The notes under the pieces were generated by a model that did not search any database, was not told the DNA's origin, and saw nothing but the letters and a program-made list of their open reading frames with translations. 64,000 nucleotides of DNA from Terebella lapidaria (taxonomy: Eukaryota > Annelida > Polychaeta > Terebellida > Terebellidae): NCBI GenBank assembly GCA_949152475.1, contig OX424561.1, positions 28,080,481 through 28,144,480 of the forward strand, in the 5' to 3' direction. A program made the translations under genes and the position numbers. This document shows, piece after piece, positions 1 to 64,000 of this stretch; position 1 is the stretch's first letter, and each line of letters begins with the position of its first letter.

Positions 1-206
1 CAAGGTCACAGAACATAATGACTAATATCTCTCTTATTACTGAATTTACAGCTTAATAATCAATTGTGAATTTATAGGAAATCATGTATGCTGAATACTC
101 TCATGACTTCAAACTTGACCGTGACCTTATTTTCAAGGCCACGGAACAAAATAGCTATTATAATTATATTGTCCGGTAACCTATCTTAGCCCTTGTGCTA
201 ATTTTT
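1..206 (-). mobile_element. Sat133 hairpin-ended satellite transposon, end fragment
   Basis: This is the reverse-oriented left end of the family seen whole at 33487-36575. It holds one monomer with tgaccttat/aaggccacgg and the end motif tccggtaacctatcttagcc followed by gctaattttt at about 206. The next copy starts directly after it, so two elements abut head to tail. Confidence 0.7.
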
Positions 207-2560
207 AGCTTACCGGACCTATGGTCCGATAAGCTATTGTCGTCAGGTTGCGTCCGGCGTCCATCTGTCGGTGTCGGCGTCGGCGTTGTCAAACGCTGGG
301 AAAAATCTGTTCGATGAATATTGATGTAATTTACAAAATATGTTCTATGGGCCCATATCTCCGGACCATTTTTTTTTTCGTCGATTGAATCGTTTTTTCA
401 GAAATGGCGGCCATTTTTTTTTTCGAAAAAATGGCCAATGTTGGACTTTGGCGGCCATTTTCTCAAAAACTGTCTGATCAGTTTTGAGATTTTTGTTTCA
501 AAAGATTCCCCTGATATACCTTTGTGCTGTGTATAAGTTTCGTTGCCCTTGAATCGTCGGTCTGCGTGTGGCAGCCATTTTGATTTTTTCGACCGGTCCC
601 AGATAGGACTTTCCCATGTTAAATTAGCCTATGCTTTAGAATAGGGACACATTTCTCCTAATATCTCACTTAATATTGGGATTAGACATTAGGAATCAAT
701 TGTGCACATATAGGAAATTATATATGCCGATCATTCTCGTGACCTTGAATTTGACCTTCGACCTAATTTTCAATGTCACAACACAAATTGGCTAATATCT
801 CGCTTATTATCAACTTTACAGCTTAGGAATAAATTGTCAGCATATAGGAAATGATATATTCTAAATATCATCGTGACGTTTAATTTGACCTCTGACCTCA
901 TTATTATCGACTTTACAGCTTAGGAATCCAGGGATAGGGTTAGAGCATTTGAACAGTGGGTCTTGACATTCAAAGCAATGGGACATTCAAAGTTTCAATG
1001 GGACATAACAAATTGCTGAACATATCACGAATATTGCCATAAGGCAATTTAAGTTTTTTCTTAGGTGACATCCTATGTATTCTGCATGCTTCTCATGAAA
1101 TATGAGACCAAAAACACTAAACTATGGCAGCCCCGCTCGCCTACATTGAAACAGATCGTTGGAATGGAACACATACAAATTCTGATTGATTGTGCAATTT
1201 TGTGAGTGGTGGCGCGCTCTAGCGGTTGAAAGAAACATCATGATTATTTACTATTTTTGCCCCACCTGGCGAACTTCGGCAAAACTAACTGTAATTTGTA
1301 TTTTCCGATCGAATTCGAAGCAAAAATGTTTTAATGAAGAATACTATCTAGATCTACGAGTGAAACAATCGGGATGATGTCCCATTTGATTTCATTTCGT
1401 GACGAAAACCGTATTTCGAGCGCTGCACGCGGGGAAATGCAGTATGCGTTAATTGGCGCATGGCCCATCAAAGCTATGGGTCATTTCAAATTTCTTGCAG
1501 TCAACTCAATGGCGCGGGGCGCGACTCTCGGCCTAAAGTTAAATTCATGTATCAGTAAAACACGCTTTTTGGCTGTACTGTAGTTTTATTTTGGATATTC
1601 AGATCTACTTGAAATCTTGTGTGTCCGAATCGGGTATCATGCCGTAATTTTCCACCAACTTTAAGAATTGAAACTCAAGAAATAAAAGAGTTTGCAATCT
1701 ACCCCAATGTTGAATTTCAGTCCAAAATGGCATTAAATAAATTCAAACAAATTCGGGGCTTTCATCGTGTTTATGCCCGTACGGAATGAACATATTGAGC
1801 TGATTTTAGAGTTTGAAACCATAGTCAATGTTTTAAGTAAATATGTTTATTTTGAAGCATTATTTAACTCGCACATCGAAAAAAAAAATTTTGGGGGGCC
1901 AGACTGAAATTCCATGTAGGGGATGAAATTTTAACATTGGGTTACATTGCAAACTTCTTCAGTTTTTAAAAAAGAATTCTGAATTTTCGTTAAAAATTGC
2001 GGCATGATATATAATTAAACCATACCAAATTTCAACTTGATACGATGATCCAAAAGAAAACTATGGCCAAAAAGCACGTTTCACTGATGGTTGAAGTTGA
2101 GTTTACCCCCCGGGAATCAATTGTGAACATATAGGAAATGATGTATGCCGAATATTCCGATGACCTTGAACCTGACACCTCGTTTTCAAGGTCAGAGCAC
2201 AAAATCGCTAATATCTCGGTTATTATCGACTTTACAGCTTAGGCATCAATTGAGGACATATAGGAAATTATATATGCTGAATATTCTTGTGAGCTTAAAT
2301 TTGACCTTTGACCTCAATAAACTGAAACCGATACAAAAGCAAAGAATATCTTTGACAGTACTAGTCAGTTCCCTTCTAGTTCCATATCATTGTATATTAG
2401 GCTCTAACACGATCGACTTACATAGAGCAAACTTTAGGCGTGAATGACGTGCAATTATTCTCATGACTTCATGACATTGCTTTCAGCTTACATAAAACTG
2501 AAACATATATCTTGGGTCCGGTAAGCGCAGAGCCCTACGGCTCTATCTTTAAGTTTTTAA
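207..2560 (-). mobile_element. Sat133 satellite transposon, reverse, split by an insertion
   Basis: The terminal hairpin agcttaccggacc-tat-ggtccgataagct lies at 207-236. It is followed by the GC-rich ggcgtccggc segment, the 'gcggccatttt' domain and monomers with gaccttgaatttgacc up to about 928. Monomers resume at 2113 and fade into tccggtaagcgcagagccc at about 2517-2540, a diverged left end. The interval 929-2112 is foreign sequence. Confidence 0.6.
929..2112. mobile_element. Unclassified 1.18-kb insertion inside a Sat133 element
   Basis: GGAATC at 923-928 and again at 2113-2118 brackets the segment, and joining the flanks restores the normal monomer text taggaatcaattgtg. The insert begins CAGGGATAGGGTTAG and ends TTTACCCCCCG, a weak inverted match. 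Inside I see only short ORFs (for example 1374-1583) and no recognisable protein. The family is unknown. Confidence 0.5.
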
Positions 2561-4250
2561 CATGTTTAAGAATTAAAATTGACAACACGGCAGGCCAGGG
2601 TTTGCCGGGGATTCACCTCTACCGGGCCCTACCTTGTTGTTACCGTGTTGCTGCCGTGTTCACCGTGTTGACACCTGGGCGTTCCGGCGTCTGCCGGGAT
2701 GTATATTTTGAGCGCGACAGCAACACGGTACATCCCAGTAAATCCTAGCAGCGACAAGGTAGACCCCGGCAGTTTTACGGTTGAACAAGGCGGATCCCGG
2801 TGTGATTACAGAAGTGTATCGTGATGATGCCGTGTTGACATCTGAGCATGATAGTTCAAAGGCCATGCCATGTCTCAAATTATGATAGGCCTATGTCAGC
2901 AGCGTAACGTCAAATGACATTTTTTCAGTGTTCTGTTTCAAAACAGCCGCATATCGGTGATAATTTATGTGATATCAGGCAATATTTTTTTTTTTTTTTT
3001 TAATTATCACTACAAATGTGCTGTGGCGAGAGAGAAATTATTTGCGTGGCAAGCGGACATCGGAATAAAAGTGGTTGTGTGACCTTTTTACTGGCCCTAT
3101 AAATGGGGGGGGGGGGGGGGGGTCATTATACATCAGAAACCACAATGTGTCCAGCATATAACGAAATATTAGGTCTACTTCCCACACAACATGATATAAC
3201 CACTTAGGCTTACACGTTATAGAAAAGAGTAAATTTGCATATTAACCAACAAAATGTTTCAATTAACAAAAAACAGAAGTTTCATGCCATTGTAATGTAA
3301 ATAAAGTACGTGTACATGTAATTTTAAAACTTGCAGTAATTCCCACACATGGAAAGTTCTGTGCATACATATAATGAATGGTTGGACAAATAGTTATGAA
3401 ATAATCTGCCATATCCGTCTATGTAAGCTTTGAGGTATTGAATTTACATGCCATGAGCTCAGCAGGAGAACAGGAGCTTAATGTCCATTCATTTAGTATA
3501 TTCGCCAACATATTGGACTATACCGAAAGGAATGAGACACGTTGTGCTCTCCAATGAAATGTAAGGTGAGAACGGGATCAAAACCAAACTGATTTTGCAG
3601 GCTGAATAAATTGGTGAACAACGTATTTTAAACAACTCGATTTCTCTATTTTCTTATGGAGATTTAACATTAATTTCGCTGCAGCCAAAGAATTTTGGTT
3701 GCGATCAAAATGATTTCCATCGCCACATTTAAATTCGAGACCGAAATTGTTCAGAAGAAACGTAAATATGGTATCAATCAGCCGCCGTACTTCTGTTATG
3801 TATATTGTAAGCCCCACTAGTGTATTCAGGTTTCTACGGAAGACCGTTAGTGCCAGGTGTGAGAATATATTTAAGTGGCGGCCGCCACATAATTATCTGG
3901 CGGCCGCCACTTTATTATCTGGCGGCCGCCACTTAATTATCTGGCGGCCGCCACTTAATTATCTGGCGGCCGCCACATAATTAGTGCTTGACCCAGCATT
4001 TTGGTGTATCCATAGGAATTCAAATTTCCGAATTTGTATGCGGTCAAAATGTTACATTTTACTTGAGATACATTATCGATATACTTATCGACCTATTTTA
4101 ATAATCATATCTCCATTATGTCATTACAAATCCTCTGACAAATGTGAAATTGGTTAACTTTCATTTCATTTCCAGAAGGAACAGTCCGCTCCTGTCATAG
4201 GGATGAGCAGTACTTATTTTGCTTTTAGATCTCTTTTTTTTGTTCTTCAG
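2561..4250. other. Non-coding stretch between repeats and the DUF6729 gene
   Basis: 2580-2860 is GC-richer with dispersed inverted copies of caacacgg/ccgtgttg and looks like a degraded foldback repeat. A poly-T run (about 2986-3001) and a poly-G run (about 3107-3121) follow. 3130-3870 shows nothing recognisable. The palindromic minisatellite at 3875 is listed separately. No gene is supported. Confidence 0.5.
3875..3977. repeat. 22-bp minisatellite of perfect NotI-type palindromes, five copies
   Basis: Five copies start at about 3876, 3898, 3920, 3942 and 3964. Each centres on tggcggccgcca (a perfect palindrome containing GCGGCCGC), and a spacer of the type taattatc separates them. The first copy is extended to gtggcggccgccac. 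The array stands out as a GC island in AT-rich DNA. Confidence 0.93.
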
Positions 4251-7200
4251 TATGCAAGACCTTCTCTGTCCCCGACTAAGCCATTTTCACGTGGTGAGAT
4301 GGTGAGTAATGATTATATCATTGTGAATGCATTATCAGACAACATATTATATCAGAAATGTTTTTGTTTTGTTTTAGTTCTCTAACACTAATAATTTTAT
4401 TATACCTATTTTAAATAGTACATTTTCTCCACCTTGTGTTTATATGGTAAATTACACATATGAAAGTCGAGTAATGGCAATTAAGTGATGTGTAGATTTT
4501 GTTTAAAAATTCATAAAGTACAGAATACCGTATATTAAACAGCTATAATATAAATACTACAAATAAGTGTGAATAAATGTATATGACAAAAGTTATTTCA
4601 AATCTGTCAACAAGTTTTTAACCTGTATAATAATAAATTACTAGAGCTGTCATTATTTGGAATGTACCTCACTATCCATGCAATGGATACAACAGGAACA
4701 AATCCCACTGTTATGGTGTAGGGATTAGGTTTTCCTTTCAGCGACTAGGGGACCTTGAAGATGCTGAAATCAGTGACCAGGGGGCATCCAGTTGTAGTAT
4801 TGTGTTATCTCATTAATGAGTTTATATTCCAGAAGAGAAAACTAATATTGTTCCTATGGTTGCTGTTTTCATAAGAATATAAATGATAACAATCTGATGT
4901 CATTCGAAGGGGTACGAGACTCACACCCCTTCATGAAATACCTATGTTTACTTGGTTTAACTGATGATCACTTATATTATTATATATTTCATTTCATAGT
5001 TTATTTAATGTTTATCTTCATGTTTTTGTTCAATATCCAGTGATGAAACATTGTACATGTACAAGGGTGTAGGATTAAAAAGGTAGGTTATGATTTGTCT
5101 CAAAAGGTCATAATGGCTTGGTGTTGTCATGGTCCTTTGTGTGGTATGTGGTACGCATGTAAATATTGAAGGGTGTCTCTGTATGTAACTTCTCTATCAG
5201 TATCTGATTTTCAAATCTGTACTCTACTCTTTGAAGTCTTGCATGTTTTATGTATTGGCTAATACAAACGATAAACTTGATGTACATAACATGTCTTCAA
5301 TTGTATAGATTCATTTATAACATAAGTTGCATTGATTGTGCAATAATTTTTGTTGGGTGTACATAGGTAATAATATATTAATACTGTATGTATTTGGAAG
5401 TAACTTGCCATGCATTGCTTGGCATATATGCTGGTATGATTGCGGGTCTTTATAATATTTATAGTCAATGCCAAACATTTGACACATTTGCATGTTCGTT
5501 ACCCTGTGACATGTGTATGTTTCACCATGGATACTTGGTCTGATAATCACATCATCTCTGATATTTATGCAGGTGATTATATTGAATGTTCTCTTCCAGA
5601 ATCGGCACTGTTTTTCTTCAGCATGTTGGTTATTTCTCTATCCATGCTTAGGCTTGTTCATTTTTCTTAGGTTATTAGACACCTGGTCTGATAACCTCTT
5701 GACATGACTGTGTCATCCACAGACTTTAGTCAATTCATTCATCATAGGCCGCGTATGTTGTAGATGTACTTATCCCTTCTGGGCCCCTATCTTTGGCTTT
5801 TTCATGTGTGCACTATGCTAAGATTCTTTTCTACTGTGTCTGTCACAGCATTCTTCTAACATACAATTGCTGGCTATAGAGCACATTTTGGAAAAAAATT
5901 TAAGCTTTGTACATATATCATGATATGTTAAAAACCACTAAACTTTTAGCCTCATAGTTCATCCAAAATTTGTAGTAATTCAGGAACTGCTCCAAACTGT
6001 TGAAAAAGCCACTTGTCTTGTACTAACTCTGTACTTCATGTAGGAATCACTGAAGTCATTTGTCCAGCGGGGCACCAGCAGACCGAGATTCGGGGGAAGC
6101 TTGAGTGCAGTCAAACCAAGCATCACACCCCGACGTAGTGCGGCAGTAAATCTGGTGAGCCAATGCCCAAATTACTACATGTATTCATAATTGGAATGAA
6201 ATGTTATCTGCTCAAACCTGTGACACCAACTTTTATTTTGCAGACTGAACTATCAGATTCTGCTTCCCTCGGTTCTGGGACCACTGGACGTGAAAGCAGA
6301 AGTGTGTCGCGCCGTGACAGCCATGCATCCATCGATGACAGCCGTGCATCCGTTGATGGCAGCTTTGCTAGAAGTTCTGCCTCGGTAACATTTTACTGAT
6401 GTGCTTGCAGTAGCGTTAGATGTAGTGGAAATTAGGCATCCTGGTAGAAAATTGGGAGGTCTTATTTTTTTGTTTTTTTTTCCGGATGATAACTCTAAAT
6501 GCCTTGACCTACTTTTTCAAATAGGTTAGTTTCACTGGTTAGATTTGTAATTGGCCACAGTAAAAATAGTTAAGACATTGCCAAATCAAATACAGTATTC
6601 AAGGGTCTTTGAATAGTTCTGTGCAAACATTTTCAAAGCTGTTCCTTTGAGGCCAGTGGCCCTTGTTATATTATACAACCTTATTTATTGTTATCTCATC
6701 TTTTTTCTGCTGCTTAGAGATTGTCAGATTTTGTATCCTTAGGAAAAATATATGTGCTTATTTTAGCAAGACAAAGTTACTTTGTCCATGTGTTTCATGG
6801 ATTTATAAAGCATACATGTGTCAATATAAATCTAAATTTCCAACACTCCCAGGTGTCAACGTTCAAGTCTGACGCTGTTCCATGGCTTGAACCTGGTATC
6901 AAGCAGAAGAGAAAGGTAAATACACATATCAGGCACAAATGTGAAATATTCAAGTAGCAAGTATGTCATAACACTGCCAATTATTTCCTCACTAGTGAGT
7001 GGTCCCTATTGGGCCTCAGACACTGGAGTGTAATATTTTTGAAATAAGATGTAGGGTTATAATACCAATTAAAAAATAACCCCACACTCTTTTCTCTTCC
7101 CATAGCCACTGTCTGCTGAAGTGTCGTCTCCCTGCCCAGGACCCAGTCAGCCAGATCAATCTGGAGCTGATGTGGATGGTGGATCTCTACAGGTAATGGT

Positions 7201-10200
7201 ATTGGTTCACAGTACAAAACAGTGAAATATTGAGTTTCAAAATGTTACAAACTCTAATATATCAAGTCACTATTTAGTGTTTATACATGGTCTGACAAAT
7301 GTAGTAACATGATAACATGAGCTGTTGATGTGTGTACCCTCTTGTATTTTCTATGTGTCAGAGATCATTTTTTATTGTATATGCTGTACTTATTGTATTT
7401 GCAGGCGACAGATCTTCCCTATCTCTGGGCTGACAACCTTCCTCAGCAAGATCAGAAGTGGATCATGAGGGCACTCTTCAAGACTGGGGCTCGTGGGAAG
7501 CCAGAACTGGTGGACAACCTTCAGCTATGGTATCAGCCTCCACAGCCTCTGCTGGTCTACAACCAGCGTGCCTCACCAGACCGTTTTTTTGCACGCCCCC
7601 TCCTCCTGTGGATGCCATATCGTTTATGGCGGGTTCGGGTGTGCTGTCCGAAGAAGGAGTGTGGTGGCCAGGTCTTGACGAGTGGAGGTGTTCACAGGAG
7701 GGCACGTCAAGTTCTGGACATTGACGGCTACTACCATTTGGTGACAGAGGTGCTGACATGTCCACGCTGCAGAACTCCACAACTGTCGTGGAATGACGTG
7801 GTTCTGGATCAGCTGGACGTCGGACACAGATCGATGTTCAGGCTGATCATGACACGGAAGTAAGTACCATCAAATTATACTTGCCATTGCAATATTTTCA
7901 AACATATGGAGAGTTGAATAATTGGATACATTTATATAAAATGCAGTATGTGTTTAGCAGGTGACACATTCTAAAAGTTGTTTCATTTGATCAGAAGTAT
8001 ATTTCTGTGGTATGTTTCAAAATGTAAACATTGTGTTTATGAGGTATGCCTGTGACATACGGGTCATCCGCCTGATGAGAGAGAGGACGCTCGGGAACAG
8101 CTCGACCCGGCTGATGAAGCAGGTCAGGGAGCAGCACACGGAGGAGTGGCTAGAACGTACCACACGGTACCTGACAGAGTGTGCTCCCTTCGTGGATCAG
8201 CCGGGTTTGAGTCAGACCCCATTCCCTGACCCACCACCTCCAGCAGTCGTCCCCAGCTTCAGGTGGATGATCAGTGTCTACGGAAAAGACATCCTCACAA
8301 GACTCGATGAGGTCAAAGCTTCCATAACAAGTACATTTGGGTCCATTTTGAAGCTGGATTCCACTGTGAAGGTGTGTATAATTTTGTCTGATATGCTGAC
8401 TATTGAAAAATTTTACATTGTGAATTGCTTCAGGTATCAGAGAATGATAAATCTTTGCTATACAAACATAGCTGTTGAAGTTCTTCGATCAGAATTTCTG
8501 AATGAGTAAAATAAGTGTGTCCAAGTAATACACTTTAGTCGCATGTATAAAATATGCAGTCAACATTTCCTCTACCTCCATAGATTACGAAGAAGCTTGC
8601 AGGGAAGGCCGCCAACACCGCCCGCTGGATGACGTCCATCAGCAATGAGCGAGGAGAGGTGTTGGTCAGCTGACGGCGTCAGAAGGACCTGGACTCGACA
8701 GGATGGCTCAAGGATTGATGGCACGATACAGACATGCTGGCGTCTCCCCTCCAGACATACTGTATGTCGACACAGGTTGTTGCGTCACCACAGAGGGAGA
8801 CACCAAGCTGGAGGAAAGGTTTGGCAGCTGGCCGGATGTACGGATCCGCCTGGACATCTGGCACTTCATGCGGCGTCTAGCAGCTGGAGTCACGACAGAT
8901 GCGCACCCACTGTATGGCATCTTTATGTCCAGGATGTCAGCCTGTATCTTCGAATGGGACGCCGATGACCTGGATGACCTGGTGACTGCGAAGAAGGCCC
9001 AGCTCCGCAGGGAAAGTGTGCCGGACCTCACCAGGGAACGTGTCCTTCGTCTTGTATCGAAGGAAGAACTGGCTCTGCACTGCCGCCGTCGCACTCGTGG
9101 AGTTGGAGTCACAACCGCGTTGCTGGAGAAGCTCGTCAACGAGTTTTCAGGGCCTAAGGGCTGCGACACCCTCGGTCTGCCTCTGCTGGACGAGAGAAGG
9201 ATGCCCACCATCTGGAGGAATCAGCAGAAACATGTAGCCTGCATCCAGGACCCTCCAGAAGTCAACCTGTACACAGCCACCGGGACAGTGAAAAAAGGGG
9301 GCATTGAACTACAGACTTTCAGGTGTGCGCGAGGCTCAACTTCGCTGGAATCGTTTCACCTCCATTTGAACCGATTCATACCAGGTAGGTTGTAACACTG
9401 AAAACAAGATATTACATGTACCAGATATTTGAAGTTGTTACATGCTCCTTCATATGGAAACAGAAAACTCAACACAAGCCATTTTTATCACAGGAACCAG
9501 TGCCAACGCGGTCAACTTCCAGGCGTATGTCCTGGAAGGCATCTTCAGGTGGAACCAGGACCGTGCAGCTGCAGCCCTAGCAGAAGCTCCCTCAGAACAC
9601 TTCAGGTGCTACTCCCCCGGCCTCCTGAATGCTGTGAACACCTTGAGCCAAAAAGTGCTGCAGAAGAAGCTTGTGACACACTTCCAGCCCCCCGGTCAAT
9701 ACACAGGTACATGCATCATTTCACTGAATAGTAGTGTAAAGTACTTTTTACTCTAAGTCCTCTTAATAAAAACATTTGGGTAAAACTTTGGCATTAAAAA
9801 GAGAGGGACAAAAACGTGCTATTGTGGAGATCCCCTGTTTTTGCCATGCAACACACATTAGAGATTTATCCATGGAATATTTTGACACTGTACATGTACT
9901 TCTTTTACAGTAATACATTGATATCCTAATTATGTACTTCAGGTGAACTCCTTGGTGTCGAATATCTGTTCGCACAGACAGGCCAGCCTCTACAGGACAT
10001 GTCGCTATCCAATGATGCCACGATGGACCTATTGGAGGATGTCCAGGAGTTGGAAGAGGAGGTACTAGATAAGCTGGATGTGCCAGATCACACCATTGGT
10101 GCCCTGACAGCAGAGGATGGTCTGCTGCCTCTGGATGTAAGTGATACTGACCAATGCATAAGATAAGCAAATTCAGCCACATTTTGAGTACACAATTTGT

Positions 10201-13156
10201 GAACTACAAATATATCTCAAGTTCAGTGCAAGCTATCAGACAGCCGTAATATTGGATAAATCAGCATTTTAGGTTGAATACTTCAATCTTTCATTTTGCA
10301 TGCCCCCCCCCCCCCCCCCACCAACAGGTTTACCCAAATCCACTAGAGGGGAGTGTAATCCAACCCCAAACACAAAGTAGCCATGTTCCCTGCAGTTACC
10401 AGGTATGTAGAATGATATGTGGGCAACAGATTGCAACGAAATTATAACACATTAGTTTTGAATATCTTGGTGGTCCTGATGCACAAATCCATGTTTGTTT
10501 TGATTGCCAGCAGGTTGAACCACTCACAGACCAGCCGAGACGGCCTGTCGATCGGCCTGTTCCCTCTCGTTCTGAGGTAAAATTCACAACATGTGGAACA
10601 GATTGCAACCAAATTATAACACATTAGGTTTGAATATCTTGGTGGTCCTGATGCACAAATCCATGTTTGTTTTGATTGCCAGCAGGTTGAACCACTCACA
10701 GACCAGCCGAGACGGCCTGTCGATCGGCCTGTTCCCTCTCGTTCTGAGGTAAAATTAACAACATGTGGAACAGATTGCAACCAAATTATAACACATTAGG
10801 TTTGAATATCTTGGTGGTCCTGATGCACAAATCCATGTTTGTTTTGATTGCCAGCAGGTTGAACCACTCACAGACCAGCCGAGACGGCCTGTCGATCGGC
10901 CTGTTCCCTCTCGTTCTGAGGTAAAATTAACAACATGTGGAACAGATTGCAACCAAATTATAACACATTAGGTTTGAATATCTTGGTGGTCCTGATGCAC
11001 AAATCCATGTTTGTTTTGATTGCCAGCAGGTTGAACCACTCACAGACCAGCCGAGACGGCCTGTCGATCGGCCTGTTCCCTCTCGTTCTGAGGTAAAATT
11101 AACAACATGTGGAACAGATTGCAACCAAATTATAACACATTAGGTTTGAATATCTTGGTGGTCCTGATGCACAAATCCATGTTTGTTTTGATTGCCAGCA
11201 GGTTGAACCACTCACAGACCAGCCGAGACGGCCTGTCGATCGGCCTGTTCCCTCTCGTTCTGAGGTAAAATTAACAACATGTGGAACAGATTGCAACCAA
11301 ATTATAACACATTAGGTTTGAATATCTTGGTGGTCCTGATGCACAAATCCATGTTTGTTTTGATTGCCAGCAGGTTGAACCACTTACAGACCAGCCGAGA
11401 CGGCCTGTCGATCAGCCAGCTCCCTCTGGCTCAGATGTCGAGTTAAAGGTATGTAATACATTTGTACACACAACTAATCGGATCAATAAATCTCAAAGAC
11501 AAATTATTGAACCAAACTTTGGCAGTTCAAGTATATTCACTGAAGCATATAATGTGTAAAACTTTCTTTTTTCACTTAATTTGAATGAATATCTGACTGA
11601 GTATCAAATAATTTGACTTTTTTGACAAGGTTATTGATTTAGTTCGTAGGTTACAAGAATGGACATGGTGCCTGGGTACCAGCAGGTTGACAATTTGACT
11701 GGTTACCTGGTGGAGCTTGAGCAGACAATCCCCGAGCACAACCTGTCCCTCACCGACGAGCAAGCGCAGGAAGTCGTCAGGCTGTGGGGACAGCTCCTTC
11801 GTTTCGACAAGGAGCGAATCCAGTATGCTGCCCGTGGTCGCAAGGCCTCCCCCACAGGCCGCTTCAAGACGTCTAAGAGGAGGGACACGGAAGTGCCTGG
11901 GACCGATGTCAGCACCAAGTAAGTCAAACATCTCCACAGTGAATAGTGATCACTATAAAATTCACACATGTACACTTTTGCACATGTTAATCCATGGATC
12001 TCCACAAGATGACAAAAAGTGACTTTCACTGTGTATGTATGATTTTTGCTCGTTGGATATTCATATGTTTGTTTCCATGCCTTCTTTTTTAAGGAGCTCC
12101 ATTGGCAGTGGATCTCCAGCCCAACACCCAGACTGTTGTCGAGTGGTGGAGTCCTTGTGCATAAAACTCTGCTTGATGTTCACCAGTCCAAAGAAAGTAG
12201 AGGGCAGGACCATCACAAGGTGGACGAGGATCATGCAATGCTACAAGCGGATCCGAGAACTGATCCTGGCGAACCACTTTGTCATGTCGAACACCACTCT
12301 ACAGCTCGTGGAAATCAACCAGTATACGCTGACACAGTGGTAAGATATTTGTTATCAGCTGCAAAATTTTATCTTGCATATTTCTCATGTTTCTAGGCAA
12401 TGGAACCCATAATGTCATTTCCCAGCAAAATTTAAATTTCATGTTGATGGTAAATAGAACTGTGGTTACAAATTACACAAAAGCTGCTACAGCATGGTGT
12501 TGATACTGCATGTCCAATATATATTTTGCTTTGATCCTAGGCACAACAAGAGGCAGGACCTGAAGGAGAGAGCCATCTTGACACAAGGCCTGTCGCTGCC
12601 AGAGGCTCGTCCAGTAGCAGAGGAGTCCCTCCCACCTGCCGCATCCAGAGCAGCAGCTCCCCCCCACCATGGTCTCGCTCCGCACCGATTTGTGTTGCCT
12701 GCCAACACTTCCGGACAGGCTCCAGTCCGGGGCAGGCAAGGGCTTAAGGAGAGGCCTGGGCCACGTGTCGCCCTTTTCCAGGATCCAGTGCCCCTTGTGC
12801 CTGTAGCACCAACAGCATCTTCATGCCGTGCTCTGCCTGTGCACATACTGCCCCGCCAAGACGCCACACCTCCAATGCAGGCTGCCTCTGTTGGCACAAG
12901 CAGCACTCCAGCTGGATCAGTCAGCATGTGTCGCACGTCACAGTGGAGGAGGAGAAAGCAGCAGCAGCAGCAGGAAGCTGAAGGCCGGCCCCAGAAGAGA
13001 CCATACACGAGGTCAAATCCTCACAACAAGTGCGGAAAGTGTGGCCAGCTCAGAACCACCGACACGGGTCACACCCAGTACCGTGGCCAGTGGTACTGTC
13101 CTCGCGTTGAGGAAGTCTCAAAGGAACAGTGGCTAGCAGACAAAAGGAAGAAGTAG
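4251..13156 (+). CDS. DUF6729-family protein with transposase-like core, about 20 exons, one frame break
   Basis: Exons with matching phases: 6044-6154, 6244-6384, 6853-6915, 7106-7192, 7405-7859, 8044-8371, 8584-9384, 9494-9706, 9943-10136, 10328-10402, five copies of a 63-bp exon (10514, 10686, 10858, 11030, 11202), 11374-11448, 11650-11918, 12094-12339 and 12541-13156 (stop TAG). An exon at 4251-4301 is possible; the true start codon was not found. The order is a Ser-rich N-terminus, the DUF6729 cysteine domain, an RNase-H-like core, a repeated Pro/Arg linker, a helical region and a C-terminal zinc knuckle. From 6044 the exons sum to about 1330 codons if one missing base is allowed. From memory, the order matches large multi-copy proteins of fish and invertebrates that carry DUF6729. 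Function is unknown; a transposon-derived origin is inferred. In exon 8584 the frame stops at TGA 8671 and the family motif resumes in another frame. Confidence 0.78.
7405..8371 (+). other. DUF6729 cysteine-domain exons of the gene at 4251-13156
   Basis: Two exons (7405-7859 and 8044-8371, joined in phase 2) encode the most recognisable part of the family. The first carries WMPYRLWRVRVCCPKKECGG and, later, a CPRC pair, so it looks like a zinc ribbon. It is followed by a conserved helical part with RLMRERTLGNSSTRL and by a stretch ending KLDSTVK. The donor at 7860 (gtaagt) and acceptor ending at 8043 restore one lysine codon. Family recognition is from memory of DUF6729 proteins; zinc binding is inferred from cysteine spacing. 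Confidence 0.75.
8584..9706 (+). other. Transposase-like (RNase H-like) core exons of the DUF6729 gene
   Basis: Exons 8584-9384 and 9494-9706 contain, in order, YVDTGCC, RLDIWHFMRR, LHCRRRTRG, ACIQDPP and GSTSLESFHLHLNRFIPG, then a segment with AVNFQAYVLEG and RWNQDRAAAA. The first two aspartates and the glutamate of SLESFH have the order and setting of a D-D-E triad in RNase-H-fold transposases, including a D-x-x-H pair after the second strand. That reading is inference. The exon begins in one frame (motif SNERGEVLVS), meets TGA at 8671, and continues as LTASEG in another frame. One base (modulo 3) appears to be missing near 8668-8671. Confidence 0.65.
10403..11448 (+). repeat. Tandem array of a 172-bp exon-plus-intron unit inside the DUF6729 gene
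   Basis: A 172-bp unit recurs with exon starts at 10514, 10686, 10858, 11030, 11202 and 11374. Each unit holds a complete intron ending in tgccagcag and a 63-bp exon beginning VEPLTDQPRRPVDRP. Every exon copy has AG before it and GT after it and is a whole number of codons in phase 0, so any copy number keeps the reading frame. Copies 2-5 are virtually identical in both exon and intron. The first intron and the last exon (11374-11448, 75 bp) are diverged and mark the ancestral edges of the array. Confidence 0.92.
11650..13156 (+). other. C-terminal exons of the DUF6729 gene with zinc knuckle
   Basis: Exons 11650-11918, 12094-12339 and 12541-13156 encode a helical conserved part (VRLWGQLLRFDKERIQ; PDCCRVVESLCIKLC; RWTRIMQCYKRIRELI), then low-complexity Pro/Ala/Gln sequence. 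The end is KCGKCGQLRTTDTGHTQYRG followed by QWYC, which spells C-x2-C ... H ... C and looks like a zinc knuckle. Phases 2 and 2 match across both introns, restoring AAG and TGG codons. The stop is TAG at 13154. The order fits the C-terminal half of the same multi-copy family. Confidence 0.75.
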
Positions 13157-13200
13157 CAACTGTTTCCATCACATCAGTTTCCATCACATCTATAATTCTA

Positions 13201-13257
13201 CAGCAGTGTGATTATAGTATCAGCAGTGTGTATCAGCAGTGTGATTATAGTATCAAA
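13201..13257. repeat. Short tandem repeat just after the DUF6729 gene stop
   Basis: About three imperfect copies of cagcagtgtgattatagtat lie 45 bases after the stop codon, presumably in the 3' untranslated region. Confidence 0.7.
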
Positions 13258-13279
13258 AATTGCTCTCACATGCCTCTGT

Positions 13280-13957
13280 GATGTGTATAGGTTTCGTTGC
13301 CCCTGAATCGCCGGTCGGCGTGTAGCGGCCATTTTCATTTTCTCGACATGTCCCAAATGGGACTTTTCCATGTTAAATTCTCCTATGCTTTATAATGGGA
13401 CACATTATGCCTAATATCTCACTTAGTATTGAGATTAGCGACTAGGAATCAATTATGGACACATAGGAAATGATATTGTTCAAATATTGTGATGACCCTG
13501 TTTTGACCTTTGACCTCATTTCCAAGGTCAAAGAAGAAAATGACTAATATCTCGCTTATCATCGACTTTGCAACTTGAGAATCAATTGTGGACTGATAGG
13601 AATTTATGTATGCTGAATATTGTTGTGAGCTTGAATTTGACCTTTGACTTCATTTTCAAGGGCTCACAGGACAACTTAGCTAATATCTTGTTTGTTATGA
13701 AATTTACAACTTAGGATTCTGTTGTGGACACCTTTTATTTGACTTGATCTCATTTTCATTATGTCACAGGATATAATGACTAATATCTGTCTTATTACTG
13801 AATTTACAGCTTAGTAAGCAGAACTTTGTGAACATATAGAAAATCATATATGCTGAATACTCTCGTGACTTTAAATTTGACCGTGGCCTTATTTTCAAGG
13901 CCACGGGACAAAATAGGGAATATATATTGGTACCCTATCTTTGCCCTCGGGCTAATT
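13280..13957 (-). mobile_element. Sat133 satellite transposon, reverse copy
   Basis: It starts in the right-hand domain (ttcgttgcccctgaatcg, then gcggccatttt and the 'tcccaaatgggactttt' segment). It runs through about four diverged 133-bp monomers and ends at ctatctttgccctcgggc followed by taattttt near 13955. The terminal hairpin side is missing. It lies about 120 bp downstream of the DUF6729 gene stop. Confidence 0.8.
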
Positions 13958-16900
13958 TTTGTCATTTGTAGATTCACTGGATTTCTTCAATAAATATGTG
14001 TGCATACATGAGTGAGCGTCGTTCTGTCGGGCAATACAATATTACAGTAGCATGGTAAAGCAAGTCAAGAAGTGTACAGAGTCAAATTCATTACCAACTG
14101 GACAGAAGAGTGGCTAGTAAAGAGACATACAAAGGACAATTGAGAGTAATAGAACACTAACTTCTCTGGCAACACAAATGAATGGGGATTGCAAACACAT
14201 AAAATATCCAGTTGTGCATTGTTCTCTGAAAAACTGATGATATGGATTAGATTTGTAGCACTGTAACCAGTAAATATTATTCTTATGAGTGTTTTCCCAT
14301 ACTGTTGTATAATACATACATTATGTACTATACTGATAGCATTATCCAAAGTGTCGCCTATTGATTTTCGAAGAATGGTCTACATATGAAGAAAATGTTA
14401 TGAAATTCCATTGACTTCTTTTAGGCACAATTTATATTATAGTATACTCCAGAATATAGTATAATCTAAATCTGCATAAACAATACTACATTATGGAACC
14501 TCACTTTCAAATAAAACATTCATTTTTAAAAGTATATTAATATTTAACAAAATGTACTTGAAATATCAATATTTTAAATTATATCACAACTAAATTTGAA
14601 ATATTTCTCTAATGTGATAAATATAAACACGACCTTTATTCAGACAATGGAGAGTAATTACAAAAAAAGAAATACGTGCCGAGGCTACATTACAAATTAA
14701 TATGTGGTACTGTAAATTTATTATGTACTAGCACCTGCGATGCTATTCGTTGCATAACACTGGTTGTGCCCTGTACGATAACAACACTCAGCAGGCAAAT
14801 ACTGGCCAGTAGTATTGCAACAATCACTCGTGTGGATGGAAACACTTTGCCATTAAAACACGTGCGCCCATCCTAGTTTTTCCGTTATCATTTTCCTGGT
14901 ATTATAACATAACCTGTTTTTTTTCAACCAGTGCCCCGATATTTGCTCTTGATCCTGGCATTTGCATTTGGCCTCGGGCTAATCCAGATCTCGGGCAAAT
15001 ATCAAGGCACATACTGGTAATATTTTTCATACTGTTCAAAACATTGTAGATCTACATGTTTTTTTATACACCCAGTCACATTGCAAATCAGTTTCATTGG
15101 AACGATAATAGACCCTTTGTGGCAATATATCCTCATAATGTTGAACAATTTATTTTTAAAATGGGTATCTCATTGTTGTTTTTGTTTTATTGCAGCTCCA
15201 ATACAGTCTTCAAATATAGTAAATCTATCACGGATAATGGTTTGTGAATAGTCGTGTTTGTTCTCAGGACTTCCATACATCGTGTACAACAACCACACAC
15301 GAACGTTTTGTTCTTGCTGTAACAAAGTCCCCTGTTGTACTCTGACTGTAAAGACATTTATAACTCAGGCTAAAATGACGGATTTTGTGATATATTAACC
15401 CTAATTGTACACATAAATACTGTAAAAAACACCCACATTCTTTCATTCTCTTTCGTTTCTTTTTTCTTCTCTTTCTCCCCTTCTTCCCCCTCCATACAGT
15501 CGATAGCTATAGCGTTCTGTGTGATTCAACGCTGGTTCTGTGTGAATACAGGCGTGATGGCCGACATGTAAGATAGTCTCTACCAGAAATGATGCTGTAT
15601 TGTGGCCAATCATAAGTGATGAACCTAACAATTATGTCTATTAGTTGCATAAACAAGTACTGTTTAGAAATAAGTTGACTAGAAGTGAGAAATATGTAAC
15701 ATATTAATAGTGTTCACAGTTCAGCTGGTGTGTTCAGCAAAATGTTGTGGAATAGCTGACAAAACAAATGAAATCTAAATGAACAAATGTTGTTCATGGT
15801 GCAATTAGCTGATAGAACAAACGATATGTAATGATATTCGAACCTATTAGGTGTTGGCATAATAATTGTGCACAGGTTACAGTAAATCTGCTTATTAGAG
15901 ATTCTCCGCCGGTTCTGGGTGATGGCAACACCGGTTCTGTGAGAGTTTACGAATATAACGAGCTGGCAATTGCACATTTTTCGTGGTATGAAAAAGCATG
16001 ACTAAGTTGACTATACTTTATATACTTCCACAGCCCAACCTTGAAAGAGGAAAAAAGTGCACCCATCCGATGCAAATGGATTAAAGCGAAAAAAAAATTC
16101 AAAAACCGCGAGTACATACACCATTTAAATGGATATACCCTCTAAAACGAATAATTAGACTTTATCGGTAATTTTCGGAAACACAATTGTATTCCGGCAT
16201 TATCACTCTATATCTGTATAAAACCCCAAATGAAGACTGCAACGGGAAGCTGCACGTGAAGGGGCCATCCATTTCATGACAAACTGTTCCGTCTATTATG
16301 TTTCTGAAAATTGACTACTAGCTATCATCCAGTCACCGGGCCATCGGACACTAAAGTGGTGTATCTACATGTATTAGAATTTATATGTGGTTCGTCCTAC
16401 CTGATGAAATGTGTTTCATCACACGTAATCTAAGTGTACATGCTGGTCATAAACGGTTTGATCATTTGACTTGAGTTCAAAGTTCACATAGAACCAGCGT
16501 TGCCTTAACCGGCGTTGACATGAAAAACCTTTGATTTCTTTAATTTTCATAACGATTTGTTCAAGCTCACACTTGCCAATCATTTCTGGCGTTTACTAAC
16601 ATATATTCGGCATACGAGCGAATCATGAAACCAAAAATTGGCCCCAAAATGTGTTCAATATTTCGAGATAGTTGTCAAAACTTTGAAACATATTGAAAAG
16701 TTTCTTCTAAAAAACGATGAAATGCGTATATTTATCACCCGTAAGTTCGTATGAATCATTGTTGTTACATATTCCAACTAATAGAACACTCCATTAGCCA
16801 GCATATAACTTTTAACCTTGATTTGTGACAGTTATCATCATGTGTATGACACAGTATGACAACTTTTACTTACAGAACCAGCTAGTTGTCTCACAGAACG

Positions 16901-17680
16901 GGCGTTTCCCCACAGTACCGGCTTACTGATTACGCCCTGTGATTTATATACCACACGAAAGGCAATAGGGATTTAAACGTCACAATATTGTGACGAGATT
17001 TAAAACGTCACAATATTTTACCTGATTTGACCATTCTGTTGACATATGGTTTTCCCTCCAAATTTTTGGCTCAATTCGTAAAATTCTATATATTTGAACT
17101 GCTGCACCTTACACGGAAATTATCGGAAAATTATCACGTATTCGTAACATTGTCATGACCCGTTCCTACGATCGCTGGCGAAATAATCATGCATATTTCT
17201 TAACCATTTGATTCCATTTAAAAGGGATGAAAAACGTATGTTTGCGTGGTCATGAACTTGACGGGAGAATAATGCTTATTCCTTCGAAACTACATGACAA
17301 GTATAAAGACCCTTCGCTGGTGTTTGTGACTACATATGATGTGACATATGTTTTGTACAGTTTTGGGTGGAACATCACAAAAAAAGAAATATTGTTTCTT
17401 GGAATATGGGGTCTCAAAACATGTTGTGAAACACAACATAGATCGGGGTCAAATTGACTATGAAACAGTACCTCTTGATTATCATAAAGAGTGGCACGCT
17501 ATAGTTTGGATCAAGTGTAATTATTAAGATTGTAACTATATTCTCAATAATATTTTTGTATGGCGCTTCTGAAATCGAGCAAAATCAGCAAAAACGACCA
17601 CGTGGCAATGTTTGCCACCAGCAGTAAAGGATTACGTAACTGATTGCGTCATTTTACGACATATGCCAAACGAGACTTAC
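13958..17680. other. AT-rich region, no gene recognised
   Basis: Only short ORFs without family resemblance occur here (for example the minus-strand 94-codon frame at 14065-14349 and 63 codons at 15056-15247). 14931-15023 is an imperfect inverted repeat built on cagtgccccgatatttgc and its complement. A polypyrimidine run lies at about 15440-15490. Several copies of ggttctg/cagaacc occur at 15530-16900 without clear order. Confidence 0.5.
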
Positions 17681-18100
17681 AGGCCCTATAGGCGAAGATT
17701 TTCTATCCCAAGACAGTCGACTCAGGCCGAATATATAAAACGGAAGCGAATATTTGAAAAGTGTCGATCCTGGCGGTGAGACTGAAAGTTGGACGTATTT
17801 CCAATAGTGACGGCGGTTTTCATTTATAAAATGACGTTTTGGTCACATATATTCATTCATAAAAACGCAAATGTAGTAATTCCTCAGTCTGACAGCCAGG
17901 GGGGTTGTTTGCTTCCGTTTTGGCCTGAGTGAGCTATCTTGGTATAGGGCTGGAAAGCGGAAGTATGATCGATGATAAATTCCAATGAAATATTCGTTAA
18001 TAAGGCGTCGCCGGGGATAAACCTTTTATCGCCCATTTTCTAACAACGTCAATAACTGCTGAAATAGCATGTATTGTGTCAAAAAACTTTAGCGAATGTA
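17680..18100. repeat. Foldback repeat, related to 24810-24910
   Basis: The arms gactcaggcc ... aacggaag (17717-17745) and cttccgttttggcctgag (about 17913-17930) are inverted. The flanking text ctatcccaagac matches the complement of cttggtataggg further out. The outer part (ggaaagcggaagtatgatcg, then ttccaatgaa) recurs in reverse at 24830-24890. This looks like a small non-autonomous DNA element. Confidence 0.6.
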
Positions 18101-18210
18101 CAAAGCAGGTATACATATGCCAAAATTTATCAGAATAACAGGCTGTCTGCCGGCAATTTTGCCGGAGGAAGGCTTTATTTGAAGTGCCTATTTTTCAGTG
18201 CCTCTTCGAA

Positions 18211-20478
18211 GTAATGTAATGTAATGTTTATTCAGAACCAATCACCCACATATTCATATATATACATACATTCGAATTCATTTTTCGAATAAAATATAAA
18301 ATTGCCTTGATAAATGAATGTTTTCATCATACTGACAGATTGGGGCTTCAGTATATGTGGGTTATTACTTTGCCTAGTATTATGAGAGTGAATTTCACGA
18401 TTTGACGTGAATATCGAGAGGGAGGCGGTAGGCTTTTGTTGGTGAACTGGTACATAAATTTGGCTAACTGAATAACATATCGTTTAGTTTCGGAATTTTC
18501 AGTTTAGCAAATAAGGGTGTAGTGTGATCACTGTAAGCTGCTTTCGTTATATTCCGGACACACTTTTTCTGTAGTATTTCAATGCGGCGAAATTGTGATT
18601 TGGGAGCTGAACCCCATAACATTATCCCATATAATAGGTGAGGATGCACTAGGGAGTAATACAGAAGCCGTAAATTGGCTGATGAAAGTATACGTTTCGA
18701 AGCAGTAATGGCATATAGACCGCTAGAAATTTTTCGACATTATGTGTTGAATTTGCTCATACCACGTGAAACATTCGTCTATATAGATCCCAAGAAATTT
18801 GGTGCATTTCAATCTAGAAATAGATTGAATACCCAATCGTAGATGTGTAATGTTTTTCGCTTTGGTTTTGGAAATATGCAAATTTGATATGATGAAATTG
18901 TTTTTTTTGGACATTTAGCGATAACTTGTTCGCAACAAACCAGTCCGCCAATGAGGATAAATCCTCTTCCATATTGGTGCATAGTTGATGTATATCCGGA
19001 GATGAACAGTATAAAGTGGTGTCATCGGCAAATAAAATACACCGCGAGTGTTTGAGAATATTGGGAAGATCGTTCATATAAATGATGAATAATAAGGGAC
19101 CGAGGACGGATCCCTGAGGCACACCGCAGGAGACGTTATGATTAGTGGACACAAATTCCTTGTATGCGACATATTGTTTTCGATTAGTGATATAGCTTCT
19201 GAACCACTCCAAGGCCACACCCCGCACGCCATAATGATCGAGTTTTTTCAGCAAAATTTCATGATCGATAGTGTCGAAGGCCTTGGAGAGGTCCAGAAAG
19301 ACAGATAATGCTATTTCTTTACTTTCTAGTGCTTTATTAATGTGTCCCATATATGTTACGACTGCATCGATAGTCGAGTGGTTAGGTCGAAAACCAAACT
19401 GATTTTCGAAAAGAATTGAATTTTTGACACAAAGAGAGTAAAGCCTGCAATGAACTACCTTTTCCAGAACTTTACATATAGATGGTAAGAGGGATATTGG
19501 TCTATAGTTACCGAATTCGTTTTTATCTTTTGATTTGTAGATTGGTATGACTTTAGCAATTTTCATACTGTCGGGAACAATTCCGTATTGCAATGATTTA
19601 TTTATTATTTTACTAATCGGTATTGATATGGACAAATTTATGGATTTTATTAGCTTGGAGCTGATATTAGCTTGGAGCTGATACCGTCATGCCCATGGCT
19701 TGTTTTATGCTTCAGGGAGGATATAATTTTTTCAATTTCACCTCGGTCTGTTGGGGACATGAAAAAAGACTTACATATTCTCGCTGAATCCAGGTAATTG
19801 TGAAACGGCTGATTCGGGGTACCGATTTTGTTAGCATACTTTGGACCAATTTCCGAAAAATATTTACAAAATTCATTTGCTATAATTGTTTTGTCACTTG
19901 TTAGTTCGTTTCCTATTTTGAAGGTGTCCGAGATTCCAGATTTATTCGGTGTTTTCCGTATGAGATTATTAATTAGGTTCCATGTACGCCGGGAGTCATT
20001 TTTGAGGCTTTGAAGTTTATCAGCATAATACTTCTCTTTACAAGTCCGTTTGATTTGATTATACTTATTTCTATACTGTACATACTTGCTGTGTTCTTTG
20101 TTATCCTTTGGTTTCCCCAGACATTGTTTGTATAACTTATCGCGGGTCTTGGAACTTCTTAATAAAGAAGAGGTCATCCATTTTTCACGTATCATGCACT
20201 TACCTGGTATATTTTTCACTGATTCTGGCATAAATCGGTCCATTGCAGACAGTATTGTATCAACTAGAGCGTCATTCGCTTCGTTAACGGATAGATTGTC
20301 GAGAAAAGACCAATCAGTACTTTGTAGGAAAGAAGCTAGTTGGTTTATAGTATCAACATCAAATGGTCGATACTTTATAGAAACTATTTGTTTTTCAATT
20401 ACTTTCCTTTGGCCAAGTGACGTGAAAATTGGCAGGTGATCCGATATGTCAGTTGTTATGATGCCCGATGCAAAGCCC
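18211..20478 (-). mobile_element. LINE, CR1/L2/Jockey-like, 5'-truncated and decayed reverse transcriptase
   Basis: Read on the minus strand it has SDHLPIF (end of the endonuclease, near 20440), then a linker, then the reverse transcriptase: NYRPISLLPSICKVLEKVV, FGFRPNHST, FLDLSKAFDTIDHEI, CGVPQGSVLGPLLF and FADDTTLY. The C-terminal part has KFLGIYIDE and YYSLVHPHLLYGIMLWGSAP. The 3' end is a short (ATTAC)n tail at 18211-18225 just after AATAAA, typical of CR1/L2-type elements. Three frame breaks are visible: a 17-bp tandem duplication at 19649-19682, an A-run near 18900 and an A-run near 18732. Most of the endonuclease is missing. The exact clade is uncertain. Confidence 0.88.
19649..19682. 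repeat. 17-bp tandem duplication in the LINE reverse transcriptase
   Basis: attagcttggagctgat occurs twice back to back (19649-19665 and 19666-19682). It shifts the reverse-transcriptase frame immediately after HGHDGISSKLI. Confidence 0.95.
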
Positions 20479-20749
20479 TGATCTTAGTACATATATAGCG
20501 CTGGAATACCTGTATTTAAATTGGTATGCGGAATATTACAAGATAAAAAATAACCTGTATAAGTTATAATGTACGATGTGTACATGTACCACATAGAAAG
20601 CTGTTCATCAATACTGATTACATACATACTTACAGAAACATATAACACTAGTGATATGGAGATATGTAGCAAAGTGAGTGCATGGGAATTTGTGACAATA
20701 CTATGCATAGACTTAAGGTGGTATCAGTTCTCTTGATGTGATTACTGAT

Positions 20750-21883
20750 TCAGCTTCTGGATGGCGTTTGTTGCGAGTTGTCACATCGTCCCCCGATGTG
20801 CACGAAGTTCGTGTGACAGGTACGTAATATGGCGAAACAGACAGTGTTCACGATCTTATGCTGGCGCATGTGCTTCAGAAGTGAGAGTCCAGTGGTCCAA
20901 TCCCGGTCGGAGTTGAAGTTCTCCTGGATCCTGCCCCGTGTACCTTGCAGGCGATAGGCCATGATAATGTGATTGGCATTCTGGACATCCTTCTCGTTGA
21001 TGATCATATGCTGTCGGACTTCAGCAATATCCGTGAGGGACTCAACTTGCGCACTGAAGACCTTGAAGGAGCTGCCACCCTCAGTCTTCTTGCTCGAAGC
21101 TAAGGTCGGCGGCGCCCCGTCATCTCCACGGTTAGGAACATCGGGTAGGACAGGCTTGAGATATTGTGTTTGGAGCTTGTCCTTCACGTAAAATTTGTCT
21201 TTGGTCAGCCTTGCTTTATTTTTCTTGTCCCCTTTAAGTGACTTATATTCATTATATACAAACTGGCGTCGTTCTGCTGTTGATGGAGGCAACGGGGCAT
21301 TGATTGAATGACCAGTGTCTTTCAGGCGGGATGCTGAGCCGAGAACTAGTTCTCGCTGCTTTGTGATTGGGATTCTGGCGATTATGGATGGTATTTTACC
21401 GGGCGGTGGTTTACCAAGTCTATGTGCAGACTGGATGTGGACGTCGGTAGTGATGCCTAACACGTTGTGGAAAAAGGCTAAGGCAAGAGCAGCGCAGTCT
21501 TCACCCTCTGCTGCATTGTAGTCAGTTGCGTCATCACTGAACGAAATGGTGAGGTTATCTCTCATAGATAGAGTTTTCAAATTCTCAATTTCACCATCTT
21601 GAAGATTTTCTGCAACCTGGAGGCGTGTGACTTCTGCCCTCAGCTTGTTCACTTCTGTGCAAAGTGATGCCACCGCAGTCTTCAGGTCGGTCTGGGTTTC
21701 CTCAATCTTGGTTGTACGGGCGTCAATGCTGGTCTTTTCGTTCATGATGGACTTGATCCCGAGCCATACCAGCGACAGAAGCTTGGTGTTGTTAGGGACC
21801 TCATCAGATCTTAGAGCCTCTTCGAGATCCATGATGGTTAAATTTGACATTCTGAATTGTTGTGGAAGGCACTGTTTGGGCAC
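20750..21883 (-). CDS. LINE ORF1-like protein with C-terminal IMPACT/UPF0029-like domain (377 aa)
   Basis: One open frame of 377 codons. Residues 45-105 form a heptad-rich coiled coil (KTAVASLCTEVNKLRAEVTR). Residues 107-190 resemble the RRM of L1-type ORF1 proteins (RDNLTISF, HIQSAHRLGKPPPGKIPSII, ARIPITKQRELVLGSA), and 195-240 its C-terminal domain (RQFVYNEYKSLKG, FYVKDKLQTQYLKP). Residues 268-372 (FKVFSAQVESLTDIAEV, ANHIIMAYRLQGT, TGLSLLKHM, NTVCFAILRTC, VHIGG) align in motif order with the YigZ/IMPACT N-terminal fold (UPF0029). The role would be nucleic-acid binding in a retrotransposon particle; that of the extra domain is unknown. It lies upstream of the LINE RT on the same strand, but the 270-bp gap holds no endonuclease, so the two may belong to different elements. 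A start at residue 12 is also possible. Confidence 0.75.
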   Translation of the reverse strand: MPKQCLPQQFRMSNLTIMDLEEALRSDEVPNNTKLLSLVWLGIKSIMNEKTSIDARTTKIEETQTDLKTAVASLCTEVNKLRAEVTRLQVAENLQDGEIENLKTLSMRDNLTISFSDDATDYNAAEGEDCAALALAFFHNVLGITTDVHIQSAHRLGKPPPGKIPSIIARIPITKQRELVLGSASRLKDTGHSINAPLPPSTAERRQFVYNEYKSLKGDKKNKARLTKDKFYVKDKLQTQYLKPVLPDVPNRGDDGAPPTLASSKKTEGGSSFKVFSAQVESLTDIAEVRQHMIINEKDVQNANHIIMAYRLQGTRGRIQENFNSDRDWTTGLSLLKHMRQHKIVNTVCFAILRTCHTNFVHIGGRCDNSQQTPSRS

Positions 21884-22423
21884 CGTAGTTTTGGAATGAT
21901 CTAGCGTACTTGACGGACAGGTCGTACTGGGTACCTCTGGGACACAGTAGTTATTGGTCGATCGAACGTGGCTGGTTGACAGACGCTTGGTCAGTGCGAT
22001 TGTTATACAAGTGCCTACACAACTAAGAGTTCACTGGACCGTGCAACGTGTAAACATAGGGTAATGGCGGGAGAGAATGTCAAAAGTTGTTGCTACAAGT
22101 CACTGAATGTCAATGGATATTCACAATCATTCCTTCTGGCACTGACTGAACTCACCACGCAATATGAACCACAGTAGTTTTAGCAGGGCTCATAAAAACA
22201 TATATGTTCATATTCCAAACGATTTCAACATATTTTGCTATATTCACAGGAGCTTTAGCTAACGTACGTGCTATTACAGTACTGCCATCTTGGTTGAAAG
22301 CTTGAAAATGCCGTTAAATTGGACACTTTTTATTTTTTAAAACAGTTTTTGTATATCATCATCGTGTATGGATGCTATAATTCATTAAAAACATCGTTTA
22401 TATACTTGAAATCACCATATTAA
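21884..22423. other. Upstream flank of the ORF1-like gene
   Basis: No coding signal is seen. 21884-22190 is moderately GC-rich and could be the 5' untranslated region of the LINE that donated ORF1. The rest is AT-rich and unrecognised. Confidence 0.35.
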
Positions 22424-23895
22424 GGAGCCGGTCATTATTTATCAGGTGGGGGGGGGGGGTCACACTTTCCTTTTCAACAATATTGGGGGAGGTCATACTT
22501 TTATTTTCGATGGGACTGGGGGGGGGGGGGGGTCGGAGTTTGAAATTGAGTTATTTTGAGCAAATCTGAATAGTAAAATAGTTAAATAATTAGGTGGAAA
22601 CAATCCACTCAATATCAGTACATGGACTCATTGGAGTACGCGATGGAATTACATAACACTTTCAGTAAAACCATAATCTCCCTGAAACCGGATCACGCAG
22701 AGGACCATTCAGGAACACCAACATCGAGAGATGCCGCAATCCATGTGCACCAGGGCTCAAAATTGATAATTTTATCCAGGAGCCAAAGTTTCTATTTCGC
22801 TCCTATTCAACAATTTTTAGGAGCCAATTGGCTTCTAGAAGCATATTTCAATATTACTTTACAGATTTTCATCAGCCAATTGGCTCGAGAGCTCTATTGC
22901 CAGGAGCAAATCTGAAATGTTATGGGCCTATGGCTACCCACAAGTGGCAATTCTGAGCTCTGATGTGCATTGATCAACGCTCATCACTCAGATTGAAACA
23001 TTGTCACCAAGAATCAACTTTGGACCCAACGGAGCAGCACTACAGCTAAACACGGTGCCAGCAAGGACGAACCCAGATCAGCAGGGTCCTGTCACAAACA
23101 AACCACGGATCAATCAGTCCATACCACCCTGAGCAACATATCATCCCTTACGATGAACCCGAACTAGCATGTCAGAACCACAGACCGGTTTTACACCGGT
23201 TTATGTGGAAGAGCCCTGTATTTTTCGCGAGTTCACTACATGTATGGTGTCCAGTCAGTCCGTGAGGGTTTTCATACATTTTTTTTCCATTCCATCAAAA
23301 ATCAAAAGGAATCAACTGAATGATCTTTGACCTATGTCTCGAGTGTTTAAAGTGGGCTCCGAAACGATGGCCTGTGTAATGAAAAAGAAAATGCATTCAG
23401 AGGAAAGTGATCCTGGATATGGATGTCGGGGGGGGGGGGTGGAATTTGGGGTGGAGTCTGGTTTTGCCCTCAAACACCTAAAGTGCCCATATATAGTATG
23501 CATGCAAGTAATAATTGTTGTAATTGCATTTAACAGCGAAGGAATGGTGGATACACGAAGAGCACAAATCATAGTATTCACTGACCTTATAGTATCATAA
23601 ATTCGCGACAAAAGTCACAGTTGTTTCAATAGAAATGAAAGAAAGCGTAAAAAGCATTCAAGTATCATTATGATACTGGTGCATTATAATTGTCATCAAT
23701 TGCGAAGCATAGCCTTATATTCATACATGGGGATTGGAGGGGGGGGGGGGTCATACTTTTATTTTGGATTTTGGTGGGGGGTCATAGATTGGTTTTCGAT
23801 ATCGGTAGGGGGGTCAAACTTTGAAAACTCATTTCTCGGAAAAACCATCCAACCCACCCCCCCCCCCCTCCACCCAGTAAATAATGACCGGCCCC
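22424..23895. mobile_element. Non-autonomous DNA transposon, PIF/Harbinger-like, TAA target duplication
   Basis: The left end GGAGCCGGTCATTATTTA and the right end (complement GGGGCCGGTCATTATTTA) form inverted repeats of about 26 bp continuing into G-rich tracts. TAA occurs on both sides (22421-22423 and 23896-23898). A 3-bp TWA duplication with GGSCC-type ends is the pattern known for PIF/Harbinger. The inside has several poly-G runs each followed by 'gtcatactttta'-like text near both ends. No transposase is encoded. Confidence 0.72.
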
Positions 23896-23898
23896 TAA

Positions 23899-24786
23899 AG
23901 TACTAGGAACATGAAAATATGATGTGAGCTCAGATTAAAGCACCATGTGAGCTGATCAGAATGGTTCTTACAGAACGTGAATATCTCAATTACTTCAAGA
24001 GTTACAGAGCTTCAAAGTTCAAATTGCCCAGAGTACAATTTGAAAAATCAAATAGCTCATTAATATGCAAATTTGTATGCATGACGTCACAGCGGGAACA
24101 TTTTTAAATTAGCTGGTTTTATCGGCATATGAAGTCTTTAGAAATTGCAATTATTCAACAAAGTTTATTCCACATGCTCTCCATAATTGATAGTCAATGA
24201 ATTTCACATCCGGATAGTTGCCAAGGTCACCAGTATTGATATAAGGTCCCTAGCAACCAGGGTTGCTATGGACAAATCCACAGTCATATCGATGAACAAA
24301 CAAAACCAGAGGTGAAAATGGATGGACTCCACAAGCATAAATAATATACAATAATCGAAATATGTCAAAACCCATGTTTCTGGCAGATAGGACCCATAGC
24401 AACCAATGGTTACTAAGGCTCCAGCAGGTGAATAGTAACCATGGCAACATTAACACTTTGATCAACACTGATTATTGACTATGCCTATCAATGTGTAAGG
24501 TTTAGGTTTCCAATAATTTGAGCAGAACAATTATATTAAGACTCAAACTTGCCTAATTAAAAATATTCCCCCTTCTACGTCACGAATACCTCATTTGCTT
24601 ACTAATTAGCTGCTCGTAAAATCCAGAAGTGTTCAATCCACCATATGTCATAACCTGCCAAAATGTGACATTCAAATGGCCATAACTTTTTAACCGATAG
24701 ATGTTGGCATGCAGTAAACAACACTTTACTCAGCAAAACAAGGTCTCTCATTTGAGTTCACATCATATTTTCATGTTCCTGGTACT
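23899..24786. mobile_element. 888-bp non-autonomous DNA transposon flanked by TTAA
   Basis: Ends AGTACTAGGAACATGAAAAT and the complement AGTACCAGGAACATGAAAAT continue as inverted repeats for about 35 bp (through atatgatgtga). The right side is followed by TTAA (24787-24790). The left TTAA is interrupted by the PIF/Harbinger-like element, and removing that element restores ccata-TTAA-AGTACT. A TTAA target points to a Kolobok or piggyBac type. It encodes no protein. Confidence 0.72.
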
Positions 24787-24809
24787 TTAAATGCACCTCC
24801 ATGTTAAAA

Positions 24810-24910
24810 GATAGGGAGGCGTCAGGTGCTTATCCCCAGTACGAGTAAATTCATTGGAATTTGTCATCGATCAGTACTTCCGCTTTCCAGCCCTATAGAA
24901 AATCTTTGCT
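24810..24910 (-). repeat. Fragment of the foldback repeat family of 17680-18100
   Basis: The stretch around 24835-24890 (ttcattggaatttgtcatcg and acttccgctttccagccc) matches the complement of 17940-18010 almost base for base. Confidence 0.7.
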
Positions 24911-26390
24911 ATAGGCCCCATTCTTGCCAGATTTTTTACGTCATTGTGACGTAATGTGACGCTAATGTTATACTGCAAACTCACTTTCATGTAACCTTTC
25001 AAAGATCGATGAAACTTTTGCCACACTGACATTGTGGGAACTACGTTTATGACTTCAGACCGAAAATTTCTCAACGAGGGAATAGTATCACATATGACCT
25101 CCCTTGAGCAGAATTGAATGAGCTTTCCAGTGGTGTAATGCATTCTATTCTAGGATAAGTACTTACGAAAAAACAGCCGTATTTCGAAAACTGATGTTTG
25201 ACGTTCTGAACTGATGTTTGAATAAAATCATTGACGTTCTACGTAGCATGTTGAAACTCGGTAAATGGCTGAGTAATAATATTCCACATATGTTGTCAAA
25301 ATTACAGTCGAATAGCTTCAAATTTGAATGCAATGTGGGTGCTTGAAAGTTTGCTGAAAAATACGACTGGTCTTACGTTTATGACGTCATAAAAATTTAT
25401 CATGACGGAAAATCTACTTTAAGGAGAATTGAACGAGCTTTCCGACGGTGTAATCCGTTTCACTCTAGGATAAATACTTACTGCGATACAACCTTATTTC
25501 GAAAATTGACGTGTGATGTCATGACGTCATTTGAGAACATTGTGGATGTTTGAACGTTTGCTAAAAAAAATTATGACAGGCATTACGCTTATGACGTCAA
25601 AGCGGAAAAACTTTCATGGCGGAAAGGTATCGGACAGAGCTCTCCTAAAGCAGAATTCAACGAGCTTTCCAATGGTGCAATCCGCTTCTCTGTATGACAG
25701 AGAACTGCCGTTCACGTCAATGACGTTGCATGTAGCGTGTTGAAACTCGCTGTATTGCTGGATATTATTATTCCACATACGTTCTCATAATTACAGTCCG
25801 ATATCTTCAAATTTGAATGCACTGTGCAAGTTTGAAAGTTTGCTGAAAAGTCGAAAAAAAATTTATGACCGGCCTTACGTTTATGGCGTCATAGCGGGAA
25901 ATCTAACTTGGCGGAAAAATAACGGACAGTACCCTCCTAAACCAGAATTCAACGAGCTTTCCAATGGTGCTTCTCTGTACGACAAATACTTTCCGACATA
26001 TAGCCCCATTTTGGAAATTGAAGTTTCACTTCGTGCCGTCATTGACGTTGCACATAGCGTGTCGAAACTCAGTATATGGCTGGGTAATATTATTCCACAT
26101 ACGTTTTCATAATTACAGTCCAGTGCACTCTGGATGTTTGAAAGTTTGCCGAAAAATTGGTATGACAGGCCTTATATACGTTTATGGCGTCATAGCGGAA
26201 AATCTATCATGGCGGAAAAGTATCGGACAGTGCCCTCCTAAACAAGAATTCAACGGGCTTTCCAATTGTGCCGCTTCTCTGTACGACAAATACTTTCCGA
26301 TATATAGCCCCATTTTCAAAATTGACGTTTCACGTCGTGACGTCATTGACATTCAACCGATCCAAATAAAACTTGCAGTTTGATGGATGA
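24870..26390. repeat. Degenerate tandem repeat of about 300 bp with CRE-like palindromes
   Basis: A diverged unit recurs four to five times, marked by gagctttccaatggtg at about 25110, 25436, 25664, 25953 and 26256. Each unit also carries tttgaatgcaatgtgg, gaaagtttgctgaaaa, 'ttatgacgtcat' or a variant, and tattattccacatacg. ORFs across it (25531-25743, 25813-26112, 25964-26383) are by-products of the repeat. Confidence 0.75.
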
Positions 26391-26750
26391 TATCAATATA
26401 TATCGGTGTATTAAATTTCAGAGGTATAGATCCAAATATGACTGCTGTGTGACTGCTACCTAAAACGTGCGGTCCCGTCCAAGGAGGAATATCTATACAC
26501 CAAAAACAAAATCGGGATGCTAGTGCGAAAACTGTGGACGCCGGAGAGCGAACACATATACAAATTTACATTTGCAAGTGACCAACATATTGACTCAGCA
26601 AAAGAAATTGACCAGGGCCAAGTTTACCCAACATACCCCTAAGACATGTCTGTGTAGTGCCACGAGTCTGAAAATAACGTCCGGTTCTCTTTACAACGCA
26701 CCGTTTCCGAGATATGACCAAAAATGATAATGCCGATTCAGCAAAAAGAA
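26390..26750. repeat. Single diverged unit of the 148-bp satellite, then the start of Sat133
   Basis: 26630-26745 contains ccctaagacatgtctgtgta, the segment gccacgagtctgaaaataac and ccgtttccgagatatg, the hallmark words of the array at 39120-39985. 26390-26630 is unrecognised. Confidence 0.7.
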
Positions 26751-27240
26751 AAATTAGCCCAAGGGCTAAGAAAGGTTACCGGACAATTATATTTTAAATA
26801 TTAGCCTTTTGTCCCATGGCCTTGAAAATAAGGTCATTGGTCAATTCGAGGTCACGAGAATATTCAGCATATATCATTTGGAGTTTGACCGCAATTGATT
26901 CCTAAGCTGTAAAGTTGATAATAAGTGAGATATTAGCCATTTTCTGCTCCGACCTTGAAACTAAGGTCAAGGTTAATTCAAGGTCATCGAAATATTCAGT
27001 GTATATCAGTTTCTATAGATATTAGCCATTTTGTCATTTGACCTTGAAAATGAGATCAAAGGTCGAATTCAAGGTCATGGCAATATTCAGCATATATCAT
27101 ATTCTATATGTTCACAATTGATTCCTAAGCTGTAAAGTCGATAATAAGCGAGATATTTGTTATTTTGTCCTGTGGCCTTGAAATTTAGGTCAAATGTCAA
27201 ATTCAAGGTCACGAGAATAATCTGTATATATCATTTCCCA
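26751..27240 (+). mobile_element. Sat133 satellite transposon, left part
   Basis: It begins with the left end attagcccaagggctaagaa and ggttaccggacaat, followed by about three and a half 133-bp monomers up to the repeat word at 27240. Its right half has been replaced by the tandem duplication 27071-30065. Confidence 0.8.
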
Positions 27241-28570
27241 GTCCCAAAATAAGTTCTGTCTCGCCTTACGACGCACCGCTTCCGAGACATGGCCGAAAAT
27301 TTAAAAAAATGCCAACTCAGCAAAAAAGTGGCTTATGGCCAAGTTCACCCAAATACCCCTAAGTCATGTTCGTCTAGTGCCACGATTCCGAAAATAACGC
27401 CCGTTTCACTTTACGACGCAACGTCGTGAAACAAGAGATACCAAAAAGAAGATGTCTATGACAGAAGCACAGTTGAAGAAAGCTAGGGAGTCGGAGAGTG
27501 TTATTGGAGGCATTCAACCAATACTGTGGCTTGCTAAATCGATTAAGGAAAATACTGCTTCTACTACCCCAAGACATGATGACATTGAACTGCGAACACG
27601 CGCTTTTGAAGAATGTAAGGAAGGTCGTGACAAGGAGATTGAAGAACTGTTGGGCTCTGTCAAAGCACTACATGGGCAAGTGCAGAGGTCCAAACAGAAA
27701 TATGCAACAGTGTTCTTGTCATATGTCTGCGACAATGACGCGATCACTGATGGAGGGAGCGGCTTCAAGGGCTCCAACGCACAGTCCTTACCACACTGGA
27801 AGAGATAGAAAAAACTCCAACAAAAATTTCTTGTCGTCCCAACATTGTAACCAATACAAATCGTGATCACTGCCCACATACTTCAAGGGAATGGTGGCAC
27901 GCCTGATGACTGGGGCACAGGCCATGAACTACCCAAGATGATGAGGCAAAGCAACATCGTCGACTGCCTCTGCATGGCAACTCAGTGTTGTAGCCCAAAT
28001 TATGGACATATCGGTGAGAAAAAGGTTTGATCACATAAATACACTGTATATAGACACTTACAACTTACAACATGTAAGCCGCTTAGATATACACTGTATT
28101 TAACCCTGTATGTAATGCTGTTTATACACTGTATGTGAGGCGCTTAGATATGAATAATTAAAAAGAAAGTAAAATGTAACTGCTAATGACCAACACTTAC
28201 TTGGAAACAAGAAAATTTAGCCCAAAGGCTAACTAAAGATAGGTTACCGGCCAATATGTGTTTTATATTTTAGATATTAGCCATTTTGTCCCGTGACCTT
28301 GAAAATGAGGTTAATGATCAAATCCAAGGTCAAAAGAATATTAAGAATTTATCATTTCTTATATGTCCTCATTTGTTTATATGTCCTCATTTTGCTAAAC
28401 TGAAAATTCAATAATAAGAGAGGTATTAGCAATTTTGTCCTGTCATTTTGTCCTGTCACCAGAATGTTCGGCATATATCATTTCCTGTATGTTCACGATT
28501 GATTCTCAAGTTGTGAAGTCGATAATATACGCGATATTTGCGATTTTGTCCGTAACCATGAAACCATGAA
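27071..28570. repeat. 1.5-kb tandem duplication, copy 1
   Basis: The sequence recurs 1500 bases downstream with very few differences (for example a one-base length change in an A-run near 27300/28800 and one substitution near 27673/29174). The unit contains part of a Sat133, a 148-bp-satellite unit, the coding-like segment at 27452-27808 and the left end of another Sat133 at 28207. Confidence 0.93.
27452..27808 (+). pseudogene. Coding-like fragment, 118 codons, possibly a captured gene piece (copy 1)
   Basis: The frame starts MSMTEAQLKKARESESVIGG, is charged and helical (ELRTRAFEECKEGRDKEIEE, LLGSVKALHGQVQRSKQKYA) and ends at a stop at 27806. In another frame the downstream text reads TVLTTLEEIEKTPTKI, also coiled-coil-like, so an originally longer frame may have been broken near 27700-27780. 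I do not recognise the family. It sits between satellite blocks inside the duplicated 1.5-kb unit, so capture by a transposon is a reasonable guess. Confidence 0.4.
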
Positions 28571-30065
28571 AAGGTCTTGGCAATATTCAGCATATATCAT
28601 ATTCTATATGTTCACAATTGATTCCTAAGCTGTAAAGTCGATAATAAGCGAGATATTAGTTATTTTGTCCTGTGGCCTTGAAATTTAGGTCAAATGTCAA
28701 ATTCAAGGTCACGAGAATAATCTGTATATATCATTTCCCAGTCCCAAAATAAGTTCTGTCTCGCCTTACGACGCACCGCTTCCGAGACATGGCCGAAAAT
28801 TAAAAAAAAATGCCAACTCAGCAAAAAAGTGGCTTATGGCCAAGTTCACCCAAATACCCCTAAGTCATGTTCGTCTAGTGCCACGATTCCGAAAATAACG
28901 CCCGTTTCACTTTACGACGCAACGTCGTGAAACAAGAGATACCAAAAAGAAGATGTCTATGACAGAAGCACAGTTGAAGAAAGCTAGGGAGTCGGAGAGT
29001 GTTATTGGAGGCATTCAACCAATACTGTGGCTTGCTAAATCGATTAAGGAAAATACTGCTTCTACTACCCCAAGACATGATGACATTGAACTGCGAACAC
29101 GCGCTTTTGAAGAATGTAAGGAAGGTCGTGACAAGGAGATTGAAGAACTGTTGGGCTCTGTCAAAGCACTACAAGGGCAAGTGCAGAGGTCCAAACAGAA
29201 ATATGCAACAGTGTTCTTGTCATATGTCTGCGACAATGACGCGATCACTGATGGAGGGAGCGGCTTCAAGGGCTCCAACGCACAGTCATTACCACACTGG
29301 AAGAGATAGAAAAAACTCCAACAAAAATTTCTTGTTGTCCCAACATTGTAACCAATACACATCGTGATCACTGCCCACATACTTCAAGGGAATGGTGGCA
29401 CGCCTGATGACTGGGGCACAGGCCATGAACTACCCAAGATGATGAGGCAAAGCAACATCGTCGACTGCCTCTGCATGGCAACTCAGTGTTGTAGCCCAAA
29501 TTATGGACATATCGGTGAGAAAAAGGTTTGATCACATAAATACACTGTATATAGACACTTACAACTTACAACATGTAAGCCGCTTAGATATACACTGTAT
29601 TTAACCCTGTATGTAATGCTGTTTATACACTGTATGTGAGGCGCTTAGATATGAATAATTAAAAAGAAAGTAAAATGTAACTGCTAATGACCAACACTTA
29701 CTTGGAAACTAGAAAATTTAGCCCAAAGGCTAACTAAAGATAGGTTACCGGCCAATATGTGTTTTATATTTTAGATATTAGCCATTTTGTCCCGTGACCT
29801 TGAAAATGAGGTTAATGATCAAATCCAAGGTCAAAAGAATATTAAGAATTTATCATTTCTTATATGTCCTCATTTGTTTATATGTCCTCATTTTGCTAAA
29901 CTGAAAATTCAATAATAAGAGAGGTATTAGCAATTTTGTCCTGTCATTTTGTCCTGTCACCAGAATGTTCGGCATATATCTTTTCCTGTATGTTCACGAT
30001 TGATTCTCAAGTTGTGAAGTCGATAATATACGCGATATTTGCGATTTTGTCCGTAACCATGAAAT
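28571..30065. repeat. 1.5-kb tandem duplication, copy 2
   Basis: Second copy of the preceding unit. Beyond about 30065 the sequence departs and continues as ordinary Sat133 monomers. Confidence 0.93.
28953..29309 (+). pseudogene. Coding-like fragment, 118 codons, copy 2
   Basis: This is the same frame as at 27452-27808, changed by one residue (ALHGQ to ALQGQ). It arose with the tandem duplication. Confidence 0.4.
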
Positions 30066-30412
30066 TGAGGTCATAGGTCAAATTCAAGATCAAGACAATA
30101 TTCAGCATATATCATTTTCCTATATATTCACAATTGATTCATAAGCTGTACAGTCGAAAATAAGCGAGATTTTGACTATTTTGTGCTCTGACCTTGAAAA
30201 TAAGGTCAGAGTTTAAATTCATGGTCATCGAAATATTTGGCATTTATCATTCCCTATATGTCCACAATATATTCCAAAGCTGCAAAGTCGATAATAAGCG
30301 AGATATTAGCCTTTTTGTTCTGTAACCTTGAAAAAATAACGTCGAAGGTCAAATTAGATTATTTGGCATATGTCATTTCCTATATGTCCACAATTGATTC
30401 CTAAGCTGCACT
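30066..30412 (+). mobile_element. Sat133 monomers, continuation
   Basis: About two and a half monomers (aattcaagatcaagac, tgaccttgaaaataaggtc, attcctaagctgcac). They stop at about 30412 without the right-hand domain. Confidence 0.75.
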
Positions 30413-31040
30413 TGGTCACAGTAAAAACATTTTGACAATCTATTATGATACTCATCATGCCTGAACCATAAGTGCATGATCATTGAATCACCAACATTAT
30501 GCGAAGTTGATAACGATGGTGTTGATATCAACTTATCCGTTATTATTCTTACAAGTTAATATATAGCTAGCTCTATAATTGCACCACCCACAGACTTTGT
30601 CTTTGTTTAACCTCATACTTGCATTTCTCTGTTACCAATATAATATGTAACTGTGTTATGATATATATGTGTGTATGGTTTGGAATAGATTGAATTGAAT
30701 TGAAGTCGCCATGGCAGCAGAAAATTCAGAGATCCCACAATTGACCATACCTTGAGTTCTAGGTGACATACAGCTTGTCGAAAGCAATATCGTATATGAC
30801 TTTGTTCATGAACTTTGACCTCGGAATTTTATTCCTATTTCTTCAACGTGTTAACGAATTTACCTGATATAGAAGGTGTATTGCTTCGTTTTTGGTTGCA
30901 TCGCATACATGTGGATAAGTGTCCAAACATTATAAACGTTGCTATCGTTTTTTTTTTTTTTTAAAGAATTTGACTGATTTTGTGGTGGTTTAAATCGTTG
31001 CATTGTAAACAATAGCATCTGCTATCATTGTAATGTACAG
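30413..31040. other. Unrecognised stretch with a LINE-like 3' tail
   Basis: 30680-30705 has tagattgaattgaattgaag, which looks like the simple-repeat tail of a non-LTR element or SINE. A poly-T run lies near 30949-30961. No coding sequence is seen; expected upstream exons of the methyltransferase were not found. Confidence 0.4.
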
Positions 31041-32195
31041 AACAATGGCCCTCGAACTCTGGCGGTGGATGTCGGCTGTGGACCCGGGCAGAGCACCCGA
31101 CCCCTAGGCCAGTTCTTTCAAAATGTCAGGGGCCTGGATGTTAGCGAGGCACAGGTTGGACAAGCCAGACAAGTCAAGGGATATGCAAATATCCAGTACA
31201 GGTTAGAAACGCTAACATCAATAAGTGTTCAATTACTCCAGTAATGGTGTACATTGGTATTGAGTTTGATATATCTCATCACATTCAGTGCTGCTAATTT
31301 CGACGACCTGGGTGTAAGCGACGAAAGTGCTGACCTTGTGACCAGCGCTCAAGCCGCTCATTGGTTCGAACCTATCACCGACTTCTACAAAGAGGTCGAC
31401 CGAGTTCTGAAAATGGCGTTCTTGCCATTTATGGATATGGTATGCCAAAAATGCTGAAAGACGAGCAGAAGTGGAAGGAATGTCGGATATTCCGTTGGAG
31501 GTGGGTAGCATACAGAGTGTATTTCTCCCCAGCAAAGCATAGAACATCGGATCGAATATGTTGTCTTCGATTTTGCCGTTGTCGTCACAGTTGTACCGAG
31601 ATGAGAGAGTTAAGGACTACTTGACTGATCGGCAGGCAATTGTTGAGAGGCATTACAGGGACTTCGTCCTGCCATAATGCAGGATGGAAACGGTATGTTC
31701 CCATACTCAAATGGGGAAAATCACTTTGTATGCTTTCAAAGACAGTGAATTTGACTCACAAATATGTCATTAGACTCATGTTGAAAATACAAATATAACG
31801 AGACCAAAATTTCCCGGTAGGTACGATGATATGGAAATAAAAAAGGACATGAGTTTGGCAGACTGCCTTGGGTTCCTGAGCAGCTGATCCTTCTACCGGG
31901 CATACCAGCAAGCTCACCCGGACAAACCCGACATCATCGAGGAGCTAGCGGACAGGTACAATTACAAATCTTGTAAACGTGTTTACGTCTTTATTATTGC
32001 ACTGTTTTCTTTTTGCGCATTAAATTTTGTGTTTGGCTTCGATATATCGTCCTCGTCGTTTACCACGTAATGAACGTAATAAGTTTCCATTGCAGGTGCC
32101 AATCAATTATAGGCTCTGGTGTCAATCGCCAGGATTATATGAGCACAATGAGTATTCCCGTGTTCCTGTTGGTGGGACGGAAGCCGAAGCAGTAG
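31041..32195 (+). pseudogene. SAM-dependent methyltransferase pseudogene
   Basis: Four exons keep their splice sites: 31041-31201, 31289-31692, 31821-31955 and 32096-32195. The first carries the SAM-binding motif VDVGCGPGQSTRPL and GLDVSEAQ. The second has ADLVTSAQAAHWFEPITDFY and KEVDRVLK. The third has MSLADCLGFLSS and AYQQAHPDKPDIIEELADR, and the last ends SIPVFLLVGRKPKQ. This order matches the type-11 methyltransferases related to DDB_G0268948 and yeast Crg1. Lesions: a lost base near 31415, at least one further shift before 31600, an extra base near 31675 and TGA at 31885 where the family has Trp. The N-terminal exon is missing. Confidence 0.85.
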
Positions 32196-32451
32196 ACCAT
32201 GACTGCGCATGTGCTACAATAATGGACTTATAATATGACGTGTAAACTATATGAAAAACGAGTGGTCGAAAGACAATGAAGAATTTTATTTCAGCGAGTA
32301 CATGTGCACACTCAGGTGTATGATGGTTCATATATCATTGTTTGTTGTTTTGTATTCTGTGATGTATTGCGGAGGGGGAGGGGGGGGGGTATTTGTGGTG
32401 TTACCATCATAAATCTCCAATAGCCGAAGCACAAAGATGCCAACCGTACAA

Positions 32452-32641
32452 ATAGGGCCTATAAGTCACGTGCCGTCACAGTATGATTATGGTGACCAAA
32501 AACATACCCCTATTGTGTTATCTGAGTAATTTGAGTTCTAAATGGAGTATTACTCATATTAAACAAAAGGTGTATGTACTGGGCGTATGTTTGTTGGTCA
32601 CCACAATCACACTGTGACGGCACGTGACTTACAGACCCTAT
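32452..32641. mobile_element. 190-bp palindromic MITE
   Basis: The left arm ATAGGGCCTATAAGTCACGT and the right arm (complement ATAGGGTCTGTAAGTCACGT) continue as inverted repeats for about 55 bp (gccgtcacagt, gattatggtgaccaa, aacata). The middle is AT-rich. No clear target duplication was found. Confidence 0.85.
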
Positions 32642-33486
32642 AACCCAGTTCAAATCCACAAAATGACGGGAGGGGTGGGGAGGAGGTAGATAAGTCTTTA
32701 CTTTGTTACTTTATAGGTTTTGTGATATTTGGAAATATCCCCGTGACGTCTAAGCAATCCATAATGTCAAGTGAAAAGATTTTGTAAATATTGTAAAAAT
32801 TGTCGCTTGGAGGTCGAAAAAACAGATTAGTTTGCAATTTTACTTGCCAGTTCTTTGTTCAACAGATGAAGATATTATATTACACTGTTGTGATACTATT
32901 GTATTTTTATATTTCTCTCACATTTACATCACCATTTATACCCATTGCTATAATACATTCCGAATACTGTATAATGAAAACAGTATGTGTGTAATCGATA
33001 AATTCGATTTTTATCAACGTTTTTTGTTATTGAAACATCGCTCACCGGGCACCTTGAATGTGAACACAAGGGGATACTGATGTTCATGCTTATGACTATC
33101 CTCTCTCTCTTCAAGTATAGGGTATCCATCAGATAGATTACATGTTCCTTTTCTTGAGTTTCGGCATAATTTTGAACCTGAATACCGATTTTCATCTGAG
33201 ATCAAGTTCGAGATTGCAAGAAAATGTACCACAAATTTCAAAGCTCTATAAACATGATAAATCCACATACATTCAGTGCCATTTGTTTCAAAATCACAAC
33301 CAACTGATAAGACCACAGGCCAATGCTGTCATAAGTTGACTCATTAACACATCATTACAAAAGTTCAATATTTCTTGATACAATAGGTTTTGTGTCGCCA
33401 ACGAAAAATGCCGTTTTCACCTTTCCATGCCACTGAAGGTCAAACTCAAGGTCATTGCCCAGAATTGGGCATTTTTCGTAAAAAAA
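32642..33486. other. Intergenic stretch without recognised features
   Basis: Only short overlapping ORFs on both strands occur (for example 32929-33195 and 33014-33316, minus). No family resemblance and no splice-consistent reading were found. Confidence 0.4.
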
Positions 33487-36400
33487 AAAATTAGCCCAAG
33501 GGCTAAGAAAGGTTACCGGACAATATATATTTTAGATATTAGTATTTTGTCCCATGACCTTGAAAAAAAGGTCATTCGTCAATTCAAGGACACAACAATA
33601 TTCGGCATATGTCATTTCTAGTATGTCCACAATTGATTCCTAAGCTGTAAAGTCAATAATAAGCGAGATATTAGCAATTATGTCCTGTGACCTTGAAAAT
33701 GAGGTCAAAGGTCGAATTCAGAATCATAGCAATATTCAGCATATATCATTTCCTATATGTTCATAATTGATTCCTAAGCTGTAAAGTCGATAATAAGCGA
33801 GCTATTAGCCATTTTGTCCTATGACCTTGAAAATTAGATCAAAGGTGAAGTTCAAGGTCATGACAATGTTCAGAATATATCATTTTCTATATGTCCACAA
33901 TTGATTGCTAAGCTGTAAAGTCGATAAAAAGTGAGATATTAGCAATTTCATTCTCTGACCTTGAAAATGAGGTCAAAGGTCAAATTCAAGGTCATGAGAA
34001 CATTCAGCATATATCATTTGTTATATGTCGACAATTGATTACCAAACTGTAAAGTGAATCATAAGCGAGATATTAGCCATTTTGTGCTGTGACCTTGAAA
34101 ATGAGGTGAAACGTCAAATTCAAGGTCATCAGAATATTCGGCATACCTGGTATATCATTTCTTATATGTCCACATTTGATTTCTAAGCTGTAAAGTCGAT
34201 AATAAGCGAGATAATAGTCATTTTGTGCTAATGACCTCGAAAATTAGGTCAAAGTTCAATTTCAAGGTCATCAGAGTATTTGACATATATCATTTCGTAT
34301 ATGTCCGCGATTGATTCCTAAGCTGTAAAGTCGATAATAAGCGAGATATTAGCCGCTCTGTGCTTTGACCTTGAAAATAAGGTCAAAGGTCACATTCAAG
34401 GTCATGAGAATATTCAGCTTATATCATTTCTTATATGTCCACAATTGATTTCCAAGCTGTAAAGTGAATAATAAGCAAGATATTAGCGATTTTGTGCTCT
34501 GACCTTGAAAATGAGGTCAAAGGTTAAATTCAAGGTCATCAGAATATTCGGCATATATCATTTCCTATATGGTCGATAATAAGCGAAATATTAGCCATTT
34601 TGTGCCCTGACCTTGAAAATGGGGTCAAAGGTCAAATTCAAGGTCATGAGAATATTCAGCATATATCACTTTCTATAGGTTCACAATTGATTCCCAAGCT
34701 GTAAAGTCAATAATAAGCGAGATATTGGTCATTTTGTGCTCTGACCTTGAAAATGTGTGTTAAACAGGCTAATTTGAGCACAAAATATGTCGCCAATCGG
34801 CCAATTTGGTTGCTATGGCAACCAAAATCGATTGGTGTCGGGATCTTACCATAAGATGTGTCTGTATAAAAAATATTAGAATCGGTTAAGATTTGCAATC
34901 TGTAGAGCGTTCACAAGAAAATCTCTACGGCAGACGCGACGGCGGCGCGACGGAGACAAATCCATAGTATCCGCCGAACTTCGTTCGGGGGATACAAATA
35001 GATTGTTCACAAGCCATGTGTGTTAAACAGGCTAATTTGAGCACAAAATATGTCGCCAATCGGCCAATTTGGTTGCTATGGCAACCGAAATCGATTGGTG
35101 TCGGGATCTTACCATAAGATGTGTCTGTATAAAAAATTATTAGAATCGGTTAAGATTTGCAACCTGTAGAGCGTTCACAAAAAAATCTTTACGGCGGACG
35201 CGGCGGACGCGGCGGCGGCGCGACGGAGACAAATCCATAGTATCCGCCGAACTTCGTTCGGGGGATACAATGAGGTCAAAGGTCAAAATCAACGTCATTA
35301 GAATATTCGGCATATATCATTTCCTATATGTCCACTATTTCTTCCTAAGCTGTAATGTCGATAATAAGTGAGATATTAGCCATTTTGCTCTGTGACCTTG
35401 AAAATGAGGTCAGAGGTCAAATTCAAGGTCACGAGAATATTCAGCATATATCATTTCCTATATGTCCACAATTGAACCCTAAGCTGTAAAATCGATAATA
35501 ATGTAAGTATCAATCTATTACTACCAATACAATCAGATTTTGATGATGCCAATAAGAAACGTAAAATATAACATTTTGCAATAGAAACAATGCCCGACCA
35601 AATAGTTTATAAGTGAGATATTAGCCATTTTTTGTCCTGTGACCTTGAAAATGAGGTCAAAGGTCAAATTCAAGGTTATCAGAATATTCGGCATATATCA
35701 TTTCCTATATGTCCACAATTGATTCCTAAGCTGTAAAGTCGATAATAAGCAAATATTAGACATTTTGTGCTCTGACCTTGAAACCAAGGTCAGAGAATTC
35801 AAGGTCACGAGAATATTCAGCACATATCATTTCCTTCATGTCCACAATTGATCCCTAAGTTGTAAAATCGATAATAAGTGAGATATTAACCATTTTGTCC
35901 TGTGACCTTGAAAATGAGGTCAAAGGTCCAATTCAAGGTCATCAGAATATTCGGCATATATCATTTCCTATATGTCCACAATTGATTCCTAAGCTGTAAA
36001 GTTGATTATAAGCGAGATATTAGATATTTTGTGCTCTGACCTTGAAACCGAGGTCAGAGGTCGAATTCAAGGTCACGAGAATATTCAGCATATATCATTT
36101 CCTATATGTCCACAATTGATTCCTAGTCTCTAATCTCAATATTAAGTGAAATATCAGGCAGAATGTGTCCCATTATAAAGCATAGGAGAATTTAACATGA
36201 GAAAGTCCCATTTGGGCCGAGTTTGGGCCCAAAATGGCCCACTTCGAGCGATTCAAGGGCAACGAAACTTATAAACATCGTAAGGGTACATATGAAGAGT
36301 GTTATGCATCAGTAAGAAAAAAAGTTATCGAACAGATTTTGAGAAAATGGCCGCCAAAGTCCAAAATCAGGCATTTTCCGTCAAAAACGGCCGCCATTTT

Positions 36401-36575
36401 GAAAAAAATGCGGAAATCAGAAAACTAAAAAAAACTTTCCTGGAAATATATTTAGGTATTTTTGTGCAAAATTTCAGAAAATTTGACCATGTACTTTAAA
36501 GATAAAAATGTAAACGGACGGACGACGGACGCAACGCCATGCCAATAGGTTATCGGACCATAGGTCCGGTAACCT
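33487..36575 (+). mobile_element. Sat133 satellite transposon, full-length copy (about 3.1 kb)
   Basis: Left end attagcccaagggctaagaa and ggttaccggacaat; then some 17 monomers of about 133 bp; then a right-hand unique domain (tcctagtctctaatctcaat, tataaagcataggagaattt, 'gaaaatggccgcc'). The right end is the hairpin ggttatcggacc-ata-ggtccggtaacc followed by TAAAAA at 36575. Two 240-250-bp elements are nested at 34756-35268, and a short foreign piece (aatgtaagtatcaat) lies at 35503-35608. No protein is encoded, so it depends on another element. Confidence 0.85.
34756..35268 (+). mobile_element. Two direct copies of a 240-250-bp hairpin-ended element nested in Sat133
   Basis: Units at 34756-34995 and 35019-35268 both start tgtgttaaacaggctaattt, contain gttgctatggcaacc and a GC-rich gacggcggcgcgacgg stretch, and end in the hairpin gtatccgccgaac-ttc-gttcgggggatac. 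They split a monomer between ccttgaaaatg and tgaggtcaaagg, leaving AATG on both sides. Confidence 0.85.
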
Positions 36576-38230
36576 AAAAACGGCCGCCATTTTGAAGCAA
36601 GCGATTCAATGGAAAATCGAAAAAAATACCACTTTGAGAGCTCTTCATAAGGAACATTTACACAAAATTTTCTGCGCCCACAGACGGAAGGATGGACGTC
36701 CAAACATTTCAACGCCAGGGGCTTTTCCTATGTTAAATTTCTATCTAATGTGCCGGAATTAGCCCCTAAAACAGCGAAAAATTAGCCCAAGGGCCAAAGA
36801 TAGGTTACCGGACAATGTTTAATATTTTGGATGTTAGCCAGGTCACTGGTTGAATTCAAGGTCAAGAGAATATTCAACATATATAATATTAAGCATATAT
36901 CATGTCCACAGATGATTGCTAAGCTGTAAATTCAATAATCAGAGAGATATTAGCAATTTTGTGCTGTGGCCATAGAAATGAAGGGGCAAAGGACAAATTC
37001 AAGGTCATCAAAATATTCAGTGTATATCATTTTATATATCATGTCCACAATTGATTCCCAAGCCATACAGTCAATAGAGGAGCAATGTAAGTATCAATAT
37101 AGCCAAATTTTGATGATTAAAATAACAAACGTATAATACAATTTGCAATAGAAACAAAACCCGACCAAACAGTTTAACAAAAGACGCACTGGCGTCATCA
37201 GGGGCAGACATGGTGCTAAATGTAGTTGTTTCTACTGTACACCTGATGGAATTAGTATACAACTGCCTAACAACCTATGAAAATACTTTAGAAATCCGAA
37301 ACAAACCCCATGGAATCGATATATTACAAGTACATAGGACGTAGCAAGATATGACGTAGCAAAATATGAGGCAGTTTGTCCTTGGACCTTGAAAATGAGG
37401 TCAGAGGTCAAATTCAAGGTCACGAGAATATTCAGCATATATCATTTCCTATATGTCCACAATTCATCCCTAAGCTGTAAAATCGATAATAAGTGAGATA
37501 TTAGCCATTTTGTCCTGTGACCTTGAAAATGAGGTCAAAGGTCAAATTCAAGGTCATGACAATAATCTGCATATATCATTTACTATATGTTCATAACTGA
37601 TTCCTAAGCTGTAAAGTCGATAACAAGCGGGATATTAGCCATTTTGTCATATGACCTTGAAAATGGGGTCAAAGGTCAAATTCAAGGTCATCCGAATATC
37701 CAGCATATATCATTTCCTATATACCCACAATTGATTCCTAAGCTGTAGAGTCGATAATAAGCGAGATATAAGCCATTTTGTGCTGACCTTGAAACTGAGG
37801 TCAAAGGTCAAATTCGAGGTCACGAGAATATTCAGCATATATCATTTCCTATATGTCCACAATTGATTCCTAGTCTCTAATCTCAATATTAAGTGAGATA
37901 TTAGGCATAATGTGTCCCATTATAAAGCATAGGAGAATTTAACATGGGAAAGTCCCATTTGGGCCGAGTTTGGGCCAAAATGGCCCACTTCGAGCGATTC
38001 AAGCGCAACGAAATTTATAGACATCATAGGAGTACATATGAGGAGTGTTATGTATCAAAAAGAAAAAAGTTACTGAACAGATTTTGAGAAAATGGCCGCC
38101 AAAGTCCAAAATCAGGCATTTTTCGTCGAAAACGGCCGCCAATTTGAAAAAAATGTGAAAATCAATGCGAAAATCAAAAAACTAAAAAATACCGAGATTA
38201 AATATTCTGATGGTCAAGTTGAAGGTCACC
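36576..38230 (+). mobile_element. Sat133 copy, partly interrupted
   Basis: The left end attagcccaagggccaaaga is at 36781. Monomers follow to about 37860, broken at 37080-37380 by the aatgtaagtatcaatat segment also seen at 35503. The right-hand domain (tcctagtctctaatctcaat, 'cgagcgattcaagcgc', 'gaaaatggccgcc') runs to about 38200. The terminal hairpin is absent here. 36580-36770 resembles the right-hand domain of an older copy into which the preceding element may have inserted. Confidence 0.7.
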
Positions 38231-39119
38231 AAACGAACCAACGTAATATGACTTTATGTAATGCTATACAAATCTAAGCACGACCAACATCAATATGCAT
38301 GAAGACGTCAATTTAGACATTTCGAGGTAAGCACAAACATGAAACATAAATCAAGTTCAAGGTCACCAATAGATCCATCATATCCCAACCTATAAAACAC
38401 CCCTGCTCCATGTACTCACGATTATTGACTGCACATGCCAATTGACAATTTCTGATCACCTTGAGGTTTACCACGCAATATCGTCTAGCTCTTTTCACAT
38501 GCGATTTGTCCCCAGATGCCAATTTGTGCACTTCGGCCCACATTCTGCCTACATTTCGGGCCTTTCGACATTCAGTGAAGCCCATAAGTACAATGTACTT
38601 CTCTCAAAATCGACATAATTTATCGTCCCAATTGGCCAAAAACGATTCAGTCCTCCACCCCCCCCCCCCCACCCCCAAATTTTACCCCCCCCCCCCCCCC
38701 CCCTAAAATTTTACTTTTTCCGCGTTTACTTATTCAACAGCTCTCGTCTATTGTTGAAGTTGAAAAGCATACATGAATCACAAAGGGTCATATGTGGACT
38801 AATTCATTTATACAGATGGTATGCATTGGCGCTGTGAATATGCGAACACCTGATTGTTATGGCCTATATTCAAGCATACAATGTCATACCTTAATGACTG
38901 TAATTTGATATAAACAATGACATGACATCACGACGTCACCAATACATGACACAACACAATACAAATTTCTACAAGTACGTTTAATGTTCAAACTATGGTA
39001 CTTGTCTCCTTAATGAACTTACGACTAAAAAATTATACACGTGTGTTAAAGTCACAATAAACTAGACGTCAAGGCCTAAAGATGCCTTGGAGGCATTTCG
39101 GTGTTAGGACTTATTCTTA
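38231..39119. other. Unrecognised stretch with C-rich tract
   Basis: 38231-38640 has no supported gene. 38650-38703 is dominated by poly-C runs. 38704-39119 is AT-rich with no recognised feature. Confidence 0.4.
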
Positions 39120-39985
39120 ATATTTAAAACATGTTCGCCATGGGCTCTACGACACATCGTTTCCTAGATATGGACGAAAAATGGAAAATGTCGACTCAGC
39201 AAAAAAACATTTCAGGTCAAGGTCAAAGTTCATCTGTAATACCCCTTAGACATGTTTGTCTAGAGCGAAGAGTCCGAAAACAACGTCCGTTTCGCTCTAT
39301 AATGCATTGTTTCCAAGATATCAACGGGTCACTGAGTCCAAAAATGACGTCCGTTTCGCTCTACGACTCACCGTTTCCGAGATATCGACGAAAACGAAAA
39401 ATGCCGACTCGGCAAAAAAATTTCAAGTCAAGGTCAAAGTTCATCCATAATACCCCTTGGACATATTTGTCTAGGGCGACGAGTCCGAAAATAACGTCCG
39501 TTTCGCTCTACAACACACCGTTTCCGAGATATCGACGAAAACGAAAAATGCGGACTCGACAAAAAAATTTCGGGTGAAGGTCATAGTTCATCCATAATAC
39601 CCCTTAGACATGTTTGTCTAGGGCGACGAGTCCGAAAATAACGTCCGTTTCGCTCTACGACGCTCCGTTTCCGAGATATCAACGAAAACAAAAAAATGCC
39701 GACTCGGCAAAAAAATTTCGGGTCAAGGTCAAAGTTCATCAATAATACCCCTCGAACATGTTTATCTAGGGCGACGAGTCCGAAAATAACGTCCGTTTCG
39801 CTCTACGACGCACTATTTCCGAGATATCGACAAAAACGAAAAATTCCGACTCGGCAAAAAAATTTCGGGTCAAGGTCAAAGTTCATCCATAATACCCCTT
39901 AGACATGTTTGTCTAGGGTGACGAGTCCAAAAATAACGTCCGTTTCGCTCTACGATGTACCGTTTCCGAGATATGCATGATGCCT
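39120..39985. repeat. 148-bp satellite array, about five copies
   Basis: The marker tttgtctagggcgacgag recurs at about 39255, 39466, 39610, 39759 and 39907, giving a period of about 147-149 bp. Other constant words are gaaaataacgtccgtttcgc, ccgtttccgagatatc and 'ggtcaaggtcaaagttcatc'. The 148-codon ORF across it is a product of the repeat. Confidence 0.9.
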
Positions 39986-40700
39986 CAAGGATGAATCAGC
40001 AGAAAATTATTTCGACCTCTAGGTCAAAGGTCGTTTGAGGTATCGATCCCAAAATCAAAAGGGTTCTTCCCTGGTGATATATAAACCTCCGTGCAAAATT
40101 CTGCAATTATTGCCTGAATATTTCTTGAATTATCGTCCGGAAACCAAGTTTTAAGATCAGCCTCGATTTCATCCTAGGACCTCACGGACCTCGGAGCCGG
40201 ATCAAAAAAAATAATACACCCTAGAGATGTTTGTCTAGGGCGACGAGTCCGAAAATAACGTCCGTTTCGCTCTACGATGCACGGTTTCTGAGATATGCAG
40301 GAAGCCTCAAGGATGAATCAGCAAAAAATTATTTTGACCTCTAGGTCAAAGGTCGTTTGACGGATCGATCCCAAAATCAATAGGGTTCTTCCCTGGTGGC
40401 ATATGAGCCTCCATGCAGAGTTCAGCAACTATTGCATAAATATTTTTCCAGTTATCGTCCGGAAACCAAGTCTCAAAATTAGCCTTGATTTCATCCTCAC
40501 GGACCTCACGGACCTCGGATCCGGCTCAAAAAGAATAGGGTTCTTCCACATATCATTTCTGACTTGTGGTGAAAATTTGACAAGGATCCGTCAAGGCAAT
40601 CTAAAGTTATCGTCCGGAAACCAAAAGTGGCGGAAGAAGAAGAAGAAGAAGAAGAAGAAGAAGAAAAAAAAAATTCTGCTAAAACCATAGCCTTTATGCC
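39986..40700. repeat. Satellite-derived repeat with two related halves and a GAA microsatellite
   Basis: 39990-40180 and 40300-40500 are two diverged copies sharing gacctctaggtcaaaggtcg, 'gggttcttccctgg' and 'cgtccggaaaccaag'. A 148-bp-type unit lies between them at about 40222-40290. 40629-40670 is a GAA microsatellite about 120 bases past the stop of the RNF216-like gene, probably in its 3' untranslated region or just beyond. Confidence 0.8.
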
Positions 40701-40789
40701 GAAATGCCTTAATAACGATCACTGTCCTTTTTGTACAGGTGTACAAACTCCACAGTTGTTGTACGATTGCAAATGTGTTCTCTATCTTA

Positions 40790-43700
40790 TTAGTAATTCG
40801 CTTTCCGCCACGCCTCCATCGCCTCTTCAAACTCCCCATCGGAAATACTGAAAATGAGGGAAAATTTCATTTTACAAAAAAACACATCGTTCAAATACAT
40901 TATAAAGAATGGTAGTGGCATCAACTTTCCAAATATAGCACTAACGGCGATGTACATGTAGCTTATCGGCATACTCAGATCAAACATGATTTTGGGGATT
41001 TAGTAGTCAAGTAGTTTTATATCCACCCTAAACATGGTACATGTAAGTTATTCCCTATGATGTCCCCAATACAACTATAAGATATACAATTTCACCGGCA
41101 GATGCCAATTTACCTATTCATCCCATTTCAGTTTGTACTCAGTTCACGTAAAATGTGGCCTCGAGATTCACAATTAAAGGTCATCTGAGGTCAGGTTCAC
41201 TGGGGTCAAGTTCAAGTTATCATCACTGACCTCTTCTGCTATAATGAGGGTTACTCTATCTACAAGATGCACGGGCCAAATTACGCTTTTCAGTCAGAAG
41301 TGCTCTTGAGGTTTACCACCCAGGGTCGTTTCAAATCAATTTCAAGGTCACCAAAAATCCACCATCCATGACTTCCCATTTGTCGATATTTGACAATTTG
41401 GAGTTTGTTGGGCCTTTAGAGTAATTCACGAGTGTTCCACCTCGATACACGTTGCAAATGCCCCCAAAATGGCACACTTGTACAGAAGTCGATTTGGAAA
41501 AAAAATTTTTGAAGAATTTTTTAGTCAAATTGCTCATTCAACCCAACAATTTAAACACTGTTAAACCAAAGAATTTTGACAACTAGACGTCAAGGCCTGA
41601 AGAATCCTTGGAGGCATTTCGGTGTAGAGACTAACCTATAACATTTATAATATGTTCGTCACAAATAACATCCGTTTTGCTCTATGACACAGAGCTGAGA
41701 TACCAAACAAACAAAATGCTAACTCAAAAAAAATCGGGTCAGGGTCTGTTTCGCTCTACGATGTAGTGTTTCAGAGATATCAACGAAAATGAAAAATGCC
41801 GACTCAGCCAAGGTCAAAGGTCATCCCTAATACCCCTCAGACATGTTTGTCTAGGGCGACGAGTCCGGAAATGACGTCCGTTTCGCTCTACGACGCACCG
41901 TTTCCAAGATATTGACGAAAATGAAAAATGCTGACTCAGCGAAAAACTTCAACGTCAAGGGTCATCCCTAATACCCCAAACATGTGAACGGACGATAAAG
42001 GAACGATGGAGGCAATGTCATGGCAATGGGTTATCAGACCATAAGTACGGTAACCTAAAAATCTCTTCAGATATACACCCATGATTTAGATATAGACCCA
42101 AGCAATTTACAAATAGCTTATTGGCCTAAATGGCTCGGTGAGCTAAAACATCTTCAGATATTGGCCCAAGGTATAAGAGCATACCTGTCAAGCTCTTCAA
42201 GTTCCTCAATGTCTTCCTCGTCCAAGTCGTTATAGTAGTGGACGAGCGGGTTATTGCCACCGTCTCGAAACTCATCGTCTTCGTCATCTTCCTGATCATC
42301 CACCTGATCATCCGCCTCAACGATAGCCTTCTCAGTTGTCCCTGTCTGATCAGCAGCTTCTTCTTCGGTTTTATCAGTTGTCCCTGTCTGCTCAACGGCT
42401 TCTTCCACGCTTTTCTCAGTTGTCCCTGTCTGCTCAGCTGCTTCTTCCACATTTGTCTCAGTTGTCCCTGTCTGCTCAACGGCTTCGGCCCCACTTTTCT
42501 CTGTTGCTCCTATCTGGTCAGTGGCTTCTTCCACGCTTTTCTCAGTTGTCCCTGTCTGCTCTGCTTCTTCCACATTTTTCTCAGTTGTCAATGTCTGGTC
42601 AATGGCTTCTTCGACGCTTTTTTCAGTTGTCCCTGTCTGGTCAATGACTTCTTCCACGTTTTTTTCAGTTGTCCCTGTCTGGTCAGTGGCTTCTTCCGCA
42701 ATTCTCTCAGTTGTTCCTGTCTGATCAGAGGCCGCTTCCACATCCTTCTCCGTTGTATCCACGTTTTGAAGGTGTTCATCATTCAAGTCCGCATGTTCCT
42801 CTTTCTCATCATTGACTGTGGTTGACAGAGTGGCAGAGTGTTCCTCGTCTGCACTAGTTGATGTCGGGCCTTCGGCTGCACCGACGTCCGCCGTCCCATT
42901 GCTACCGCTTGGCACAGATTCCATATCTTCTGTTTCAGTTGTTGGCTCAGTAGTGTCCATTTTGTCAGCATCGTCACCCGATTTGATCTGCTCTTGTGCT
43001 AGAAACCAACAAAAAATGTTTCGTGACCCCACATATAATAATTCTAACATACACATGAAATAACTCTTGGACATCTTCCCAACTGCTTACGTGTAGTACA
43101 TATATTGAAACATAGGCCCAAGGGAGCTGTAGCTTACCGGCTAACTAATAGGTGATCGGACCGCTGATCTGGTAACTTCAAGGTTACAAGTATATTCAGC
43201 ATATATCATTTCCTATATATGGTCACAATTGATTCGTAAGCTGTAAAGTTGACAACAAGTGAGATATGCGCCATTTCGTGCTCTGATCTCGAAAATGAGG
43301 TCAAAGGTCATATCCAAAATCACAAGAATATTCAGTATATATTATTTCTTTTATATGTCCACAATTGATTCTCAAGCTCAAAAATAAATAATAAGCAAAT
43401 ATTAGCCATTTTGTGCTCTGCTCTTGAAAATGAGGTCAAAGGTCAAATTCAAGACAATCAGAATATTCAGCATATATCATTTCCTATATGTCCACAATTG
43501 ATTCCCAAGCTGTTAAGTGAATAATAAGCGAGATATTAGCGATTTTGTGCTCTGACCTTGAAAATCAGGTCAAAGGTCAAATTCAAGGTCATCAGAATAT
43601 TCAGCATATATCACTTCCTATATGTCCACAATTGATTCCTAAGCTGTAAAGTCAATAATAAGCGAAAATATTAGCCATTTCATCCTCTCACCTTGAAAAT

Positions 43701-46700
43701 GGAGTTCAAGGTCACGAGAATATTCAGCATATATCATTTCCTATATGTCCACAATTGACTCCAAGTCTCTAATCTCAAATTTAAGTGAGATATCAAAAAC
43801 ATTGTGGCCCATTATAAAGCATAGGAGTATTTAACATGGGAATGTCCCATTTGGGCCCCACAGTTAGACATCAGAATGGCCGCCACACGCAGACCGTCGA
43901 TTCAAGAGCATCGAAACTTATACACATTATAAGGATACATGAGGGGAACATTTTGAAACTAAAATCTCAAAACTGATCAGACAGTTTTTGAGAAAATAAT
44001 TTTTACAGTTGAAAACATGCAAAAACGGCCATTTTCGGCATAAAAATGGCCGCCAAAACTGCATAATCGATTCAATAAAAAAAATGAAAAAAACGTCTGG
44101 GGGTATTGACCCAATACATATTCACACAAATTTATGGACAAATTCATCAGCCCCAAAAACAGATAAAAAAATGTTAACAGATGACGTGGCGGACGACGAC
44201 GACGACGACGACGGACGAAAAACCACGACAATAGCTTATCGGCCCTTATGGGCCGGTAAGCTAAAAAGCATCCTCACCTTCAGTATTGGTTATATCAAAT
44301 GGATTGAAATCTTTCGCTTTCTCTGCATCCTCGGGGTACATCTTAACCCATTCCCGCTTAGCTTTAAACGCTGCTTTCTTCATTTCTTGCCAGTGCAAAT
44401 CTAAAGCTTCCCCATACAGCTGGCATCTGCAAACAAAGTAAATCAACATAGATATGGGGGTGATATTATATCCTGCTATATATCGGTGATAGGCATTAGT
44501 CATAATTGCGAATTATTGACAAATGTTAATCTTACAGAATAATTGAAGCAAAATTGTAATATGTACACATGATCTGATGATGTATATAGTGCGACTACGA
44601 GACAACTCTAGGTACGTATACGTGGTGTACCTGAACAGTATCTCCGACTTGTCGTCCGGAGATACATGTACTATAATAATGCATCGAACACTCACTTGCC
44701 AGGGACATCATCACCATATCCCTCGAAGTGGTCATAGTCTCGGAGTGGGCATTTACAAAGGTAACACATTGAGGCACCACACGGACATTGCATTCGGTTA
44801 CAGCCTTCTGTCTTGAAGAAGCGCTTCTTGCATCGCCAGCAGACCCGAAGCATGGACTCCGTCATCCTCTTCTCAATGTACGATCTCATGTTCGTCTCGC
44901 CTAGACGTAGGATCTCTTCACAGCGGAGTGGAACATGGTTCGGTTCTCTGCACAACCTGGAATATATCAGTATCGATACACGTCAATGTCCGCGGTTTGT
45001 TCACATGGTACACGAAGTGGTAATTTTGTGCTGTGCGGAACAACACTGCTATGTAGTCCATACTCGAAACTAGTATGCCTTATGCTGATTAATTCCATGA
45101 CTGCTGTAAGTTATATGTTTCCAACCATGCGCCAAGCTAACAATTTATTCCCGATATCTGTAAATTGTGAGACGGGTAAATGCTGTGGAACTATATGCTC
45201 GTACCGGCAAGACTCCCTGAAGCACTCCGGATTCAGACACTTGAAAACTCGGTCGTTAGGGTCGCTCATGATGGTGGCGAAGCTGCAGAAAGGACAGGAG
45301 ACCAAATCCTTGATGGCTGCTCGCCGGATCTCATCCTCCTGCATGCGCCGCAGCAACAGTGAAAAATCCGAGGAATAGAGCACTCGCTTGACATCATCCA
45401 GGGTGTATACACTGGAGCAATCTTCATCCATGCATTTGAACTGGAGCAAGGCCTGGGACATGCCTTGTGCGATATGCTTGTGTACACAGCGTATGCAGAA
45501 TTTATGGTCGGATGTGTCTTCACAGTGAAGAAAGTCTTCCTCAGATAGGTTATCATCGCAGCAGACATCGCAGTCCATACGATTGTCTTCTTTTTGCTCT
45601 TTCTCTTCATTCAACTTCCTGACGTGATCTGAATAAGACAGAACCATTGTGCAGTTTTGATGACCACAGCAATATATCGAATAATTTCGTGCATTCCCGT
45701 TTTTCAGTGTATTTTTACCGTCGCACCGATAGGAGTAGAGGGTATTGCATTTGAGGTCTGTCTCCCTGTCTGTATATTTGTCTGTCCGCGCATATAATTC
45801 AGAAATACATTGTAAATGGTCACATCAACTTGAAAGTTATAGGGATGAAGCGGTGTGGCAGTGTCTCGGTCCTCCTCAATTTTTGTCAAAATCGAATAAA
45901 AGTGGCAACCGAAAAAGTGAAGAATCACATACATGTAATTGGATATAACTCTAGTTCTAACAAATATTATGTCTCCTATCTTCATGTATTTTTATTTCTT
46001 TGTATGTGATAACATTTGCACCAATAAGTGTATTACAATCAATTATTGTAGAATTACCATTGATGGCACTCCTGTTTTTGACGAACAACAGCTCTTTGAA
46101 GAAGTATTCATTCAGGGTGTCGGGAAAATCAAGAGGCGGCCTTGGCTCAGGGAGAATGTGTTTGGAAAGTTTCTCTTTTATCGCTTCCCCATTATCTGAA
46201 ATGATTTTACAAATGCATAAATTAACCCAATGAAGGCGTTTAAAAATAGGTGAAATGAAAACCGAATCGGGGTATACCTGAAGCGGGATGAGCCAAAGTG
46301 TCGAAAAGGTCGTCAATATCGGCTTTCGTTGGGTAGTAGGTTCCGTTGTTGTTGTCTAGTTGCTCCTTTATGTACTCCAGGCTCAGCAGTGGGAAATCGT
46401 TCTGAAGCTGTATCAAGGCGTGCTCCTTGTAACTCTTATTGACATTCCTCTCTTTATCGTCATAGACCTCTTGAGGATTCCGGAAGAGAACCAGAAAATA
46501 ATCAACGTCTAACTCCTGGTTAAGTATCTGATTACGCCGTCTCGATTTTTGTTCTTTCCTAAGTCGCTCCTGCAACTTTGGATAGTCGGTGTTCTCAAAC
46601 ATTTCCTCTGACAACCGATGAACTCTGTCTGGATATTGGACCATTGTCTCCAACTTGGAGAACAGAAAATCGGGATCGCAGTCTGGGAAAATTGCTCGCA

Positions 46701-47817
46701 GTAGTTCAACTTCTTTTTCGCGTTGGAGCTCTGGGAAAGGCTCACTGATCTGTTTCATTTTCTTCCATTGCTGCCCTTCATGCTTTGCTTGCTTCTTGCC
46801 ACGCTTGAATGACTTGGTACGCTGTGTAACCAACGAAGTCTTGTTGGACTTCTGGAAAGCTCTTCGCTGGTCGTCAGGATTGTTGTTCGCCATCTTCAGC
46901 AGTTCCTCCATGACCAATTGTACTCTGTCTCCCTTGTGGTAGTTGGCTTCCAGATAGGCATAAATCTCGTTCTTGTCTTTCCTGGGGAATATAGCTGCTA
47001 TGACGTCCGTGTCTTCCATTAAACTATCTCGTGTTGAAGTTTGGTCATCGCGGTTGTCTGCTATCGAAGATGAACCTGCTAGGTGATTGATAACATCGGT
47101 GACACGGTGCTCAGAGTTAATGAACTTTGTAATGAGAAGCTTGAACGCTTTTTGCGGGTCAACCGATGGGTAATGTGCTATAATCGATTCCAAATCTGAC
47201 ACCAGGGCAGCCTCGCTTTGCAGGAAGTTCACTATGTCTCCTTCTCCTAATTCTCCATCCAAGGACGTACTTTCTTTCTTGAGATCCAAGTCTTTCAAGA
47301 CGATCTTTTGAACGATTTCCATTCTGCCTGCGTGGTGCTTGTGTTCTTCAAGTAGTTTACATATCTGATTACTGTTGATGTCGGCATTAGGACGCATTTC
47401 CAACACGGATAACTTCACAGCTTCCGCATCCCTTATGACACTACCGGGTTCAGTTCTTTCTAGCACCTCGTTAGTTACAATTTCCGTCCGGTTGGCTCTG
47501 TCGCGTAGCTCCTTGAGCCGGTTGTATATCGCATCGAAATTGTCGGTGTTCAATAAAGCTACGATGTGCCTAGCATCTCTGTCAACTGAGTTGAGCCTCT
47601 GCATGGATGCTCCGGTGCCAATCCTTGGGGTGTCGTTTCCCACATCTGATACTGGTATTTTAAAGGTGTCCATTCTGCCCAATGAGCATGATGAGGGGGA
47701 TTTTGCCGTACGATCATTACCATCACTCTGGTCAACGAAGTCTTGTCGCACGTCACCATTCCGTGTGTCTGATTGGTCGTTGTCGGCCAGTGTTCGATCT
47801 GATGTAGTCGAGAACAT
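40790..47817 (-). CDS. RNF216-like RBR-type E3 ubiquitin ligase (7 coding exons, 1127 aa)
   Basis: Minus-strand exons with matching phases: 47817-46278, 46195-46058, 45628-45205, 44956-44696, 44426-44278, 42998-42185 and 40847-40790 (stop TAA). They total 3384 bp. The RING1 region is in exon 3 (CDVCCDD, HKFCIRCVHKH, FKCMDEDC). The IBR spans exons 3-4 (CPFCSF, CLNPECFRESC, LRC). RING2 is CWRCKKRFFKTEGCNRMQCP followed by CGASMCYLC. By analogy with parkin Cys431 and human RNF216 (SEGCNRMSC), the Cys of EGCNRM is the thioester residue. Exon 1 holds several CUE-like modules; exon 6 an acidic 14-residue repeat. The product would transfer ubiquitin via RING2; substrates are unknown. AG at 47831, just before the start codon, suggests an upstream untranslated exon. 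The last exon is inferred from phase, acceptor and acidic character; otherwise exon 6 reads on to a stop at 42154. Confidence 0.88.
41000..42058 (+). mobile_element. Satellite element in the last intron of the RNF216-like gene
   Basis: Diverged 148-bp-type units at 41640-41990 (tttgtctagggcgacgag at about 41850) are followed by the Sat133-like right end: gaacggacgataaagg, then the hairpin-like ggttatcagacc-ata-agtacggtaacc and TAAAAA at 42058. The left boundary is unclear. All of this is within the intron 40848-42184. Confidence 0.65.
42318..42735 (-). repeat. 42-bp coding minisatellite in the RNF216-like C-terminal tail
   Basis: About ten copies of a 14-codon unit of the type DQTGTTEKNVEEAI, or close variants, follow each other in exon 6. 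The unit carries one TT(E/D)K and two or three Glu, so the tail is strongly acidic. The opposite strand shows long open frames through the same repeat, which are shadows. Confidence 0.92.
43107..44267 (+). mobile_element. Sat133 satellite transposon in an intron of the RNF216-like gene
   Basis: The left end ggcccaaggg ... tagcttaccggctaac is at 43107-43150. About four and a half monomers follow, then the right-hand domain, 'gacgacgacgacgacgacgg', and the terminal hairpin agcttatcggccc-tta-tgggccggtaagct with TAAAAA at 44265. It ends about ten bases before the donor site of the exon 44278-44426 and is antisense to the gene. Confidence 0.85.
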
Positions 47818-47830
47818 TTCTGATGTTTAC

Positions 47831-48499
47831 CTGTGAAAATGCAATGTATCATCACTTAACTCTAGTATTTCAGACGCGTGAACATATAACCGTTCCCAAT
47901 AATAATAGACGTATACTAGTTATTCGATGAAATTTGCTATACGATCCGGTCTGATAATATACGATGATAAAGTGTACCCTTAAGTCTTCGTGCAAACAAA
48001 AGCGAATCAAGAGAGTATTCTGGGTTTTTACCAATATATCATAACGATTCTCTCCATCTATATATCTGATCATACATGCACGAGTTGTGCAAGCAATGAA
48101 TATCTTACACTGTCCACGTGCCTCGCAGACAGCTACATGTAGATCATTTTGTTTCATTTTCGAGAACCCTACACCGGTTATTCCATTTTAATTCCAGAAT
48201 TAATAAGCTGTCAAATACACTTTAATATGCAGTCAGTACATGTATACACCAGTATGCGCATCCCAAGTTACACAACGTTTGTTTTTTTTTCCCGCGGGGC
48301 TTAGGGAACACCCCCACCCCCACCCTTTCATAACTGAAAATAACTGTTTACTAACTATATGCAACTGATTTCAAAACTACTCTTAACTCAGGCATGAATA
48401 ATGACAGCATTGGGCCGCCGTAGTCAACAGCTTATTACTAGATAATTAATTTCTAAACGTACTCAAAATATATACGAACAAGGGGTTGAAAACAATTGT
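47831..48499. other. Upstream flank of the RNF216-like gene
   Basis: An AG acceptor lies immediately upstream of the start codon (minus strand), so part of this interval is probably an intron and a 5' untranslated exon. The exon and promoter cannot be placed. 48293-48325 is C-rich. Confidence 0.4.
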
Positions 48500-48524
48500 T
48501 ATTTACCGGGGACACCCGAAAACG

Positions 48525-48632
48525 AGTTCCAAGTTCCAAGTTCCGAGTTCCAAGTTCCAAGTTCCGAGTTCCAAGTTCCAAGTTCCGAGTTCCAAGTTCC
48601 AAGTTCCAAGTTCCGCGTTTAAAGTTCTAAGA
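48525..48632. repeat. Left subterminal tandem repeat (8-bp agttccRa units)
   Basis: About eleven copies of agttccaa or agttccga end at ttccgcgtttaaagttc. They are mirrored in inverse orientation at 52943-53030. Confidence 0.93.
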
Positions 48633-48953
48633 AAAATGTGTCGTCGGTGTTCAGTCAATACCGTAAAACTTCTAATAAACGCCCGGGCGTCTATTGATAT
48701 CAGTTATACTCTATACCCGGCGTCTGTTAGAACCCGGCGTTTATTAGAACCCGACGTTTATTGATTCCAGTCGTTGTCTGGACCCGGCGTTTATTGGAAT
48801 TGGTGAGGCCTGTGTTACGATATGACAAATCGGACAACAGTTTAGATATTGAAAGCTGGAAATTCCCGACTGGGACGCGTTGACGTTGTCGATATTAGTA
48901 TCTATACGTTGCTATGTTACACAGTGTACGTAGACCCGGTGCCTATTAATTTT

Positions 48954-49412
48954 AGGTATACGAACACATATAGGATTGCCATTTAACTCCATTATAACGT
49001 TTTATGAGAGAAATCACTTTCAAAATGTTTCAATTTTCATAAAATTTCAGTATGTTGAAGCAATGTATATAACTTACAAAATATTAAAAAATCAGCACAT
49101 GTTGTTGGAATAGATCAAACGCTACAAGCATTTGACTGTTAGCTGCTGACACCTGGCGAATTCCTCAGAAAGCAAACTCCCAGAAAGGGCCGGTTTGTTT
49201 ATATGTATTCATGCGCACAGTAACAGCTCCAATCAACATGAAAATTCACATGTACATAGAGGAATACCCATAATACCACTATACAAACCAAAACAGAGAC
49301 ATTTTAAAGTGATACATGTGCATTTGGAGGAGAAACTGGGAGTTTTTAAATAATATAGTACTTTGATGCCTCATTTTGACCATATAAGGAAATCAATACA
49401 GGTCCATAACCT
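48954..49412. repeat. Block A, copy 1
   Basis: A 459-bp block from aggtatacgaacacatatag to aggtccataacct. It recurs in direct orientation at 51817-52279 with a 4-bp insertion and a few substitutions. Confidence 0.92.
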
Positions 49413-50612
49413 AAATAATGGCAATTTTCTTCACATTTTACAATTATAACACCCCACATACAGAGGTGATAATCCCCAATTATTGAGCTCTTATGTGAAA
49501 AGGGAAGACTTGTAGAGAAGAAATAAAACAGTGATTTTTGCACTTAAGAAAGGAAATATTTTGAACAAAAAAGTGAGATTTTCTTTGGAAATTTTGATTT
49601 GACGCCCGATCAAACATGCTCAAGGACAATTTGGGGTTTGTTTCAGATAAATGTATTATTCACCCATATATTACCATCAGTTTGATTCCCCTTGGACTAA
49701 ATATGTCAAAATTTTAAAAGAGTTGGTAGTCCTACCCCGCTGCTTAGCACCAAACACTTTCTACCATACTGCTGTCTACACCAATAGTATTCAAATGTCG
49801 CAAAATGCTACCACCACACTCTCAATATAGTATATTTCTAAATTAAGCAAAAATTCCAAGGTTTTAATCTTGACAAAACACAAAAACGTAGACAATTTGT
49901 TGAAAATATGGTTTCTGTAAGCCAGAGATCACCGACATTAGGTCACATAGGTGCCTTGTACAGGGGACTAATTTATGTGCTGTATGAAATTTATTTATAA
50001 AACACATTTATATGATGGACTGCAATCGATCAAACGGCAAGAGACACATATGGGGTCAAAAATGTGGTTCTACGGCAATATCGAAAAAAAAATATGGTAA
50101 AAAAATCGGAAAAATGCGTACTTGACCAGATATGGTGCCAAAATTGCAAATAATATACCAAATGCATTCTGCAATGCCTAACCTAGCTTATTTATGATCG
50201 ACTATATAGGTTGTGGTGATGAATTTCAGAGACACCTAGTATTATCCACCGTTCAATTTTTGGTGGCCATTTCGACACCTTTTTCGGTTAGGCTGTGTCT
50301 GAGTCCAGTAGTCCTCAGTGAAAGTGTATAATATTTTACAGTGATTTGAGATATTGATTACTATATGAAAATAAAGAAAATAAAAAGGCACTAACTCCAT
50401 GTCTTTAGCATTCAAGGGGGGGGGGGATAAACACCGCCGCTATTAGCATGTAGATATAATCCTACACATGTAATAAAAATCCACGTGAACGAAAACTATG
50501 GTTGCAATGGTGAAAAATTCATGAATACCGCACACTATCCACACACAAATTAAAGAAATGCCACAAAACCTGCTAAAAATCTATAATACACAAAATTCCA
50601 TGTCCTCGGTTT
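49413..50612. repeat. Block B, copy 1
   Basis: About 1200 bp from aaataatggcaattttcttc to ccatgtcctcggttt. The next 1204 bp repeat it with roughly ten differences and a longer poly-G run. Confidence 0.92.
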
Positions 50613-51816
50613 AAAATAATGGCAATTTTCTTCACATTTTGCAATTATAACACCCCACATACAGAGATGATAATCCCCAATTATTGAGCTCTTATGTGAA
50701 AAGGGAAGACTTGCAGAGAAGAAGTAAAACAGTGATTTTTGCACTTAAGAAAGGAAATATTTTGAACAAAAAAGTGAGATTTTCTTTGGAAATTTTGATT
50801 TGACGCCCGATCAAACATGCTCAATGACAATTTGGGGTTTGTTTCAGATAAATGTATTATTCACCCATATATTACCATCAGTTTGATTCCCCTTGGACTA
50901 AATATGTCAAAATTTTAAAAGAGTTGGTAGTCCTACCCCGCTGCTTAGCACCAAACACTTTCTACCATACTGCTGTCTACACCAATAGTATTCAAATGTC
51001 GCAAAATGCTACCACCACACTCTCAATATAGTATATTTCTAAATTAAGCAAAAATTCCAAGGTTTTAATCTTGACAAAACACAAAAACGTAGACAATTTG
51101 TTGAAAATATGGTTTCTGTAAGCCAGAGATCACCGACATTACGTCACATAGGTGCCTTGTACAGGGGACTAATTTATGTGCTGTATGAAATTTATTTATA
51201 AAACACATTTATATGATGGACTGCAATCGATCAAACGGCAAGAGACACATATGGGGTCAAAAATGTGGTTCTACGGCAATATCGAAAAAAAAATATGGTA
51301 AAAAAATCGGAAAAATGCGTACTTGACCAGATATGGTGCCAAAATTGCAAAAAATATACCAAATGCATTCTGCAATGCCTAACCTAGCTTATTTATGATC
51401 GACTATATAGGTTGTGGTGATGAATTTCAGAGACACCTAGTATTATCCACCGTTCAATTTTTGGTGGCCATTTCGACACCTTTTTCGGTTAGGCTGTGTC
51501 TGAGTACAGTAGTCCTCAGTGAAAGTGTATAATATTTTACAGTGATTTGAAATATTGGTTACTATATGAAAATAAAGAAAATAAAAAGGCACTAACTCCA
51601 TGTCTTTAGCATTCAAGGGGGGGGGGGGGGATAAACACCGCCGCTATTAGCATGTAGATATAATCCTACACATGTAATAAAAATCCACGTGAACGAAAAC
51701 TATGGTTGCAATGGTGAAAAATTCATGAATACCGCACACTATCCACACACAAATTGAAGAAATGCCACAAAACCTGCTAAAAATCTATAATACACAAAAT
51801 TCCATGTCCTCGGTTT
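50613..51816. repeat. Block B, copy 2
   Basis: Direct tandem repeat of the preceding block. The poly-G run is 12 or more long here and about 9 in copy 1. Confidence 0.92.
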
Positions 51817-52279
51817 AGGTATACGAACACATATAGGATTGCCATTTAACTCCATTATAACGTTTTATGAGAGAAATCACTTTCAAAATGTTTCAATTTT
51901 CATAAAATTTCAGTATGTTGAAGCAATATATATAACTTACAAAATATTAAAAAATCAGCACATGTTGTTGGAATAGATCAAACGCTACAAGCATTTGACT
52001 GTTAGCTGCTGACACCTGGCGAATTCCTCAGAAAGCAAACTCCCAGAAAGGGCCGGTTTGTTTATATGTATTCATGCGCACAGTAACAGCTCCAATCAAC
52101 ATGAAAATTCACATGTACATAGAGGAATACCCATAATACCACTATACAAACCAAAACAGAGACATTTTAAAGTGATACATGTGCATTTGGAGGAGAAACT
52201 GGGAGTTTTTAAATAATATAGTACTTTAATTGATGCCTCATTTTGACCATATAAGGAAATCAATACAGGTCCATAACCT
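51817..52279. repeat. Block A, copy 2
   Basis: Direct repeat of 48954-49412, completing the order A-B-B-A. Confidence 0.92.
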
Positions 52280-52924
52280 TAAGTATACCTGAACCCCCGG
52301 CGTCTACTAGAACCCGGCGTCTATTAGAAACCCGGCGTCTATTAGAAGTTTTGCGGTATTACTACACATGCCAGTGGATGCCACGCTTTTTCAGGAGTTC
52401 TTGGAGTCTAAAATTTGCACAGACGAGGGATCATGGCGTCAGTTTGAAGGCGCAGCACCACTATATACCGGTATATGTTACACGTTCGAATAAATGATAA
52501 ATATCAACTTCTTCTAATAAATATTTGTTCAGTCATCCACAGCATAGTTCGTTGGTGAACAATTATTTAATGAAAGAAATTGACAAGATCCGAATTTATT
52601 CTGTCATAATGCACTAAGTATTATTTTCATTTCCCTTTGTTTTCAATTTCCCCATCATTTGTATTTGATTTTGTGAATGTAAAATATAGAAATGATATAA
52701 AAACACATTTTAACTAAATAGAATTGAACGAAAAACACACCCAAATCCGCAAACTATCCGAAATTTCAATCATACACGCAGGGCACTCTGAGGTCCGCGC
52801 GTACCAGGCATCAGCTTGGATATAAAGTTTCGACTTTGTGATATTGAACAGCTGTTGAAAGGTGGCACAAGAAAGTGATTTAATGAGTTGGAGAGACCCG
52901 ATGCAGAAATATAAAAACGATAAC

Positions 52925-53041
52925 TGCACTTTGTTGGGACTTTAAATGCGGAACTTGGAACTTGGAACTCGGAACTTGGAACTTGGAACTCGGAACTTGA
53001 AACTCGGAACTTGGAACTTGAAACTCGTTTTCGGGTGTCCC
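52925..53041. repeat. Right subterminal tandem repeat, inverse of 48509-48632
   Basis: Copies of ggaacttggaactcgg run from aaatgcggaacttgg to the terminal cgggtgtccc. This is the complement of the left end, with a few a/g and t/c differences. Confidence 0.93.
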
Positions 53042-53050
53042 TATTTACCG

Positions 53051-56000
53051 GCCCTACGAACATGTCATCGCGGCTTGTCACATCATAACGAATGCACATA
53101 GTTAAGGTCTAAAATTAGTCTAACTAGACCGTTATGATGGACATGATCATGTTGGAAATATCCACATACAGACTGTTATCTGTTTATATTTTCACCCAGA
53201 ACGATCTGAGATATCAAGCTCGATATATGTATACCTTAGAAACGTATTATTCCAAAGAGATGAACGTTGTCGGCTGTCCTACAAGCTGACTTTCATTTAG
53301 TAGCCGTATATGGTTCATTACGGACTTGTCCGCTCAGCAATAAACAAGTCACGACACAGTCGAGGTAGCGAAGGTGCTGGGCGCCGTCTGGCGAATGAGT
53401 TTGAAACCATGCAGCTGAATAATGTATGCATGGGCGGTCAATGATCAAGCTTGTTAATGACGAATTTACGCCAAATACATGAAATATACAAACAAACGAC
53501 TATGTCACTATCAAGTCGAGACCTAGAAAACAATAGTTTGATGGTGGACTCATCTGATCAGACACTCAGTGGACCGATTGAACGTTGCCTACTTTGCCAT
53601 TCTGCGGTGACTTCCAGTGGGTGTCTTAAGGGGTTGTTACCCTCGCCATATTTTAGTCAGTGATGCGCACTGAATATTTTTGAAAATGTTTTTTCTTGAA
53701 GAAATAAACACATATTTCACATAAATGTTATATTATCATGTTAATAACTAATTTAAAGCATTTTACGCGCAGTTATTATGCATCTTATGTTAAAATTGGT
53801 GAAATTGACTACCAAAATTTCGGGACATCCGTTCTTGTGGAAAAAGTCGATTACGAATGTTCCAAGTATTTTTCTGAGCATTACTACATATGCTAGTTTA
53901 TGAGCCGAGAAATATTTTTTTGAAATTCAAATCCATTGCATCACAAATGATTTTTGAAGTTCAGACATTTATTGACAACTGAAAATTTTTCCCAAGTGGC
54001 CAGCACAGGCACTATTTTTTAACCCTTCAAGACACTGCCACAGTGAGAGGGAGACTTCAATATCATATGCTCCACTGTGCACACTTCACACTGGCTTTTA
54101 CATGTAGACTGCTACATGCTAGGGCTTCTGTGTGCATTGGGCCATGACACTACTCTACATTGTATTCACCTGATCAATGCAAATAATAACCCGTATTTCC
54201 AAAGTGACAGTTATAAGTTTAAAACTTCTGGGGAAGTAACATCTTCTTGCATTCGGCATAATTCATAACACTCTGTGTTCATCAAATAACTAACAGTACA
54301 TGTATGTATTCACTGACCATATTGTGCATAATGCTTGTGTCTATGCATACAAAGAACACAAATCCCAAGCTAGATACAGGATACATCCTGATCCCAATAA
54401 CATGTAAATGTAAATATCACCAGGCTTTTGATTCATTGTCATCATGATTACATGTGACATTAAAGTATCATTATTGCACATGGGTTGTGTCAACATAATT
54501 GATGTGAAATTCACACAGTGGTAGCATTTTATTAGTACAATTCATGAGTTATGAATTGGAGCACTTCATCTTTTGACATACATGGATCACAGGTATGATA
54601 TCAAACATACCAGACAAGAAATGTCATGAATAAATAGTGTATTTGGTGGTATACTCCTTATCCATATGTTTATCCAAGTTTGTACATGGAAGGTAAACAA
54701 GAACAAAATAAATCAAATATAATACCAATCAAAAAGATTATGAATTTATCATAATTGGCAAACAATATTGCACATGGCCACTTGATACACTGCCATTCAA
54801 ATCTTCATAATGTATTTCTGACCTACACATGTGTATCAATAACAAATTTTTTATACATACAATGTGTTGGCCACTTTATCCATTAAAATATAAAATATCG
54901 AAATATTATTAATTGGCCATTGAATCCCCAAATTGCTGTTGTTTAGGATATCCAATTGTCTTATTGACACTACAATACCCAAAATGGTGGTGTGCAATTC
55001 TGTACAGGTTTTTCAGAAACACAGATCCAACATGCACTTAATTTGAAATTATATATATATTGTTTTAATATACATGTATATATTGGTGCAAACTTTAAAA
55101 CACAAGTTGTTGTTATGCTTTGACATCCATATTGTTGGCCAAATGAATGATTGCTCCTGGGTGCCTGTCACTGGGGGATCAGTCAAGTGGTGTGGAGCTG
55201 CTATTGCCTGTCTTCTGATTGAGACTTGAACCAGGATTTATGGAGCTTCTGGTTGTGTTGTCTTCTGGCTGAGCTGTCAGGAAAGTGGTGTGGAGTTGTC
55301 AGCAACATCTGGAGTCATCTGGAGTCAGAAAAATATGAGATGATGGATTTGTCAGATGGCACTCTATTCTGTTGCTGATACCAATCACATTGCCTTGAAT
55401 TGATTATTGGAATATTACAATCAAGTAAACTTATTAATTTAGAGAAATATATATATGTTGGTGATATGAATAACTCATATAGCTGCTTATTGATAAGTAC
55501 CTCATATACTTGTGCCAATCAGGGCACCTGATTTAAATTTCTTGACATACATATAGATATACATCTACATACAGTTTCATTTTGTTATCGAGATGTATTT
55601 ATTAAATTAACCACGAACTTATGGAATAGGTACTCATAGATACTTCATCAGTGTTGATAGAGACGGGGCTCCAATATACAGAATGCTTAAATTACGTGTA
55701 CGTACCTGAACAACTATAGTATTATATTACCTATTTGTGAAAATGAACTCCCAATGTGCAAGAAGGGTTGAAAGAGGGTTAATAATCCGCCCCAGGACAT
55801 GTGCTCGACGATTTTCCGTGTGGTTCCATGCGATCACTGACCGAGACTGGACTTGAGCAGCTAGTGAGTATTGCTCTTCACATTGAACTCAAAACCCTAT
55901 GCACGGATTTCAACGGCTTTCTCACCGGAGCGAATACAAACTCACGTGGTGAGCGATATGTCAGTTATCGTCTGGAAACATGGTTTTCAGTGTTTGTCAT

Positions 56001-57354
56001 TCCCCGATCTACAACAATTCTTTGTCTATGAACTAATATGTCTTCGATTATGTACATATTTCTGGGATTACCTCCGTCATATGCCGATATACATGCATAA
56101 CACATGGGACTGTTGGTGCCTCGCGGGAAAACATTTGGAGACGAAGCTACCGAATCTCATAGTCGCAAAATATGGTCTTCACAACCGAAGGAAATATTCC
56201 GAGGATGACCGCTACCAATTGATATCACAAAACACATGTAATGTGTCGTACTGCGAACATTTTCTGCCGTGATCCCGTTCAGTATTCAGAAAGTGGATTA
56301 TTTGGTGTGATCAATGGATTATACAGATTACCAGAATCGACATGACCAAAGATAAGTCTCGCGTAAGGATACATTAAACTTTGACCTGGGAAATATGTAA
56401 ACACGATTTCGTGGCACCTGACGTTGAAAGTAGCCGATGTTCAGACTCAATTTTACGGGGGAAAACGCGTTGTCACATGGCTTTGGATAGCTCGTTATGG
56501 AGTCTACGATGTACCAATTCCAAGTAAGTCAGTTATTCTTTGAAAATCATCAAAATAATAGATGATATTTCAAGTCTGTGTGTTGTCCAAATCCACGTGA
56601 TATTTTGAAAATGGCGCACTTCGTAAATGTGTCAAAGACAGTCGGGCATTTTGTGACAAATGTAGGCGGTAAATTCAAAAAGTAATTCTCGGCTCATAGA
56701 CACTGACTGCTCCACTATGTAAAAAGTCGATGTATTCTAAAGATTACGTGATTGATATTGCGAACGGATGTACCAACTTTATCTTTATGATCCGGAATGA
56801 TCCAGACGTTTCAGGTCGAAGATTGTATTTTTCTAAAACATGAAAATGACTCCTCTATTCACTCCAACTGCAAAAAGTCACTTCGGACTACCAGAAGTTT
56901 TATGACAAATGCTCAGATTTTGTATGCGGTACTAAAGTCGTGAAATTTACTGCCAACAATCGGCAGGGTTTCACCATCTTAAACATAGTTGTGACCTTTA
57001 TGATAAATATTCCTTTGGGCGACTCATCGAAATGACGATGTGTGAATACGGTTCAGAACGTGGTGAATTGGGAAGTATGAATACAATCAAATACGGTTCA
57101 GAACGTGGTGAATTGGGAAGTATGAATACAATCAACCAATTTTATACTGAGCTCAATGCTAAAGACCGCGAACCTTAATGAAGTAGGCCTACACTTATAA
57201 TTGTACAAAAATTGTCAAACCGACAATTATATAAATATAATAGGCCTAATATTTCGTACTGTGTCACTTTCAATTCCTAGAACGGGAGGTTTATCGTTAA
57301 TGTCACTGTTTGATCATGCATACAATGTACATGCCTCGACATGAACAGCATATT
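53051..57354. other. Long AT-rich stretch, no gene recognised
   Basis: Overlapping frames at 53451-53663 (70 codons) and at 55801-56031 and 55871-56272 (76 and 133 codons) have no recognisable motifs and no supporting splice signals I could place. A 47-bp direct repeat (atacggttcagaacgtggtg) occurs at about 57046 and 57091. No tRNA or known repeat was identified. Confidence 0.45.
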
Positions 57355-58080
57355 ACCGGGGTTTCTCGTAATATGGCCCACCCGATTTATGGCCTGGGCC
57401 ATCTTGCGGGAAAAAATCCCAAAAGATGGCCCATGGGCGATAATTCCGATTCATTTTTTTTTTTTGGCGATGTGATTTTTTCTATAACGTATTTTCGATG
57501 AAAATTTAAACAATTTATTGAACATGGATACATTCCATCAAACATGTGTTAAGTTTTTACATCATGAAACTGTCACAGGGGCGTCAAAATCACAACTGGG
57601 TGACTGATACGCTTATTGGCTTGAAATAGGGGCGTATTGGCGCCAAAATCTCAATTCAATGTGAGGAATAATTTGCCCCGCCGAAAGTTTCAAGTAAAAA
57701 CAGTACATTAACTTTAGGCCTAAACTATACGTGCATGTATTACTTGTACTATGATATTCCGTGTGAAATATGTGACTGTAATAATTAGAGCTTAATGGTA
57801 TACCGAGGTGTGTATATTTTTTTCATATTAAAGGCACCGATGCGCAATTTATATCTATCGGTTAGATTTCTTTTTCTATTGCCTGAGATTTCTCTGGTAT
57901 AGACATGCTTTTCAAAACTAAACATATATCCGTCATATATTCAGTATTTTGGCGATGTATTGGCGGAAAACGGTTTTTCCGAAAGATCGCCCATGGGCCA
58001 TAATTCGGATTCCATTTTCTATTTGGTGAGATGCTGTTTTTCGAAAAATCGCCCAGGGCCATACTACGGAAAACCCCGGT
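57355..58080. mobile_element. 726-bp foldback/MITE-like element
   Basis: The left end ACCGGGGTTTCTCGTAATAT and the right end (complement ACCGGGGTTTTCCGTAGTAT) are inverted and continue with ggccc. Additional inverted subrepeats gatggcccatgggcgataat and gatcgcccatgggccataat lie further in. No target duplication is evident and no protein is encoded. Confidence 0.75.
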
Positions 58081-58714
58081 GTCAGCTTCAATACAATTCT
58101 GTATGGTTAGTCAATCTTAGCTTGTTCACACAATGTATGAGACCGTAAATATATGTGGCATACGAAGGCCTACAGAGACTTACATGTATTCTCCGCAAGT
58201 TCTCCGAATACGTTAACACATTCAATGTTAATTGGCTCGACATGGAGGTCTATCCGGTGTTGCGAGAACAAATAAATTTCGGCAAGCACACCACATGAGC
58301 GACAAAATTATTTCTTTGTATGTAAATGAACCTAAATCGCTTTGTGCTGCTGGGTTTCGGAATGCCCAATTGGGTATATCATCGAAGAAGGCTTCAGACA
58401 ATTTTACCAGTATTTCCATCTTTTATGCTCCAAAAACATATCTTGCAATGTTTTAGTATGCCTATTTTTCTTTACGAAATTAACAATGACTATATAGTTG
58501 CCTAATTGTCTGCAGCGTATAATCACACCTTATCCAATCAGTACACTTTATAATATTACACCAGAATAATATCAACCGGTGTTGCTTGTTTCGTTTTCGA
58601 CCTTTGCGGTTTTATTCACATTGTTATTTGTCCATTAGGTAAACCGTCTTTTACTGACTCTGAAGTCTCGTGACATAATCTTGACATACACGACCACCAG
58701 GGAAATATGTCATT
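58081..58714. other. Intergenic stretch upstream of the LINE
   Basis: Two mutually antisense short frames (58228-58419 and 58232-58456) and nothing recognisable. One of them must be a shadow and probably both are. Confidence 0.4.
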
Positions 58715-61700
58715 CAGCTAGATCAGTTAGATCAGTCCGGTAAGAAATGTGGCGGAGGGGTCTGCATGTATATCAATAAACTTTGGGCCAACAATTGGAG
58801 TATAAAACAGAGACTCTGTACACCAGATATTGAACTGTTGACGGTGGGAGTCAGACCTTACTACCTCCCACGAGAGTTTTCCCAAGTATTCTTCCTGGTT
58901 ACTTATATTCCTCCTGATGCCGACAAGACAGAAGCTGCTAACTGTATAACGTCCGCCATCACCTCCCTGGAAGAGTCCAAACCGGACGCCGTCAAAATCA
59001 TTCTCGGGGACTTCAATCAATGCTCTCTAACCCACGTGCTGCCCACCTATACACAGTATGTCACGTGTCCGACCAGAGAGGACCGTATCCTGGACATGTG
59101 CTATGTGAACGTTAGGGATGGATACGGCTCCCACTGCAAACCGCCGCTTGGAAACTCCGATCACAACATTGTGCATCTGGTACCTCAGTACAAGCAACGA
59201 CTTAAGCAATTCAAGCCAACCACGCGTTCAGTGAAAGAATGGTCACCGGATACTGTTCTGACGTTGCAAGCGTGCTATGACTGCACAGACTGGAATGTAT
59301 TTCAAGAGCGTGAACTTGACAGGCATGTGGATGTGGTGACTGAGTATATGAAGTTCTGCGAAGACATGATCATACCTCAACGGACTGTAAAATGCTTCCC
59401 GAATAACAAACCTTGGGTCACCAAGGAACTGAAATCAACCCTAAACAAGAAAAAGGCCGCTATGAGCTCTAAGTCACGTGAAACCGTCAAGAGCGTCCAA
59501 GACGATCTTCAGGTCCAGATCCGCGCAAGCAAGGACGATTTCCGGCGACGCCTTGAAGGCAAGTTTGCCTCTAACAACACCAAAGATGCCTGGCGTGCCC
59601 TCAAGCAGATCACGGGCTTCGGCTTGAAGACACCAAACCTGACTCACGACAAAGATGAGTGTTTTGCGAATGATCTGAATAATTTTTACGCCAGATTCGA
59701 CTGTCATGATTTTACATCCGACCATGTAAAGATCCGAAACAATGCCAAAACTGCCACGAGTACACTAATCCCCATTGCAGAGGACATCGTCAGGAGGAAC
59801 TTGAGGGACGTCAACCCCAACAAGTCACGTGGTCCAGATGGGATCTCAGGCCGCCTGCTCAAGGAGTGTCATCAGCAGCTCACAGGCGTAGTCTGCACGC
59901 TGTTCCAACGCTCCCTGGACACTGGCTCCATACCTCGTATGTGGAAGACGTCTAACATTGTACCCCTGCCGAAAAAGCCACAAACGTCTTCCCTCAATGA
60001 CTATCGCCCTGTTGCTCTAACCTCAATACTCATGAAGTGCTTTGAGCGTGTTGTGTTGGATAAACTCCTGCCGTTCGTCAAGCCGATCCTAGACCCGAAG
60101 CAGTTTGCTTATCGTGCTCACCGGGGTGTTGATGATGCTAGTTTGACCTTGGTACAGCTACTGTATGCCCATCTTGACACGTGTGGTCACTCGGCTAGAG
60201 CGCTCTTTGTTGACTTCAGTAGCGCCTTCAATACGATCCAGCCACACCTCATGGTCGCCAAGCTTCAGTCAATGTCTGTACACGATCGCATCATCACGTG
60301 GATATTTGACTTTCTCACCAATCGACCTCAGCGTGTGTGTGTTGGATCATCGTCATCAAACACGCTGGTCATCAACACAGGAGCCCCGCAGGGGTGTGTG
60401 CTGTCCCCAGTGTTGTTTACGCTATACTCCAACGATTGCCGCTCCAGTACGCCCACATGCGAGATCCTGAAGTACGCCGACGATACTGTCATCCTCGGAC
60501 GTCTCTCGAAGTCACAGGATACCCTCAGTATGTACAAACAGTGTGTAAAGGACTTCGTGTCGTGGTGTACAAACAATTTTCTCGAGCTAAATACATCAAA
60601 AACCAAGGAGTTAGTGTTCGATTTCAGTAAACATGGTACCCAGGTTGAACCTATCAGTATTAATGGAGTTGATGTCACTATTACTAACGAATATAAATAC
60701 TTGGGTACACAAATCGACAACAAACTCTCATGGGAAAGTACATGCAAATCGGTGTATGCTAAATGTCAAAAACGTATCTATTTCCTACGTAAACTTAACC
60801 AGTTCCACGTTAATAAAACTATTATGAATATGTTTTACAAATCAGTTATTGAAAGTGCACTGTCCTTCTGTATTCTAGTATATTACGGTAACGCACGACG
60901 AAATGATGTCCACAGATTACAACGTGTTGTTCGCCAGGCGGAAAAAATTATAAACCTGCCATGTATGTCACTGGATGCTCTGTTCAACAAGCACTGTGTC
61001 GCTAAAACGGGTAATATTTTATCAGACAATACACACCCGTTAAATCCGTATTACACACTCCTCAGGTCAGGTCTCAGACTATGTTCTATTAAATGCCGAA
61101 CTAGTCGGTACAACAATTCATTTGTACCTCGTTCAATTCGCATGTTTAAAGTGATATTGGCAGTAAGTTATGGATTTTTCCATAACTTTCTGATTGAACG
61201 AAGAAAACATAACAGTTATATATCTGCACTTGTATACTCAAACAGATGTCTCTTTCTAATCGATTTCGTTGGGAGTTTCTGGTGGAGATATTTTGAGTTT
61301 GTTTACATTGCCGCCATTCTCGGTGCTTTGTACCCCTTGATGCAGTGCGATTCCAGCTTACTTGTATATGTTCGAGCCATTCGAGCGTGAAATAGGTCAA
61401 GTCAGAGGTGACTCTGAGTGGCGCACAAAACAAAAGAAAAGCGGCTGCTAGTACTGTCATATGCTTGATTTATCCATCTGATCAAGCTTAGTTTGTTGTG
61501 TAACCTATTTTTCTGAGACCACAGGCATATATGTGATTGATTTAATAAAAATGGTTTTCCTGCCAACATCACTTTAACGAAACAGCCAGGCGTCACTGAT
61601 CCTGTATGTACAGTATGTTTTTCCGGTTAAAAAACTAGATATCATCTGTGTTTGTACATGTATTGTGTTGTACGCATGTCTTATGTCGTAATGTGTTGTT

Positions 61701-61780
61701 TACACGTATATCTCTCAGCTGTAAATCAAGTTTCCATGTGGATTAAATAAAGTATATATCTATCTATCTATATCTATCAA
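58715..61780 (+). mobile_element. LINE, Rex1/L2-like, 5'-truncated with long intact reverse transcriptase
   Basis: The element enters within the endonuclease (GGGVCMYINKLWANN at about 58750). It runs through one open frame 58766-61390 and ends in AATAAA and a (TATC)n tail at about 61746-61780. The 5' truncation is typical of incomplete target-primed reverse transcription. Confidence 0.88.
58766..61390 (+). CDS. LINE ORF2: partial endonuclease plus reverse transcriptase (874 codons)
   Basis: Residues 1-140 are the C-terminal part of an APE-type endonuclease (GDFNQ at 81-85, SDHNIV at 131-136). A linker follows, then the reverse transcriptase: NKSRGPDGISGRLL, NDYRPVALTSILMKCFERVV, FAYRAHRGVDDA, LFVDFSSAFNTIQPH (Asp 483), GAPQGCVLSPVLFTLYSNDC and KYADDTVILG (YADD from residue 570). 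The C-terminal thumb region has YKYLGTQIDNKLSW and SALSFCILVYYGNARRNDV. These motifs match Rex1/Babar and L2-like LINEs. No stop or shift interrupts the frame, so the copy is young, but without the endonuclease N-terminus it cannot be autonomous. The given start is just the first ATG after truncation. The last 70 or so residues (after RSIRMFKV) may be read-through beyond the family's usual end. Confidence 0.9.
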   Translation: MYINKLWANNWSIKQRLCTPDIELLTVGVRPYYLPREFSQVFFLVTYIPPDADKTEAANCITSAITSLEESKPDAVKIILGDFNQCSLTHVLPTYTQYVTCPTREDRILDMCYVNVRDGYGSHCKPPLGNSDHNIVHLVPQYKQRLKQFKPTTRSVKEWSPDTVLTLQACYDCTDWNVFQERELDRHVDVVTEYMKFCEDMIIPQRTVKCFPNNKPWVTKELKSTLNKKKAAMSSKSRETVKSVQDDLQVQIRASKDDFRRRLEGKFASNNTKDAWRALKQITGFGLKTPNLTHDKDECFANDLNNFYARFDCHDFTSDHVKIRNNAKTATSTLIPIAEDIVRRNLRDVNPNKSRGPDGISGRLLKECHQQLTGVVCTLFQRSLDTGSIPRMWKTSNIVPLPKKPQTSSLNDYRPVALTSILMKCFERVVLDKLLPFVKPILDPKQFAYRAHRGVDDASLTLVQLLYAHLDTCGHSARALFVDFSSAFNTIQPHLMVAKLQSMSVHDRIITWIFDFLTNRPQRVCVGSSSSNTLVINTGAPQGCVLSPVLFTLYSNDCRSSTPTCEILKYADDTVILGRLSKSQDTLSMYKQCVKDFVSWCTNNFLELNTSKTKELVFDFSKHGTQVEPISINGVDVTITNEYKYLGTQIDNKLSWESTCKSVYAKCQKRIYFLRKLNQFHVNKTIMNMFYKSVIESALSFCILVYYGNARRNDVHRLQRVVRQAEKIINLPCMSLDALFNKHCVAKTGNILSDNTHPLNPYYTLLRSGLRLCSIKCRTSRYNNSFVPRSIRMFKVILAVSYGFFHNFLIERRKHNSYISALVYSNRCLFLIDFVGSFWWRYFEFVYIAAILGALYPLMQCDSSLLVYVRAIRA

Positions 61781-62911
61781 TATGGAGCTGCGACATGCCT
61801 GGACTTACGGTGATTCCTAATCAAACGGAGACGTGTTCATTGCCTATGCAGTGGATGGAGTAAAAAGCTCGAATATGCAACTGGCTTATTTACAACTCCT
61901 CAATGGTATCGAGTGCGTCTCTGATGGGATGAGCCATTTTTTACTGACTATCGGCCTACAGTATTGTTCGTCTGGGCACAAAGTGTCCAGTGTCTAAAAA
62001 GATAATTAATATTCATAATATTCATAATTACCAGTTAATGTGCTCAGACTACTGAATTGGTATCCAACTTTTTAATTATCGTTAAATAAAGGACAAGAAA
62101 TTTATCAGTGTTTCTGAAATGGCCCTTTCAGACACTGCAGACACTATTATTCCTGGAAATAATAATATCGCACTAAGTTGTGTACTGCATCCTGAATAAG
62201 ATGACTGTTTGTAGTTTTGATCACTTACCAGATAAAATGAATTTGTTTTCCCATAACACGCTAAAAGACACAGAAACTGCGTCAAGTCACGGGGCTTTCT
62301 CTGTAAAAGGAAAAGTATGCATGGACATACTCAATAATCAATGTTACACAAGTGTATATGAAGGCATGTGTGAGATTCATGTGTATGCAACAGGTTTGGT
62401 AAACCTTTTAATGGCCGACATCGATACTTTTGCTAGTTTTGCAAAGCAACTCTTGTATACACATGGTTCACTGATGCTTAAACGTTCCATAAACGATGTG
62501 GAAATGTATAGATATAGCTGAACACATGCATGTATCATGTCTATTATGGTAGTCCGAACGTAATTGCATTTCAGGAGTGTATTCGGTGTCTTTTTTCATT
62601 TGATCCTAAGTGAATAGACGAAAACGAACGGGTCTGAGTATAAAACGTTCGGTATACAGTATTGACCGAATTTTGTGTAATACCTACATCTAAATTGATG
62701 TTGATGATGAATTCTTTGTCATGGCACCGCCAATGACTGATCACGTTATACAATGTTTATATATGCATGTACTTCCCCTGTCAACTGCATATGAGACCAA
62801 ATTGCATGCTCTGGCGAAGTTCTCTTCAGCCATTAGCGTTTTTGACCATCTTTAGTTTTTTTTTTATCTTATTCACTTCATATTAACCCTCAAAAAGTCG
62901 GTCAAAACACA
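61781..62911. other. Intergenic stretch with one unrecognised 113-codon frame
   Basis: The frame 62180-62521 (+) has no recognisable motif, no signal peptide and no supporting splice sites; I do not call it a gene. The rest is AT-rich. The promoter of the gene starting at 62912 should lie at the right edge but no clear TATA box was identified. Confidence 0.4.
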
Positions 62912-64000
62912 ATGCGATTTGCAGTATTTTGGATTTGGGTTTTGACGTGCAAGACCTTCGCATACTCACGTGAAGTCAACAAGACCTCTGACCACTTCGT
63001 GAAGCTGTACGGAGACGACAGAAAATCCAACATGCCCAGTAGCGTTGTCTTCGCCAAATCCAAGACCAAATGTGCCAGCTACTGCTCCTTGGAACAGTGC
63101 GAGGGATTCAACTGGATCCAAACTTTCCAGGGTGGTGGAAATTGTCATATCATAAGCACTCCTTCAACACCGGCTGATATCCTCGCTGTGAGTGGATTTC
63201 AGTACTTCGAGCGCTTGAGTCGTAAGTTTTGGTAACTTTTGCTTGCTCATATTCCAAGAAAGAGATGGTGTACTTTATTTTCAGTCTCTTAACATACATA
63301 CTAAAATGTCTAATAATAATTAAACATATGAACAACAGTTTGCCCATCTTGTCTTAAAATAAAATTCCGTCGGGCATTTTATGTCAGTTAATTACTAGGG
63401 ATACGCATTTCTGGTGAGTAAGTATGTATTATCTTTGAAACGAGAGGTATGACGAAGACTCGGAATATCATTTCAATTATTTCAGGGTTCTGCCCCGACC
63501 AGAATGTGTGTTACATGTATGGTTTTGGTTTGGAGTACGACGAGGCTGCACAGATATGTCCAAAGTACCACCCAGCTGCCCAGCTGGCCACGGTGTATTC
63601 TACGGCGGAGTTTGACGCTTTTGTCCAGCTGGCTGGTATGGAGTGCATTTCACATATTACGTACAATGTGTTTTCTCCATTTCGAAAAAGTTCGAAAAAA
63701 ATTATGTAGTGACCACAAAGAGTATTAGGAATGTACTTTGTATCTGCTGGGTTTTTTTTACCTTCAGTTATGGTGTACTGGCTACGTATGTTCATAAATT
63801 GACAGGTTCGTCGTAACAATTTCAGAGGCCCATGGACAAGACACATTTTGGCTTGCCGGTCAACACACGCCAGGAAATCCAAATTTCTACACCCCTGATG
63901 GCTCCATTTATGATATCAACGTTGTTAATAAATGGTTCGGAGTCTATCCGATTTTGGAGCTCTATCCCTCCTGCATACTGGCCGCCGATGTACTGGGCTG
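62912..64000 (+). CDS. Secreted PAN/apple-like plus C-type lectin-like protein, 5' part only
   Basis: Exons 62912-63221, 63486-63635 and 63826 to the window end join in phase 1 each time with proper GT-AG sites. The product begins with a signal peptide (MRFAVFWIWVLTCKTFAYS). A PAN-like domain follows (KCASYCSLEQCEGFNW, NCHII; residues about 27-100). A C-type lectin-like fold then starts: FCPDQNVCYMYGFGLEYDEA, QLATVYSTAEFDAFVQLAG, and, in exon 3, DTFWLAGQHTPGNPNFY and NKWFGVYP. The lectin fold is incomplete because the window ends inside exon 3. Proteins of this make-up are secreted; in invertebrates they are often linked to immunity or adhesion, a general expectation only. The start codon is chosen because the signal peptide follows directly. 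Confidence 0.85.

Follow-up and report, generated by a model that had tools for sequence, protein, structure and literature searches.

In the present study, an array of small exons, each with its own intron, was identified in a 64,000-nt stretch (28,080,481–28,144,480) of contig OX424561.1 from the annelid Terebella lapidaria (hereafter, the window). We hold with good confidence that this array is a minisatellite spanning one phase-0 exon and its intron in a mobile-element gene of the DUF6729 family, and that it has the history proposed below. The array itself is real, and its regularity is far beyond chance.

The six exons of the array start at positions 10514, 10686, 10858, 11030, 11202, and 11374, a spacing of exactly 172 bp. 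Five full 172-bp units, each comprising a 63-nt exon and a 109-nt intron, are followed by a terminal exon, and TRF reported a period of 172, 5.8 copies, 99% matches, and 0% indels. The initial annotation had described six 172-bp units with exons of 21 codons. This description is correct for the five 63-nt copies, all of which are in phase 0. However, the sixth member is only a terminal exon of 75 nt (25 codons, 11374–11448); its downstream intron is not repeated, and the count is therefore five full units plus a terminal exon. The start of the array, previously placed at 10403, is similarly in need of adjustment: the intron before the array begins at that position (10403–10513, plus strand), its 3′ part matching the unit intron (96%, over unit positions 78–172), and the first unit starts at 10514.

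Unit 1 (10514–10685, exon 10514–10576) differs from units 2–5 at a single, intronic position. No mismatch was found among units 2–5 (10686–11373; exons 10686–10748, 10858–10920, 11030–11092, and 11202–11264). The near-identity of the inner units, introns included, was thus confirmed. Since no change was present in 4 × 172 sites, the per-site change per copy is bounded at about 0.4%, and units 2–5 are either young or kept alike. This identity, as seen in one genome, suggests recent expansion or homogenization by conversion, both of which it fits equally well and both of which had been put forward in the initial annotation.

The five 63-nt copies encode VEPLTDQPRRPVDRPVPSRSE, while the terminal exon encodes VEPLTDQPRRPVDQPAPSGSDVELK. 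On inspection by eye, GT donors and AG acceptors with phase 0 on both sides were present in all six exons, and the intact splice sites reported earlier stand. The acceptor reads as a double one, CAGCAG; therefore, each array exon could start 3 bases earlier, with one extra Gln. The exon and its flanking intron are repeated head to tail, and the exons are symmetric in phase and contain whole codons (63 and 75 nt), which is the arrangement of a tandem exon duplication. The RNA folding of one unit was not more stable than that of shuffled sequences (z 0.24), and there is thus no sign of a structure that forces an exclusive choice of exon. The exact 17-base anchor used for the units had no minus-strand copies in the window. 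Coding on the minus strand across the array was considered and rejected; the open stretches reach only 70–117 aa and are by-products of the repeat.

The array lies in what we identify from the sequence as a spliced DUF6729 gene, a member of a dispersed family in this 761.6-Mb genome of 438 contigs. With a curated cut-off of 27 bits, the DUF6729 profile (PF20499) matched at 190.3 and 105.1 bits, over profile positions 1–145 and 141–229. Exon ends outside the array were placed by eye from the splice consensus and the open frame, and all of the exons are on the plus strand. Four short, Ser/Pro-rich, phase-0 N-terminal exons are predicted at 6044–6154, 6244–6384, 6853–6915, and 7106–7192. The first part of the DUF6729 domain is encoded by the exon at 7405–7859 (E 4.9e-56) and the remainder by that at 8044–8371 (E 5.5e-30). 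Exon 3, the putative catalytic region, follows at 8584–9384. Exons 4 (9494–9706) and 5 (9943–10136), the latter ending in phase 0, were placed with tblastn to sister loci. A 75-nt phase-0 exon (10328–10402) lies directly upstream of the array, and exons 7–9 (11650–11918, 12094–12339, and 12541–13156 with the stop) form the C-terminal part. High-copy repeats with matches on many contigs were noted at 6526–6668, in an N-terminal intron, and at ~13240–13963, just past the gene end.

The host gene probably encodes a transposase, in line with the transposase-like protein proposed at the outset. This reading is based on the DUF6729 match and a weak fold match to the ISCth4 transposase. A profile search with exon 3 against PDB sequences returned one row only (E 0.53), and no Foldseek hit reached E 0.001. 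No convincing terminal inverted repeats were found for the window element: the inverted pairs comprised 21 weak ones of 16–30 nt with 70–88% complementarity, and a BLAST self-comparison of positions 4500–14500 gave no match on the opposite strand. Many copies of a diverged DUF6729 gene, equal in score, were also observed at C11:786327–844748, C1:23.07–23.13 Mb, C7:17.94–18.01 Mb, and on C194, often some 9–20 kb apart (up to ~39 kb), as if in tandem.

The copy of the gene in the window appears from its reading frame to be broken in exon 3. This exon begins in the expected frame and then meets a stop at 8671–8673, a site that all seven sister loci examined (L034, L035, L038, L040, L042, L043, and L045) read through. 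The remaining exons keep their splice sites and frame by eye, and the break could be a sequence error. Because exon 3 is broken, the variable linker that the initial annotation envisaged is unlikely to serve in a working protein at this locus.

A genome search with one unit as the query located the unit at no fewer than three places, a count that is a lower bound: the window (on contig C7), C5:31164785–31165177, and a stretch from C6:27155690 on. Three units are present at C5 and two at C6, and types A, B, and terminal C may be distinguished and aligned across the three loci. The window array consists of five A units, no B, and one terminal exon. The first 63 nt of this terminal exon differ from the other copies at 8 sites: the first 40 nt contain a single mismatch to unit A, and the other 7 fall within the 23 C-like nt that follow. 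It is without the 6-nt insert common to C5 C and C6 C, and its 3′ end is of type C. We read the terminal exon as an A-C hybrid. Alternatively, its A-like start could be the ancestral state, and C5 C and C6 C would then have later changes in common; however, the closeness of this stretch to unit A disfavors this alternative. On the hybrid reading, the amplification of A to five, the missing B, and the hybrid end point to unequal exchange or conversion. Furthermore, C5 A and C5 B share a 12-nt deletion that neither the window A unit nor C6 B carries, which probably reflects conversion between units.

Since C5 and C6 hold pieces of the same array, the duplication is older than the window units look. 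The initial annotation regarded the process as caught in the act; this holds for the young run of A units, but not for the duplication, because C5 and C6 carry arrays with diverged units of these types. The diverged units at C5 and C6 also bear on the possibility that the true window locus has one or two units only. Identical units are a classic site of assembly error, but an array of ~1 kb is small on a contig of 43.95 Mb, and diverged units cannot be assembly copies. We consider an artefact of this kind very improbable.

The sequence may also be an ordinary non-coding minisatellite, the exon-like parts of which were never spliced in. The window is rich in tandem arrays, with 41 TRF rows, several of which have a 134-bp unit, and for one of them to coincide with an exon is less surprising here than it might be elsewhere. 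However, all five units retain intact splice sites, the adjoining upstream exon ends in phase 0 as well, and the four C5 and C6 exons measured (51, 51, 81, and 63 nt) are all multiples of three. We regard a purely non-coding origin as unlikely. The divergence of exons and introns hints at past coding use with little constraint at present: exons diverged less than introns in three older unit comparisons (0.118 vs 0.170, 0.118 vs 0.213, and 0.143 vs 0.211), whereas values were about equal in the youngest (0.059 vs 0.064), with small counts.

The initial annotation used the term exon shuffling, which is not supported: the array is a tandem duplication within a single gene, and none of its exons was shown to join the reading frame of another gene. 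The array pieces at C5 and C6 lack most of the gene, as they might if the array moved between genes, and upstream the C6 piece adjoins sequence resembling window positions 6314–6514 (74% identity). However, this piece has the appearance of the same element after an internal deletion, and its type-C terminal exon has an insert with an in-frame stop by eye. At C5, the frame upstream of the first unit hits a stop ~50 bases away with no clear acceptor between by eye. No clear open junction was seen by eye at either place, and movement of the array between genes is extremely improbable.

We propose the following origin for the minisatellite. The first tandem duplication would have occurred in an ancestor and produced an array composed of types A, B, and C. 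A short TATGT shared by the upstream intron (10416, with another TATGT at 10404) and the exon-C donor (11450) may have served as the site. From ATGTGG on, the unit intron agrees with the intron that precedes the array, and the first bases of the unit intron match the end of the terminal exon and its donor in register. Over 18 nt at the exon-C donor, the match to unit A in register is 11/18, a level reached at none of the 91 alternative offsets and at 37 of 20,000 positions drawn at random from the window. This agrees with a duplication of this kind followed by a shift of the donor. However, the unit intron itself reads CATGT and, of the two compared, TATGT is kept only in C6 B. We infer this TATGT step from a short match. 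After the duplication, the donor used would have moved 12 nt upstream in A and B, and the array would have reached C5, C6, and C7 within copies of the element. In the copy on C7, unequal exchange or conversion would have removed B, made the hybrid terminal exon, and multiplied A to five; the pattern is visible in the array, and we infer the exchange from it. Changes in unit number would have been free of frame cost because the exon consists of whole codons and is in phase 0 on both sides. The gene copy would since have lost the exon-3 frame, and the array now probably drifts without coding use.

A second, unrelated array of this kind was found in the sister elements L034 (contig C2) and L035 (contig C8). 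Its 179-bp unit comprises a 93-nt exon (31 codons) and an 86-nt intron and precedes the DUF6729 exon. Nine units are present in L034 (945–2555) and four in L035 (gene strand, 895–1610); the two elements are 99.73% identical over a 7,396-column alignment covering the gene and part of the array. Nine and four units in near-identical copies indicate that unit number changes without breaking the frame, as the initial annotation had anticipated. Full 179-bp units were found nowhere outside L034 and L035 in a genome search, in which partial matches consisted of 65 bp at the edge of each array and 35 bp further on in each element. The units differ at few sites. L034 and L035 are near-identical copies of ~14.8 kb with abrupt ends on the two contigs, and we class the pair as mobile on this basis; neither terminal inverted repeats nor a target-site duplication was seen at their ends by eye. 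The close kin of the window element are fragments only.

Repeats are common in the family, and some arrays are confined to a single exon or open frame. L038 and L039 carry a 114-bp array of 2.5 copies in the same linker as the window array. In L043, a 45-bp unit is repeated 31 times in-frame inside the DUF6729 exon (gene strand, 1173–2572), where the close sister L042 has ~1 copy. Candidate coding arrays upstream of DUF6729 were noted in L040 (51 bp, 8.2 copies) and L041 (36 bp, 14 copies). A 39-bp array beside DUF6729 has 6.2 copies in L005, 9.2 in L004, 17.2 in L006, L007, and L008, and 22.2 in L009, with open frames of 510, 558, 653, and 754 aa, respectively. By translation, the array and DUF6729 are in one frame at 3/6 of these loci (L005, L008, and L009).

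These repeats bear on whether the number of units is a selected trait that sets the length of a disordered region linking the catalytic part of a working transposase-like protein to its C-terminal part. The exons of the array are in phase 0 with whole codons, and repeats in the linker or N-terminal region recur in the sisters, among them the 114-bp and 39-bp arrays. However, exon 3 is broken in the window, divergence in the youngest comparison is similar for exon and intron, and the variable exon sites of the 179-bp array alter amino acids (R/C, S/R, and S/P). A selected linker of tunable length is, on balance, quite improbable. We also entertain, as a distinctly unlikely generalization from these sequences, that DUF6729 elements repeatedly array small phase-0 exons with their introns at several protein sites and thus have built-in variation in linker length between copies. 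If true, a mobile element would carry an exon-level length switch.

Other features of the window were recorded. Tandem arrays with a 134-bp unit occupy 29964–30408, 33534–34571, 35609–36154, 37364–37908, and 43192–43762; they are rich in AGGTCA half-sites, which we take to resemble nuclear-receptor sites. On the minus strand, a 310-aa open frame at 42154–43086 contains a repeat of 14 residues (TGTTEK-VEEA-DQ type), which derives from a 42-bp array, and 45111–47826 contains long open frames with a Cys-rich stretch that reads as RING-like, possibly an ordinary gene. Pieces of non-LTR retrotransposons were noted at 18817–22030 (minus strand; reverse transcriptase match at 18817–19686, E 2.2e-42) and 58685–61390 (plus strand; a 901-aa frame that is reverse transcriptase-like by eye).

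The published exon arrays that we found lie in functioning cellular genes, whereas the present arrays are young and may be compared between near-identical copies of mobile elements. Their first steps, namely, duplication, donor shift, unequal exchange, homogenization, and copy-number change, may be read before selection or decay hides them. Moreover, the nine and four units of L034 and L035 would allow a direct test of how unit number affects splicing and protein length. Among open-licence PMC papers, we found none that names DUF6729, no report of exon arrays in this family, and no paper on transposase exon duplication with tandem repeats in a mollusc.

Three known systems are comparable. LRR genes in Tetrahymena contain arrays of 90-bp exons that vary in number (PMC6564038). 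As in the present array, these exons are equal in length, share one phase, and have recently expanded in a clonal manner; close paralogues differ in unit number, and ectopic recombination was proposed. However, they belong to very many cellular genes and are in phase 2, whereas the present exons are in phase 0 in a mobile-element gene, probably encode a disordered linker, and have introns that are identical as well. In teleost piccolo b, one frame-0 zinc-finger exon was amplified 8 to 16 times in a species-dependent manner (PMC3484663). A single frame-0 exon of variable number is common to both cases; however, piccolo b is a cellular gene with a zinc-finger domain, and here near-identical units are in a broken mobile-element copy. 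The Argiope MaSp2 and flagelliform silk genes have iterated, homogenized introns (PMC9779670, PMC3522626). Their introns are also near-identical between similar exons, and unequal crossing over was proposed to homogenize them; in contrast to the large structural protein encoded there, the present host is a broken transposon copy. From its sequence, we conclude that the array is a tandem exon duplication that works like the Tetrahymena LRR, piccolo b, and spider silk precedents. As judged from the same data, it differs from them in its setting in a mobile-element gene, in the presence of two separate arrays in one family, and in its very young units.
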